DNA of 42,801 bases from Melioribacter sp. GTDB taxonomy: Bacteria; Bacteroidota; Ignavibacteria; Ignavibacteriales; Melioribacteraceae. The position numbers and the translations under genes are program-made. The DNA lies in NCBI GenBank assembly GCA_023250955.1, contig JAHEZQ010000035.1:1-42801 (forward strand), written 5' to 3'. Shown here piece after piece: positions 1 through 42,801 of the stretch. Under the pieces are notes generated by a model. It made no database searches and had not been told where the DNA came from. It saw only the letters and a program-made list of their open reading frames with translations. Each line of letters begins with the position of its first letter. Within the stretch, counting starts at the first letter, position 1.

Positions 1-247
1 CTAAGTAAGAAATAGTTTCATGCTTTGTCATATCAAGAATACACATAACTCCGGTACACTTTGCTTCGAATCCTTTATAATTTGCTGAGACAAGTTTGGA
101 TTCCGGATAATACTTTTTAATCGAAAAAGAATGTTCATCCGCCTTTTCAATTAAAAGAATTTTTGATTGATCAACTCCGGCATGACGGGCCTCAACTGCC
201 ATGCTTATTCCTGCTGGACCCGCACCGATAACTAATAAATCATACAT
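1..247 (-). CDS. FAD/NAD(P)-dependent oxidoreductase, N-terminal part (cut by window edge)
   Basis: Reading the minus strand from the ATG at 247 gives a protein beginning MYDLLVIGAGPAGISMAVEA, a classic Rossmann-type dinucleotide-binding start (GxGxxG). It stays open to the left edge, so about 82 residues are seen and the C-terminus lies outside the window. The fold start is typical of thioredoxin-reductase-like and YpdA-like flavoproteins that bind FAD and reduce a thiol or disulfide partner with NAD(P)H. The visible part lacks the redox-active CxxC region, so the substrate cannot be named. It is divergent from the next gene, and the roughly 150 bases between them probably hold both promoters. 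Confidence 0.75.
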   Translation of the reverse strand, partial: MYDLLVIGAGPAGISMAVEARHAGVDQSKILLIEKADEHSFSIKKYYPESKLVSANYKGFEAKCTGVMCILDMTKHETISYL

Positions 248-398
248 ATTTTTACCAATAATTATTTTCTAAAAAATGATTTTTTATTTGCACGAAATCT
301 AATAAAAAACTAAGAGAGAATAATCATCTCTTTATGTTTAACGTTTAAACTTTTGAAAACCGCTTTTCGTAAGTTTAGGACAAATTTTTACATGAGAA

Positions 399-890
399 AT
401 GAAAACTTATAAATATTCAATCCTTTGGAAAGTGCTTTACCGTTACGGAAATATTCCGCTTACTTTGTTCTTATTAATCTATTTGGTTACGTCGGTAATC
501 GGTTTATTTTCTCATTGGTATTTCATTTTTTTCTTTTGCATTAATCTATTGATCATCATTTGGCTCAATAAATATTATATTAAAACGTACAAGCTGTTCC
601 CATTCGAAATTTCTGCCGACAACGAAAAAATTATTTGTACAAACTTTATGTTCAGTAAGAAAGAAATTGAACTTAGGATGGAAGATATAGACAAATTAAC
701 AGGTGGAATATTTTCAGGCTACCAGACACGACCGGTTTATATTCATGATTCAAAACGAAATATTACAATCGGCTTATATGCAAATGTCGGAAAGTTTCCT
801 GAATTGCTTAAAATTATTTTACAAAATATTAGGGAAGATTTATATAAAGATCTTGTGGGAAAGATTACTGAATTAAGAAACAAGAAATGA
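399..890 (+). CDS. small membrane protein with two N-terminal TM helices, function unknown
   Basis: This 163-residue protein has two hydrophobic segments (about residues 19-38 and 40-56) followed by a soluble C-terminal half of beta-rich character. That layout resembles proteins in which a TM hairpin precedes a bacterial PH-like domain, but the resemblance is weak. An upstream ATG at 392 runs into a stop after six codons, so the ATG at 399 is the better start. It ends against a bidirectional hairpin shared with the convergent HU gene. I do not recognise the family. Confidence 0.6.
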   Translation: MKTYKYSILWKVLYRYGNIPLTLFLLIYLVTSVIGLFSHWYFIFFFCINLLIIIWLNKYYIKTYKLFPFEISADNEKIICTNFMFSKKEIELRMEDIDKLTGGIFSGYQTRPVYIHDSKRNITIGLYANVGKFPELLKIILQNIREDLYKDLVGKITELRNKK

Positions 891-902
891 TCGTATTAAG
901 AA

Positions 903-926
903 AAAGCCCATCTTTTGATGGGCTTT
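903..926. terminator. bidirectional intrinsic terminator
   Basis: A perfect 10-bp stem (AAAGCCCATC / GATGGGCTTT) with a TTTT loop lies between two convergent genes. A-rich sequence precedes it and T-rich sequence follows it, so it can terminate transcription from either side. Confidence 0.85.
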
Positions 927-940
927 CTATTTTTGTATAA

Positions 941-1225
941 TTACTTTTTATAAATAAGAATTGCGTCTTTTGCTTGTTTAGCAATTCTGAATTTAACAAC
1001 TTTTTTTGCCGGAATTGAAATAGCTTCACCGGTTTTTGGGTTTCTTCCCATTCTTGCTTTTCTATCAACAAGAACTAATTTACCCAATCCGGGAATAACA
1101 AAAGCTTTTTTTGCTTCGTGGTAAGCGAGAACAACTAATTCCTGAATGAATTCTCCGGTAGCTTTTTTACTTAAACCGGATTTTTTTGCCATGTAAGTTA
1201 ACAGTTGGCCTTTTGTCATTGACAT
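941..1225 (-). CDS. HU-family nucleoid DNA-binding protein
   Basis: This 94-residue protein has the full HU/IHF layout: an N-terminal helix pair (MTKGQLLTYMAKKSGLSKK), then the beta-arm segment with GRNPKTGEAISIPAKK and the C-terminal VKFRIAKQAKDAI helix. HU proteins are dimers that bend and compact DNA and assist replication, recombination and transcription. The length and the conserved arm (R-N-P-x-T-G) are normal for the family. The start is supported by an AGAGG box about eight bases upstream. It is a single-gene unit divergent from the TonB-dependent receptor and shares its terminator with the gene to its left. Confidence 0.95.
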   Translation of the reverse strand: MSMTKGQLLTYMAKKSGLSKKATGEFIQELVVLAYHEAKKAFVIPGLGKLVLVDRKARMGRNPKTGEAISIPAKKVVKFRIAKQAKDAILIYKK

Positions 1226-1425
1226 ATTGTTGCCTCTTATTATTTGTGGATTAATTTCGCTTGAAATTTAGTATTTTTTTAGTTGAAAACAAACATTTTT
1301 TGTCATTTCTAAACATTTTGATTTACGGATATATGTTAATATCAGGCAATAGATTTGGGGGTAAAATCTTGGTGGAAAACATCTTTTGTTTGAAAAATTA
1401 TAAAGATTATTTTGTAAATGAATTT

Positions 1426-3504
1426 ATGAACTACCTACAGAAAATATTTTCACTAGAAAAAATTTTATTACTACTTATTTTTTTTTCCTATCAACTTTTT
1501 GCTCTTGATGATTTACAAGTTAAGAACGAAAAAACTTCTGCTGACTCGCTGATAAATAAAATTACTGTTCCAAAAGATTCAACTTCGGCAGTCAAACGGA
1601 CTAAAGGTTCAAGTCTCTTACAAATTTCTTCCTTACTTGATGAAAATTTCAAAACCTCAATCATCAGCCAAAAGGCTTTAGAATCAACTGATTATAGAAC
1701 CACTGCCGATTTTTTTATTAGTGTTCCATTCGGATTTACAAGAGATCTTGGTTCCATCGGGCAACCAAACGAAGTATTGATTTACGGACATGGATTTGGA
1801 AATATTTCATTCTTGTCTGACGGTTTATCAATCAACAACAGATTATCAAACGCATTTGATCTTAACTTATTTCAATCTGAAAGTATTGATTCAATCGAAG
1901 TGGTTCCACTTTCTCGCGGATTTCTGTACGGCGGGATGAATAATCCGGTCTCGGTAAATTTTATCTCTCGGCAACCTGAATTACGCAAGCCGTATTCCCG
2001 CATCAAGTATTATCAAGCTCCAAACAGCGAAGGATTGATTGACGGAATATTTAGTATTACTCCGTTTAAGAAAATTAATGCGTTTTTTGAAATTACAAAC
2101 CAAAATACAAATCCATATTATGTTAATACCGATCATAGCAATTGGATGGGCTATGCACGGTTCCATTACTCACCGTCAGGTAATTTAAATATAATTGCTA
2201 GCTATAAATATTTCAAAACGATAACACAATTATTCGGCGGAGTTGATGCAGATTCGATCAATCGCGCATATTTACCTGCCCAGTTCAAACAAATTCTTTA
2301 TGACAAATTTAGTGCACATGTGAGGTTTATTAACCGCTACCAAAAAGCTTCGGGACATAATTTTAGTTTGAGAATGCTTGGAAATTTTATCGAACACTCT
2401 CCGACCGATATTTCGTTTTATTACCAATCTGACCTTACCGAATTCAGGCAAAATGAAAGCAGTTTTATATTTCAAAATAATGCATCAATAATTTTTGATG
2501 ATAATGAACATAGAACAATTGGTTCAAGTTTACGTCAGAATTTTAATTTTGATTTTATCAACCTCACCTCAATAACAAATTTTGAAAGATCTAAATTCCT
2601 TACACCACTTTTATCTCAAGAAATAAATAAATCACTCTTTTCAACAACGGCAATAGCAAGTTTCAGCTTGATAAATAAAGCATTAAATCCTTCTCTCTTT
2701 GCAAGATATTTAAATTATTCAAATGATAATTTTTTCGGCTTTGGTGCCGATGCTAGAATTTTTTTAGATCAATTATTTAATTTTTATGTCGGTTTCTCGT
2801 CGTTCGAAAAACCCCGAACTATTTGGGAGGAGCGTTTTGTATTGCCAACTATTCAACCTGGCAAACAAAAAATTACTTCCTTTGAACTCTCTGCAAATTT
2901 GAAGAATTCATTTGTTAATGCAACTATAAGTTACTTCAATAAATCAACGGTTAATTCTTTGCTTCCGGCTTTGTTAAAAGAAGATCCATTACATAATGAT
3001 AAGATTGTTTATGCTGCTGTAAATGATTTGAAACTTCAAGGTATAAACCTAAAACTAGATTTAAGTATTTGGAAAATTCTATTCAGTACAAATACGAGTT
3101 ACTATTTCTCTTCTGATGACAGACATAATAACAATCTGCCAAATTTTTCTTTATACGGCGGTATTTATTATGTGGATACTCTATTCAACAAAAACTTACA
3201 TCTGAAATCCGGATTTAATTATTTCTCAATCGGAGAACGGGACTTTACTTCTTTAGACTTGGAAAAAAATATTTCAACAAATTTTTTGTATGATCCTACT
3301 GCTCAAAATATTTCATTAATTTCATCTTCGCCAATATCCACCTCATTCCAAATAGATTTCTTCTTCGCGGGAAAAATTCAGAACTCGGCAACAGTTTATT
3401 TCATTTTCGAAAATCTTTTTAATGCTAAATATTTCATAGTTCCTTATTATCCCAAACAGGCTCGCGGTATTCGTTTCGGGGTGGCGTGGAACTTCCTTGA
3501 TTAG
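1426..3504 (+). CDS. TonB-dependent receptor-like outer-membrane protein
   Basis: The reading frame is open from a TTG at 1261, but the ATG at 1426 opens a good signal peptide (MNYLQKIFSLEKILLLLIFF, then SYQLFA before DDLQ), so I place the start there; the protein is then 692 residues. About residues 45-160 resemble a TonB plug domain (IYGHGFGNISFLSDGLSINN, SIDSIEVVPLSRGFLYGGMN). The rest is rich in alternating aromatic/polar beta strands and ends in GVAWNFLD, as outer-membrane barrels do. The likely role is TonB-driven import across the outer membrane; the ligand is unknown. The next gene encodes a secreted glucan-acting enzyme only about 75 bases downstream, so an oligosaccharide ligand is possible, but this is inference. 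Confidence 0.75.
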   Translation: MNYLQKIFSLEKILLLLIFFSYQLFALDDLQVKNEKTSADSLINKITVPKDSTSAVKRTKGSSLLQISSLLDENFKTSIISQKALESTDYRTTADFFISVPFGFTRDLGSIGQPNEVLIYGHGFGNISFLSDGLSINNRLSNAFDLNLFQSESIDSIEVVPLSRGFLYGGMNNPVSVNFISRQPELRKPYSRIKYYQAPNSEGLIDGIFSITPFKKINAFFEITNQNTNPYYVNTDHSNWMGYARFHYSPSGNLNIIASYKYFKTITQLFGGVDADSINRAYLPAQFKQILYDKFSAHVRFINRYQKASGHNFSLRMLGNFIEHSPTDISFYYQSDLTEFRQNESSFIFQNNASIIFDDNEHRTIGSSLRQNFNFDFINLTSITNFERSKFLTPLLSQEINKSLFSTTAIASFSLINKALNPSLFARYLNYSNDNFFGFGADARIFLDQLFNFYVGFSSFEKPRTIWEERFVLPTIQPGKQKITSFELSANLKNSFVNATISYFNKSTVNSLLPALLKEDPLHNDKIVYAAVNDLKLQGINLKLDLSIWKILFSTNTSYYFSSDDRHNNNLPNFSLYGGIYYVDTLFNKNLHLKSGFNYFSIGERDFTSLDLEKNISTNFLYDPTAQNISLISSSPISTSFQIDFFFAGKIQNSATVYFIFENLFNAKYFIVPYYPKQARGIRFGVAWNFLD

Positions 3505-3580
3505 CAGTTTATCCATACCTAACTTTACGCCCAAAATATTTTACTAATTTTTTATCACTTTAAGTTTATAGAGTTCAATC

Positions 3581-6511
3581 ATGAAACTTCGTACGCTAAT
3601 TTTTCTTTTCATTTTAACTATTAGTTTAACAGCTCAAACTGTTGTAACAACAACACCGACTTACCCAACACAAACTGATCAGATTACAATTACATTTGAT
3701 GTTACTTACGCTACTCATCCAAACAAACTAGTTGGTTACTTTGGAGGTGTTTACGCTTATACTGGAGTAACTTTAGTTACAAACAATGGTGCACCTCAAC
3801 GTTGGCAAAAGGTAATTGGTGCTTGGCCGCCTAATTCCGGTTATCAGCTACAGCCACAACTAAGTCCTGCGGGACTAAACAAGTATCAAATAATTATTAA
3901 TAATCCTAGAGCTTATTATTTATCTAGCGCAGACCAAAGCAATTCTAATATTAAAATTACTGAGCTCTGTTTTGTTCTAAGAAGCTCGGACGGTTTGAAA
4001 CAAACTGAGGATATTTTTGTTCCACTTTATTCTTCCGGAATTTCTATTGTGTTTAATACACCAACTGTAAATGTTTCCTTTGGCGATCCTCTCCGCTCCC
4101 CTGTTTTTGTATCTGAAGGTGAAAACGTTCCCATTTCTGTCTCAGCGGCGGAAGTTGGAACAAAAGTTAAATCTATTAAACTCTACGTGAACGGAACAGA
4201 GAAAGTACAAAGTACAACAAACACTCTTAGTTATACTTTTAATGCTACTGAATATTCCGGCGGAAAGAATGAAGTTAAGGTTGTAGCAACTGATACGGCT
4301 AATGTAAAAGATTCATCAACGTTTGTAATAATGAGAAACCCGACGATTAAAAATCTTGCACCTCCTCAAGGAACAATTCAGGGAATAAATTACGGAAGCG
4401 ATCCTACCAAAGTTACGCTTGCACTATATGCCCCACAGAAAAATTTTGTTTATGTGATCGGTGAATTCGGAAACAGTGATTGGAAAGTTGATACAACTTA
4501 TTTTATGAATAAATATATACCCAATTCCGCCAAACCCGATAGTGTAATTTGGTGGACTACAATTTCCAATCTAACGTCCGGACAGGAATATGCTTACCAG
4601 TATTTGGTTGACGGCAACTTACGTGTATTTGATCCGTATGTAGATAAAATTCTAGATCCGTCCAACGATTCCGGAATCCCTTCCGCTGTTTATCCTAACC
4701 TAAAATCATATCCATCAAATAAGACAGATAATGTTGTAGGTGTTCTTCAAACAGGGCAATCAAGTTACAGCTGGAAAGTTGGAACATTTAACCGTCCTTC
4801 AAAAGAAAAATTGGTTATTTATGAAATGCTTGTAAGAGATTTTGTAAGTACACATTCTTACAAAACATTAGTTGATACACTTAGCTATTTCAAAAAACTC
4901 GGCGTGAATGCAATTGAGTTAATGCCCATCTCGGAATTCGACGGTAATGATAGCTGGGGTTATAATCCTATGACATACTTTGCACCGGATAAATATTACG
5001 GAACAAAGAATGATCTAAAAGCATTTATTGATGCATGTCATCAAAACGGAATTGCAGTAATACAAGATATAGTTCTTAATCATGCTTATAACAATAATTC
5101 AATGGCACGCATGTATTGGGATAATGGCCACCCGGCAGTAAATAATCCTTGGTTTAATGTTCAATCTAATTTTGATAATCCTGATGCGCATTGGGGTAAC
5201 GATTTCAATCATGAAAGTAAATCAACACAATATTTTGTGGACCGTGTTCTGCAATATTGGTTGACGGAATTTAAGATTGACGGATTCAGATTTGATTTTA
5301 CGAAAGGCTTCGGCAATAACAAGAAACTTCTTTCAGATCTTTGGGGAAGTATTTACGATCCGGATAGAATTCGTCTTTTAAAAAGAATGGTTGATAAAAT
5401 TTGGTCATATGATCCAACGGCAATAATGATCTTCGAGCATCTTGCAGAGAATAGAGAAGATCAAGAACTTGCGCAATATGGAATTCTTATGTGGGGAAAT
5501 ATGAATAGCGCATATAATCAAGCAACGATGGGCTATCCAAATCCTTCTTGGGATTTTTCCGGTATCTCTTATAAAGATATAAAAAGAAGCTGGAACGTTC
5601 CAAATCTTGTTGGTTACATGGAAAGCCATGATGAAGAAAGATTAATGTTCAAGAATAAAACTTATGGAAATAGTTCTCAAGCCCCAGCTTATGATATAAA
5701 GGATTTAAACACTGGGTTGAATAGGATAAAACTTGCAGCCACCTTTTTCATTACAGTTCCCGGACCAAAAATGATCTGGCAGTTCGGAGAACTTGGTTAT
5801 GATATTTCTATCAACCAAGGAGGAAGATTAGGTAAGAAACCTATTCCATGGGCTGATGGTTTGAATTACTATTCTAATACTGATAGAAAAAATTTATTTA
5901 ATGTGTTCGCTGCCTTGATAAGATTAAAGAAAAATTATCCGGCATTTTCCAGCGATAATTTTTCACTTGCTACAAGTGTAGGATTGAAACGTATAAAGAT
6001 TACTCATTCCAGTATGAATGTTGTAATCATTGGTAATTTTGATGTAAGTGCCGGCTCGTTAGTAACAGATTTTCAAAGCGCAGGTACGTGGTATGAATTC
6101 TTCTCGGGCGACACCTTAAATGTTACTGATGTTGGTATGCAGATTAATTTACAACCCGGGGAGTATAGACTTTATACTTCTGTCAAAATTCCAAAAGCTT
6201 CGGATATTATTACAAGTGTTAATGAACAAAAAACAATTCCAACCGAGTTTAAACTTGAGCAGAATTATCCTAATCCGTTTAATCCATCAACGGTTATCAG
6301 TTACCAGTTGCCGGTTGCCGGACATATTTCATTAATAGTTTACGATGTGCTTGGACGTGAAGTTGCTACACTTGTAAACGAGTTTCAGCAAGCTGGAATT
6401 CATAATTCAACATTTACAATTCATAATTCAGTGTTACCGAGTGGGGTTTATTTTTATAGAATTACTGCCGGAGATTTTGTTCAGACAAAGAAAATGATTC
6501 TTCTGAAATAA
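3581..6511 (+). CDS. secreted GH13 alpha-amylase-family enzyme with T9SS sorting domain
   Basis: This 976-residue protein starts with a signal peptide (MKLRTLIFLFILTISLTAQ). Beta-sandwich modules follow (about 20-150 and 160-250), then an E-set/CBM48-like module (about 265-375) and a GH13 TIM barrel (about 395-790). GH13 signatures are present: DIVLNH (496-501), GFRFD with nucleophile D572, IFEH with acid/base E619, and ESHDEE with transition-state stabiliser D684. All catalytic residues are intact. From about 886 a type IX sorting domain begins (FKLEQNYPNPFNPSTVISYQ) and ends in YRITAGDFVQTKKMILLK, so the enzyme is probably exported and surface-anchored or released by T9SS. The substrate is an alpha-glucan; the exact specificity (amylase, pullulanase or branching type) is not clear. 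The sorting domain contains a 13-bp direct repeat. Confidence 0.92.
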   Translation: MKLRTLIFLFILTISLTAQTVVTTTPTYPTQTDQITITFDVTYATHPNKLVGYFGGVYAYTGVTLVTNNGAPQRWQKVIGAWPPNSGYQLQPQLSPAGLNKYQIIINNPRAYYLSSADQSNSNIKITELCFVLRSSDGLKQTEDIFVPLYSSGISIVFNTPTVNVSFGDPLRSPVFVSEGENVPISVSAAEVGTKVKSIKLYVNGTEKVQSTTNTLSYTFNATEYSGGKNEVKVVATDTANVKDSSTFVIMRNPTIKNLAPPQGTIQGINYGSDPTKVTLALYAPQKNFVYVIGEFGNSDWKVDTTYFMNKYIPNSAKPDSVIWWTTISNLTSGQEYAYQYLVDGNLRVFDPYVDKILDPSNDSGIPSAVYPNLKSYPSNKTDNVVGVLQTGQSSYSWKVGTFNRPSKEKLVIYEMLVRDFVSTHSYKTLVDTLSYFKKLGVNAIELMPISEFDGNDSWGYNPMTYFAPDKYYGTKNDLKAFIDACHQNGIAVIQDIVLNHAYNNNSMARMYWDNGHPAVNNPWFNVQSNFDNPDAHWGNDFNHESKSTQYFVDRVLQYWLTEFKIDGFRFDFTKGFGNNKKLLSDLWGSIYDPDRIRLLKRMVDKIWSYDPTAIMIFEHLAENREDQELAQYGILMWGNMNSAYNQATMGYPNPSWDFSGISYKDIKRSWNVPNLVGYMESHDEERLMFKNKTYGNSSQAPAYDIKDLNTGLNRIKLAATFFITVPGPKMIWQFGELGYDISINQGGRLGKKPIPWADGLNYYSNTDRKNLFNVFAALIRLKKNYPAFSSDNFSLATSVGLKRIKITHSSMNVVIIGNFDVSAGSLVTDFQSAGTWYEFFSGDTLNVTDVGMQINLQPGEYRLYTSVKIPKASDIITSVNEQKTIPTEFKLEQNYPNPFNPSTVISYQLPVAGHISLIVYDVLGREVATLVNEFQQAGIHNSTFTIHNSVLPSGVYFYRITAGDFVQTKKMILLK
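6397..6430 (+). repeat. 13-bp direct repeat inside the T9SS sorting domain
   Basis: AATTCATAATTCA occurs at 6397-6409 and again at 6418-6430, a 21-base period, and encodes two IHNS units. It keeps the reading frame. The word belongs to the same class of short AT-rich repeats seen in the integrase region. Confidence 0.8.
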
Positions 6512-6516
6512 TAAAC

Positions 6517-7272
6517 TCAACTCTTACATAACGTGGAAAGAATAACGGCAGAAGCGCTGGCAACATTAAGCGATTCTGCTTTTCCTTTTCTGGGAATAGT
6601 AATTTTCGAATCGCAAATATCCAGAAGATTTTTTGTCGGACCGTTAGCTTCATTAGCAAGTACAAGAATTACATTTTGGCTATGTGTGTAGGTGTAAAGA
6701 TTTTCTCCGTTCAAATCGGCAGATAGAATCATAAATCCTTTTTTCTTTTGTTCCAGCAACACTTTGTAAAAATCTTTCTCCTCAAAAACATTCAGATGAA
6801 AAACAGAGCCTGCCGATGCACGAATTACTTTTGGATTATATACTTCAGCGCAATCCGGACTCAACAAAATATTTTTAACGCCAAACCAATCACAGTTGCG
6901 TATAATCGTACCAACATTACCAGGATCAGAAATGTTTTCCAGTGCAACAATTAATTTCTCGTGTTCGAAATCCATGGCTGATTGTTGCCTAAAATGAAAT
7001 ACCCCTATAATTCCCTGAGGATTTTTTGTGTCGCATAATTTTTCAAAGTCGGCAGATTTTACAATCTCGGTGCTAATCTTTTTTCTGTTTAATTGTTTTA
7101 AAAGATTTTCTGCGGCGGATTCTTTGAGAGCAATAATAATTTCAGATGTGAAGCCGGAATCCAGTGCTTCTGCGATTAGTTTAATTCCTTCAACAATAAA
7201 TTTCTTCTCTTGTTGTCTAAATTTCTTGTTTAGTAGTGAAGAATAATATTTAATTTGATTTTTAGTTAACAT
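6517..7272 (-). CDS. TrmH/SpoU-family RNA 2'-O-methyltransferase
   Basis: This 251-residue protein has an N-terminal substrate-binding domain (about 1-95, with KKFIVEGIKLIAEAL) and a SPOUT methyltransferase domain with the three family motifs: DPGNVGTIIRN, LANEANG, and IPRKGKAESLNVASASAV. The knotted C-terminal motif binds S-adenosylmethionine. Members methylate a ribose 2'-OH in tRNA or 23S rRNA; the two-domain layout resembles RlmB and TsnR-like enzymes, but the target nucleotide cannot be deduced. The gene is convergent with the amylase gene, and only five bases separate their stop codons. Confidence 0.9.
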   Translation of the reverse strand: MLTKNQIKYYSSLLNKKFRQQEKKFIVEGIKLIAEALDSGFTSEIIIALKESAAENLLKQLNRKKISTEIVKSADFEKLCDTKNPQGIIGVFHFRQQSAMDFEHEKLIVALENISDPGNVGTIIRNCDWFGVKNILLSPDCAEVYNPKVIRASAGSVFHLNVFEEKDFYKVLLEQKKKGFMILSADLNGENLYTYTHSQNVILVLANEANGPTKNLLDICDSKITIPRKGKAESLNVASASAVILSTLCKS

Positions 7273-7399
7273 GAATTTCTTTTATTTCCATTTCAAATAT
7301 AGAGTTTTTTAGAATATGCCGATTATGAAGTGATAATAAATCGCTTGAAATTATTGCGCTGAATGTGAATTTTATGTTAGATTTGCCGCACGAAAAAAT

Positions 7400-7472
7400 G
7401 CTGGCTTAGCTCAGTTGGTAGAGCAGCTGATTTGTAATCAGCAGGTCGCGGGTTCGAGTCCCATAGCCAGCT
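7400..7472 (+). tRNA. tRNA-Thr (anticodon TGT)
   Basis: The acceptor stem GCTGGCT (7400-7406) pairs with AGCCAGC (7465-7471), followed by discriminator T7472. The D-arm contains TAGCTCAGTTGGTAGAG. The anticodon stem GCTGA/TCAGC encloses loop TTTGTAA, giving anticodon TGT (7433-7435) that reads ACA. The T-loop is TTCGAGT. The 3' CCA is not encoded. The T-stem (7448-7452 with 7460-7464) contains one C-A mismatch (C7449-A7463) and a G-T pair. Everything to its right up to about 30240 looks horizontally acquired, so its 3' end is the probable integration site. Confidence 0.95.
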
Positions 7473-7477
7473 CTTAA

Positions 7478-7508
7478 AAAGCTCGATTATAATTCTTAAT
7501 CGGGCTTT
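7478..7508 (+). terminator. terminator of tRNA-Thr
   Basis: AAAGCTCGATT (7478-7488) pairs with AATCGGGCTTT (7498-7508) with one G-T pair. A T-rich run follows. It lies six bases after the tRNA end. Confidence 0.8.
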
Positions 7509-7753
7509 ATTCTTATCAGACCCTCCAAGAATCCCGATGATCTTTTGTTCTAAAGTAGGGACTGAGTAGGGACTTTTCCGTTTTCTTCTTCTTTCCGAAC
7601 AATATTTTATAAAATATCTCCAGGAAAGTTCTGGTTTGCCGTACCAATAATCCTTTCTGATATTTTAGAGAACAATAAATTTCTTTTACCGGCTTCGAAC
7701 TTTTTACATTTTCAATATAATGAAATAGTCAAATAAGAGAAAGAACCGGAAGC
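7509..7753. other. left-arm intergenic region with GTAGGGACT direct repeat and an unstarted reading frame
   Basis: GTAGGGACT occurs twice at an 11-base step (7555-7563 and 7566-7574), the size and phasing of integrase arm-type sites. On the minus strand a frame is open from 7728 to a TGA at 7516. It is about 70 codons, lysine-rich at the end (FGKKKKTEKSLLSPYFR), but has no ATG, so it may be a gene remnant or chance. I see no other feature here. Confidence 0.35.
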
Positions 7754-8158
7754 TTAAGCAGCTTCCGATTTTGCAATAACTTCTGTTTGTGAAATATCAA
7801 AAACAGTTGCCGTAAAGAAATGAACATCTTCATCATCCGAAATCATTTTGGGATTTTCATCTTGCTTGGTTTTTGATGGAACAAAGATTAAAAATCCGTG
7901 TTCACCTTTGCGAACAATTCTACCAGTTTTCTTCCATTGTTGAAACCCTCCAACAATTGTGAAATTGATTTCTGATTGAGCAACAAGAAAACATTGATTG
8001 TGAGGTGTCAATAGATGCCCTTCAACTGTAACGATGCCGAATTTATCGGCTACGGCTTGGCGTTGTTCTTCCGTCATTTCTGAAAGAGTTTTCCGAAGGC
8101 GGATGATCTTCTCTTTTTTCTCCTGTCTTTTCTGCTGTTTTTGTTTTTCTGATAACAT
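7754..8158 (-). CDS. ArdC N-terminal-domain-like small protein
   Basis: The ATG at 8158 is preceded by AAAGGAGT at good distance, so I prefer it over the longer frame from 8203; the protein is 134 residues. A basic helical N-terminus (about 1-40) precedes a segment with FTIVGGFQQWKKTGRIVRKG (about 66-85), then EHGFLIFVPSK and FTATVFDISQTEV. This is the pattern of the ArdC anti-restriction N-terminal ssDNA-binding domain (DUF1738 type). Full-length ArdC also has a zinc metallopeptidase domain, which is absent here. Such proteins protect incoming single-stranded or unmodified DNA of plasmids and phages. The start lies 13 bases after the preceding small gene, whose end supplies the ribosome-binding site, so the two are probably coupled. 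Confidence 0.7.
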   Translation of the reverse strand: MLSEKQKQQKRQEKKEKIIRLRKTLSEMTEEQRQAVADKFGIVTVEGHLLTPHNQCFLVAQSEINFTIVGGFQQWKKTGRIVRKGEHGFLIFVPSKTKQDENPKMISDDEDVHFFTATVFDISQTEVIAKSEAA

Positions 8159-8171
8159 GGCTTGAACTCCT

Positions 8172-8360
8172 TTAAGATTTTTTAAGAGATTTGATAAAAG
8201 CATTTAAGAAAGTGTTTGCAGATGAATATGTTTTGAATGATTGTGAATGAAGCGAACCGGACGGAGTAAATACATTTACAAAGAATTTTTGATTTGATTG
8301 AATTAACCGAACAAGAAAACCTTTGTGCCTTTTTGAATAGTGAACTATTACCGATGCCAT
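8172..8360 (-). CDS. small basic protein of unknown function
   Basis: This 62-residue protein begins MASVIVHYSKRHKGFLVRLI. The frame is open from 8390, but the ATG at 8360 has an AAAGGT box about ten bases upstream and is the better start. It is lysine- and serine-rich with predicted short strands and a C-terminal helix (NTFLNAFIKSLKKS). Its stop overlaps the Shine-Dalgarno of the ArdC-like gene, which argues that it is a real translated gene. I do not recognise the family. It is the first gene after the structured non-coding region when read leftwards. Confidence 0.55.
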   Translation of the reverse strand: MASVIVHYSKRHKGFLVRLIQSNQKFFVNVFTPSGSLHSQSFKTYSSANTFLNAFIKSLKKS

Positions 8361-8390
8361 GACCCGACCTTTTACGCCGTTAAAAAACAT

Positions 8391-8592
8391 ATTTTGCCCG
8401 CTTAATCATGCTCTTGCGAAAAAATGACTTGTTACCATGATGGTGTAAGAAAAGATGATAATTCAAGGCAAGGGCGAACCCCGAAGAGCTATGAAATACT
8501 AAAACTGATTATCGGGGGAGTTTCATATACCCTTGCCCCGATTGACTGATAAGATTCGAATAACACTAAGCTTGTTTACCAGCGGGCAAAAT
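8391..8592. other. structured element A: long-range stem closing a pseudoknot
   Basis: ATTTTGCCCGC (8391-8401) is perfectly complementary to GCGGGCAAAAT (8582-8592). Inside, GGCAAGGG (8467-8474) pairs with CCCTTGCC (8530-8537). Inside that, CCCCGA (8479-8484) pairs with TCGGGG (8512-8517), while TATGAAA (8490-8496) pairs with TTTCATA (8521-8527). These last two stems cross, which defines an H-type pseudoknot. No convincing gene is present. It lies about 30 bases upstream of the small basic gene on the minus strand, so it could be a leader RNA, an independent ncRNA or a ssDNA fold. Confidence 0.6.
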
Positions 8593-8751
8593 TATGATGC
8601 CTTAGAATGAACGGAGTGAATCAAACAATTTGGGAAATAAATGTGTGAAGTTTTTCCGAAGGTAAGAATAGAAGTTTCTTTAAGCAATTTATGAGTTTGG
8701 AAATTGGCGCATCTTTTTGAACCAAAAAGTGTGAGCAAGAGACAAACGAAT
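8593..8751. other. spacer between structured elements A and B
   Basis: No gene and no strong stem was found in this 159-base stretch by eye. Confidence 0.4.
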
Positions 8752-8939
8752 AATTTGCGTTCGTTCTTTATGAGGGAAATATTTTTGAACGTTCTTGGTG
8801 AAAAATTATTGACCGAACTGAAAGTAGATCCCTCTTTTCATCGGGACAGGTTTCCGCTTTGTGAGGCGAAGATATAAGCCGAATCAGAGCGGTCTTTTAT
8901 TAGCGAACAATTTTAAGTGAATCGAAGTGAACGCAAATT
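8752..8939. other. structured element B: 11-bp long-range stem with internal hairpins
   Basis: AATTTGCGTTC (8752-8762) is perfectly complementary to GAACGCAAATT (8929-8939). Inside are a hairpin with GTTC/GAAC plus GGT/ACC (8791-8818) and another with CCGCT/AGCGG enclosing GGC/GCC (8854-8892). The arrangement is a multi-branched fold of about 190 bases with no coding frame, similar in plan to element A. Confidence 0.5.
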
Positions 8940-8962
8940 TGTGAGTTATTGGAATGTATAAG

Positions 8963-8995
8963 GAGAAGGGTTACCATGAATGATAACCCTTTCTC
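8963..8995 (-). terminator. hairpin downstream of the DUF6266-like gene
   Basis: GAGAAGGGTTA (8963-8973) pairs with TAACCCTTTCTC (8984-8995) with one bulged base. It starts eight bases after the stop codon of the minus-strand gene ending at 9003. There is no long U-run after it, so it may act as an mRNA-stabilising hairpin instead. Confidence 0.6.
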
Positions 8996-9002
8996 GAAAG
9001 GA

Positions 9003-9686
9003 TTAACTTAGTTTTGTGAAGGTCCCGGAGTTCTGAACAACTTTACCCTCAGCGGTTTTTGTTACTACACACACATAGAGAATGCTGTGCTGATACTTCG
9101 CGGCAGTAGCTTTTTGCAAAACGTTGAAATCCATTTCCAGATCGTAAGTCTGAGCGAAGTCGAAATTAGCGACTTCTTTTGATAGCGGGATGATCTTGAA
9201 CGGATCATCATTTTCAGAAGTTGGATCGTAGTAACAGACTAAAGCATTTGCAGAAAGATTTACTTCATCAGCTCCGAAAACCGATGCAGTGTTGAGCGCC
9301 GGAAGTGAAGCTGTAATTTTATCAGCTTCCACTGCAGCAGTCGTGATCTGCAAAGGAAAACCTTCCGGAGCGATAATGTTCTGCTCAGACGGTTTCTCTG
9401 AGGAAGAGTAAGCAAAGTTACTCTGAAAGACTTCATTGAAAACTGAGCTTGCTACATTTCTTACTTTCTTCCAAATTGAAACGAGTGAAGCGAGAGCCAG
9501 AATTGCGCTTGCAAATTTTGCAGTGACAGAGAATTTCTGCCTTACTTCTAAAACTGCTGGTTCTTGACTAGCGTTGAAACTGGATGGGCGAGCTGCCAAA
9601 ATGGTGCGACCATCAACAGTACGCGCGGAAAGGTTGCCAAGCTTACCGGATAAGTTACCGAGAACATTTCCATTTACGATTGCCAT
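9003..9686 (-). CDS. DUF6266-like protein
   Basis: This 227-residue protein starts MAIVNGNVLGNLSGKLGNLS and continues ARTVDGRTILAARPSS, the glycine-rich N-terminal pattern of DUF6266 proteins in Bacteroidota. These are often annotated near phage or mobile genes, but their biochemical function is unknown. The middle (about 60-95) is helical, and the C-terminal half looks like a beta-sandwich with YDLEMDFNVLQ and ILYVCVVTK. There is no signal peptide. An AGAGG box eight bases upstream supports the ATG at 9686. It is monocistronic with a hairpin after it. In this element it could be a structural or surface-associated protein, but that is inference. Confidence 0.6.
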   Translation of the reverse strand: MAIVNGNVLGNLSGKLGNLSARTVDGRTILAARPSSFNASQEPAVLEVRQKFSVTAKFASAILALASLVSIWKKVRNVASSVFNEVFQSNFAYSSSEKPSEQNIIAPEGFPLQITTAAVEADKITASLPALNTASVFGADEVNLSANALVCYYDPTSENDDPFKIIPLSKEVANFDFAQTYDLEMDFNVLQKATAAKYQHSILYVCVVTKTAEGKVVQNSGTFTKLS

Positions 9687-9816
9687 GATACTACCTCTTA
9701 AAGTTGTGATTAATTACGAAGGCAATTTTATGGACTTCGGTTGTGGTGTTCACTGTAATAAAGGGAAAGTAAAAGAAAATTGGTTTGATACTTCCCTATG
9801 GCTTGGATATGGCTTG

Positions 9817-10095
9817 TTACAGGCTTGGTAGGGATTTGATTGATGAGGGAAAAGAAACTGGCTTTATTTGTCGTTTCCGGAACAGGATTGTGTTAACTGA
9901 ATCATAACATAAATTATACTTTTCTGAGAGATGGAAAATTGATTCGATCTGGTTGTGAGTATTTCGTAACTCTAGATATTCGAATTTGATTTGTAAATTC
10001 CGGAGGACCAATTCGTTTATCAATCCATAGGATTGAAATTCCTTAAAAAAAGGATTGGTTAATAGTTTGGCAATATTTAGTTGAGGATTATTCAT
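9817..10095 (-). CDS. small HTH-like protein of unknown function
   Basis: This 92-residue protein (from the ATG at 10095) has a region about residues 54-78 (IESIFHLSEKYNLCYDSVNT) that looks like a helix-turn-helix of the kind found in small Bacteroidota mobile-element proteins. A TTG at 10110 is an alternative start, but the ATG overlaps the stop of the nuclease gene by eight bases, a normal coupling geometry, with GGAG just upstream. Its role is unknown; DNA binding is only an inference from the helix pattern. Confidence 0.5.
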   Translation of the reverse strand: MNNPQLNIAKLLTNPFFKEFQSYGLINELVLRNLQIKFEYLELRNTHNQIESIFHLSEKYNLCYDSVNTILFRKRQIKPVSFPSSIKSLPSL

Positions 10096-10594
10096 TGCTC
10101 CAAATGCCAAGTTTATTTCTTCTTGCTGTGTTTCTGAGATTATAAAATAAATCGTAATAACGTTTTTCTTTTGTGTAGTAACTGATTCTTGCTAATCCAT
10201 TTTTAAGAAGCTCAGTTTGCAAAAAAACAGAATCTTTTCCTTTAGAATCTGTTAGCCAAACGTAAGCGAGTAACCTTCCGAAAACATCGAATGCCCTTCC
10301 ATCGAAAGTAAGTTTAACAGTTTTGTGCTCGATGAGTGATTTTATTTTCTGTTTTGCTTCGGTTGAAAAAGCTTCTGAGGGTCTACCCATTCTTTCAAGT
10401 TCAGGACAATCAACACCAAGCATTCTTACGCGTTGGGAATCTGAAAGAACAAATGTATCACCATCGATAACGCGAGACACAAATACTTTCTTTGAGAAGT
10501 TGTACAGATAGGAGAAGTTAGGATCTTGACCGAGCAACTGCGTCGAGAGTAAGATCAAGAATATGAGCACGGGCAAGAATAATTCGGCTTTCAT
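10088..10594 (-). CDS. secreted SNase-like (thermonuclease family) nuclease
   Basis: From the ATG at 10594, which follows AAAGGA, the 168-residue protein begins with a signal peptide (MKAELFLPVLIFLILLSTQLLGQ). The SNase fold follows, with family active-site residues visible: VIDGDT (D44, D46, T47), R57 in VRMLGVDCPE, E65, and R107 in FGRLLAYVW. These correspond to the calcium-binding aspartates, glutamate and two arginines of staphylococcal nuclease. It should cleave DNA and RNA outside the cytoplasm or in the periplasm. It overlaps the small HTH-like gene, so the two are one unit. A longer frame starts at 10645 but lacks a ribosome-binding site and would bury the signal peptide. Confidence 0.85.
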   Translation of the reverse strand: MKAELFLPVLIFLILLSTQLLGQDPNFSYLYNFSKKVFVSRVIDGDTFVLSDSQRVRMLGVDCPELERMGRPSEAFSTEAKQKIKSLIEHKTVKLTFDGRAFDVFGRLLAYVWLTDSKGKDSVFLQTELLKNGLARISYYTKEKRYYDLFYNLRNTARRNKLGIWSNE

Positions 10595-10763
10595 AATAAT
10601 ATTTCCTTTTCGAGAAAACATAATTGATAATGCGAAAGAGTGCAACGCTCGATGTTTATGATTTGTTTTCTTTTGTTATCAAAGCAGTATCTAAATTCGA
10701 CGAAATGGAATAGAACGCTGATGACACAGATATAACTGATTAACACAAATTGATTTCAAAAAG

Positions 10764-10857
10764 TGTTGCGAAGTGGAGTGTGTGTGGCAAAGCCACGACA
10801 CGAAGCGAGCAACATAAAACATGAAAGCGGAACGAAGGTGTGTGGGAATCCACGACC
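10764..10857. repeat. twin hairpins with a shared GTGTGTGG-N4-CCACGAC core
   Basis: Hairpin 1: TGTTGC (10764-10769) pairs with GCAACA (10809-10814), enclosing GTGT/ACAC and GTGGC/GCCAC around an AAA loop (10780-10801). Hairpin 2: GGT/ACC and GTGG/CCAC around GAAT (10837-10857). Both are flanked by purine-rich GAAG-type segments. The duplicated architecture suggests a protein-binding or structured RNA/ssDNA site. Confidence 0.5.
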
Positions 10858-10949
10858 GGAGTGAAGCGATGATGAGGTGATTAGTATTTTTTTGTGCCGA
10901 GTTTATATAAGACAACTTTATGTAAGAAAGATAGAACTACAAAGTGAGC

Positions 10950-10966
10950 GCCCGCCAAAGGCGGGC
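10950..10966. repeat. short GC-rich palindrome
   Basis: GCCCGCC (10950-10956) and GGCGGGC (10960-10966) form a perfect 7-bp stem with an AAA loop. It is a dispersed-repeat type of hairpin and stands out against the AT-rich background. Confidence 0.75.
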
Positions 10967-11170
10967 AAGTTGGGACTGTTTAGTTTGAACATAAAGTTAC
11001 TTATGTAATACTGGCTGTCCCATACCCCGATGAGCTGAGACCTCCACATAAAAGTTTGCTGATCAATAAAATCTCTTATTTGATGTAAAGTGAAATACAG
11101 TGGTTCGATAGCATTTAGCAATTAGCTTTTAGCCGTTAGAAAAGTGAAGACCAATTGAAGGAAAGAAGAA

Positions 11171-11659
11171 ATGAATGCTGCGAACTCGCTCAGCATAAAA
11201 CTATCTGATAATTTCTTTCTAAATGAATTTATTATTTCTCAAGTGGCGGAGAGACATGGATACAGAAATGAGCCGAATGAAAAACAGATTGAGAGTTTGA
11301 AATTATTATGCGTGAATGTTCTTCAACCTCTGAGAGAAATTATCAATGTACCTATTTTTATTAATTCTGGATTTCGTTCATTCGATGTAAATGCTGCAGT
11401 GGGCGGAAGATTTAATTCTCAACATCTTGAAGGAAAAGCTGCCGACTTTGTTGTTCCTTCCATGAATTTGGTTGATGTGTTCAATATTGTTTTGCATCGG
11501 ATTTCTTTTGATCAATTGATTTATGAATTCGGTAAATGGATTCATGTTTCTTGGAATGGTGAATTGAATCGAAAAGATGTGATGATATCTAAAAAGGTTT
11601 ATGGTAAAACGGTTTATGAGAACGTGAAAGGTGAAACGCTAGACGTGAGAAGTATTTAA
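11171..11659 (+). CDS. peptidase M15A-family peptidoglycan endopeptidase (phage-endolysin type)
   Basis: This 162-residue protein has the zinc peptidase M15A layout. NEFIISQVAERHG is the N-terminal helix of phage-type M15 enzymes; the core carries INSGFRSFDVNAAVGG, SQHLEGKAADF and WIHVSW. Predicted zinc ligands are H85, D92 and H125. There is no signal peptide, so export would depend on a holin. Its stop overlaps the start of the next gene by one base (TAATG), and a holin gene follows, so the three genes form a lysis cassette. The enzyme would cut peptide cross-links in the host wall. Confidence 0.88.
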   Translation: MNAANSLSIKLSDNFFLNEFIISQVAERHGYRNEPNEKQIESLKLLCVNVLQPLREIINVPIFINSGFRSFDVNAAVGGRFNSQHLEGKAADFVVPSMNLVDVFNIVLHRISFDQLIYEFGKWIHVSWNGELNRKDVMISKKVYGKTVYENVKGETLDVRSI

Positions 11660-11919
11660 TGAGTGAGAACATTTATATATGGATTATTGGAGGACTTTTA
11701 AGCTTGGTGAACTTCTTGTTTTGGTCAAGGATTAAAAGAATTGAGAAAGATGTTGACGAAACGAAAAAAAAATCATCTTCGATTGAGAAGAATTATTTAA
11801 CGCGGTTTGAAGAACTGCATAATAAATTGAGTGAGGTTGAGAAGAATATTATCCGGGAGATTTACAATGTTAAGCTGTCGGCAATCAGCCATCAGCTTTC
11901 AGATAAAGAAGGAGGATGA
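11659..11919 (+). CDS. membrane-anchored coiled-coil protein of the lysis cassette
   Basis: This 86-residue protein has one N-terminal TM helix (about 5-24, IYIWIIGGLLSLVNFLFW) and then a charged coiled coil (about 25-72). That is the topology of XhlA-like or spanin-like lysis accessory proteins. It overlaps the peptidase stop by one base and ends two bases before the holin start, with the holin Shine-Dalgarno in its last codons. The C-terminal residues KLSAISHQLSDK are encoded by a copy of the dispersed repeat rich in GGCAATCAGC, so the natural end may originally have been shorter. Confidence 0.6.
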   Translation: MSENIYIWIIGGLLSLVNFLFWSRIKRIEKDVDETKKKSSSIEKNYLTRFEELHNKLSEVEKNIIREIYNVKLSAISHQLSDKEGG

Positions 11920-11920
11920 A

Positions 11921-12316
11921 ATGGGAGTGTTAGATTTTTTAAGTGGAATTGTAAAACCAATAACCAACTTGATTGATAATCTTTCTACTTCGGATGAGGA
12001 AAGAGGAAAGCTACAAAATGAGTTGACGAAAATTGAGAATGAGTTTTTAGGTAAAGCTTTGGAATATGAAGCGAAGCTTCTTGATTCTCAAGGAAGGATT
12101 GTTGAAGCGGAAGCTAAAGGACAAAGCTGGCTTCAAAGAAATTGGAGACCAATTACAATGCTGACTTTTCTAATTCTTGTTGTCTGTGATAGTTTCGGTT
12201 TGCTTACCTTTAGATTAAGTAATGAAGCTTGGCTACTTTTGCAAATTGGGTTGGGTGGTTATGTGGTCGGTCGTACCGGCGAAAAGATTGTTGAAAAAAT
12301 AAGAATGAAGGATTGA
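11921..12316 (+). CDS. 3-TM-type holin
   Basis: Starting at the ATG at 11921, which follows a strong GGAGG, the protein has 131 residues. An amphipathic and coiled N-terminal half (about 1-75) leads into QSWLQRNWRPITMLTFLILV, a TM helix, then a second hydrophobic stretch with LLLQIGLGGYVVGRTGEKI. The RNWRPITM and IGLGGYVVGR motifs are characteristic of the phage 3TM-holin family. It would form membrane lesions that release the M15 peptidase. The longer frame from 11831 overlaps the preceding gene and lacks a ribosome-binding site. Confidence 0.85.
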   Translation: MGVLDFLSGIVKPITNLIDNLSTSDEERGKLQNELTKIENEFLGKALEYEAKLLDSQGRIVEAEAKGQSWLQRNWRPITMLTFLILVVCDSFGLLTFRLSNEAWLLLQIGLGGYVVGRTGEKIVEKIRMKD

Positions 12317-12449
12317 TAAAATTTCCAATCTCTGTGATGCAATTACCTAGTTTCTCCGGTGACTTCATAAACAGTATAATTTGAGCCGTTGTTGATTCCT
12401 TTATGAGCCGTTTGAGCCCCTTATTTTTTGTGATATGCTGCCCAAGGAT

Positions 12450-12498
12450 ATGCAATTAATGTGCAATCGTTGTGCAATATGTGCAATTCTTGTGCAAT
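12450..12498. repeat. five TGTGCAAT-type iterons in helical phase
   Basis: Copies of (T/A)(G)TGCAAT begin at 12450, 12460, 12471, 12480 and 12491, giving steps of 10, 11, 9 and 11 bases. The average is close to one DNA turn, so all copies face the same side. The array sits between the convergent holin and AlbA_2 genes, touching the AlbA_2 stop codon. Confidence 0.7.
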
Positions 12499-13814
12499 TA
12501 CTTTAGAGTGTAATATGAACCCGCCCCTTGTATATTACTAGTTGATATAAGACCTTTTTCTATCAAATTTGCAAGGTCGTTTGTAGCGGTATTTCTAGAA
12601 CAACTATTTAATTGTTGATAATCTTTATTTGTAATTCGATTTTTTTCTTTAAGGAATAAAATTGCTTTCACTTGTCTATCATTCAAACCCATTTTGAGTA
12701 ACTGCTCTTCTGTGAAAACGTCTTTGAATAATGTTACAGAAAAGCCACCGTGAATTTCTTTCAATTCCGGCTCTGGAAGTTCGGCATCTCTGCAAGTGCT
12801 TATAATTTTTAATGTTCCTCTTCCCCATGCGTCAATGTATCCACCTTTAAAACAAACATCTGCAATGATTGGATTGCGTGGACGGGATGGATGCTGATGT
12901 CTTAAAATTTCATTGGTTAATCCTTCCGGAAGAGTTCCTTCATTCCAAATGCTGAATTTATTATCATACATTCGGATTTGAATTGTAGCGCCAGTATAGC
13001 TTTTATGAACAAGCGCGTTCAATAACATTTCGCGTAAAGCAGCAACCGGGTATTCTCCTTTTTCGATGCGGAGAAGACCTTCAAAATTAATTGGCTTAGT
13101 GAAATATTTTCTATTCAATTGAAGCAGAACTTCTTTGAGAAGATGAAATAAATTTCCTTCTTCAACTTCTTGAAATTTTAGATCATCATCACTTTTACCA
13201 AAGCGGCCAATTTTAACAGAAACATTCGGATAAAATTTGCTGGGATCTTTACCAAAAAGAATAATTGCTGCTCGTTTTAATTGTGATCCGTTTGTAAGTC
13301 GGAGTTTATCTAAAAGCTCATTTGTTTCTAATCCGTTAGTATCGGGAAGCCGACCACTTTTTTCTGCCGCTTTTAAGTATTCAGAAATTATTTCTTCATC
13401 TATATCATTCAAAGTAGCTCTTTCTTCAATAACATCGTCCCAGGTTCTACCGGATTTTCTTAACAGGAATTCATTTAACGCTGAACCGGTTAATTCCGAT
13501 GTTGTGCTGCCAGTTCGAAAATAATATCTACCTCTGAGAGAGATGGCAACGGAATAAGGTTGTGTGATTATTTCAATAAAGTATTTTGACTTTTCTGTTT
13601 TGAGATTAACTTCTGCAGTGATACCGAGATGATTTTTAATTTTATTAGGAAGATCATCCATTAATTTTTTGTAATCCGGAACACCGATAGTTTTGCCTTT
13701 GTCGTCTTTACCTATGAGGAGATTGCCTCCTTGAGAATTAGCAAAACCACAGATGGTTTTAAGATAATCATCATGCCAGCTTTGTTTATACTCTATATTT
13801 TGGTGTTCGGGCAT
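12498..13814 (-). CDS. AlbA_2 (Schlafen-type) plus HATPase regulator with C-terminal winged helix
   Basis: This 438-residue protein has an N-terminal AlbA_2 domain (about 1-120: NIEYKQSWHDDYLKTICGFA, GGNLLIGKDDKG, YYFRTGSTT). A GHKL-type ATP-binding region follows (about 245-350: LREMLLNALVHKSY, IWNEGTLPEG, GRGTLKI). It ends in a winged-helix segment (about 375-438: LNDRQVKAILFLKEKNRITN). This is a common family annotated as ATP-binding or RNA-binding transcriptional regulators and often found in defence islands. It is the last gene of the minus-strand block and may regulate it or act as a defence component. The ATPase and DNA-binding roles are inferred from the family. Confidence 0.85.
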   Translation of the reverse strand: MPEHQNIEYKQSWHDDYLKTICGFANSQGGNLLIGKDDKGKTIGVPDYKKLMDDLPNKIKNHLGITAEVNLKTEKSKYFIEIITQPYSVAISLRGRYYFRTGSTTSELTGSALNEFLLRKSGRTWDDVIEERATLNDIDEEIISEYLKAAEKSGRLPDTNGLETNELLDKLRLTNGSQLKRAAIILFGKDPSKFYPNVSVKIGRFGKSDDDLKFQEVEEGNLFHLLKEVLLQLNRKYFTKPINFEGLLRIEKGEYPVAALREMLLNALVHKSYTGATIQIRMYDNKFSIWNEGTLPEGLTNEILRHQHPSRPRNPIIADVCFKGGYIDAWGRGTLKIISTCRDAELPEPELKEIHGGFSVTLFKDVFTEEQLLKMGLNDRQVKAILFLKEKNRITNKDYQQLNSCSRNTATNDLANLIEKGLISTSNIQGAGSYYTLK

Positions 13815-13889
13815 TTAGTTACCAAACTATATTTAAACTAAATAATATTTTGAGTTACAATATAACCATTAGATAATAATAAAAATGTG

Positions 13890-14693
13890 CTAAGCAGTTT
13901 CTTTCACTATCTCCTTAATCACTTTGGAAATTGTCAATAAATTTTCGTTTTTTTTCAGACTAACGATATATGAATGACCAGCCTTTAAGAGCAATTTGCT
14001 ATAAACTAAGTCAACGTTGTGAAAGTATTTGCTGTTTTTAGAAATAACTTCAACTTTATATTTGAATAGTTTTTGGAGTTTTAAGAACTCGTCTGTAATT
14101 ACATGAATTGATAATCTTTGACCAACAGATTTTATGCTACCAGGATTAACAATATTTGGAGAAAGCTTTCTTCTGACAGTCATGGGCTTAAATATTTTTT
14201 TGATTTTGTTTTTTGCTGATTGTCTGGCAATTTTATCTACGGCTTTATTGTCAGTATTTTTTGCATGTCCTTTGACCCATTTTATTTCAACTCTGCATTT
14301 AATTCGGAAGGAAACTTTAACTAACTCTTTCCATAAATCTGCATTTAGAACAGGTGCACCGTTCTTCAAAAACCATTTATTTTTAGGCCAATTGAATATA
14401 GCATTAGAATAATTATCTGAAACATACTGAGAATCTGTAAGAATTATGATTCTGCTTATTTCATGAAAATTTACTGATGATTCAACATGTTTTAGTGCTT
14501 GGATAACAGCGTATAATTCCATTTGGTTATTAGTAGCATTTTGGTAAGAAGGAGAATCAATATCAAGAATTTCTTCGTCTTTAGAAAAGGAAACAGGAAA
14601 TATTATGCGAATACCATAACCACCACGACGTGGATGTTGGAAGCAGGAACCATCGGTGTGAATTACTAATGCACTGTCTTCAACACTGATCAT
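13890..14693 (-). CDS. RNase HI-like protein with an unusual C-terminal extension
   Basis: Residues 1-165 form an RNase HI fold: HTDGSC (D14), NNQMELYAV (E59), LTDSQYV (D87) and the WVKGHAKNTDNKAVDKIA segment (H143, D153), so the four acidic catalytic residues are intact. It should cut RNA in RNA-DNA hybrids. Residues 165-267 are an extra basic domain (KIKKIFKPMTVRRKL and onward) that ordinary RNase HI (about 155 residues) lacks and that I do not recognise. No reverse transcriptase is nearby. It sits between DUF2188 and the AlbA_2 gene in the defence block; R-loop or phage-replication targeting is only speculation. Confidence 0.82.
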   Translation of the reverse strand: MISVEDSALVIHTDGSCFQHPRRGGYGIRIIFPVSFSKDEEILDIDSPSYQNATNNQMELYAVIQALKHVESSVNFHEISRIIILTDSQYVSDNYSNAIFNWPKNKWFLKNGAPVLNADLWKELVKVSFRIKCRVEIKWVKGHAKNTDNKAVDKIARQSAKNKIKKIFKPMTVRRKLSPNIVNPGSIKSVGQRLSIHVITDEFLKLQKLFKYKVEVISKNSKYFHNVDLVYSKLLLKAGHSYIVSLKKNENLLTISKVIKEIVKETA

Positions 14694-14730
14694 CTATAAC
14701 TTCATGAATTTAATTCTACATAGAAACAAA

Positions 14731-14967
14731 TTAGTTTTTAGTATCCTTTGGTGGATTAGGATCGTTACCATAGCTATCCTTATCACGAATTTTGCCATCT
14801 TTCCCGTGTATTACAACTTCTGATTTTTGATGCTTTGCAATTCCTATAGCATCTTTAATAGCTTTTTGTTGAGTGGGTTGAATTGAGGTGGCTTTGGAAT
14901 TTCCGGCTCCTTTAACAGCCCAGCCATCTTTGTGAGGAACCACGTGTTGATCTTTACCTTTTGACAT
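14731..14967 (-). CDS. DUF2188-family small protein
   Basis: This 78-residue protein contains HVVPHKDGWAVKGAGNSKAT and continues with QKAIKDAIGIAKHQKSEVVI and HGKDGKIRDKDSYGNDPNPP, the full DUF2188 signature. The family is short, widespread in accessory DNA, and of unknown function. A GAGG box precedes the ATG. It lies 37 bases upstream of the RNase H gene and about 100 bases downstream of the TIR gene on the same strand. Confidence 0.88.
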   Translation of the reverse strand: MSKGKDQHVVPHKDGWAVKGAGNSKATSIQPTQQKAIKDAIGIAKHQKSEVVIHGKDGKIRDKDSYGNDPNPPKDTKN

Positions 14968-15068
14968 TTTGAACCTCGTATTAAGACATGGTTAATTCCA
15001 GTTTATTTTTCCAGAACGCCCAATTTGGGAGAAAATAAAATTGTATTTGTGAAAATTTTACAGTGATA

Positions 15069-15983
15069 TCAATAATCAAGATCTCTTATCATTCTATTCC
15101 AATAGTATTTTGTTAGATCTTTGATACTGGCATGTTTCAAATCTATTTTGTCTTCTCCGGGTACAGAAAAAAGCATCATACCCAAAATATTGAAATATAT
15201 TTCATAACCGTCATCTTCAACTGTTGCACTGTCGTTAAATGAGTTAGATTCATACGACTCATCATAAGCTTCGCTGAATAATATTGAGAAGCCGTGATAA
15301 CCACTTTTATCTATCCATACTTTGCAGCCGATTACATCTTCTTCTGTTTTTATTACTGCAATAAATTTAGACTGTAATTTATCCGTTAATTTTGATTTGA
15401 CATGTTTGTTCTTATTGGCAAGTTTCTCCAATCTGCTCTTGAATCCATCTTTCAATTCTTGAAATGCATTTAACAAAAATTCTTTTTTCTCTTTCTCGGT
15501 TATTTTTCTTTTTACCAAAGGAATATCGCTATCGTCTTCAGTTTCATTTTTCGTTGAGGGCATAACACTTAACTTTGCTAATATTTTTTCACATATTTCT
15601 TGAGGATCGTATTTTCTTCCATCTAAATATCCAAGCGTAGGTCTTATGCCGAGTATTTCGGTATCATCTAATTTTACGGGTAAGATATATGCTTCATTTT
15701 CTTGGAAAGCTCTTGCTTGAGCGCTTTGCCGTTCATGGTTTGTCCATACTTTTTTAGCGTAATTCTCAGAGAGAAACATTACACAGAATTGTGATTCTTT
15801 TCTATATATATTATCCAAATACACATATAAATCTTTTCCCCAGAGCACATCTTCTTCAAAACTATCATAGAAAATGTTAACACTTTTCTTTCTTAAACAA
15901 TTAGCTACTTCATCTGCATAGGCCCTATCTTCGCCCGCGAAGGATAATGCAACATCATATTTATATTTTTTTATTTTTTCCAT
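15069..15983 (-). CDS. TIR-domain protein, probable NADase effector
   Basis: The first 140 of 304 residues are a TIR domain of the bacterial TIR_2 type: YDVALSFAGEDR, a BB-loop region around DSFEEDVLWGKD, FLSENYAKKVWTNHERQSA with candidate catalytic E84, and VKLDDTEILGIRP. Bacterial TIR domains hydrolyse NAD+ or make cyclic ADP-ribose signals during phage defence. After a charged linker, residues about 185-304 form a domain I cannot name, with alternating strands and helices; it may sense a trigger or oligomerise. The gene follows the PHP-SMC gene by 46 bases and probably belongs with it. Confidence 0.85.
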   Translation of the reverse strand: MEKIKKYKYDVALSFAGEDRAYADEVANCLRKKSVNIFYDSFEEDVLWGKDLYVYLDNIYRKESQFCVMFLSENYAKKVWTNHERQSAQARAFQENEAYILPVKLDDTEILGIRPTLGYLDGRKYDPQEICEKILAKLSVMPSTKNETEDDSDIPLVKRKITEKEKKEFLLNAFQELKDGFKSRLEKLANKNKHVKSKLTDKLQSKFIAVIKTEEDVIGCKVWIDKSGYHGFSILFSEAYDESYESNSFNDSATVEDDGYEIYFNILGMMLFSVPGEDKIDLKHASIKDLTKYYWNRMIRDLDY

Positions 15984-16029
15984 TTACTATAAATGTCTAT
16001 TCTAACGCTTTAGTTAACTCATTTTCGTA

Positions 16030-18966
16030 TTACTTTATTTCATACTTATTTTTCCTCGTTTCAAATGCAGGTTTTGTTCCTTCTAAAATATTAATTGCAT
16101 ACTCTCTCATTCCAAAATTTTCGATGCTTCCACATGTATAACGAACTAAGTTATTAGCATCCTTATTAATATTAGCATGAATAATTTGTTCTGAATCACA
16201 TACGATAGCTAGGTTAGGATTGTGTGTAACTATAATTATTTGACGTTCTTCCTTAACCTTCTTAATGAATTTGACAAGTTTTTGATAGACTGTTTGATTA
16301 TCAAGATTTTCTTCAGGCTGATCAATAATGATGGGTCTTCTATCCTTGTCAATTAATAAATAGAAAATCAAAAGTAAAGTACCTTTCTCACCAGGTGAGA
16401 GATAATCAATGGTTTTCCCTCCAAAAGTAATACTAAACTGAGGATCTAAATAAGAAAAACCATATATATAATTATATAAATCTGTTTTCTTCCCTTCAAG
16501 AATTTGGGATTCGAAATCATCATTTTGGGCTGGAACATCTCTAGAAACATCATTATGTAGTGCATTTATCAATCGATCGGGAATGCTTGCTATTGAATCT
16601 TCTGAATTAAAGTCAATTTGGTTAATTATTTTATGAAGTTGGTCTCTACCTTTTTCGATTGTATGAAATGTCCCAGCATACCGATGGTTAATGAAATCAA
16701 AGAACTCTTTTTCGAATAATCTTATGATTGATACTTTGGAATTGAATTGCAAAAAGTCTTGAATGTCGATGTCAAATTCTTGGGCTCGCGAATCAGAATA
16801 ATATTTAGCATGGGAATATAGTTCTGGATAGAATTTTAAATTTTGGTTTATGAAATAAACTATTGCAGAGGCAACTTTTTCCCTTTCCTCAATTCTTTGC
16901 TCATACTCTTTTTTTAGATCTCGCTCGATATAGTTTATCCATTTATTAAAGAATTCGATCGAATCCTTAACATCAGCAGCACCTTTAATCTCTTTTAGCT
17001 TTTGTTCCCATTTTACAAGTTCCTTTTTATAACTTGTAAACTCTCTCTGTTTTTCAGAAAGACTTTTTTCAAGAGTCTCTGATTTTATTTTTATATCGGT
17101 TTTTTGAGATTCAAGTTTATTAATATCATTTTTGAATGCAGTAACTTCTTTTTCTATTTGTTGATAAATTGTTTTGATAGGAATAGTGTTAACGGTAAAC
17201 TTAATTATGCTTTCTATAGGTATGCCCGTCTCCTTGAATACATCATTTTGTTTTATTTCGTCAGATAGCTCAATATAATTTCTTTCAAAATCGAGTATCA
17301 TTTCTTCGATTTTTCTAAATTCAAATATGTCATTGTTTTTTTTTGTAATTGCGTTTTGCTTTATCTCTATATCATTTACTAATGTTTTTATTTTTTCTCC
17401 GAATTCCGAAATATCTTTTAATATTTGTGCATTGTCTTTTTCTGATGGTGATTCAACTTTTTTAGGTTTTTGTTTTTCTATTTCTTTATAAATTCTTTGT
17501 TTCTCTGCTAATGAGTTTTTTAATTTAATTAGAACTTCAGGTTTCAAACGATCTTCTAATTTTACAATCTCTTTATTCAATTCTGAAAGTTTTTGTCTTT
17601 CGGAAATTATTCTCTTTTCAATGGTCCCAGTCCTTTTATTTATAAGGTCCGATAAGCTATTGACACCTAAACGATCCTCAATAGGTATGTGAGAAAAGAT
17701 CACTCTTTCAATTTCTTCTCTTAATCTTGATATATCTTCATCTTCGCATAAGTTATTAACAAAGGACTGTGAAAAATAAATCACTTTTGAAGGTTCGGTT
17801 ACGACATGAGAAGGATTAAGTAGTTCTTTTTCGTAAGTATAATTGTCTTTCAGCGTAATAATTGATTTATACTTATTAGCATTTTTCCATTTTAAAAATT
17901 TAGTTGGATTTAAAAAGGAATAATATTCAGTATTAGCATTTCCAGAAGAACCTATTATATCAGCTAAAGCACTTTTACCACTGCCTTTATTGCCGATTAC
18001 AGATATCAAACCATTATTCAGTTTAATCTCTTCACACTTGTCAAACCATTCATTATTGTCCAAAGAACTCTTGATTTTAATACTATCAATAAATAACTCT
18101 GGAGAATTTTTGACTATTTCTAATTTTGGGGGAATAGATGGTTGCAGCCATACTCTATCAGGTTCATAAATAATTTGTTTTAAACCTTCGAAAGTTGGGT
18201 CTGCTTTAATCCAAAAAGCTTTTGTTCCAATTTCATCTTTCTTGTGTGCATCGGAACCAGTGATAGAAGGTTTATAAAATGTTTTTAAGTAAAATTCTGC
18301 GTTATCCTTTTCGCTTGATATTTCACAAACATCAATGAAACCCTTTTCAAACAATTCCACCTTTAACGGTCCTAATGAATTATGCTGGTTTGTGTCTGGT
18401 TTTCCTTCATGATAGATCTCTTCCTCTAGACTATTACTCTTAGAACCGGCATGCACAATAACGATACCTCCTAATTTATCATGTATTAAATCCGCTGCCT
18501 CCTCAAAATTTACTTGGCATTCAAAAATACCTTCACGAAAAGCTTCAGCATCATTAAATTGTGCTGTACCAGACTGTTTTAATTTCTGTTTACCCTTTTG
18601 AATTATTTCGGTTTCGGATAATCCAAGTGGGCTTAAAATTAGATCGTGCAATACTTTATATGTTATTTCAATTCCATTAAATGATCGTGGGAATAATCCA
18701 ATTATATGGACAGACCTTTTGCCTTTATCAGTCCTAAATTCAATTCCCGGAATTACAGAGATTCCTTTTTGATCTCCGAGTTTTAAAATCTTATCAATAT
18801 TTTTGGCTGTATGATGATCAGTTAAAGCAATAACCGAAATTTCTTTTTCAATCGCTTTATCAATTATTTCTTCACACGACATCTCTCCATCAGAAGCATT
18901 AGAATGAATATGTAAATCCCATTTTCTCCATTCGGAACCGCGAGGATATTTTGAATAAGTGTCCAT
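16030..18966 (-). CDS. PHP-phosphoesterase/SMC-like ATPase (TrlF/Ppl-type defence protein)
   Basis: This 978-residue protein joins a PHP domain to an SMC/RecN-like ATPase. PHP metal ligands are complete: D17-L-H19-I-H21, D50-H51-H52, E76, H172, and D239/H241 in GSDAHKK. The ATPase has Walker A GNKGSGKS (325-332), a long coiled-coil insertion (about 430-720), signature LSPGEKG (856-862), Walker B IIIDQPEEN (D882, E885) and H-loop H915. This is the family annotated TrlF and shown to be antiviral as the single-gene Ppl system. It probably senses nucleic acid through the ATPase and cuts DNA, RNA or a nucleotide through the PHP site. The TIR and SIR2 genes flank it on the same strand. Confidence 0.88.
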   Translation of the reverse strand: MDTYSKYPRGSEWRKWDLHIHSNASDGEMSCEEIIDKAIEKEISVIALTDHHTAKNIDKILKLGDQKGISVIPGIEFRTDKGKRSVHIIGLFPRSFNGIEITYKVLHDLILSPLGLSETEIIQKGKQKLKQSGTAQFNDAEAFREGIFECQVNFEEAADLIHDKLGGIVIVHAGSKSNSLEEEIYHEGKPDTNQHNSLGPLKVELFEKGFIDVCEISSEKDNAEFYLKTFYKPSITGSDAHKKDEIGTKAFWIKADPTFEGLKQIIYEPDRVWLQPSIPPKLEIVKNSPELFIDSIKIKSSLDNNEWFDKCEEIKLNNGLISVIGNKGSGKSALADIIGSSGNANTEYYSFLNPTKFLKWKNANKYKSIITLKDNYTYEKELLNPSHVVTEPSKVIYFSQSFVNNLCEDEDISRLREEIERVIFSHIPIEDRLGVNSLSDLINKRTGTIEKRIISERQKLSELNKEIVKLEDRLKPEVLIKLKNSLAEKQRIYKEIEKQKPKKVESPSEKDNAQILKDISEFGEKIKTLVNDIEIKQNAITKKNNDIFEFRKIEEMILDFERNYIELSDEIKQNDVFKETGIPIESIIKFTVNTIPIKTIYQQIEKEVTAFKNDINKLESQKTDIKIKSETLEKSLSEKQREFTSYKKELVKWEQKLKEIKGAADVKDSIEFFNKWINYIERDLKKEYEQRIEEREKVASAIVYFINQNLKFYPELYSHAKYYSDSRAQEFDIDIQDFLQFNSKVSIIRLFEKEFFDFINHRYAGTFHTIEKGRDQLHKIINQIDFNSEDSIASIPDRLINALHNDVSRDVPAQNDDFESQILEGKKTDLYNYIYGFSYLDPQFSITFGGKTIDYLSPGEKGTLLLIFYLLIDKDRRPIIIDQPEENLDNQTVYQKLVKFIKKVKEERQIIIVTHNPNLAIVCDSEQIIHANINKDANNLVRYTCGSIENFGMREYAINILEGTKPAFETRKNKYEIK

Positions 18967-19072
18967 ATCTCATCAATATTTATTAAGAAATAAAATATTT
19001 TGTTCTTTCGATATTATCAAATTGTCGAGGCATATTTCGATTTTATTTATGCCATATCATTTTCAGTGATTG

Positions 19073-20224
19073 TCATGTAATTAAATCATTGATATACCCT
19101 TCTACTCCATCGTAATAAAACTTAATTTTTCTTTTACCTAAGAATGATCTGTATCGAAATGCTGGGAAATTTTTATAATCATGAATTTTTGGCTTATCAT
19201 TACGATGCAGAACGACTTCTATTTCAGCATCTGAACGAATAGAACTTGCTAATAAATGCCTTAATTCGAAATCTGCTAACGGAAGTGAATACCCCATAAA
19301 GACTATCTTCGATGCTTCTTGTAATTCAATTCCCGCAATTTGCCAAGTTAATTTCAGATTGAAGTTGTTCAAATCCTTTAGAAAAGTAGGCATTATAAGA
19401 ACACTGTTTAGGTATGCACCTTGAAAAGAATTATCCTCATTAAGATAATTATTTGTACAATGTATACATGTAGGTGCTGGTTTAGTAAGAAATTGTTCCA
19501 AAGCAATCTTATCAAAATATGTGATATAGACTCTTTGACATCTTTGACATTGCAACCAATTCATTGAACCGTGAAGTTTTAGAATCTTTAGATTGTATTT
19601 TCCCAATCCGCGATTATAAAGCCCCGATCTTAATTTTTCACCTCGATTACTTTCACGAAAGGAATGAGTATAAAAACAATAGTCAATGTCACCTTTATTC
19701 GTGTCCATTTCCATTCTTAACGCGTTTTCTAATATTATATCCCAGTTAGTGGATATGATAGTAAAAGGATCCTCGTCTATGTCTTTACTTCGCTCTTCGA
19801 CCAAATAATTAGCGAATTTTCTTATATGTTTTTTTCTCGCATTATCAGGAAGTTTAATTTTCATTAATATTATTATCAAAGCATTAATTTTTTGTCGAAT
19901 ATCATGCAGATCTTTTTTAGAAATATTTCTTAATGAAAGATTACTTAAAATACTTTTATCAATTGAGCTATAAATATCTTCAAGAGATAGATATTTATAA
20001 TGTTTTGGAGCAATGAAAAATAAATTTTTAAGTATATATTCGAAATTGTTTTTGCAGTCTAAAAATAATTCCTTTAGTCCATCATTATTATAATGAATAT
20101 CCCTTTCGATATCGTCAATAGTTAAAGAGAAGATATCTCTTATAATTTCTGATTGAAGTGGAGCACCAGCACTTTTAGAAAAACCAGCACCTAAAATGTA
20201 GACAACCTTATTTTTTGCAGACAT
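19073..20224 (-). CDS. SIR2-family protein, probable defence NADase
   Basis: This 383-residue protein has a SIR2 Rossmann core: ILGAGFSKSAGAP (10-22), FTIISTNWD with N160, LKLHGSMNW with catalytic H218, and VFMGYSLPLADFELRHLL. A four-cysteine zinc site is formed by C226, C229, C253 and C256. SIR2 effectors of phage-defence systems such as Thoeris, DSR and SIR2-HerA degrade NAD+. It lacks a partner of those known systems: the neighbours are KwaB upstream and the PHP-SMC ATPase downstream. The 44-base and 106-base gaps fit one transcript. A lone SIR2 (DSR-like) role is the main alternative to a joint system. Confidence 0.85.
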   Translation of the reverse strand: MSAKNKVVYILGAGFSKSAGAPLQSEIIRDIFSLTIDDIERDIHYNNDGLKELFLDCKNNFEYILKNLFFIAPKHYKYLSLEDIYSSIDKSILSNLSLRNISKKDLHDIRQKINALIIILMKIKLPDNARKKHIRKFANYLVEERSKDIDEDPFTIISTNWDIILENALRMEMDTNKGDIDYCFYTHSFRESNRGEKLRSGLYNRGLGKYNLKILKLHGSMNWLQCQRCQRVYITYFDKIALEQFLTKPAPTCIHCTNNYLNEDNSFQGAYLNSVLIMPTFLKDLNNFNLKLTWQIAGIELQEASKIVFMGYSLPLADFELRHLLASSIRSDAEIEVVLHRNDKPKIHDYKNFPAFRYRSFLGKRKIKFYYDGVEGYINDLIT

Positions 20225-20268
20225 AATAATTGGCTCTAAATATATGTGTACAATCTGGAAGAATTAAT

Positions 20269-21219
20269 TCATTTAGCAATTTGAAACTGTTTTAGTTTAG
20301 CACTTTCAACGTCAAATATTTCGTTAGTTAATTCCGATTTCAATCGTTTATTAGACAGGACCGTCAGAATATCATCTATGCTTTCTTCTGTTATTACTAA
20401 AATATCGTTATCAAAAGTTAAGCCCCAATTTTCTGAAGCGTTTAATTCTTTTACTTTAGCAATAAAGGCTGGGTTGTTATAATGACCAAGGTTTTTCACA
20501 GTAGCCAGTTTTCTCAAATACCTTTGATTGTTACCAACTCTATTTTTTAAGAGATCAATATTTTTTAATCTATCTTGAGATTCAACTTCTGCGTAAAACA
20601 AGTTTGCTTTTTCGATCATCCCTTCTCTAAAATTAAGACCTTGTTCAAAATTCTTTTTTGATAATATGAATAGAATTTCATCGTAGTATATGAAATCAAC
20701 TGTGCCGGAAATGCTAAAAATATTTTGATCTTCTAAATCATTAAATCTATTTTCTTGGAACAGCAAGTAGATCAAATCTTTCTTCTGTTTCATTTTCCAA
20801 TTTTCTTCAAGTTTCTTGAAACCAATGGTTTTGATACCCGAATTTGTTCTGATAATTATAAGATACGCCTTCGCTGTAAGGAGATCATCAACTGAAGAAA
20901 TTTTATCCTCTTCGGGATTAAGAGCACGCAGTTGTTCAAGTATTTTGATAAAATCTGTTTCTTCATAAGGCATTGTGCGAACTAAATCAGATTCAGGTTC
21001 TGGACAATCAAGTGTGTATTCCTCAAAAGAGTTCGAAGATGTAATTTTATTATGTACAATTCTCTTTAGTTTACTTTCTAAGCTCGTTTCAATTGGTACA
21101 TACTTCAAAGTATAGTGAGAAACCCTTTCTTTTTTGTATTCACCGACTAAAACTAAATGGACATGGGTGTTATTGAATGAAAGCCTTTTGAGAGATCGAA
21201 ATTTTTCTTGAATGCTCAT
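20269..21219 (-). CDS. kwaB: Kiwa protein KwaB (DUF4868)
   Basis: This 316-residue protein has the length and pattern of DUF4868/KwaB. The N-terminal part carries VHLVLVGEYKKERVSHYTLK; the central beta-rich region has AYLIIIRTNSGIKTIGFKK and GTVDFIYYDEILFILSKKNF; and the C-terminal region ends with ILVITEESIDDILTVLSN and a lysine-rich helix. In Kiwa, KwaB is the cytoplasmic, DNA-binding effector that works with membrane sensor KwaA to stop phage replication. KwaA-like is immediately upstream, three bases away, with an AGGGG box overlapping its end, which supports the pairing. The assignment rests on size, family pattern and neighbour, without a profile search. Confidence 0.75.
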   Translation of the reverse strand: MSIQEKFRSLKRLSFNNTHVHLVLVGEYKKERVSHYTLKYVPIETSLESKLKRIVHNKITSSNSFEEYTLDCPEPESDLVRTMPYEETDFIKILEQLRALNPEEDKISSVDDLLTAKAYLIIIRTNSGIKTIGFKKLEENWKMKQKKDLIYLLFQENRFNDLEDQNIFSISGTVDFIYYDEILFILSKKNFEQGLNFREGMIEKANLFYAEVESQDRLKNIDLLKNRVGNNQRYLRKLATVKNLGHYNNPAFIAKVKELNASENWGLTFDNDILVITEESIDDILTVLSNKRLKSELTNEIFDVESAKLKQFQIAK

Positions 21220-21222
21220 AAT

Positions 21223-21780
21223 TTATTCCCCTATAATTTCTTGTTGTTCAACAATCAAATAAAGATGAGGCGATAAGCAACGTATATAATAAGCATTGTT
21301 CGCTTTAACGGAAATCTTGCATAAAAACAGATTAGTAAATTTTTTATCGTCGAAGGAATATTCAATTTCATACAAGCTGTATCCAAAAAAGGCAAGGATC
21401 GGATTGATAAATACTGTTTGTGATTTAATAGTTAATACCATAAGGACTATTAAAAATATTATTACCGAGATGACATCGCCCCAAGAACCTAAATTATTAC
21501 CCAAAAAGGAAAGCAAATAAGGAATTGCATAATTAGTAAATTCATTAGAACGATTTCTGACCGAGACAACGTTATAAACTGTATTTCCTCGAGATATTTT
21601 TCTGAATGATAGATATAATAGAAGAAGACTAATAATTATAACAACAGTAAGTATTATAACAAAAGCAACATCCTTGAAAACATACTTATTGAAATCAAAA
21701 TTCTTTACAATAAATACCAGGAATAACGGAGAGTAAGCACTTATAAAAAGCATTACCGCAGTGAAAATTCTTGGTTTCAT
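21223..21780 (-). CDS. kwaA: Kiwa membrane protein KwaA-like
   Basis: This 185-residue polytopic protein has four hydrophobic segments (about 7-26, 36-59, 98-118 and a shorter one near 125-140) and a soluble C-terminal tail with NNAYYIRCLSPHLYLIVEQQ. KwaA is a four-TM inner-membrane sensor of similar size that triggers KwaB on phage attack. Sequence conservation in KwaA is low, so the call leans on topology, length, and position directly before the DUF4868 gene. Its start lies seven bases after the restriction-methylase stop. Confidence 0.7.
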   Translation of the reverse strand: MKPRIFTAVMLFISAYSPLFLVFIVKNFDFNKYVFKDVAFVIILTVVIIISLLLLYLSFRKISRGNTVYNVVSVRNRSNEFTNYAIPYLLSFLGNNLGSWGDVISVIIFLIVLMVLTIKSQTVFINPILAFFGYSLYEIEYSFDDKKFTNLFLCKISVKANNAYYIRCLSPHLYLIVEQQEIIGE

Positions 21781-21787
21781 AATATCC

Positions 21788-24700
21788 TCACAAAATTATT
21801 TTCTTCAACAATAAATCTATTTCTTTGAGTTCTTCTTTTAGCAGTTCTCTTATTGCTAATCTTGCATTGCCGAGTTTTATTCCGTGAATCTGATCTGAGT
21901 TTGCCATTGTGGGAATGAATTTATCTACTTCGTTTATACATGTTTTGCTAATTTCCGAAATCTTTTGGTGAGTGGAATTTGAGGAATTGAATTGCGGTAA
22001 GGGTAGTTCTAAGATTTTTTTGTGAATATCACGATGTCCAAACAAACCAGTGGATTGGAAATCTTTGATTGTTAGATTTGCAAAATCCGAATTAAGAAAT
22101 GCTACGAGGTATTCCGCTTCATCCTTATTATTTGTCGCAAACCAATAAGTTTTACTTTCTATAATAAACGGTAAATCAATTTTCTTCCGTTCAACTATTG
22201 CAGCGTTAGCATCTTTTGCGGAAGCCGTATAAAGAACTAGATATTTTTTGTAAAGAGTTTGATCGGTTAATTTATTTTGCCAATTCAACCACTGCAAGTT
22301 GGTAATATCTTTACTTTTTTCTGTTTTATGTTTGTCCCAATGTTCTTCAACTTCCTTAAACCACTTAGAGCTATCGATGAAACCTTTGGTTCTAATCTCT
22401 TTCCATGGTAATAGAATCGGATGTAGATTCTCATCAATAAAAACTGGTAAATGAACAAGTGTCGGATTAATTAAGGCAAAGGGTAAAATATTTTTTGAGA
22501 GTGCTGTTCTAAAAAGGAATTGACTGTTTATACTCATTTTCAGTTCAATTTCTTTCCAAGGCTCTTTTGCATCTTTTTTAACTTCTTGATCTGTCTGAAC
22601 ATGAATGACTCGATCATCATAATCATCTGGTTCTGTTTGTGTTAATTCAACGAAGTAGAAATTGCGTGGTACGAGTGTAGCACCTTGCATAAATTCGCTA
22701 ATATAATAACTTTCTTTTGTGGAGTATTCAACTTTATTTGTTGAAAAAGAGGAACGTTTGCCAAGCTGAGAGTAAAACCACTTTACTTTTTGGAATTCCA
22801 AATAACCTTCAGCTTCAGCAAAATTGACATGATGCGCCGGCAGATTGCCGCTAATAACATAACCTTTAAGATCTCCATCAGTATAAATCAAATCAATTTT
22901 TGCTTGTTTAGTGGATACAATATTTTTCTTTGCAAACATTACACAGGATGTAATCCGGAAAAGAGGAGATACATCTTTGAGATCCCATATTTGATTTAAG
23001 CGAAATCCTTGTGCTGAACCGTTGCGTGTGTTTTCATGATGATCTGCAGAAAGAAATCCGCGCGGAAGAACAAAAGCAATTTGACCGTTCTTTTTCAAGA
23101 AAGTAAAAGAACAATGCGAAAGAAATATTGCGGCTAATTCAAGATGAGTGATACTTGAATACTTTGGAACGAGACTATACTTTTTAGCAAGTTCAAGCAA
23201 CTGATTCTGGTATGTTTCATTATTCATATCTCTATAAGGCAGCCAGGGCGGATTACCAACTACAAAATCGAATTTCTCCTCGAGGAAAAAAGGTTTGTAC
23301 GAATTCTGCAGAATGAAACTCCAAATGCTATCTTGCTTTTTCTCTATTGCAGTTTTAAGCGCAAGATAAATGCGATGTAATCCATCAACAATATCTTTAT
23401 CAATACGATTGTTCTTGAAATTGTTTCTTAAAGATTCTCCGAACTGCAGCTCATTCATCTCGTTTCTGTTAGCATCCATTTGAGCAAGGTTTTCACAAAA
23501 ACTTATTGCGTTATCATAGAATGACGGATCGCTACTATCTAACAATGAACGGGTTAATTCATATTTCTCTTTATTAATGATTACGTCGAATTTATTTTCG
23601 AAAAGATTAGCTTTATCTGCCGGAATAATCAAAGTGTTAGCAAGAAACACTTGGATATTGATTGGTCTTTTTAATTTCTTCAGCCGATCAGCTGTAGCAA
23701 TAAGCACTGTTGTTTTAGCTATTTGAACCGAAAGCGGATGAATATCAATACCAATAATTTGAGAAAGAATTTCTTCTAATGTTATTTCCGGGAAGTCATT
23801 TTTAATTTTTGATATTGCCGCTCGTAAAAAAGAACCGCTGCCGCATGCAGGATCCAAGATCATTGAATTCTTTTTAAATGGAAGCTCTTCAACTATTTTT
23901 TCTGCAAGCCAATCAGGAGTATAATATTCCCCAAGTTTATGTTTAGTCTCAATATCAATTAATTCTTGATAAACACCTTTGAGTACGTCTTCATCAACTT
24001 TAGTGAAATCATAATCTGATAATTGTGTGGCGATTCTTCTGAATACATTTTTTAGTTTGTTGTAATGCTGGTCTTTGGCAATCCAATGATAAAAATCGCT
24101 CTCAATAAAGTTGTTGACGTTGAGTTTGTTGAATATCTCTCCGCTTAGAATTTCCTTCATTTCATCATCAGTAATAAACTGATGTTTTGTAATAACAGCA
24201 TAAGCAAGAATTTTTGAGAAAACACTAAGGTACGTATGAATCAGAAATACTTCGGGAGTTGCTTTGAAGGAACCATAAGCGATGCTTAGAAAAAGATTCC
24301 ATTGCTCAAAAGCAATTTGTAATTCCGAATCGCCTTCTATTTTGCTGTAGTAATGTGATAACTCGCGAATAGCAAAAAGAAAAGTTGAAGATGAATCGCC
24401 AAAATCTTTTTTAATGCTTTGATAAGTAGGTTTCTGAGCTTGCGTTCTGAAAAGATAATGATCGATAAAATAATAAAAGTCTTCCCCGTTTTTTTCAGTT
24501 AGAGTAAACGAATCCTTTTCCTCCAGTTCAACATCACCTGTTGTAATGATGTCAACATTGATAAGTTTTTCAAAATCGGGAAAATATATTTTCCATGTGA
24601 TGCAATCCGTTGATACCAGGACAAAATCAAGATTGTTTCCGGAAAGCCAATTACCGGAAAGATATTCTATTAATTGTTCTTTGGCGTGAGTTTCAGTTTT

Positions 24701-24964
24701 CTTTAGGTCCTTCTCAAATTCAATGATCACATTCCGGTATTGAGTATCAGCGCTGCCGGTTTTAGTTCTATGAGCTAGAGGGATATTAAATACAGTTGTT
24801 TCAGCACCAGTATCAAATTCATCGATTAATTTTGCTATTAGAGGATCTTTATCAAAGAGACGAACAAGAAGCGTTTTAAAAAGTGATTTTTTTGCCGATT
24901 CGGAATTAGCATCTTGAATATTTTTCAGGTATTCGTGAATAAGCTTTTTCGTAGGACCATTCAT
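21788..24964 (-). CDS. type IIG restriction-modification enzyme (nuclease plus N6-adenine methylase)
   Basis: This 1058-residue single-chain enzyme begins with a PD-(D/E)xK-like nuclease segment (GSADTQYRNVIIEFEKD, D73 and E82/E84). A helical linker with LGEYYTPDWLAEKIVEE (344-360) leads to a gamma-type adenine methyltransferase: motif I ILDPACGSGSF (369-379) and catalytic motif IV VVGNPPWLPY (568-577). The C-terminal third, with AEYLVAFLNSDFANLTIKD and GHRDIHKKILELPLP, is a target-recognition domain. Such proteins both cut and methylate DNA. The nuclease motif is E-F-E instead of the usual ExK, so cleavage could be weak or lost. It is the first gene of the minus-strand block, and its promoter must lie in 24965-25309. 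Confidence 0.87.
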   Translation of the reverse strand: MNGPTKKLIHEYLKNIQDANSESAKKSLFKTLLVRLFDKDPLIAKLIDEFDTGAETTVFNIPLAHRTKTGSADTQYRNVIIEFEKDLKKTETHAKEQLIEYLSGNWLSGNNLDFVLVSTDCITWKIYFPDFEKLINVDIITTGDVELEEKDSFTLTEKNGEDFYYFIDHYLFRTQAQKPTYQSIKKDFGDSSSTFLFAIRELSHYYSKIEGDSELQIAFEQWNLFLSIAYGSFKATPEVFLIHTYLSVFSKILAYAVITKHQFITDDEMKEILSGEIFNKLNVNNFIESDFYHWIAKDQHYNKLKNVFRRIATQLSDYDFTKVDEDVLKGVYQELIDIETKHKLGEYYTPDWLAEKIVEELPFKKNSMILDPACGSGSFLRAAISKIKNDFPEITLEEILSQIIGIDIHPLSVQIAKTTVLIATADRLKKLKRPINIQVFLANTLIIPADKANLFENKFDVIINKEKYELTRSLLDSSDPSFYDNAISFCENLAQMDANRNEMNELQFGESLRNNFKNNRIDKDIVDGLHRIYLALKTAIEKKQDSIWSFILQNSYKPFFLEEKFDFVVGNPPWLPYRDMNNETYQNQLLELAKKYSLVPKYSSITHLELAAIFLSHCSFTFLKKNGQIAFVLPRGFLSADHHENTRNGSAQGFRLNQIWDLKDVSPLFRITSCVMFAKKNIVSTKQAKIDLIYTDGDLKGYVISGNLPAHHVNFAEAEGYLEFQKVKWFYSQLGKRSSFSTNKVEYSTKESYYISEFMQGATLVPRNFYFVELTQTEPDDYDDRVIHVQTDQEVKKDAKEPWKEIELKMSINSQFLFRTALSKNILPFALINPTLVHLPVFIDENLHPILLPWKEIRTKGFIDSSKWFKEVEEHWDKHKTEKSKDITNLQWLNWQNKLTDQTLYKKYLVLYTASAKDANAAIVERKKIDLPFIIESKTYWFATNNKDEAEYLVAFLNSDFANLTIKDFQSTGLFGHRDIHKKILELPLPQFNSSNSTHQKISEISKTCINEVDKFIPTMANSDQIHGIKLGNARLAIRELLKEELKEIDLLLKKIIL

Positions 24965-25309
24965 TAAATTTTATTTCCTAGAAATTGAGGTGGAGGATTA
25001 TTTCCCGCAAACTTCAATTGAAAATAATATAAAAGAGACTAAGAATAAATAATTAAATAAGGACAACAACTCTTTAGAGATGGGGAAATTTAGGCATAAT
25101 TGGCATGAATGTTTTGCAAAATATTCTTATTATAAAAGTGAAAATTTGATAATTTCAGATACAGTTTATTTCTCATTTAAGGAATCATTCTTAACGAACC
25201 TTTCAACTACTTAGATCCCATGACATAGTCGGGATTCAAATCTTAAGGACCGCCGACGTAAAAAATTGTGTGTATTAATTAATTATCTCTCTATTAACCG
25301 GGGTGGAAT
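24965..25309. other. divergent promoter region of the defence block and the right-end genes
   Basis: This 345-base intergenic stretch separates the leftward restriction-methylase gene from the rightward gene at 25310. It should hold both promoters. I see only a weak palindrome with ATCCC (25215-25219) and GGGAT (25231-25235), an apparently degenerate copy of the dispersed repeat with a CCCGAT...ATCGGG stem. No gene was found. Confidence 0.5.
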
Positions 25310-26158
25310 ATGCGCATTGAAAGATTTTCGTTTACCGTTCTCAAAAAACAATTAGAGGAAATTGAACTTGATGTTGATAAAATAGAATTCATCTCTAGTG
25401 AAAAAGTAAGATGCATGAACGCGATTCAAGATATTAAGTGTGAATTAAAGAATATAGAACCGGCAGAAATAAAAATATCTGCAAAAACATCCAATCAAGA
25501 AACATCCTTAGTAGAACTACTAAATTCCGATAAGAAAATAAAACGAGCTGTAACAGTGGAGGCAATCCACGTCTGCGGCGAAAAATTGTGTGAAGAATAT
25601 TCTGATTATTTGGAAAGGATTGAAGTTCTACTCACACATCATAAGACAAAACTTGAAGCGAGAGCAACATGGATTGAATGTTCGCGAAGTGAAAAATGTG
25701 TTATGAATGAAGATGATTCGAGTGAGCGAATTATTTGGCGGAGCGGAAAAGATAATCTGCTGGGATTATTTGATTGCCTTCATAGAAATGAAATCATGCC
25801 AAAATATTCGAAGGAGGAAATTCTTATTCATTTTTCCGATGAAAAGCAGATTCCATTCTGCAGTGGATTTAATCATTCGAAAAAATTTAGTTGGTATGAC
25901 AGCGATTGTTCCTTTTCAGTATTTGTTGATGAGCTAGCAAAGCGCGGCGCGATTGATGATGAAAATAAATACAAGGTGATTACAAAACACTTTCGTAATA
26001 AAAAGGGAAATGAATTCAAGGACCTTTCACAAAAGAAGAATTACACAGAGAACTTTACTCAAACCGGAAATTTTATCAGGCGAATTCTTGATAAAATCAA
26101 TTTTTCGTTAGTGGTATATTTTTATGTTCTTTTATCATCTTTTATGTCTGGGGTATAA
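25310..26158 (+). CDS. uncharacterised mobile-element protein (RteC-like C-terminal pattern)
   Basis: This 282-residue protein is helical and charged. Residues about 145-270 (LLGLFDCLHRNEIMP, then SFSVFVDELAKRGAIDD and KVITKHFRNKKGNEFKDLSQ) resemble the C-terminal part of hypothetical proteins seen near Bacteroidota integrases, loosely RteC-like. I cannot name a function. GGTGG precedes the ATG. The last dozen residues (FYVLLSSFMSGV) are hydrophobic and are encoded inside the ATAAAAG repeat cluster, so the original C-terminus may have been altered or the tail may simply be read-through of a control region. Confidence 0.6.
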   Translation: MRIERFSFTVLKKQLEEIELDVDKIEFISSEKVRCMNAIQDIKCELKNIEPAEIKISAKTSNQETSLVELLNSDKKIKRAVTVEAIHVCGEKLCEEYSDYLERIEVLLTHHKTKLEARATWIECSRSEKCVMNEDDSSERIIWRSGKDNLLGLFDCLHRNEIMPKYSKEEILIHFSDEKQIPFCSGFNHSKKFSWYDSDCSFSVFVDELAKRGAIDDENKYKVITKHFRNKKGNEFKDLSQKKNYTENFTQTGNFIRRILDKINFSLVVYFYVLLSSFMSGV

Positions 26159-26243
26159 AAGACCATAAAGGAAATGAGGGGCTTGCTAAAATCTTTTATC
26201 CTCTTTTAGGGCAATGCCATAAAATCGTATAAAAGACGATAAA
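26120..26243. repeat. cluster of ATAAAAG heptamers in both orientations
   Basis: At least seven ATAAAAG or near-ATAAAAG words occur within about 125 bases. Reverse-complement copies are at 26120-26146 and 26191-26209; forward copies are at 26154-26170 and 26218-26243. Two forward copies share the longer word TATAAAAGACNATAAA. The cluster starts inside the 3' end of the preceding gene and ends about 75 bases before the HTH gene. It looks like an iteron or operator array. Confidence 0.7.
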
Positions 26244-26316
26244 TTCTTTTTGCTGGATTTCTATTTCATATTACTCATGTAATTAATAACTGTCATTAAT
26301 CAACATGAGGTATGAA

Positions 26317-26727
26317 ATGAAAAAGAAAAACTCCTCGGCGGTTCGACTACGCTCACCCCAGGCTTTGCTCAGTGGGACAATCCTAAAGAAACTTTCTGCA
26401 CTGGAAGAATTACTCAAGAAGAAAGATGATAAACCACTGACCTTCAAAGATGCGTGCGCTTATCTCGGTTACGCACCAAGCTATCTTTACAAATTAACCT
26501 ACCGAAAAGTAATTCCACATTACAAGCCAACAGGCAAAATGATTTTCTTTTCGAAAGCTGAACTAGATGAATGGGTTTACAAAGGCAATGTAAAATTGAG
26601 AATTGAGAATGTAGAATTAAAAGACGAGGGTGCTTCGACTTCGCTCAGCACAAAGGATCCGAATCAGATGGAAATTGAATTGAAAGAAGAGGTTGTTGTA
26701 GAGTTGCCAAGAAAGAGAAAAAGATAG
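26317..26727 (+). CDS. helix-turn-helix protein, excisionase-like
   Basis: From the ATG at 26317, with GAGG at good spacing, the protein has 136 residues. Residues about 43-90 (KPLTFKDACAYLGYAPSYLY, KLTYRKVIPHYKPTGKMIFF, SKAELDEWV) are a MerR-like HTH_17 domain of the type found in excisionases and mobile-element regulators. Two stretches are encoded by dispersed repeats: about residues 7-22 (SSAVRLRSPQALLSGTI) and about 103-110 (EGASTSLST). The protein probably controls excision or the right-end operon and may bind the adjacent ATAAAAG cluster. The integrase follows after 38 bases on the same strand. Confidence 0.8.
   Translation: MKKKNSSAVRLRSPQALLSGTILKKLSALEELLKKKDDKPLTFKDACAYLGYAPSYLYKLTYRKVIPHYKPTGKMIFFSKAELDEWVYKGNVKLRIENVELKDEGASTSLSTKDPNQMEIELKEEVVVELPRKRKR
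26341..26374 (+). repeat. dispersed repeat inserted in the HTH coding sequence, copy 1
   Basis: A GTTCGACTACGCTCACCCC-type word followed by GCTTTGCTCAGTGGG keeps the reading frame of the HTH gene. Related words are at 26631-26650 and 27824-27843. Confidence 0.6.
26631..26650 (+). repeat. dispersed repeat inserted in the HTH coding sequence, copy 2
   Basis: TGCTTCGACTTCGCTCAGCA is a partly palindromic word that encodes part of the C-terminal tail of the HTH protein in frame. Confidence 0.65.
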
Positions 26728-26765
26728 CGGTAAGCAATTAGCCGTTAGAAGAAGCGGAGTTAATA

Positions 26766-27941
26766 ATGGATGAGATATTAAAAAATATTTCTGCTGATGA
26801 CATAGAAAGACTAAAATTGTTGCTTTCAATCATTCCAGGTAGTAGACAAAAGGAAGTTGTAACGCTGAGGGTGTTTACTGAAGAGTATAAAAATCTTATT
26901 CAACATAATAAATCAGCTTCTTATCTGCGGAGTGTAAAAATTGCGTTAAACTATTTGATTGAATACTTCTCAATTAAAGAAGGTAAACCAGGATTACAAA
27001 AACCAATTGATTCAATTGAGTTAAAAAATGTTGAAAACTTTATTATTTACCTACAGCAAAAAGTTAAGAATGGATATGTTGTTTATTACAGGAATCTAAA
27101 AGCTGCATTCAATAAAGCGAGAGAATGGGGATATGTTTCTGAAAACTTTTTTATTAAAGTAAAATTACCAAAGAGACAGAAGATTGCGCCGGTGTTTATT
27201 AATAGTGATCAGTTGTCGGTTATCAGTGATCAAATAAAAAGCGAAACTGTAAAAGATTTTGTGATGATTGCGTTTTATACAGGAATGCGTTTAGATGAAA
27301 TTGTTAATCTAAGATGGAAAAATGTTGATTTGCAGAATCGAGTTATTACAGTTGGTGATGAGTATTTTACAACGAAAGGAAGAAATCAAAGGTTTATTCC
27401 GATGAGTGAAGAAGTTGTAAAAATAATTGAGAATTTAGAATTGAGACTGGAGAGTGAAAAAATTCCAGTTCATAATAAAGGACTTTGCTCAAGAGTAATT
27501 AGGTTGAACAAAACTGAAAGAGATTCTTCTCCCGATTGCATCGGGATCAGAATGACAAATGGGTTTGTGTTTAGCAAAAGTAATGGTAAGAAATTTACCG
27601 GAGATTATTTTTCCCGAAGGTTCAAAAAAACTTGCAGAAATGCAGGAATAGAAAAATCAATTCACTTCCATTCGTTAAGACATTCATTCGCATCAAATCT
27701 TGCGCAGAAGGGTGTTCCACTTTACACAATTAAAGAGCTTCTTGGTCATGCTTCAATTTCTACTACAGAAATTTATTCTCATTTGAATATGGATTCGTTG
27801 AGGGAAGCGATTGGGAAGTTAGACACTTCGGCTTCGCTCAGTGCAGGTTCACGAATTACGATGGACAAAGTAAAAGAACAAAACAATATTATCAAAAATG
27901 AAGTGAAAATATTTAGAATTAATTCCGGGGAAAAGAGATGA
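26766..27941 (+). CDS. tyrosine recombinase/integrase
   Basis: This 391-residue phage-type integrase has a SAM-like core-binding domain (about 33-130) and a catalytic domain with all six residues: R175 (TGMRLDE), K204 (TTKGRNQRF), H302 and R305 (HSLRHSF), H328 (LLGHAS) and Y337 (TEIYSHL). It should integrate and excise the element, presumably at tRNA-Thr. Three stretches are encoded by dispersed repeats: about 147-156 (SDQLSVISDQ), about 250-264 (ERDSSPDCIG region) and about 353-360 (DTSASLSA). None touches a catalytic residue. Its stop overlaps the primase start by four bases (ATGA), so both are co-translated. Confidence 0.92.
   Translation: MDEILKNISADDIERLKLLLSIIPGSRQKEVVTLRVFTEEYKNLIQHNKSASYLRSVKIALNYLIEYFSIKEGKPGLQKPIDSIELKNVENFIIYLQQKVKNGYVVYYRNLKAAFNKAREWGYVSENFFIKVKLPKRQKIAPVFINSDQLSVISDQIKSETVKDFVMIAFYTGMRLDEIVNLRWKNVDLQNRVITVGDEYFTTKGRNQRFIPMSEEVVKIIENLELRLESEKIPVHNKGLCSRVIRLNKTERDSSPDCIGIRMTNGFVFSKSNGKKFTGDYFSRRFKKTCRNAGIEKSIHFHSLRHSFASNLAQKGVPLYTIKELLGHASISTTEIYSHLNMDSLREAIGKLDTSASLSAGSRITMDKVKEQNNIIKNEVKIFRINSGEKR
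27521..27556 (+). repeat. palindromic dispersed repeat inside the integrase gene
   Basis: CCCGAT (27531-27536) and ATCGGG (27540-27545) form a perfect stem with a TGC loop, flanked by GATTCTTCT and ATCAGAATGAC. It is in frame and encodes the loop around residues 252-263, between catalytic K204 and H302. Confidence 0.75.
27824..27843 (+). repeat. dispersed repeat near the integrase C-terminus
   Basis: CACTTCGGCTTCGCTCAGTG has palindromic ends (CACT/AGTG) and keeps frame, encoding part of the tail after catalytic Y337. It is related to 26631-26650. Confidence 0.65.
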
Positions 27942-30226
27942 TGCAATTTCTGGAAATGGCGAAGATTTATAAAAATGTTTTCGGATTTAATGTTTTGCCA
28001 ATTCAAGGTAAGCGTCCTACAATCGCTTGGGAGAATTGGCAGTTGATTGAACAAACAGAAAGTGATGTTGTAAGTCTTGGCTGGAATTCAAGTGTAACCG
28101 GCATTGGCGGAATATGCGGAATAAATGATTTAAGAAACATTGATTTCGATAAAGTAACTGACCCGGGTATTGTTGAGATGATTTGTAAACGACTCGGATT
28201 AGGTGAAAAATATTTGTGGACAGTGAGAAGCGGGAGCGGTGTTGGTTATCATGTTTGGGTTAAGGTTTGTGAGAGTGAAAGATTGAAAGAGAGGTTAAAT
28301 GGTCCTAAAAGTGTTTACAGATTGTATCTGAAAGATGATGGATTATGTGATCATATTGAATTGAGGTGGAACCAATCGCAAACTGTTCTTCCCTACTCTA
28401 ACCATGATAGCGGAAACAGATATTCTTTTCTGTATGATGAACCGAAAGAACCGCCGGTTGAGATTGATGCTGATGTTTTGCTCGAATGCCTGGAAGAGTT
28501 TTGCGACTTACAGAAAGAGAAAGAAGTTCTTGAAGTTGGCAAGCGGACTTTTGAGCCGACAAGTTTTGATAAAGAAAAATTGGAAAGTGCAGTTGAGTTT
28601 TTGGAAATGAACCTTCCAAGTAATTGTTATGATGATTGGTATAGAATTGGTTTTGGTTTAGTAACTATTGGCGAGGAAGGAAGAAAATATTTTTTGAAAA
28701 TGAGTTTAGGGAATCCGCATTACCATGATTCAGAGTTTGCGATAAATAAAAAGTTTGATGAATTAATGAAGGATTTTGATGGAAGAATAACTCTTGGAAC
28801 GGTTTATCATACTGCTGAAAAGTTCGGTTGGCAAAAACCGTTTGTAAAGTTCTGGTATATCGAGAATGATAAGACACATATTTCAAAACAGAACTTCAAA
28901 AGATTTCTTGAAGAGAACGGATTCTGTAAACTGCAATTGGAACGCGGTTACATTCTGCTGAAGGTAAGTAAAAATATTGTTCGTGAGGTGGAGATTTTCA
29001 ACATAAAAGATTTTGTGATTGATTATCTGAAGCGATTAGATGATGAGCATTTCAAAGAGACACCACGAATAAAAATTATAGATGCTGTGATAAAAGGAGC
29101 TCCGCAACATTTTGTTCAGACATTTCTTGAGTTCCTTGAGACAAGAGATTTGGAATTCTTACGCGATACAAAAGAAAAAGGTTTTCTCTTTTTCTCAAAT
29201 TGTTTTGTTGAAATTTCAGAGAATAAGGTTTCGGTGAAAAGATATGAGGAGTTAGAAGGTTTTATTTGGGAAAGACAGGTAATTAATAAACGATTGATAC
29301 TTGACAAAAGAGAATCGGAGTTTGAAAGATTTACCAAAAATATTTGTAAGAATGATGAGCAGAGAGTTCTTTCTCTGCGGAGTGCAATAGGTTATTTACT
29401 TCATAATTACAAAGATTCAACGAATGCAAAAGCTGTGATCTTTCTTGATGAAAAGTTAAGTGACGGGGCTTATGGAAGAAGTGGTAAAGGATTGGTTGCA
29501 CAGGCAATCGGAAAATTAAGAAAAACAATTCGTTTGGATGGAAGGAATTTCAATTTCTCGAAGAGTTTCAGTTTTCAATCCGTCACACTTGATACTGCGA
29601 TTATAGAATTTAATGATGTAACAAAGAAATTCAATTTTGATAAACTCTTTTCTATCATAACTGATGACATAACTGTTGAGAAGAAAAACCAAAATGAAAT
29701 AATCATTCCATTTCATCAATCACCCAAAATTATTATTTCAACAAACTATACAATTGAAGGATCCGACGATTCAACAATGGACCGGCAATTTGTTATTGAG
29801 TTTTCTGATCACTACAATAAAATCCATAGACCGATTGACGAGTTCGGACACAGATTTTTTGATGAATGGAGTAATGAAGAATGGAATTACTTTCTGAATT
29901 ACATGATCGGCTGCCTTCAGCTTTATTTGAGTAAAGGATTGATTCAATGCTCACACATTAATTTGGAAAAGAAAAAACTGATTGATTCTACGAGTGAGGA
30001 GTTTGCGGAATATTTTGAAGCATTGGAACTTGGGAAAGAATTCCAGAAGAAAGAACTCTTTGAGAGTTTCAAAAATGAGTATGAAGAATATTCTGAAATG
30101 CAGTTGGTAAGGTTTACCCGGTGGTTAAAAGAAGCTGCAAAGATCAAGGGAATTAAAGTAACTGAGAGAAAGTCCGGAATAGAAAGGTATATCAAGTTAT
30201 CGACCTCACCCCTACCCTCTCCTTAA
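27938..30226 (+). CDS. prim-pol/SF3-helicase replication protein (D5-like primase-helicase)
   Basis: This 762-residue replication protein starts with a prim-pol domain (about 1-180) carrying DxD at D69/D71, an SxH-like GYHVW (H105) and E141. A PriCT-like helical segment follows (about 215-300). The C-terminal SF3 helicase has Walker A GAYGRSGKG (510-518), Walker B IIEFND (D560), sensor STN (N603) and an arginine finger in MDRQF (R616). It should prime and unwind the element's own origin, as in P4-type satellites. The start overlaps the integrase stop by four bases. The last residues (STSPLPSP) and the stop lie in a repeat that also forms the terminator, so the original C-terminus may have been replaced. 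Confidence 0.88.
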   Translation: MMQFLEMAKIYKNVFGFNVLPIQGKRPTIAWENWQLIEQTESDVVSLGWNSSVTGIGGICGINDLRNIDFDKVTDPGIVEMICKRLGLGEKYLWTVRSGSGVGYHVWVKVCESERLKERLNGPKSVYRLYLKDDGLCDHIELRWNQSQTVLPYSNHDSGNRYSFLYDEPKEPPVEIDADVLLECLEEFCDLQKEKEVLEVGKRTFEPTSFDKEKLESAVEFLEMNLPSNCYDDWYRIGFGLVTIGEEGRKYFLKMSLGNPHYHDSEFAINKKFDELMKDFDGRITLGTVYHTAEKFGWQKPFVKFWYIENDKTHISKQNFKRFLEENGFCKLQLERGYILLKVSKNIVREVEIFNIKDFVIDYLKRLDDEHFKETPRIKIIDAVIKGAPQHFVQTFLEFLETRDLEFLRDTKEKGFLFFSNCFVEISENKVSVKRYEELEGFIWERQVINKRLILDKRESEFERFTKNICKNDEQRVLSLRSAIGYLLHNYKDSTNAKAVIFLDEKLSDGAYGRSGKGLVAQAIGKLRKTIRLDGRNFNFSKSFSFQSVTLDTAIIEFNDVTKKFNFDKLFSIITDDITVEKKNQNEIIIPFHQSPKIIISTNYTIEGSDDSTMDRQFVIEFSDHYNKIHRPIDEFGHRFFDEWSNEEWNYFLNYMIGCLQLYLSKGLIQCSHINLEKKKLIDSTSEEFAEYFEALELGKEFQKKELFESFKNEYEEYSEMQLVRFTRWLKEAAKIKGIKVTERKSGIERYIKLSTSPLPSP

Positions 30227-30239
30227 AAAAAGGAGAGGG
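30215..30239 (+). terminator. terminator of the integrase-primase unit
   Basis: CCCTCTCCTT (30215-30224) pairs perfectly with AAGGAGAGGG (30230-30239) across an A-rich loop, followed by AATTTT. It overlaps the primase stop codon and is part of a common dispersed repeat type. Confidence 0.8.
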
Positions 30240-30461
30240 AATTTTAAAGGACGAGATGGACTCAAATTTTTTCGATCCATAAACGAAATGAAAATAATTG
30301 TGTCCAAGGCGTCCAAAGATTGTGGGTATAAGATGAGTTTCAATCTGTTAATAACAACATTCATTTGCAAAATAGATTAGAAATAAGACACGTTTGATTT
30401 ATTTGGAAATATTATTTAGATTTAGTCCAGATAATAATTAACCTTTAAATATGGAGAAAAA
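30227..30461. other. right junction region between the element and the metal cluster
   Basis: After the terminator there is no gene. I see a small direct repeat (GTCCAAGGC followed by GTCCAAAGA near 30301-30319). I found no clear copy of the tRNA-Thr 3' end here, so the right attachment site could not be placed. Confidence 0.4.
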
Positions 30462-31268
30462 ATGAATAAATATGGTATAAATTCATATTTTATATTAATC
30501 CTATCTTTTATAATAATACCTCTTTTTACATCAAATAAAGTAATAGCAGATAAAAAGTATTTCGGGAGATCATATACATCTTATACTCTTCCCTCTAACG
30601 CACTTGAGTTTGAATTTTGGCAAACAGGACGCATCGATAAAGGAGCCGGATTGTATTACCGCTGGCAACCTCGATTTGAAGTTGAATATGGAGTCACCGA
30701 TCGACTAACTGCTTCGATTTATTTCAATTTTAATGAAGTGAAGAGTAGTGAAAACACCATTTCTTCTGAATCGCTTGGACTTGAGACTACATCTTTCGAG
30801 TTTAGATATCGATTGTCCAATCCGAATGAGTATTTTTTAGATCCGGCACTTTATTTTGAGTTCGGATATGGTGGCGATAAGATTTCCTACGAACCAAAAA
30901 TATTGCTGAGCAAGAGATTTGATAAATTTACTTCGGTAGTCAATATTATTTCAGAAGTTGAAAGAAATATTGTTGATCAGGAAACAGAATCTGCGTTTGA
31001 ACTTACTATGGGGCTTTCATACGAGATCAATAAAAATATATCCATTGGACTTGAGTTTAGAAATGACAGAAACTATAAAAAGATTTATGAGAAGGAAGAA
31101 AATCAGGCAAGTTTTATAGGACCAACAATAAGTTTTCAGTCGGATAGAATTTATTTTGTTGTAAATTTTTTAGCTCAGATTGGCGGAAGCCCCGCAACTA
31201 ATAACAATTTAGAATTGTCTTCACACGAGAAGTATGAGATAAGAACAATACTTGGAATTGAATTATGA
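30462..31268 (+). CDS. outer-membrane beta-barrel-like protein of the metal cluster
   Basis: This 268-residue protein has an N-terminal signal peptide (about 1-29) and a body of repeated amphipathic strands with aromatic residues at strand ends (SYTLPSNALEFEFWQTGRID, FEFRYRLSNPNEYFL, FELTMGLSYEINKNISIGLE). It looks like a small outer-membrane barrel or transporter-like protein; I do not recognise a named family. It opens the efflux-gene series, and the next gene overlaps its stop by four bases (ATGA), so it is translated with the cytochrome lipoprotein. An accessory role in metal sensing or export is inferred only from context. Confidence 0.65.
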   Translation: MNKYGINSYFILILSFIIIPLFTSNKVIADKKYFGRSYTSYTLPSNALEFEFWQTGRIDKGAGLYYRWQPRFEVEYGVTDRLTASIYFNFNEVKSSENTISSESLGLETTSFEFRYRLSNPNEYFLDPALYFEFGYGGDKISYEPKILLSKRFDKFTSVVNIISEVERNIVDQETESAFELTMGLSYEINKNISIGLEFRNDRNYKKIYEKEENQASFIGPTISFQSDRIYFVVNFLAQIGGSPATNNNLELSSHEKYEIRTILGIEL

Positions 31269-31522
31269 AATATCTTCTCATTGTATTTTTTTTAATTATC
31301 GTCGGATGTTCAGTGAGTAAAGATTTTACGATCATGAGAGAAGAACTATATTATGAAAAGTGTGGCGGATGTCACCGATTATACTCGAAGCAGGAATTTA
31401 CCAATGAGAAATGGCAGAGCGAAGTTGAAGAAATGAGCAAAAAAGCAAAACTAAGTGAGGATGAAAAAAGGATGATAATTGAGTATTTGACCAATAATAA
31501 TTTGCAAGGAACTAAACCTTGA
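31265..31522 (+). CDS. mono-haem c-type cytochrome-like lipoprotein
   Basis: This 85-residue protein has a lipoprotein signal (IIVGC, lipidated C15) and one haem c motif CGGCH (C33, C36, H37). M57 and M70 are candidate distal ligands; M70 lies in the C-terminal helix where cytochromes usually place theirs. It would be membrane-tethered in the periplasm and carry electrons. It overlaps the preceding gene. A c-type cytochrome within a metal-efflux operon is uncommon; together with the CcmE-like protein further on, it hints at a link to haem or redox chemistry. Confidence 0.75.
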   Translation: MKYLLIVFFLIIVGCSVSKDFTIMREELYYEKCGGCHRLYSKQEFTNEKWQSEVEEMSKKAKLSEDEKRMIIEYLTNNNLQGTKP

Positions 31523-31624
31523 TGATGTTTAACGAATATTAAGTAAAAACAAAAATGTAATTGTTTGAAACTAATATCTTGATCTGGTTGTTTTAAGAGG
31601 TAGAAAGCCATAGGTTTGGTCCGG

Positions 31625-31966
31625 ATGAAAAAGTTTTTTAATAATAGCGTAAAAAAAATAATAACTCTTCTGCTTCTGGGATTTTTTTTATTCTCATTTT
31701 TACACTCAGAGTTGGGTTTTCTTGATTTTGACGGTGATAATCATGGCGATCATGATTACTGTCAAATTGTTAAGAATACGAACGCACATTCAAAGATATT
31801 AATAGAAGATCTACCGAAACTTGAACTTAATAAAGATATTTGCATTCATTGTTTGGAAAAAGTAGATGCACAAACAGCACAAATACATTTTGAAATAAGA
31901 AACCTACGTCAATTAATTAAAAATACAACCGGAATATACTTGTTTAACAAGACCATTCTGATTTAA
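31625..31966 (+). CDS. small exported protein with Asp/His/Cys metal-binding-like motifs
   Basis: The ATG at 31625 gives a 113-residue protein. One hydrophobic segment (about 10-30) is followed by an acidic stretch FLDFDGDNHGDHDYC and later ICIHCLEK, both plausible metal ligands. Short proteins of this shape often precede CusC/CzcC genes in Bacteroidota, but I know no function for them. A TTG at 31616 could start a slightly longer form. It lies 71 bases before the TolC-family gene and is probably co-transcribed. Confidence 0.55.
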   Translation: MKKFFNNSVKKIITLLLLGFFLFSFLHSELGFLDFDGDNHGDHDYCQIVKNTNAHSKILIEDLPKLELNKDICIHCLEKVDAQTAQIHFEIRNLRQLIKNTTGIYLFNKTILI

Positions 31967-32037
31967 CCAGTTTCTTTTCATTTCGTTAATCCCTCTCGGG
32001 ATAAGTGTAATTTACAATTAATCTATTTGGAGAAAGT

Positions 32038-33306
32038 ATGAACAAACTTTTTGTTTTGTTCGCAATTGCAATAATGCCGATATGCGTTTACGGACAAACT
32101 GAAACTAAAAAACTTAGTTTGAATGAAGCCATTGAAATAGGATTGAGAAATAATCCAGAAGTAAAAAGCGCAACAGAAAATATTTCTGCATCCAAGGGAA
32201 GGTTTTGGAGCGGGATATCGTTACCTCAACCGGAAGTTGGAATGAGCTATGAATACGCACCGGTGAACAGCAGTTTGAGTAATTACAGTGAAAAAACTTT
32301 GGCGGTAAGTCAATCTTTCGAGTTCCCCTCCAATTACTTTTTGAAAGGAAGCAAATACAACAAGGAAGAAGAGATTGCAGTTTACAAACTAAACTTGACT
32401 GAGCGAAGCGTTATAAACCAGGTAAAGACCAGTTACTACAAAGTTCTAGCGAAACAACATCAAATTAAATTTGCCGAAGAAAATCTTAAAATCTCTGAAG
32501 ATTTTTTTAAGAAAGCAGAAATCAGACAGAATGTTGGCGAGGGAACAAATCTTGAAAGATTAACAGCCAAGGTTCAATACACAGAAGCAATGAATAATCT
32601 AGAAGTTGCTAAGAATGAATTAACAACAGCATTTGCAGAATTAAATTATTCTCTTGGATATGGAAAGCAAAGTTATGAAGCGAAGTTTGGATTAAGTGAT
32701 TCTCTTGTTTTTGCTGATCATAAAATAAACTTTGATGAAATTTATAAATCATTTGAAGAAACAAATCCTCAAGTAAAAATAGCAGAACTTAATTATGGAA
32801 TAGCATCAGTTGAAAAAGGACTGGCGTGGTCATCAGTTCTACCGAATATTAATATTTCTTATTTCAAACAAACAAGAGATGGCGATACGGGATTCTACGG
32901 TGCTTCGTTCGGTATATCGGTTCCACTATGGTTTATGTTTGACCAGAGAGGAAAAATACAAGAGGCGGTTGCGAATCAGTCTATATCTGAATCTGAACTT
33001 CAATTGACGAAGAATGAAGTTGCTTTGAAATTAAAAAGCACTTTCACAGATCACGAGAATAATCTGAAGCAGGTAAAACTATATGTGAATGATATTCTTC
33101 CTCAAGTCGAAGAAATATACAGAATTGCAATAAAAAGTTACGATGCAGGAGAATTAACCTACCTAGAATATCTACAGGCAAAGCAAACATGGATAAACTC
33201 ACGAAACAATTACATAAATGTATTATTCAACCATTACCAATCGGTTTTTAGGATTGAGGAAATTGCCGGACAAAATATTATTGACAAATCAGAATTGGAG
33301 AAATAA
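32038..33306 (+). CDS. TolC-family outer-membrane efflux protein (CusC/CzcC-like)
   Basis: This 422-residue protein has a signal peptide (MNKLFVLFAIAIMPICVYGQ) and two repeats of the OEP fold: LNEAIEIGLRNNPEVKSATE near the start and FEETNPQVKIAELNYGIASV about residue 240. Long heptad-rich helices and a typical C-terminal YDAGELTYLEYLQAKQTW (about 365-385) follow. It forms the outer-membrane channel of a tripartite efflux pump. Its stop is directly followed by the adaptor start with no gap, so it is part of one CBA operon with the next two genes. Confidence 0.9.
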   Translation: MNKLFVLFAIAIMPICVYGQTETKKLSLNEAIEIGLRNNPEVKSATENISASKGRFWSGISLPQPEVGMSYEYAPVNSSLSNYSEKTLAVSQSFEFPSNYFLKGSKYNKEEEIAVYKLNLTERSVINQVKTSYYKVLAKQHQIKFAEENLKISEDFFKKAEIRQNVGEGTNLERLTAKVQYTEAMNNLEVAKNELTTAFAELNYSLGYGKQSYEAKFGLSDSLVFADHKINFDEIYKSFEETNPQVKIAELNYGIASVEKGLAWSSVLPNINISYFKQTRDGDTGFYGASFGISVPLWFMFDQRGKIQEAVANQSISESELQLTKNEVALKLKSTFTDHENNLKQVKLYVNDILPQVEEIYRIAIKSYDAGELTYLEYLQAKQTWINSRNNYINVLFNHYQSVFRIEEIAGQNIIDKSELEK

Positions 33307-34473
33307 ATGAAATCAAGTATTAAATTATTAATTGCCGTGATTGTTTTAGCGTATGGTTTTTATGGATGCGGCGGCAAGGAAGAAATAAAAAAAGAAGAAA
33401 GTAAAAAAGAGCAAAGTGAAGTTGTCAAGTTATCCAGGGAATCAGTTAAGCAAATCAAATTGGAAACCGAGATAGTGAAATTACAACCATATACGGGCTA
33501 TATAACAATTCCCGCAAAAGTGATTACGAATCAGGATAATGAAGCGCAAATAGGTTCCCTTGTTCAAGGAAGAGTTCACCAGGTATTTGTAAAAGTCGGC
33601 GATTTTGTTAAAGCGGGACAAGTATTAATGACAGTTGAGGGGCTGGACGTTGGAGAAATAAAAGCAGGCTTTTTAATTGCAAAAGCCGCACTTGATTACA
33701 CAAAAGCGAATTATGAAAGACAGCAAAAGTTATTTAATGAAAAAATAGGATCCCAAAAATCATTATTAGAAAGTCAATCTGAATATGAAAAAGCTCTCGC
33801 TGAATATAAAGCTGAAGATAAAAAAATACATTCTGTTGGTTTGAGTGATGAAGATGTAACTGACGCAAAGATAGGAGAAGAGCATACATCCGGTACGCTG
33901 CCAATTAAATCGTCAATTAATGGAATTGTGGTTGAAAGAAATATTGTTATCGGGCAATTGGTTGATGCTACAACAAACGCATTCAAAGTAATCAATACTA
34001 ACAATGTTTGGGTCGACGGGCAAATCTATGAAAAGGATATTGCGAAGATAAATCAAAAAACTAATGCGTTATTCACTTCTGCTACTTATACAAATGAGAA
34101 ATTCAATGGAAGAATAATATACATTGGTCAAACTGTTGATGAGAAGTCAAGAACAATAACAATCCGCGGTGAATTTAGTAATGCAAACAACAAACTGAAA
34201 CCGCAAATGTTTGGTGAATTGAAAATTCCGGTAAGTTCAAATGCTAAAGCAATAATGATTCCGGAAGAAGCTGTGGTTAAAGAAGGTGGACAAGAATATG
34301 TTTTTGTTCAAACAAGTGATTCCACATTTGAGAAAAAAATTATAGTTACTGGAATTTTGATTGATAATCGAATTGAAATTAAGGAAGGTTTGAAAGAAGG
34401 TGAAAAAGTAGTGTCGAAGGGTGTGTTCTATTTAAAGAGCGAATTGAAAAAAGATGAATTGACGGGAGAATAA
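33307..34473 (+). CDS. RND efflux periplasmic adaptor lipoprotein (CusB/CzcB-like)
   Basis: This 388-residue membrane-fusion protein has a lipobox (GFYGC, lipidated C21) and a charged linker. The biotinyl-lipoyl-like domain carries GSLVQGRVHQVFVKVGDFVK and AGQVLMTVEG; a helical hairpin (about 120-165) and the second half lipoyl segment (TSGTLPIKSSINGIVVERNI) follow, and then beta-barrel and membrane-proximal domains to the end. It links the TolC-like channel to the RND pump. The RND gene starts four bases after its stop. Confidence 0.92.
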   Translation: MKSSIKLLIAVIVLAYGFYGCGGKEEIKKEESKKEQSEVVKLSRESVKQIKLETEIVKLQPYTGYITIPAKVITNQDNEAQIGSLVQGRVHQVFVKVGDFVKAGQVLMTVEGLDVGEIKAGFLIAKAALDYTKANYERQQKLFNEKIGSQKSLLESQSEYEKALAEYKAEDKKIHSVGLSDEDVTDAKIGEEHTSGTLPIKSSINGIVVERNIVIGQLVDATTNAFKVINTNNVWVDGQIYEKDIAKINQKTNALFTSATYTNEKFNGRIIYIGQTVDEKSRTITIRGEFSNANNKLKPQMFGELKIPVSSNAKAIMIPEEAVVKEGGQEYVFVQTSDSTFEKKIIVTGILIDNRIEIKEGLKEGEKVVSKGVFYLKSELKKDELTGE

Positions 34474-34477
34474 AATA

Positions 34478-37400
34478 ATGCTAGAGAAAATTATATCAAT
34501 GACATTGAAGCAGAAAGGAATGATAATATTTCTTGCGCTGCTTATTATTGCGTTTGGTTTGTATTCGTATCTCACGTTACCGATAGATGCTTTCCCGGAT
34601 GTAACGAATATTCAAGTAGAAGTAGTAAGCCACGCGAATGGACTTTCCGCAATAGAGATTGAGCGGAATGTAACTTATCCGATTGAAATGGCTATGCGCG
34701 GTTTGCCGGATGTGGAACAAATGAGATCGGTTACAAAGTTCGGGCTTTCAATAGTAACAATTGTATTTAAGGATAATATTGATATTTATTTTGCACGCCA
34801 GCTTGTATTTGAGCGATTGGGTGAAGCAAAAGAAAATGTTCCCAAAGGTGTTGAGGTTGCTATGGGCCCAATCGCAACTGCGATGGGAGAAATATATCAA
34901 TATACTCTCGAAGGAAAGATGCCAAGCGATTCGTTGGCAAAAGTTGGTTATCTAACAAACTTAAGAACAATACAAGAGTGGATTATTGCTCCGCAATTGA
35001 AAAGCGTTGCCGGAGTAAATGAAATAAATTCATTCGGCGGCTACTTTAAACAATACCAGGTAATCGTATCGCCGGAAAAATTGTTGAAGTATGCAATAAC
35101 AGCAGATGAAGTTTACTCTGCAATCGAGAACAATAATCAAAATGTAGGTGGTAATATTCTTGAAAGGAATTCAGATCAATATATCGTTCGCGGAGTTGGA
35201 TTAATTAAAAATGTTGACGATATAGAGAACATCGTTCTGAAAGCCCACGAAGGAACACCGACTTACATAAGAGATGTTGCAGAAGTAAAGATTGGAGAAG
35301 CTGTGCGAATGGGCGCGGCAATGACGAACGGTAAAGATGAAGCCGTTGGCGGAATTGTAATGATGCTGCGCGGAGAAAACAGCCGTGAAGTTGTAAAGCG
35401 TGTGGAAGAAAAAGTAAGAGAAATAAATGATAACAACATCCTTCCGGATGGAATAAAGATGGTTCCTTATTATGATAGAAGCGACATAGTAAACGCGAGC
35501 GTGAATACAGTAAACAAAGCTCTGCTCGAAGGCGCTTTTCTTGTTCTCATAATCTTGTATTTATTACTGAGAAGTTTTAGAGGAAGTTTTGTAGTGCTGC
35601 TTGCTTTACCTCTTTCGCTGCTTGTAACTTTTGTAGTGATGAAGCTAGTAGGGCTCAGTGCGAACCTAATGTCACTCGGCGGAATAGCTATTTCCATTGG
35701 AATGATTTTAGACTCAGCAATAATACAAGTGGAAAATGTTCAACGTCATTACGTTGAGATGAAAAAAGATGAACATCCAATTCTTGTGGTTCTCAAGGCA
35801 GTAATTGAAGTTCAAAAGCCCAGTATTTTTGGAGTGTTAATTATTGCCATTACATTTCTTCCTATTCTATCGTTAGAAGGTATTGAGGGAAAGATGTTCG
35901 GACCACTTGCCAAGACAGTTGCAATTGCACTTCTTTCATCTTTATTAATTTCAATTGTGGTAATACCGGTTTTCTGTTCAATTTTCTTGAAGCCGCACCC
36001 GGAAAAAGAAAGCGTGATAATGAAGTATGCAAAGAAATATTATCTGCCGCTTTTGGAATATGTGATGAAGAAGAAAATAGTAATATTAAGTATTGCCGGA
36101 GTATTCTTGATAGCCGCTTTGTTCATCTTCACAAGATTAGGAACGGAGTTTATTCCGACAATGGATGAAGGCGCATTTGATATGGATGTTGCTTTACTTC
36201 CGGGAGTATCACTTTCGAAAGCAATGGAAGTAAATCAGCTTGCGGCACAGAAGATGAAAGAATTTGAGGAACTGGATGTAGTTGTATCGCGAATCGGTCA
36301 AACCGGTGTTGCAATGGATACAAGAGGCGTGGATAAAACCGGCTATGTTGGAATTTTGAAACCAAAGAGCCAATGGAAGAGAAATATTACAAGAGAAGAA
36401 TTGACAAATGAAATGAGAGCATCGCTGGGAACAATACCGGGGATTGGTTCCAGTTTCAGCCAGCCAATACAGTGTAGAATAGACGAGCTGGTTGCTGGAA
36501 CAAAAGCTCAATTAATTTTAAAACTTTTTGGTGATGACATTGATTTGCTAAAAAATAAAGCTGATGAAATCGCTAAAGTTCTTTCAACTGTTAAAGGTGG
36601 AACGGATTTGATGACAGAGAAAGTTTCAGGTCAGTCATATTTAACAATAAATATTGACCGTTCTAAAATTGCACGTTATGGACTAAATATCAGCGATGTT
36701 CAAAATGTAATTGAGATTGCGATTGCAGGAAAAGCTGCTACTAAGTTTTATGAAGAGAATCGAAGTTTTGATATTACAGTCCGCATGCCGGAAGAAAAGA
36801 GAAATTCGATTGAGACAATAGAGAACATTCTGGTTCCCACAAAAGATGGGATGAATATTCCTCTGGCACAATTGGCAGAAATAAAAATGATTGAAGGACC
36901 GGTGCAAATAAGCCGGCAGGATGGAATTAGAAGGATTGGGATTGAGATGAACGTAAGCGGAAGAGATATAGGCAGTTTTGTAGCAGAGGCAAAACAAAAA
37001 ATAAAAGAAAAGGTTCAGCTTCCGGCAGGATATTATTTAACATGGGGCGGACAGTTTGAAAACCAGCAAAGAGCAATGAACAAGCTAATGATCGTTGGAC
37101 CCATTGCAATCGGATTAATTCTACTTCTCTTATTTGTAACGTTCAAATCTGTCCCCTTGGCATTGTTGGTAATATCAAATTTACCATTTGCTTTAATCGG
37201 TGGAATCTTCTCGCTCTACATATCGGGATTGTATTTATCGGTTCCGGCTTCGGTTGGGTTTATAGTTTTGTTTGGTGTTGCAGTGTTGAACGGTGTTGTG
37301 TTGGTATCACAAATCTCGCAATTGCGTGAAGAAGGGCTTGAATTGCAGGAGGCGATTAGGAAAGGAGCGCTAAATAGATTACGTCCGGTTTTGATGACTG

Positions 37401-37582
37401 CATCGATAGCAATATTCAGTTTGATGCCAATGCTTTTTGCAAGCGGAACCGGATCGGAAATTCAAAAACCGCTTGCGACTGTTGTGGTTGGCGGATTGAT
37501 AACCTCGACTCTTTTAACACTTTTATTAATACCGGCAGTTTACAGTTGGTTTGAGAAGAGAAAAGTTGATACAGAAATGTAA
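34478..37582 (+). CDS. heavy-metal efflux RND pump (CusA/CzcA family)
   Basis: This 1034-residue inner-membrane transporter shows HME-RND features: YLTLPIDAFPDVTNIQVEV, the periplasmic porter domains, and TM4 motif SIGMILDSAIIQVENVQ. TM4 retains the second Asp and the Glu of the proton relay but has Ser where CzcA has its first Asp; CusA also lacks that Asp. The pore segment SFSQPIQCRIDELVAGTKAQ is nearer to CzcA. Metal preference is therefore uncertain; the Zn/Cd-type ATPase downstream favours divalent zinc, cobalt or cadmium. A hairpin terminator or attenuator follows. Confidence 0.92.
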   Translation: MLEKIISMTLKQKGMIIFLALLIIAFGLYSYLTLPIDAFPDVTNIQVEVVSHANGLSAIEIERNVTYPIEMAMRGLPDVEQMRSVTKFGLSIVTIVFKDNIDIYFARQLVFERLGEAKENVPKGVEVAMGPIATAMGEIYQYTLEGKMPSDSLAKVGYLTNLRTIQEWIIAPQLKSVAGVNEINSFGGYFKQYQVIVSPEKLLKYAITADEVYSAIENNNQNVGGNILERNSDQYIVRGVGLIKNVDDIENIVLKAHEGTPTYIRDVAEVKIGEAVRMGAAMTNGKDEAVGGIVMMLRGENSREVVKRVEEKVREINDNNILPDGIKMVPYYDRSDIVNASVNTVNKALLEGAFLVLIILYLLLRSFRGSFVVLLALPLSLLVTFVVMKLVGLSANLMSLGGIAISIGMILDSAIIQVENVQRHYVEMKKDEHPILVVLKAVIEVQKPSIFGVLIIAITFLPILSLEGIEGKMFGPLAKTVAIALLSSLLISIVVIPVFCSIFLKPHPEKESVIMKYAKKYYLPLLEYVMKKKIVILSIAGVFLIAALFIFTRLGTEFIPTMDEGAFDMDVALLPGVSLSKAMEVNQLAAQKMKEFEELDVVVSRIGQTGVAMDTRGVDKTGYVGILKPKSQWKRNITREELTNEMRASLGTIPGIGSSFSQPIQCRIDELVAGTKAQLILKLFGDDIDLLKNKADEIAKVLSTVKGGTDLMTEKVSGQSYLTINIDRSKIARYGLNISDVQNVIEIAIAGKAATKFYEENRSFDITVRMPEEKRNSIETIENILVPTKDGMNIPLAQLAEIKMIEGPVQISRQDGIRRIGIEMNVSGRDIGSFVAEAKQKIKEKVQLPAGYYLTWGGQFENQQRAMNKLMIVGPIAIGLILLLLFVTFKSVPLALLVISNLPFALIGGIFSLYISGLYLSVPASVGFIVLFGVAVLNGVVLVSQISQLREEGLELQEAIRKGALNRLRPVLMTASIAIFSLMPMLFASGTGSEIQKPLATVVVGGLITSTLLTLLLIPAVYSWFEKRKVDTEM

Positions 37583-37594
37583 ATAATATTTTAC

Positions 37595-37618
37595 GGCTTA
37601 TTACAAGAGTAATAAGCC
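37595..37618 (+). terminator. hairpin between the RND pump and the PII-like gene
   Basis: GGCTTATTA (37595-37603) pairs perfectly with TAATAAGCC (37610-37618), followed by AGTTT. It may partly terminate transcription after the CBA genes and lower PII-like expression. Confidence 0.65.
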
Positions 37619-37646
37619 AGTTTAAATAAGTAATGAGGAAAATAAA

Positions 37647-37988
37647 ATGAAAGAGATAAAAGCAATAATAAGACCGTTTAAATTACTGGATGTAACTGAA
37701 GCTCTTCAAAAGATTGAAGGACTGCCGGGCGTAACGGTATCTGAAATAAAAGGATTTGGAAAAAGCAGAGCTAAGAATGCAAAGGATAAAGTAACTTATG
37801 AACTTGTGGAATTTATTCCACGAATAAAATTAGAGGTTGTTGTTGCCGATAAAATGGCTGATGAAGTTGTAAATGTAATTCAAAAATATTCACATACCGG
37901 AAATACAGGCGATGGAAAAATATTTATCATAAATGTTGAAGAGGTTGTAAAGATTAGAACCAATGAAAGAGGGAAAGAAGCGGTTTAG
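37647..37988 (+). CDS. PII-family signalling protein of the metal-efflux type
   Basis: This 113-residue protein has the PII fold: MKEIKAIIRPFKLLDVTEAL at the start, B-loop HTGNTGDGKIFI, and C-terminal VVKIRTNERGKEAV. The T-loop (about 36-56, GFGKSRAKNAKDKVTYELVE) differs from GlnB/GlnK and lacks the ELYRGAEY region with the uridylylated tyrosine. PII proteins bind ATP/ADP and control partner proteins by the T-loop. A subgroup (PII-NG) is linked to heavy-metal efflux operons, which fits here: its likely partner is the RND pump or the metal-import balance instead of nitrogen metabolism. Confidence 0.85.
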   Translation: MKEIKAIIRPFKLLDVTEALQKIEGLPGVTVSEIKGFGKSRAKNAKDKVTYELVEFIPRIKLEVVVADKMADEVVNVIQKYSHTGNTGDGKIFIINVEEVVKIRTNERGKEAV

Positions 37989-38033
37989 ATTGAATACGAA
38001 ATAGGATGAATCATAGTAAAGATAAGGATCAAA

Positions 38034-38507
38034 ATGGAAGCGACAAGTCTTAGAAAACCTAAAATATTCTTAGCAATAATATTCTTATCCTTTTTTCTAA
38101 CAGGATGTAATCCGTTAATTATTATTGAAGAAGGCAAAAACAGCGCTGTGCAGGAATTATATTTTGATAATTATAAAATGCAAGTCCGGATTACTCGTGT
38201 ATCTGATGATAATGAATATCTTTGTTCATTCTTACTTTTTAATAAAACCGGTGTTACTACCATAACCGGTATAAAATCTCATTTGGATATAATAAAGTAT
38301 GGTCCACGCCGTCATAGATATACGCGAGAAAAATTTCCATATTTGAACGGATTGGAATTAATTTATAATTCAACAACAAATGAATATGAGCAGAAATATA
38401 AATTTACTACCAAGGGTAAATATGAACTAACAATCAGATTAAGCGAAATTGCCGGGAAAGCATTAGAAGAAGAAATTCTTGTTTCGTTCGACCATGAAAC
38501 GAAGTGA
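38034..38507 (+). CDS. lipoprotein of unknown function
   Basis: This 157-residue protein has a lipoprotein signal (FLSFFLTGC, lipidated about C25). The mature part is a probable beta-sandwich with KMQVRITRVSDDNEYLCSFL and a C-terminal KGKYELTIRLSEIAGKALEE, reminiscent of FixH/YtkA-like or CopC-type Ig-like domains, but I cannot assign it. It lies between the PII-like and CcmE-like genes on the same strand and may bind metal in the periplasm; no clear metal-ligand cluster is visible. Confidence 0.55.
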   Translation: MEATSLRKPKIFLAIIFLSFFLTGCNPLIIIEEGKNSAVQELYFDNYKMQVRITRVSDDNEYLCSFLLFNKTGVTTITGIKSHLDIIKYGPRRHRYTREKFPYLNGLELIYNSTTNEYEQKYKFTTKGKYELTIRLSEIAGKALEEEILVSFDHETK

Positions 38508-38559
38508 TAGATTCTCTTATACTATAACAAGACATATAAACTAAATTCTAGGAATGAAT

Positions 38560-38910
38560 ATGAGAAAGATATCAAAGTTGATTTTACCTCTAATTTCTAT
38601 AACCGTTCTTGTGGTCATTTATTATATCTATTTTGCACCGAGCAAAGAATTGGGCTCATTTAGTAAATTCGACGGAGGAAGCGAAATTAACCAACAGATA
38701 AATGTAAGTGTTGTTAAAGTAAATGGTTTTGAACGAGATAAAAGCGGTGGAATCATTTCCTTCTATGCAAAGGATAAAAATAATCTTGAGATAAAAATTA
38801 CGCTCCACGAACCGGCTCCGGAAGAAATAGTTAATGCCGAAGTTGTTGAGTTGATGGGGCATATGCACGGAAATAGTTTTGTAGCTTCAGGCGTTATAGT
38901 TCTAAAGTAA
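38560..38910 (+). CDS. CcmE-like OB-fold protein without the haem-binding motif
   Basis: From the ATG at 38560, which has AGGA at better spacing than the ATG at 38554, the protein has 116 residues: one N-terminal TM anchor (about 7-26) and a periplasmic OB-fold (VSVVKVNGFERDKSGGIISF through AEVVELMGHMHGNSFVASGV). The order matches CcmE, the haem chaperone of cytochrome c maturation, but the HxxxY haem-attachment motif is not visible; GHMHG is the only His pair. It could be a degenerate CcmE or a metal-binding OB-fold. Context is the metal cluster with a c-type cytochrome lipoprotein upstream. Confidence 0.55.
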   Translation: MRKISKLILPLISITVLVVIYYIYFAPSKELGSFSKFDGGSEINQQINVSVVKVNGFERDKSGGIISFYAKDKNNLEIKITLHEPAPEEIVNAEVVELMGHMHGNSFVASGVIVLK

Positions 38911-38971
38911 CAAACTGTGTTTGAATGAATAATTGGAACTAAATTTACAAATAATTTAGAGGATATTGAGT

Positions 38972-39610
38972 ATGACAGGTTTATCACAAATAATGATAGG
39001 TGCGCTTTTACTTAGCATAGTTCACGCATCGATACCAAACCATTGGATTCCATTAGTTGTTCTTTCAAAAGCCGAAAAGTGGAATGAAAAATCAACTATG
39101 GGTATAACCGCAATTGCGGGTTTCGCTCATACATTAAGCACAATAATAATTGGAATAATAGTTGGATTTATGGGCTATAAATTATCCGGTTCCTATTCCT
39201 TTATAGTTGGAGTAATAGCGCCAAGCTTGCTGATACTTCTCGGAATTATTTATCTCGGTTTTAGCATTCGTGAAAACAAACATCATCATCACAATCACGC
39301 TATCCACATTGATGAGACTAAAAAGAAAACTACTACTGCAATAGTCCTTGCTCTAACTCTTTCTATGTTTTTCTCGCCTTGTCTGGAAATAGAAGCATAC
39401 TTCTTTGTTGCGGGCAAACTCGGCTGGGAAGGAATAATAACAGTATCAGTAATTTATACTTTCGTTACTATTGCTGGAATGCTTCTGCTTGTATGGCTTG
39501 GAATGAAAGGAGTTAAAAAAATAAAATCACACTTTCTTGAACATCATGAAAAAACAATTACCGGAATTTTGCTAATCGTTTTGGGAATAGCTGGATTTTT
39601 TATAAGATAA
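38972..39610 (+). CDS. polytopic membrane protein with His-rich loop (TauE/NicO-like)
   Basis: From the ATG at 38972, with GAGG upstream, the protein has 212 residues and about six TM helices. Features include HASIPNHWIPLVVLSKAEKW near the start, a central loop with HHHHNHAIHID (about 111-121), and FFSPCLEIEAYFF in a later helix. The two-half layout with a cytoplasmic or periplasmic His-rich loop resembles NicO/RcnA and the TauE/HupE-like superfamily, which export or handle nickel or cobalt. Substrate unknown; the position just before the P-type ATPase supports metal handling. Confidence 0.65.
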   Translation: MTGLSQIMIGALLLSIVHASIPNHWIPLVVLSKAEKWNEKSTMGITAIAGFAHTLSTIIIGIIVGFMGYKLSGSYSFIVGVIAPSLLILLGIIYLGFSIRENKHHHHNHAIHIDETKKKTTTAIVLALTLSMFFSPCLEIEAYFFVAGKLGWEGIITVSVIYTFVTIAGMLLLVWLGMKGVKKIKSHFLEHHEKTITGILLIVLGIAGFFIR

Positions 39611-39630
39611 TGAGAAAATAAGCTAAAGGT

Positions 39631-41739
39631 ATGCGTATCAAAAAGTATCAATTAAAAAATATTGACTGTGCTTCTTGTGCAATTAGGATTGAAGAAGGTG
39701 TATCAAAGTTAGAGGAAGTGAAATATGTTTCGGTAAATTTTGCCAACTCTTCACTGCTTATAGATACCGACAACATAGAATCTGTGAAAAAGAAAATCAA
39801 AGATATAGAGCCGGAAGTGGAATTGATTGAAGAGGAAGATAAGAAAATGCCTTTCTCCCCAAATAGAATTGATTTGTCGCTCTGGAGAGAAAATAAAACC
39901 GCAATCGTTAAGATAGTATTAACAGTATTGCTTCTTGGATTGGGGTTCATCTTTGAGGAGGAAATCCATAATACTCCTTACCGTGCTCTCGAATTTCTGA
40001 TATTCTTAACGGCTTATCTATTAAGCGGATGGAAAGTAATTGTTAGTGCCGTAAGAAATATTGTGAAAGGACAAGTATTTAATGAAAATTTTTTAATGAC
40101 GATTGCGACACTCGGCGCATTTGCAATTGATGAAATGCCGGAAGCTGTAACAGTAATGTTATTTTATGTAGTTGGGGAATTATTCCAGGATATTGCTGTC
40201 AACCGATCACGTAAATCAATTAAAGCATTGTTAGAAATAAAACCGGATTACGCCAATCTAAAAAGCAACGGTGAGGTAAAACAAGTTTCACCGGAAAGCG
40301 TAAAAGTTGGAGAGAATATTATAGTAAAAGCCGGAGAAAAAATTCCTTTAGATGGTGAAATAATTGAAGGAAATTCTTTTGTAGATACATCTGCATTAAC
40401 CGGCGAAAGCGTTCCAAGAAAAGTTAGAGAAAAAGATGTTGTTTTAGCCGGAATGATAAATCAATCTGGGCTACTTACTATTACAGTTACAAAATTATTT
40501 AGTGAATCATCCATCTCAAGAATTCTTGAGCTAGTCGAAAATGCTGCTTCTAAAAAAGCAGAGACGGAAAAGTTCATTACAACATTTGCAAAATACTATA
40601 CACCAGTTGTCGTTTTCGGCGCTCTGTTTTTGGCTGTATTACCACCGCTTTTATTTACCGGGCAAACATTTTCTGAATGGATTTATCGTGCATTAGTTGT
40701 GCTGGTAATTTCGTGTCCTTGCGCTTTAGTTATTAGTATTCCGCTTGGATACTTTGGCGGTATTGGTGGCGCATCAAGAAGAGGTATCTTGGTAAAAGGT
40801 TCAAACTATTTGGATGCTCTTACAAAAGTTAAGACAGTAGTTTTTGATAAAACCGGAACGCTAACCAAAGGAGAATTTAAAGTATCTGAAATTGTTGTGA
40901 AAAACGGATTTGACAAAGAAGAATTATTAAGACTTGCTGCTTATGCAGAATCGCATTCCAATCATCCTATAGCAAAATCTGTAATTGAAGCATATGGGAA
41001 AAAGATTGATCAAGAATTGATTAACGATGTTCAGGAAATAAGCGGTAAAGGAATTAAGACAAAAGTAAACGGACAACAGGTTATTGTTGGTAATGATAAA
41101 CTTCTACACATGGAAAATATTCAGCACGATAAATGTGATGTTGAAGGGACAGTAATTCATATCGCCGTTGATTCTGTTTATGCTGGATATATTATTATCT
41201 CGGATACGCTGAAGGAAGATTCAAAAGAAGCGATAAGTATGCTGAAAGAAAAAAATATTAAAACTGTTATGCTAACCGGCGATAACAAAACGGCTGCTGA
41301 AACGTTTGCTAAAAAATTAGGAATTGATACTTATTATTATGAACTGCTACCGGAAGATAAAGTAAATCATATTGAGCAAATTATTCAATCATCAATTAAA
41401 GGAGATAAAGTTGCCTTTGTTGGAGATGGTATAAACGATGCGCCGGTTTTAGCACGAGCCGATATAGGGATAGCTATGGGCGCTCTCGGTTCGGATGCTG
41501 CTGTTGAAACTGCGGATGTTGTTCTTATGACTGACTCGCCAATGAAAGTTGTAACTGCAATAGAAGTAGCAAAACGAACAAGGAAAATAGTCTGGCAGAA
41601 TATTGGATTTGCAATGGCGGTAAAATTATTCTTTATTCTTTTGGGCGTGTTCGGAATTGCAACTATGTGGGAAGCTGTATTTGGAGATATGGGTGTGGCA
41701 ATAATTGCCATATTAAATGTTATGCGGGTGATGAAATAA
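39631..41739 (+). CDS. P1B-type ATPase, Zn/Cd/Pb class (CadA/ZntA-like)
   Basis: This 702-residue transporter has an N-terminal HMA domain with IDCASC (C13, C16) and eight expected TM helices. Its motifs are TSALTGES (253-260) in the actuator domain, CPC (362-364) in the transport helix, phosphorylated D406 in DKTGT, and GDGINDAP in the hinge. The final helix carries FGDMGVAIIAILNVMR, whose Asp is typical of the Zn/Cd/Pb subgroup, as distinct from copper pumps. It would export divalent zinc, cadmium or lead from the cytoplasm and supply periplasmic metal to the RND pump. It follows the His-loop membrane protein by 21 bases. Confidence 0.93.
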   Translation: MRIKKYQLKNIDCASCAIRIEEGVSKLEEVKYVSVNFANSSLLIDTDNIESVKKKIKDIEPEVELIEEEDKKMPFSPNRIDLSLWRENKTAIVKIVLTVLLLGLGFIFEEEIHNTPYRALEFLIFLTAYLLSGWKVIVSAVRNIVKGQVFNENFLMTIATLGAFAIDEMPEAVTVMLFYVVGELFQDIAVNRSRKSIKALLEIKPDYANLKSNGEVKQVSPESVKVGENIIVKAGEKIPLDGEIIEGNSFVDTSALTGESVPRKVREKDVVLAGMINQSGLLTITVTKLFSESSISRILELVENAASKKAETEKFITTFAKYYTPVVVFGALFLAVLPPLLFTGQTFSEWIYRALVVLVISCPCALVISIPLGYFGGIGGASRRGILVKGSNYLDALTKVKTVVFDKTGTLTKGEFKVSEIVVKNGFDKEELLRLAAYAESHSNHPIAKSVIEAYGKKIDQELINDVQEISGKGIKTKVNGQQVIVGNDKLLHMENIQHDKCDVEGTVIHIAVDSVYAGYIIISDTLKEDSKEAISMLKEKNIKTVMLTGDNKTAAETFAKKLGIDTYYYELLPEDKVNHIEQIIQSSIKGDKVAFVGDGINDAPVLARADIGIAMGALGSDAAVETADVVLMTDSPMKVVTAIEVAKRTRKIVWQNIGFAMAVKLFFILLGVFGIATMWEAVFGDMGVAIIAILNVMRVMK

Positions 41740-41915
41740 ATGATTCTATGAGAATCAAAATTCATTATTATACATCTAACTTAGAGTAATTGAGAAATAT
41801 TTTCGTACAACTGTTTAAGAAAATTAATTGCAACACTTCTTTAATGGTCTTTCTTGTAGTGATCATTATAATCAAGTGTATAGATTTACTAGACAAATAA
41901 TAAATAGGAAATAAA

Positions 41916-42801
41916 ATGAAAAAATATATAAATAAGTTCTTAATACTAATGCTGTTTTCAGTTGTTTCTATTTCCGCTCAAGGAATGAGAAGCGGCGGAA
42001 TGGGTTTTATGTTCCCCGATACTTTAGCACAAGTTACACTCACAGGTAAAATTACTGTTGATACATCTCTTCCGATGCCAATTTATTATCTCGACGTAAA
42101 CGGCGACAACACAAATGATTACTTTCTTAACTTCGGTCCAATCTGGTATTCACCGGATAATTCTACAGCTGTAAGACCAAACAACGGGGATCAAGTTACA
42201 GTTAAAGGCGGACAGATGGGTAGCTCTATGAATATGAACGGGCTGCCAATGATTATTGTTTATCAAGTAAACGGAAATCTATGGAGAGATCCATTCGATC
42301 CTATGTGGAATGACTTTGGAAACAATACACACATGATGGGACAACACGCCGGTAATTGCAGCGGCTACGCTTTTGGTGCAAGCGGAACAACAGCACAGAA
42401 TGTAACTTTATCAGGAACGGCTTTAGTTGATACAACTTATTTTATGAATCTATATTACTTAGATGAAAATCAAGACGGTAAACCGGATTATTTTTTGAAT
42501 TTTGGCCCCTGGTGGTACGAACCGAATACAGGTGCAAAGAGACCAAACAATGGCGATAACGTGACAATCGTTGGCGGGAAATTGCAAACAACGAACGGTC
42601 TAAGCGTTGTAATAGTTTATCAAATAAACGGTAAAGTGTGGAGAGATTCTTCGTTGATAGGAAAATATTTCGGCGGAGGATGGATGCGAAAAAATAATAG
42701 TAACGATAAGGTGATGAATCCTTTTGATGAAAATGATTTCATGATGATGGGCAGCGGTTGGAACATGGGCGGTATGATGTCGGATTCTATGTTTACAAGA
42801 A
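41916..42801 (+). CDS. secreted methionine-rich protein with two repeated domains (C-terminus beyond window)
   Basis: The ATG at 41916 follows AGGA and opens a frame to the right edge (295 residues seen). A signal peptide (MKKYINKFLILMLFSVVSIS, then AQG) is followed by two copies of a roughly 80-residue domain (about 40-125 and 163-245). Both carry YYLD(V/E)N, DYFLNFGP, a WY-x-P segment, PNNGD and IVYQ(V/I)NG-x-x-WRD. Between and after them are Met- and His-rich stretches (MGSSMNMNGLPM, THMMGQHAGNC, NDFMMMGSGWNMGGMM), ligands typical of copper or silver binding. It is probably exported and binds metal outside the cell, which fits the cluster; the family is unknown to me. Confidence 0.7.
   Translation, partial: MKKYINKFLILMLFSVVSISAQGMRSGGMGFMFPDTLAQVTLTGKITVDTSLPMPIYYLDVNGDNTNDYFLNFGPIWYSPDNSTAVRPNNGDQVTVKGGQMGSSMNMNGLPMIIVYQVNGNLWRDPFDPMWNDFGNNTHMMGQHAGNCSGYAFGASGTTAQNVTLSGTALVDTTYFMNLYYLDENQDGKPDYFLNFGPWWYEPNTGAKRPNNGDNVTIVGGKLQTTNGLSVVIVYQINGKVWRDSSLIGKYFGGGWMRKNNSNDKVMNPFDENDFMMMGSGWNMGGMMSDSMFTR

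Follow-up and report, generated by a model that had tools for sequence, protein, structure and literature searches.

Identity of the element

The question raised by positions 8391-8592 of the Melioribacter sp. contig JAHEZQ010000035.1 is what kind of element is formed by the complementary segments found there. The window, i.e. the whole stretch of DNA which was analyzed, has 42,801 nucleotides. A sequence-only reading had described four complementary pairs at this place, some nested and some crossing, and had offered a non-coding RNA, a leader regulator, a ribozyme or a single-stranded DNA fold. From that list a structured and conserved element is retained, most simply a non-coding RNA, and the leader is disfavoured. 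We consider it somewhat better than an even chance, judging from sequence comparison, that 8391-8592 is the 5′ domain of a new putative non-coding RNA of about 400-1000 nt, depending on the locus, located on the plus strand of a tRNA-adjacent mobile island with an integrase and a primase-polymerase (Prim-Pol). Loci and genomes of the comparison carry L and G numbers, respectively.

Stems of the element

The segments of the element are as follows.

8382-8387, + strand: A-run immediately 5′ of P1, which is the T-run after P1 on the − strand
8391-8402, + strand: 5′ arm of the closing stem P1, perfect inverted repeat with 8581-8592
8467-8474, + strand: 5′ arm of P2, GGCAAGGG, 8-nt inverted repeat with 8530-8537
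8479-8517, + strand: apical hairpin P3, stem 8479-8484/8512-8517, CCCCGA/TCGGGG
8490-8527, + strand: crossing stem 8490-8496/8521-8527, 7-nt inverted repeat, lineage-specific
8530-8537, + strand: 3′ arm of P2, CCCTTGCC, pairs with 8467-8474
8581-8592, + strand: 3′ arm of P1, pairs with 8391-8402

All four claimed pairs are perfect when read from the sequence, and the repeat search gave the closing stem as 12 bp (8391-8402/8581-8592, 12 nt, 100%). P1 would close a rod made of P1, a large internal loop, P2, a 3′ bulge and a variable apical hairpin. The outer edge of the 3′ arm of P1 is also the end point of many matches to more distant relatives, and an A-run of at least 5 lies within 16 nt before P1 in 37/37 loci.

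The chance occurrence of the stems was estimated by dinucleotide shuffles of 8381-8600. A P1 of at least 11 bp around a P2 of at least 8 bp was given by 0/1000 shuffles and a P1 of at least 11 bp by itself by 4/1000. The opinion that the crossing stems are improbable by chance was borne out for the window sequence, as a stem of at least 8 bp enclosing the crossing 6 and 7 bp stems occurred in 1/1000 shuffles and the crossing 6 and 7 bp stems within the apical 55 nt in 1/2000. The scan of 7474-30300 in 220-nt segments with a step of 110 gave no 11/8 nest, but it says little, since no such segment contains the whole element. Ordinary folding of 8385-8600 gave z −3.36 on the plus strand (2/200 shuffles equally stable) and z −3.72 on the minus strand (0/200).

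The hairpin 8412-8418/8442-8448 was left out of the structure: 83.5% of its cells pair, much of this via G-U, and it has no covariation on the tree-tested alignment. In the core of L080 (2560-2793) a GC-rich hairpin is inserted in the 5′ internal loop; similar GC-rich hairpins, which resemble a small repeat family, occur in the 3′ domains of L069 and L080.

Relatives and distribution

In a DNA comparison with 196 related genomes, 17 matches of 242-302 bases and 72-92% identity were found besides the window. Shorter matches with E up to about 0.001 cover mostly 8382-8478 or 8520-8592, i.e. up to the closing stem, and those weaker than about 0.001 look like chance. After collection of the loci, 37 distinct cores were aligned by MAFFT; L032 and six duplicate loci were dropped before the first alignment, and L025 and L050, which were missed by the pattern, were added by hand. 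A covariance model was built from 25 of the 37 cores, whose high scores are thus by construction, and the 12 rows omitted from the model alignment were either misaligned (L115, L120, L098 and L100) or near-duplicates or rows with insertions (L063, L066, L070, L078, L014, L081, L080 and L025).

With stricter filters in both searches, the model matched 25/164 genomes of the order Ignavibacteriales, in families f1 and f3, and 11/395 genomes of the phylum sample, all 11 in the genus or family of the window. The order-wide search gave 41 matches at E≤0.01, of which the last three are partial or weak, and 8 matches are in G135. Of the 29 named records which the pattern search yielded, 25 belong to Ignavibacteriales-type or 'Bacteroidetes bacterium' MAGs, and the other 4 were taken as chance. 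A wider host range was considered and rejected: L060, L073, L074 and L068 have no P1 or P2 by eye and are attributed to chance, the first three presumably being one coproporphyrinogen-oxidase-type gene and L068 presumably lying near mraY. The IMG/VR contig L054 holds the element by DNA pattern and shares one core with L053, and the phage and plasmid records gave no match to 8340-8640.

The only find of Rfam 15 (GOLLD, ROOL, OLE, 6S and HEARO included) over the whole window at the gathering score was the tRNA, and for 8200-9010 at E≤5 there were two sub-threshold matches of 20.4 and 15.6 bits and nothing else. The literature search returned no paper joining Ignavibacteria with structured RNA and none on DUF6266; on satellite, tRNA and structured RNA the available text of the results held nothing relevant, just an unrelated E. 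coli defence-island study.

Compensatory changes in P1 and P2

Covariation among homologues had been proposed as a check, and the closing and inner stems do carry compensatory changes in the 37-row alignment. In P1 97.1% of cells are paired and 5/12 pairs are changed on both sides; in the 7-pair block of P2 the values are 97.2% and 4/7. For the named structure, made of P1, P2 and the weaker hairpin, 12/27 pairs are changed on both sides vs 4.3 in shuffles, which relatedness alone can exceed; each of five whole-structure measures was reached by 0/500 shuffles, and slid versions of the structure have 3-6 such pairs vs 12. Examples are CCCGC/GCGGG vs CCAGC/GCTGG (L022, L046), GGCAAGG/CCTTGCC vs GTCAAGG/CCTTGAC, AATTTGCC/GGCAAATT in L021, TTTTTGCC/GGCAAAAA in L082, L054 and L025, GGCAAGTG/CACTTGCC in L083 and CGCAAGGG/CCCTTGCG in L167.

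A tree-based null was made of 25 simulated alignments of 35 rows (L115, L120, L098 and L100 left out, L163 and L164 added). Over all 19,701 column pairs no P1 or P2 pair was significant, the best having a chance expectation of about 10. For the 20 proposed pairs taken by themselves the chance numbers were about 0.01 for 8399/8584, 0.04 for 8391/8592 and 0.06 for 8468/8536, of which two pass (about 0.01 and 0.04). The power of this test is low because P1 and P2 hardly vary in those 35 rows.

Four diverged loci, L115, L119, L120 and L121, were found via the convergent 227-aa gene and not via the element, and they have the two-stem layout at the same place with other bases. With G-U allowed, L119 has a 13-bp P1 and a 14-bp P2, L121 an 11-bp P1 and a 22-bp P2, and L115/L120 a 10-bp P1, CAAAACAACT/AGTTGTTTTG, with a 13-bp P2; in the last two the P1 sequence is almost wholly changed and the pairing stays. 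These layouts were spotted by eye and stem search, so that the arms were chosen for pairing; strict nests were present in 0/500 shuffles for L119, 0/500 for L121 and 7/500 for L115. The covariance model gave 27.4 bits to L121 and 22.7 bits to L119 and missed L115 and L120, and it lends the four loci little weight, since true elements on the wrong strand reach up to 25 bits. The proposal of a conserved structure is based on the counts of both-side changes and on the diverged loci, and not on the tree-based test.

Crossing stem and variable apex

The pseudoknot had been put forward as the defining feature of the element, and this did not hold: TATGAAA is in the crossing position in 4/37 relatives (window, L064, L070 and L076), which share one apical type, and the single pairs of the crossing stem do not covary. 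TTTCATA (8521-8527) is present in 21/37 rows and TATGAAA in 7/37, being 3′ of P2 in L057, L083 and L022; L061 has TACGAAA, and the shorter TGAAA precedes TTTCA in 12/37 in a bulk count. The crossing pairing is real in the window sequence and is incidental or lineage-specific, not a feature of the family. Lack of covariation together with equally good shuffles had been named as what would speak against the structure; neither is found for P1 and P2, and for the crossing stem covariation is lacking but the shuffles do not do equally well.

The apex differs by lineage, being a short hairpin in the window and a long P3-P4-P5 rod in 11 distant relatives, which form the 'distant' set of the 35 rows (the 'close' set has 14). 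The columns of this rod covary in the 11 relatives, e.g. GAAGCAGC/GCTGCTTC, GAAGCTGC/GCAGCTTC and AAACCGGC/GCCGGTTT.

The proposed 3′ domain and its reading frames

After P1 the proposed RNA would continue in a 3′ domain of more hairpins, with repeated modules in some relatives.

8593-8995, + strand: 3′ domain of the proposed RNA, more hairpins and GCGAA motifs
8713-8729, + strand: hairpin CTTTTTG/CAAAAAG in the 3′ domain, kept in 12 loci
8966-8991, no strand assigned: hairpin separating the proposed RNA from the convergent gene, from the repeat search

In L061 the hairpin at 8713-8729 is replaced in a compensatory way by GTTATTG/CAATAAC. The distant relatives have, by eye, a module beginning like GTAGTTATGGA..CATAGCTAC one to three times. 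It is present two or three times in L021, L056, L057, L062, L028, L098 and perhaps L047, with differing inserted hairpins, e.g. TTGACGGC..GCCGTCAA. The hairpin at 8966-8991 was not called by the terminator scan; it is likely the shared 3′ end of the RNA and the convergent DUF6266-like gene, and the RNA would probably end there.

In 36/37 loci the end of the 227-aa gene lies 253-1757 nt past P1 (median 408.5), and the remaining locus stops short of the gene. Between P1 and the convergent gene no ATG ORF of at least 90 aa is present in 31/37 loci; a 198-aa ORF in L063 and a 91-aa ORF in L057 are on the minus strand. A plus-strand ORF follows P1 in 4/37 loci (L010, L014, L055 and L098), starting 148-704 nt past it: in L010, L014 and L055 it has 219 or 218 aa and starts 420-704 nt after P1, and in L098 it has 97 aa. 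Because of these four loci our confidence in the RNA reading was lowered slightly. The 219-aa protein of L010 has no match in Pfam. A 218- or 219-aa gene adjoins the DUF6266-like gene at L010:187-846 (− strand), and also in L014, L055 and L114, and shares the strand of the proposed RNA; its protein has a signal-peptide-like start by eye.

A small protein encoded in the 3′ domain was also considered. The plus-strand frame 8704-8877 of the window (57 aa) has 45/39/44 substitutions by codon position in 14 sequences, i.e. no codon-position signal, and in 12 translated sequences, the window included, it is broken in 4 (L010, L069, L070 and L077) and runs on for some 50 aa or longer in the other 8, which makes coding unlikely rather than excluded. 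A stretch of 2.1 kb at L121:380-2477 (− strand), with no ORF of at least 80 aa and 11 GCGAA motifs on one strand, may be another RNA of this type.

The island and its genes

The element is placed near one end of the island, whose main features are given below.

7400-7473, + strand: tRNA-Thr(tgt), left island edge; tRNAs are at the same place in related islands
7754-8203, − strand: ArdC N-terminal-domain protein (PF08401, E 2.7e-7)
8172-8390, − strand: 72-aa ORF, divergent from the proposed RNA, no family match
9003-9686, − strand: convergent 227-aa gene, distant DUF6266 relative, with relatives past the RNA in 36/37 loci
10088-10645, − strand: staphylococcal-nuclease-like island protein
11171-12316, + strand: lysis module, M15 endolysin and 3TM holin
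26766-30226, + strand: tyrosine integrase and Prim-Pol, right island end

The order from the left is tRNA-Thr, ArdC-like gene, 72-aa ORF, RNA, 227-aa gene, a 97-aa protein, nuclease and endolysin/holin. The cargo in 12498-24964 includes Schlafen/AlbA-like, RNase H, TIR, PHP/SMC-like, SIR2-like, KwaB-like and BREX/MADS-like methyltransferase genes, several of them below curated cut-offs.

The 227-aa family has weak DUF6266 matches in 4/20 members (best E 0.006) and is found in 49/391 genomes of the class, with at least 7 matches in some genomes. Its predicted fold (pLDDT 87.3, helices plus strands) has weak matches in the PDB, with a best Foldseek E of 2.7e-4 and TM-scores of 0.05-0.48 among the 50 matches listed, and no function follows. 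The 19 loci fetched for this gene (L114-L132) gave no nhmmer hit to the element; four had the diverged form, and 15/19, some of them ended by contig edges, are without a recognisable element. A peptide pattern which reaches only close relatives of the 227-aa protein matched 7 stretches of viral contigs, none of which encodes one.

In G007 and G053 the corresponding islands are at tRNA-Thr and tRNA-Asp, the left end carrying relatives of the 227-aa gene and the right end relatives of 25310-26158, 26305-26727, the integrase and Prim-Pol. The genes between these ends are mostly others, save a distant TIR relative in G053; of these two genomes, G007 alone has matches to the lysis genes and G053 alone to the nuclease. 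The window and G007 cease to be similar in nucleotide sequence at 30308. In 15/25 scanned element-bearing sources, the window included, a tRNA lies about 0.6-1.05 kb left of the element on the same strand with its 3′ end facing the element, the types being Thr, Arg, Gln, Met, Val, Asp and Lys. The integrase and the differing tRNA neighbours suggest that the island is mobile. The search for att repeats gave none for the tRNA region within the window (≥12 nt), near 30.3 kb (>10 nt) or in G007/G053 (≥13 nt), so that the mechanism of insertion is a presumed one.

Strand and alternative explanations

P1 and P2 alone leave the strand undecided: P1 has 5 A-C vs 10 G-U cells, 9 of the 10 G-U being at the 12th pair, and P2 has 4 vs 4. 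The core folding z over 27 of the 37 loci is the same for either strand (−5.3 and −5.2). The consensus of the 11 distant relatives on the plus strand has 562 Watson-Crick, 49 G-U and 3 A-C cells, and that on the minus strand (in plus letters) has 556, 11 and 14; folding a consensus for the strand it describes favours that strand, as was done for both, and the minus consensus has no matching excess. The repeated 3′ module, with 11 instances aligned, has a consensus energy of −34.3 on the plus strand vs −18.4 on the minus strand. GCGAA was observed 153 times vs 54 expected on the plus strand and 3 times vs 17 on the minus strand, with a density of 4.95 per kb vs 0.65 in background intergenic DNA, and after removal of the 6 loci holding an ORF of at least 90 aa the plus-strand values are 123 vs 44; the loci being related, neither these nor the wobble counts are independent. 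To the right of P1 the plus-strand energy is lower in 27/27 loci, and this advantage is largely one of composition because z differs little (−2.8 vs −2.3). The promoter and terminator scan found no recognisable promoter or terminator on the plus strand. Taken together, the sequence evidence favours the plus strand over the minus strand clearly, though not decisively.

A transcript of the opposite strand is the strongest competitor, and we regard it as unlikely but worth keeping in view. It would be an RNA of about 205-270 nt, either an independent small RNA or a leader for the 72-aa/ArdC operon, starting near 8592 and ending in the T-run 8387-8382, with P1 as a long-range terminator stem. The T-run directly outside P1 in 37/37 loci suits this well, and so do the weak sigma-70-like match on the minus strand ending at 8591, the single-side changes in P1 pairs 1-11 (4 A-C vs 1 G-U) and the slightly better minus-strand fold of most close relatives. 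Against it, the minus strand has 1 promoter match vs a shuffled mean of 2.2, and a terminator loop of about 178 nt would be needed, which is unusual; the G-U/A-C asymmetry of the apical rod, the energies of the 3′ module, the GCGAA bias and the conservation past P1 to the right also point to the plus strand. A further proposal, to which we give a rather smaller chance, is that the structure acts as plus-sense single-stranded DNA of the island, as a replication origin, an initiator or packaging site, and not as RNA. A Prim-Pol and an integrase are encoded in the island itself, the element is near one island end, and G-T wobbles, which are tolerated in single-stranded DNA also, would fit too. 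Against this, a transcript would better suit 3′ modules which are repeated as far as the hairpin preceding the convergent gene and whose motifs are biased to one strand; the 227-aa gene also lacks a recognisable element in most of the fetched loci, some of them ended by contig edges, and an unsystematic look noticed no nick-site or iteron-like repeat.

The remaining explanations are much weaker. A structured leader (5′ UTR) of a plus-strand island gene is improbable: the 97-219 aa ORFs at 4/37 loci and the frame 8704-8877, open in several close relatives, would agree with it, but the window has no clear plus-strand gene before the convergent gene, 31/37 loci have no ATG ORF of at least 90 aa before that gene and 2 more have a minus-strand one only, the short frame lacks a codon-position signal and the 219-aa protein a Pfam match. 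Still less probable is a domesticated MITE with P1 as the terminal inverted repeats of a small transposon. Its 12-bp inverted repeats would bound the most conserved part and several copies per genome occur (the 8 in G135), but the copies are at one island place near the DUF6266-like gene (36/37 loci) and not dispersed, and the P1 of L115/L120 keeps its pairing with an almost wholly different sequence. That the region is conserved regulatory DNA only (operators, promoters), with incidental pairing, is the least probable of all; the GGG/CCC palindrome upstream of P1 (15/37 loci, loose pattern) could be an operator, and the compensatory changes and re-sequenced arms of P1 and P2 speak against this explanation. 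Two functional candidates for the RNA were rejected. A CsrB-type sponge of CsrA is opposed by the absence of CsrA in the genome and by 485 GGA vs 521 expected; A.GGA occurred 211 times vs 176 expected and was above its own expectation in 20/37 loci. A regulator acting by antisense on the island is opposed by a search for exact matches, in which no complementarity with other parts of the window exceeded 12 nt and 5 matches had this length.

Comparison with known systems

According to the available text of PMC12286853 and PMC7567579, GOLLD and ROOL are long structured non-coding RNAs of phages and prophages, often near tRNAs and of unknown function. GOLLD- and ROOL-like RNAs are also characterised by a homo-oligomeric RNA-only complex. 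The element described here is likewise in a mobile element near a tRNA, but it has no Rfam match to them even at E≤5, and its layout and hosts differ. PLE IIR is described in the available text of PMC7567579 as a non-coding transcript of the Vibrio cholerae satellite PLE, lying between inverted repeats and with reported antisense homology to leaders. The candidate RNA is also of a mobile element and has inverted repeats, but these form a covarying stem, its exact antisense matches do not exceed the 12 nt given above and the transcript is putative. RNAs of the type of P4 cI and P1 c4 are regulatory RNAs of a satellite or phage, in which the likeness lies; they differ in that no antisense target was found here by exact matches in the window and in that the RNA proposed here would be longer. 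The available text of PMC7567579 reports regulatory RNAs from phages and P4, and that of PMC7567579 and PMC12286853 reports phage and satellite RNAs as abundant during infection.

Possible role and value of the finding

In the proposed model the transcript would be made from the plus strand, and its closed 5′ domain would probably stabilise the RNA. The internal-loop sequences GTTTCATATA and ACTAAGCTT and the repeated GCGAA would probably be presented to an island protein or a nucleic-acid partner. The likeliest guess on function is that the RNA may take part in the response of the island to induction or infection, which is guessed because the element sits at the border of an island that brings its own integrase and primase, and because similar phage and satellite RNAs are abundant during infection. 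More tentatively, and as a possibility which we would not count as the expected outcome, the family may be a new class of large RNA of tRNA-adjacent defence islands, having a constant closed 5′ domain with one to three 3′ modules and many GCGAA. As a multivalent scaffold or sponge it would bind one protein, of the island or the host, and would control how the island responds to infection or induction.

Large structured RNAs of mobile elements such as GOLLD, ROOL and PLE IIR lack a known function, and a further family which is unmatched to them would give a new comparative handle. The putative RNA family is tied to one kind of defence-carrying island and has several copies in some genomes. The recurring island ends, with the RNA and the DUF6266-like gene on one side and the integrase and Prim-Pol on the other, around a variable cargo would define a mobile family which can be tracked in Ignavibacteriales.
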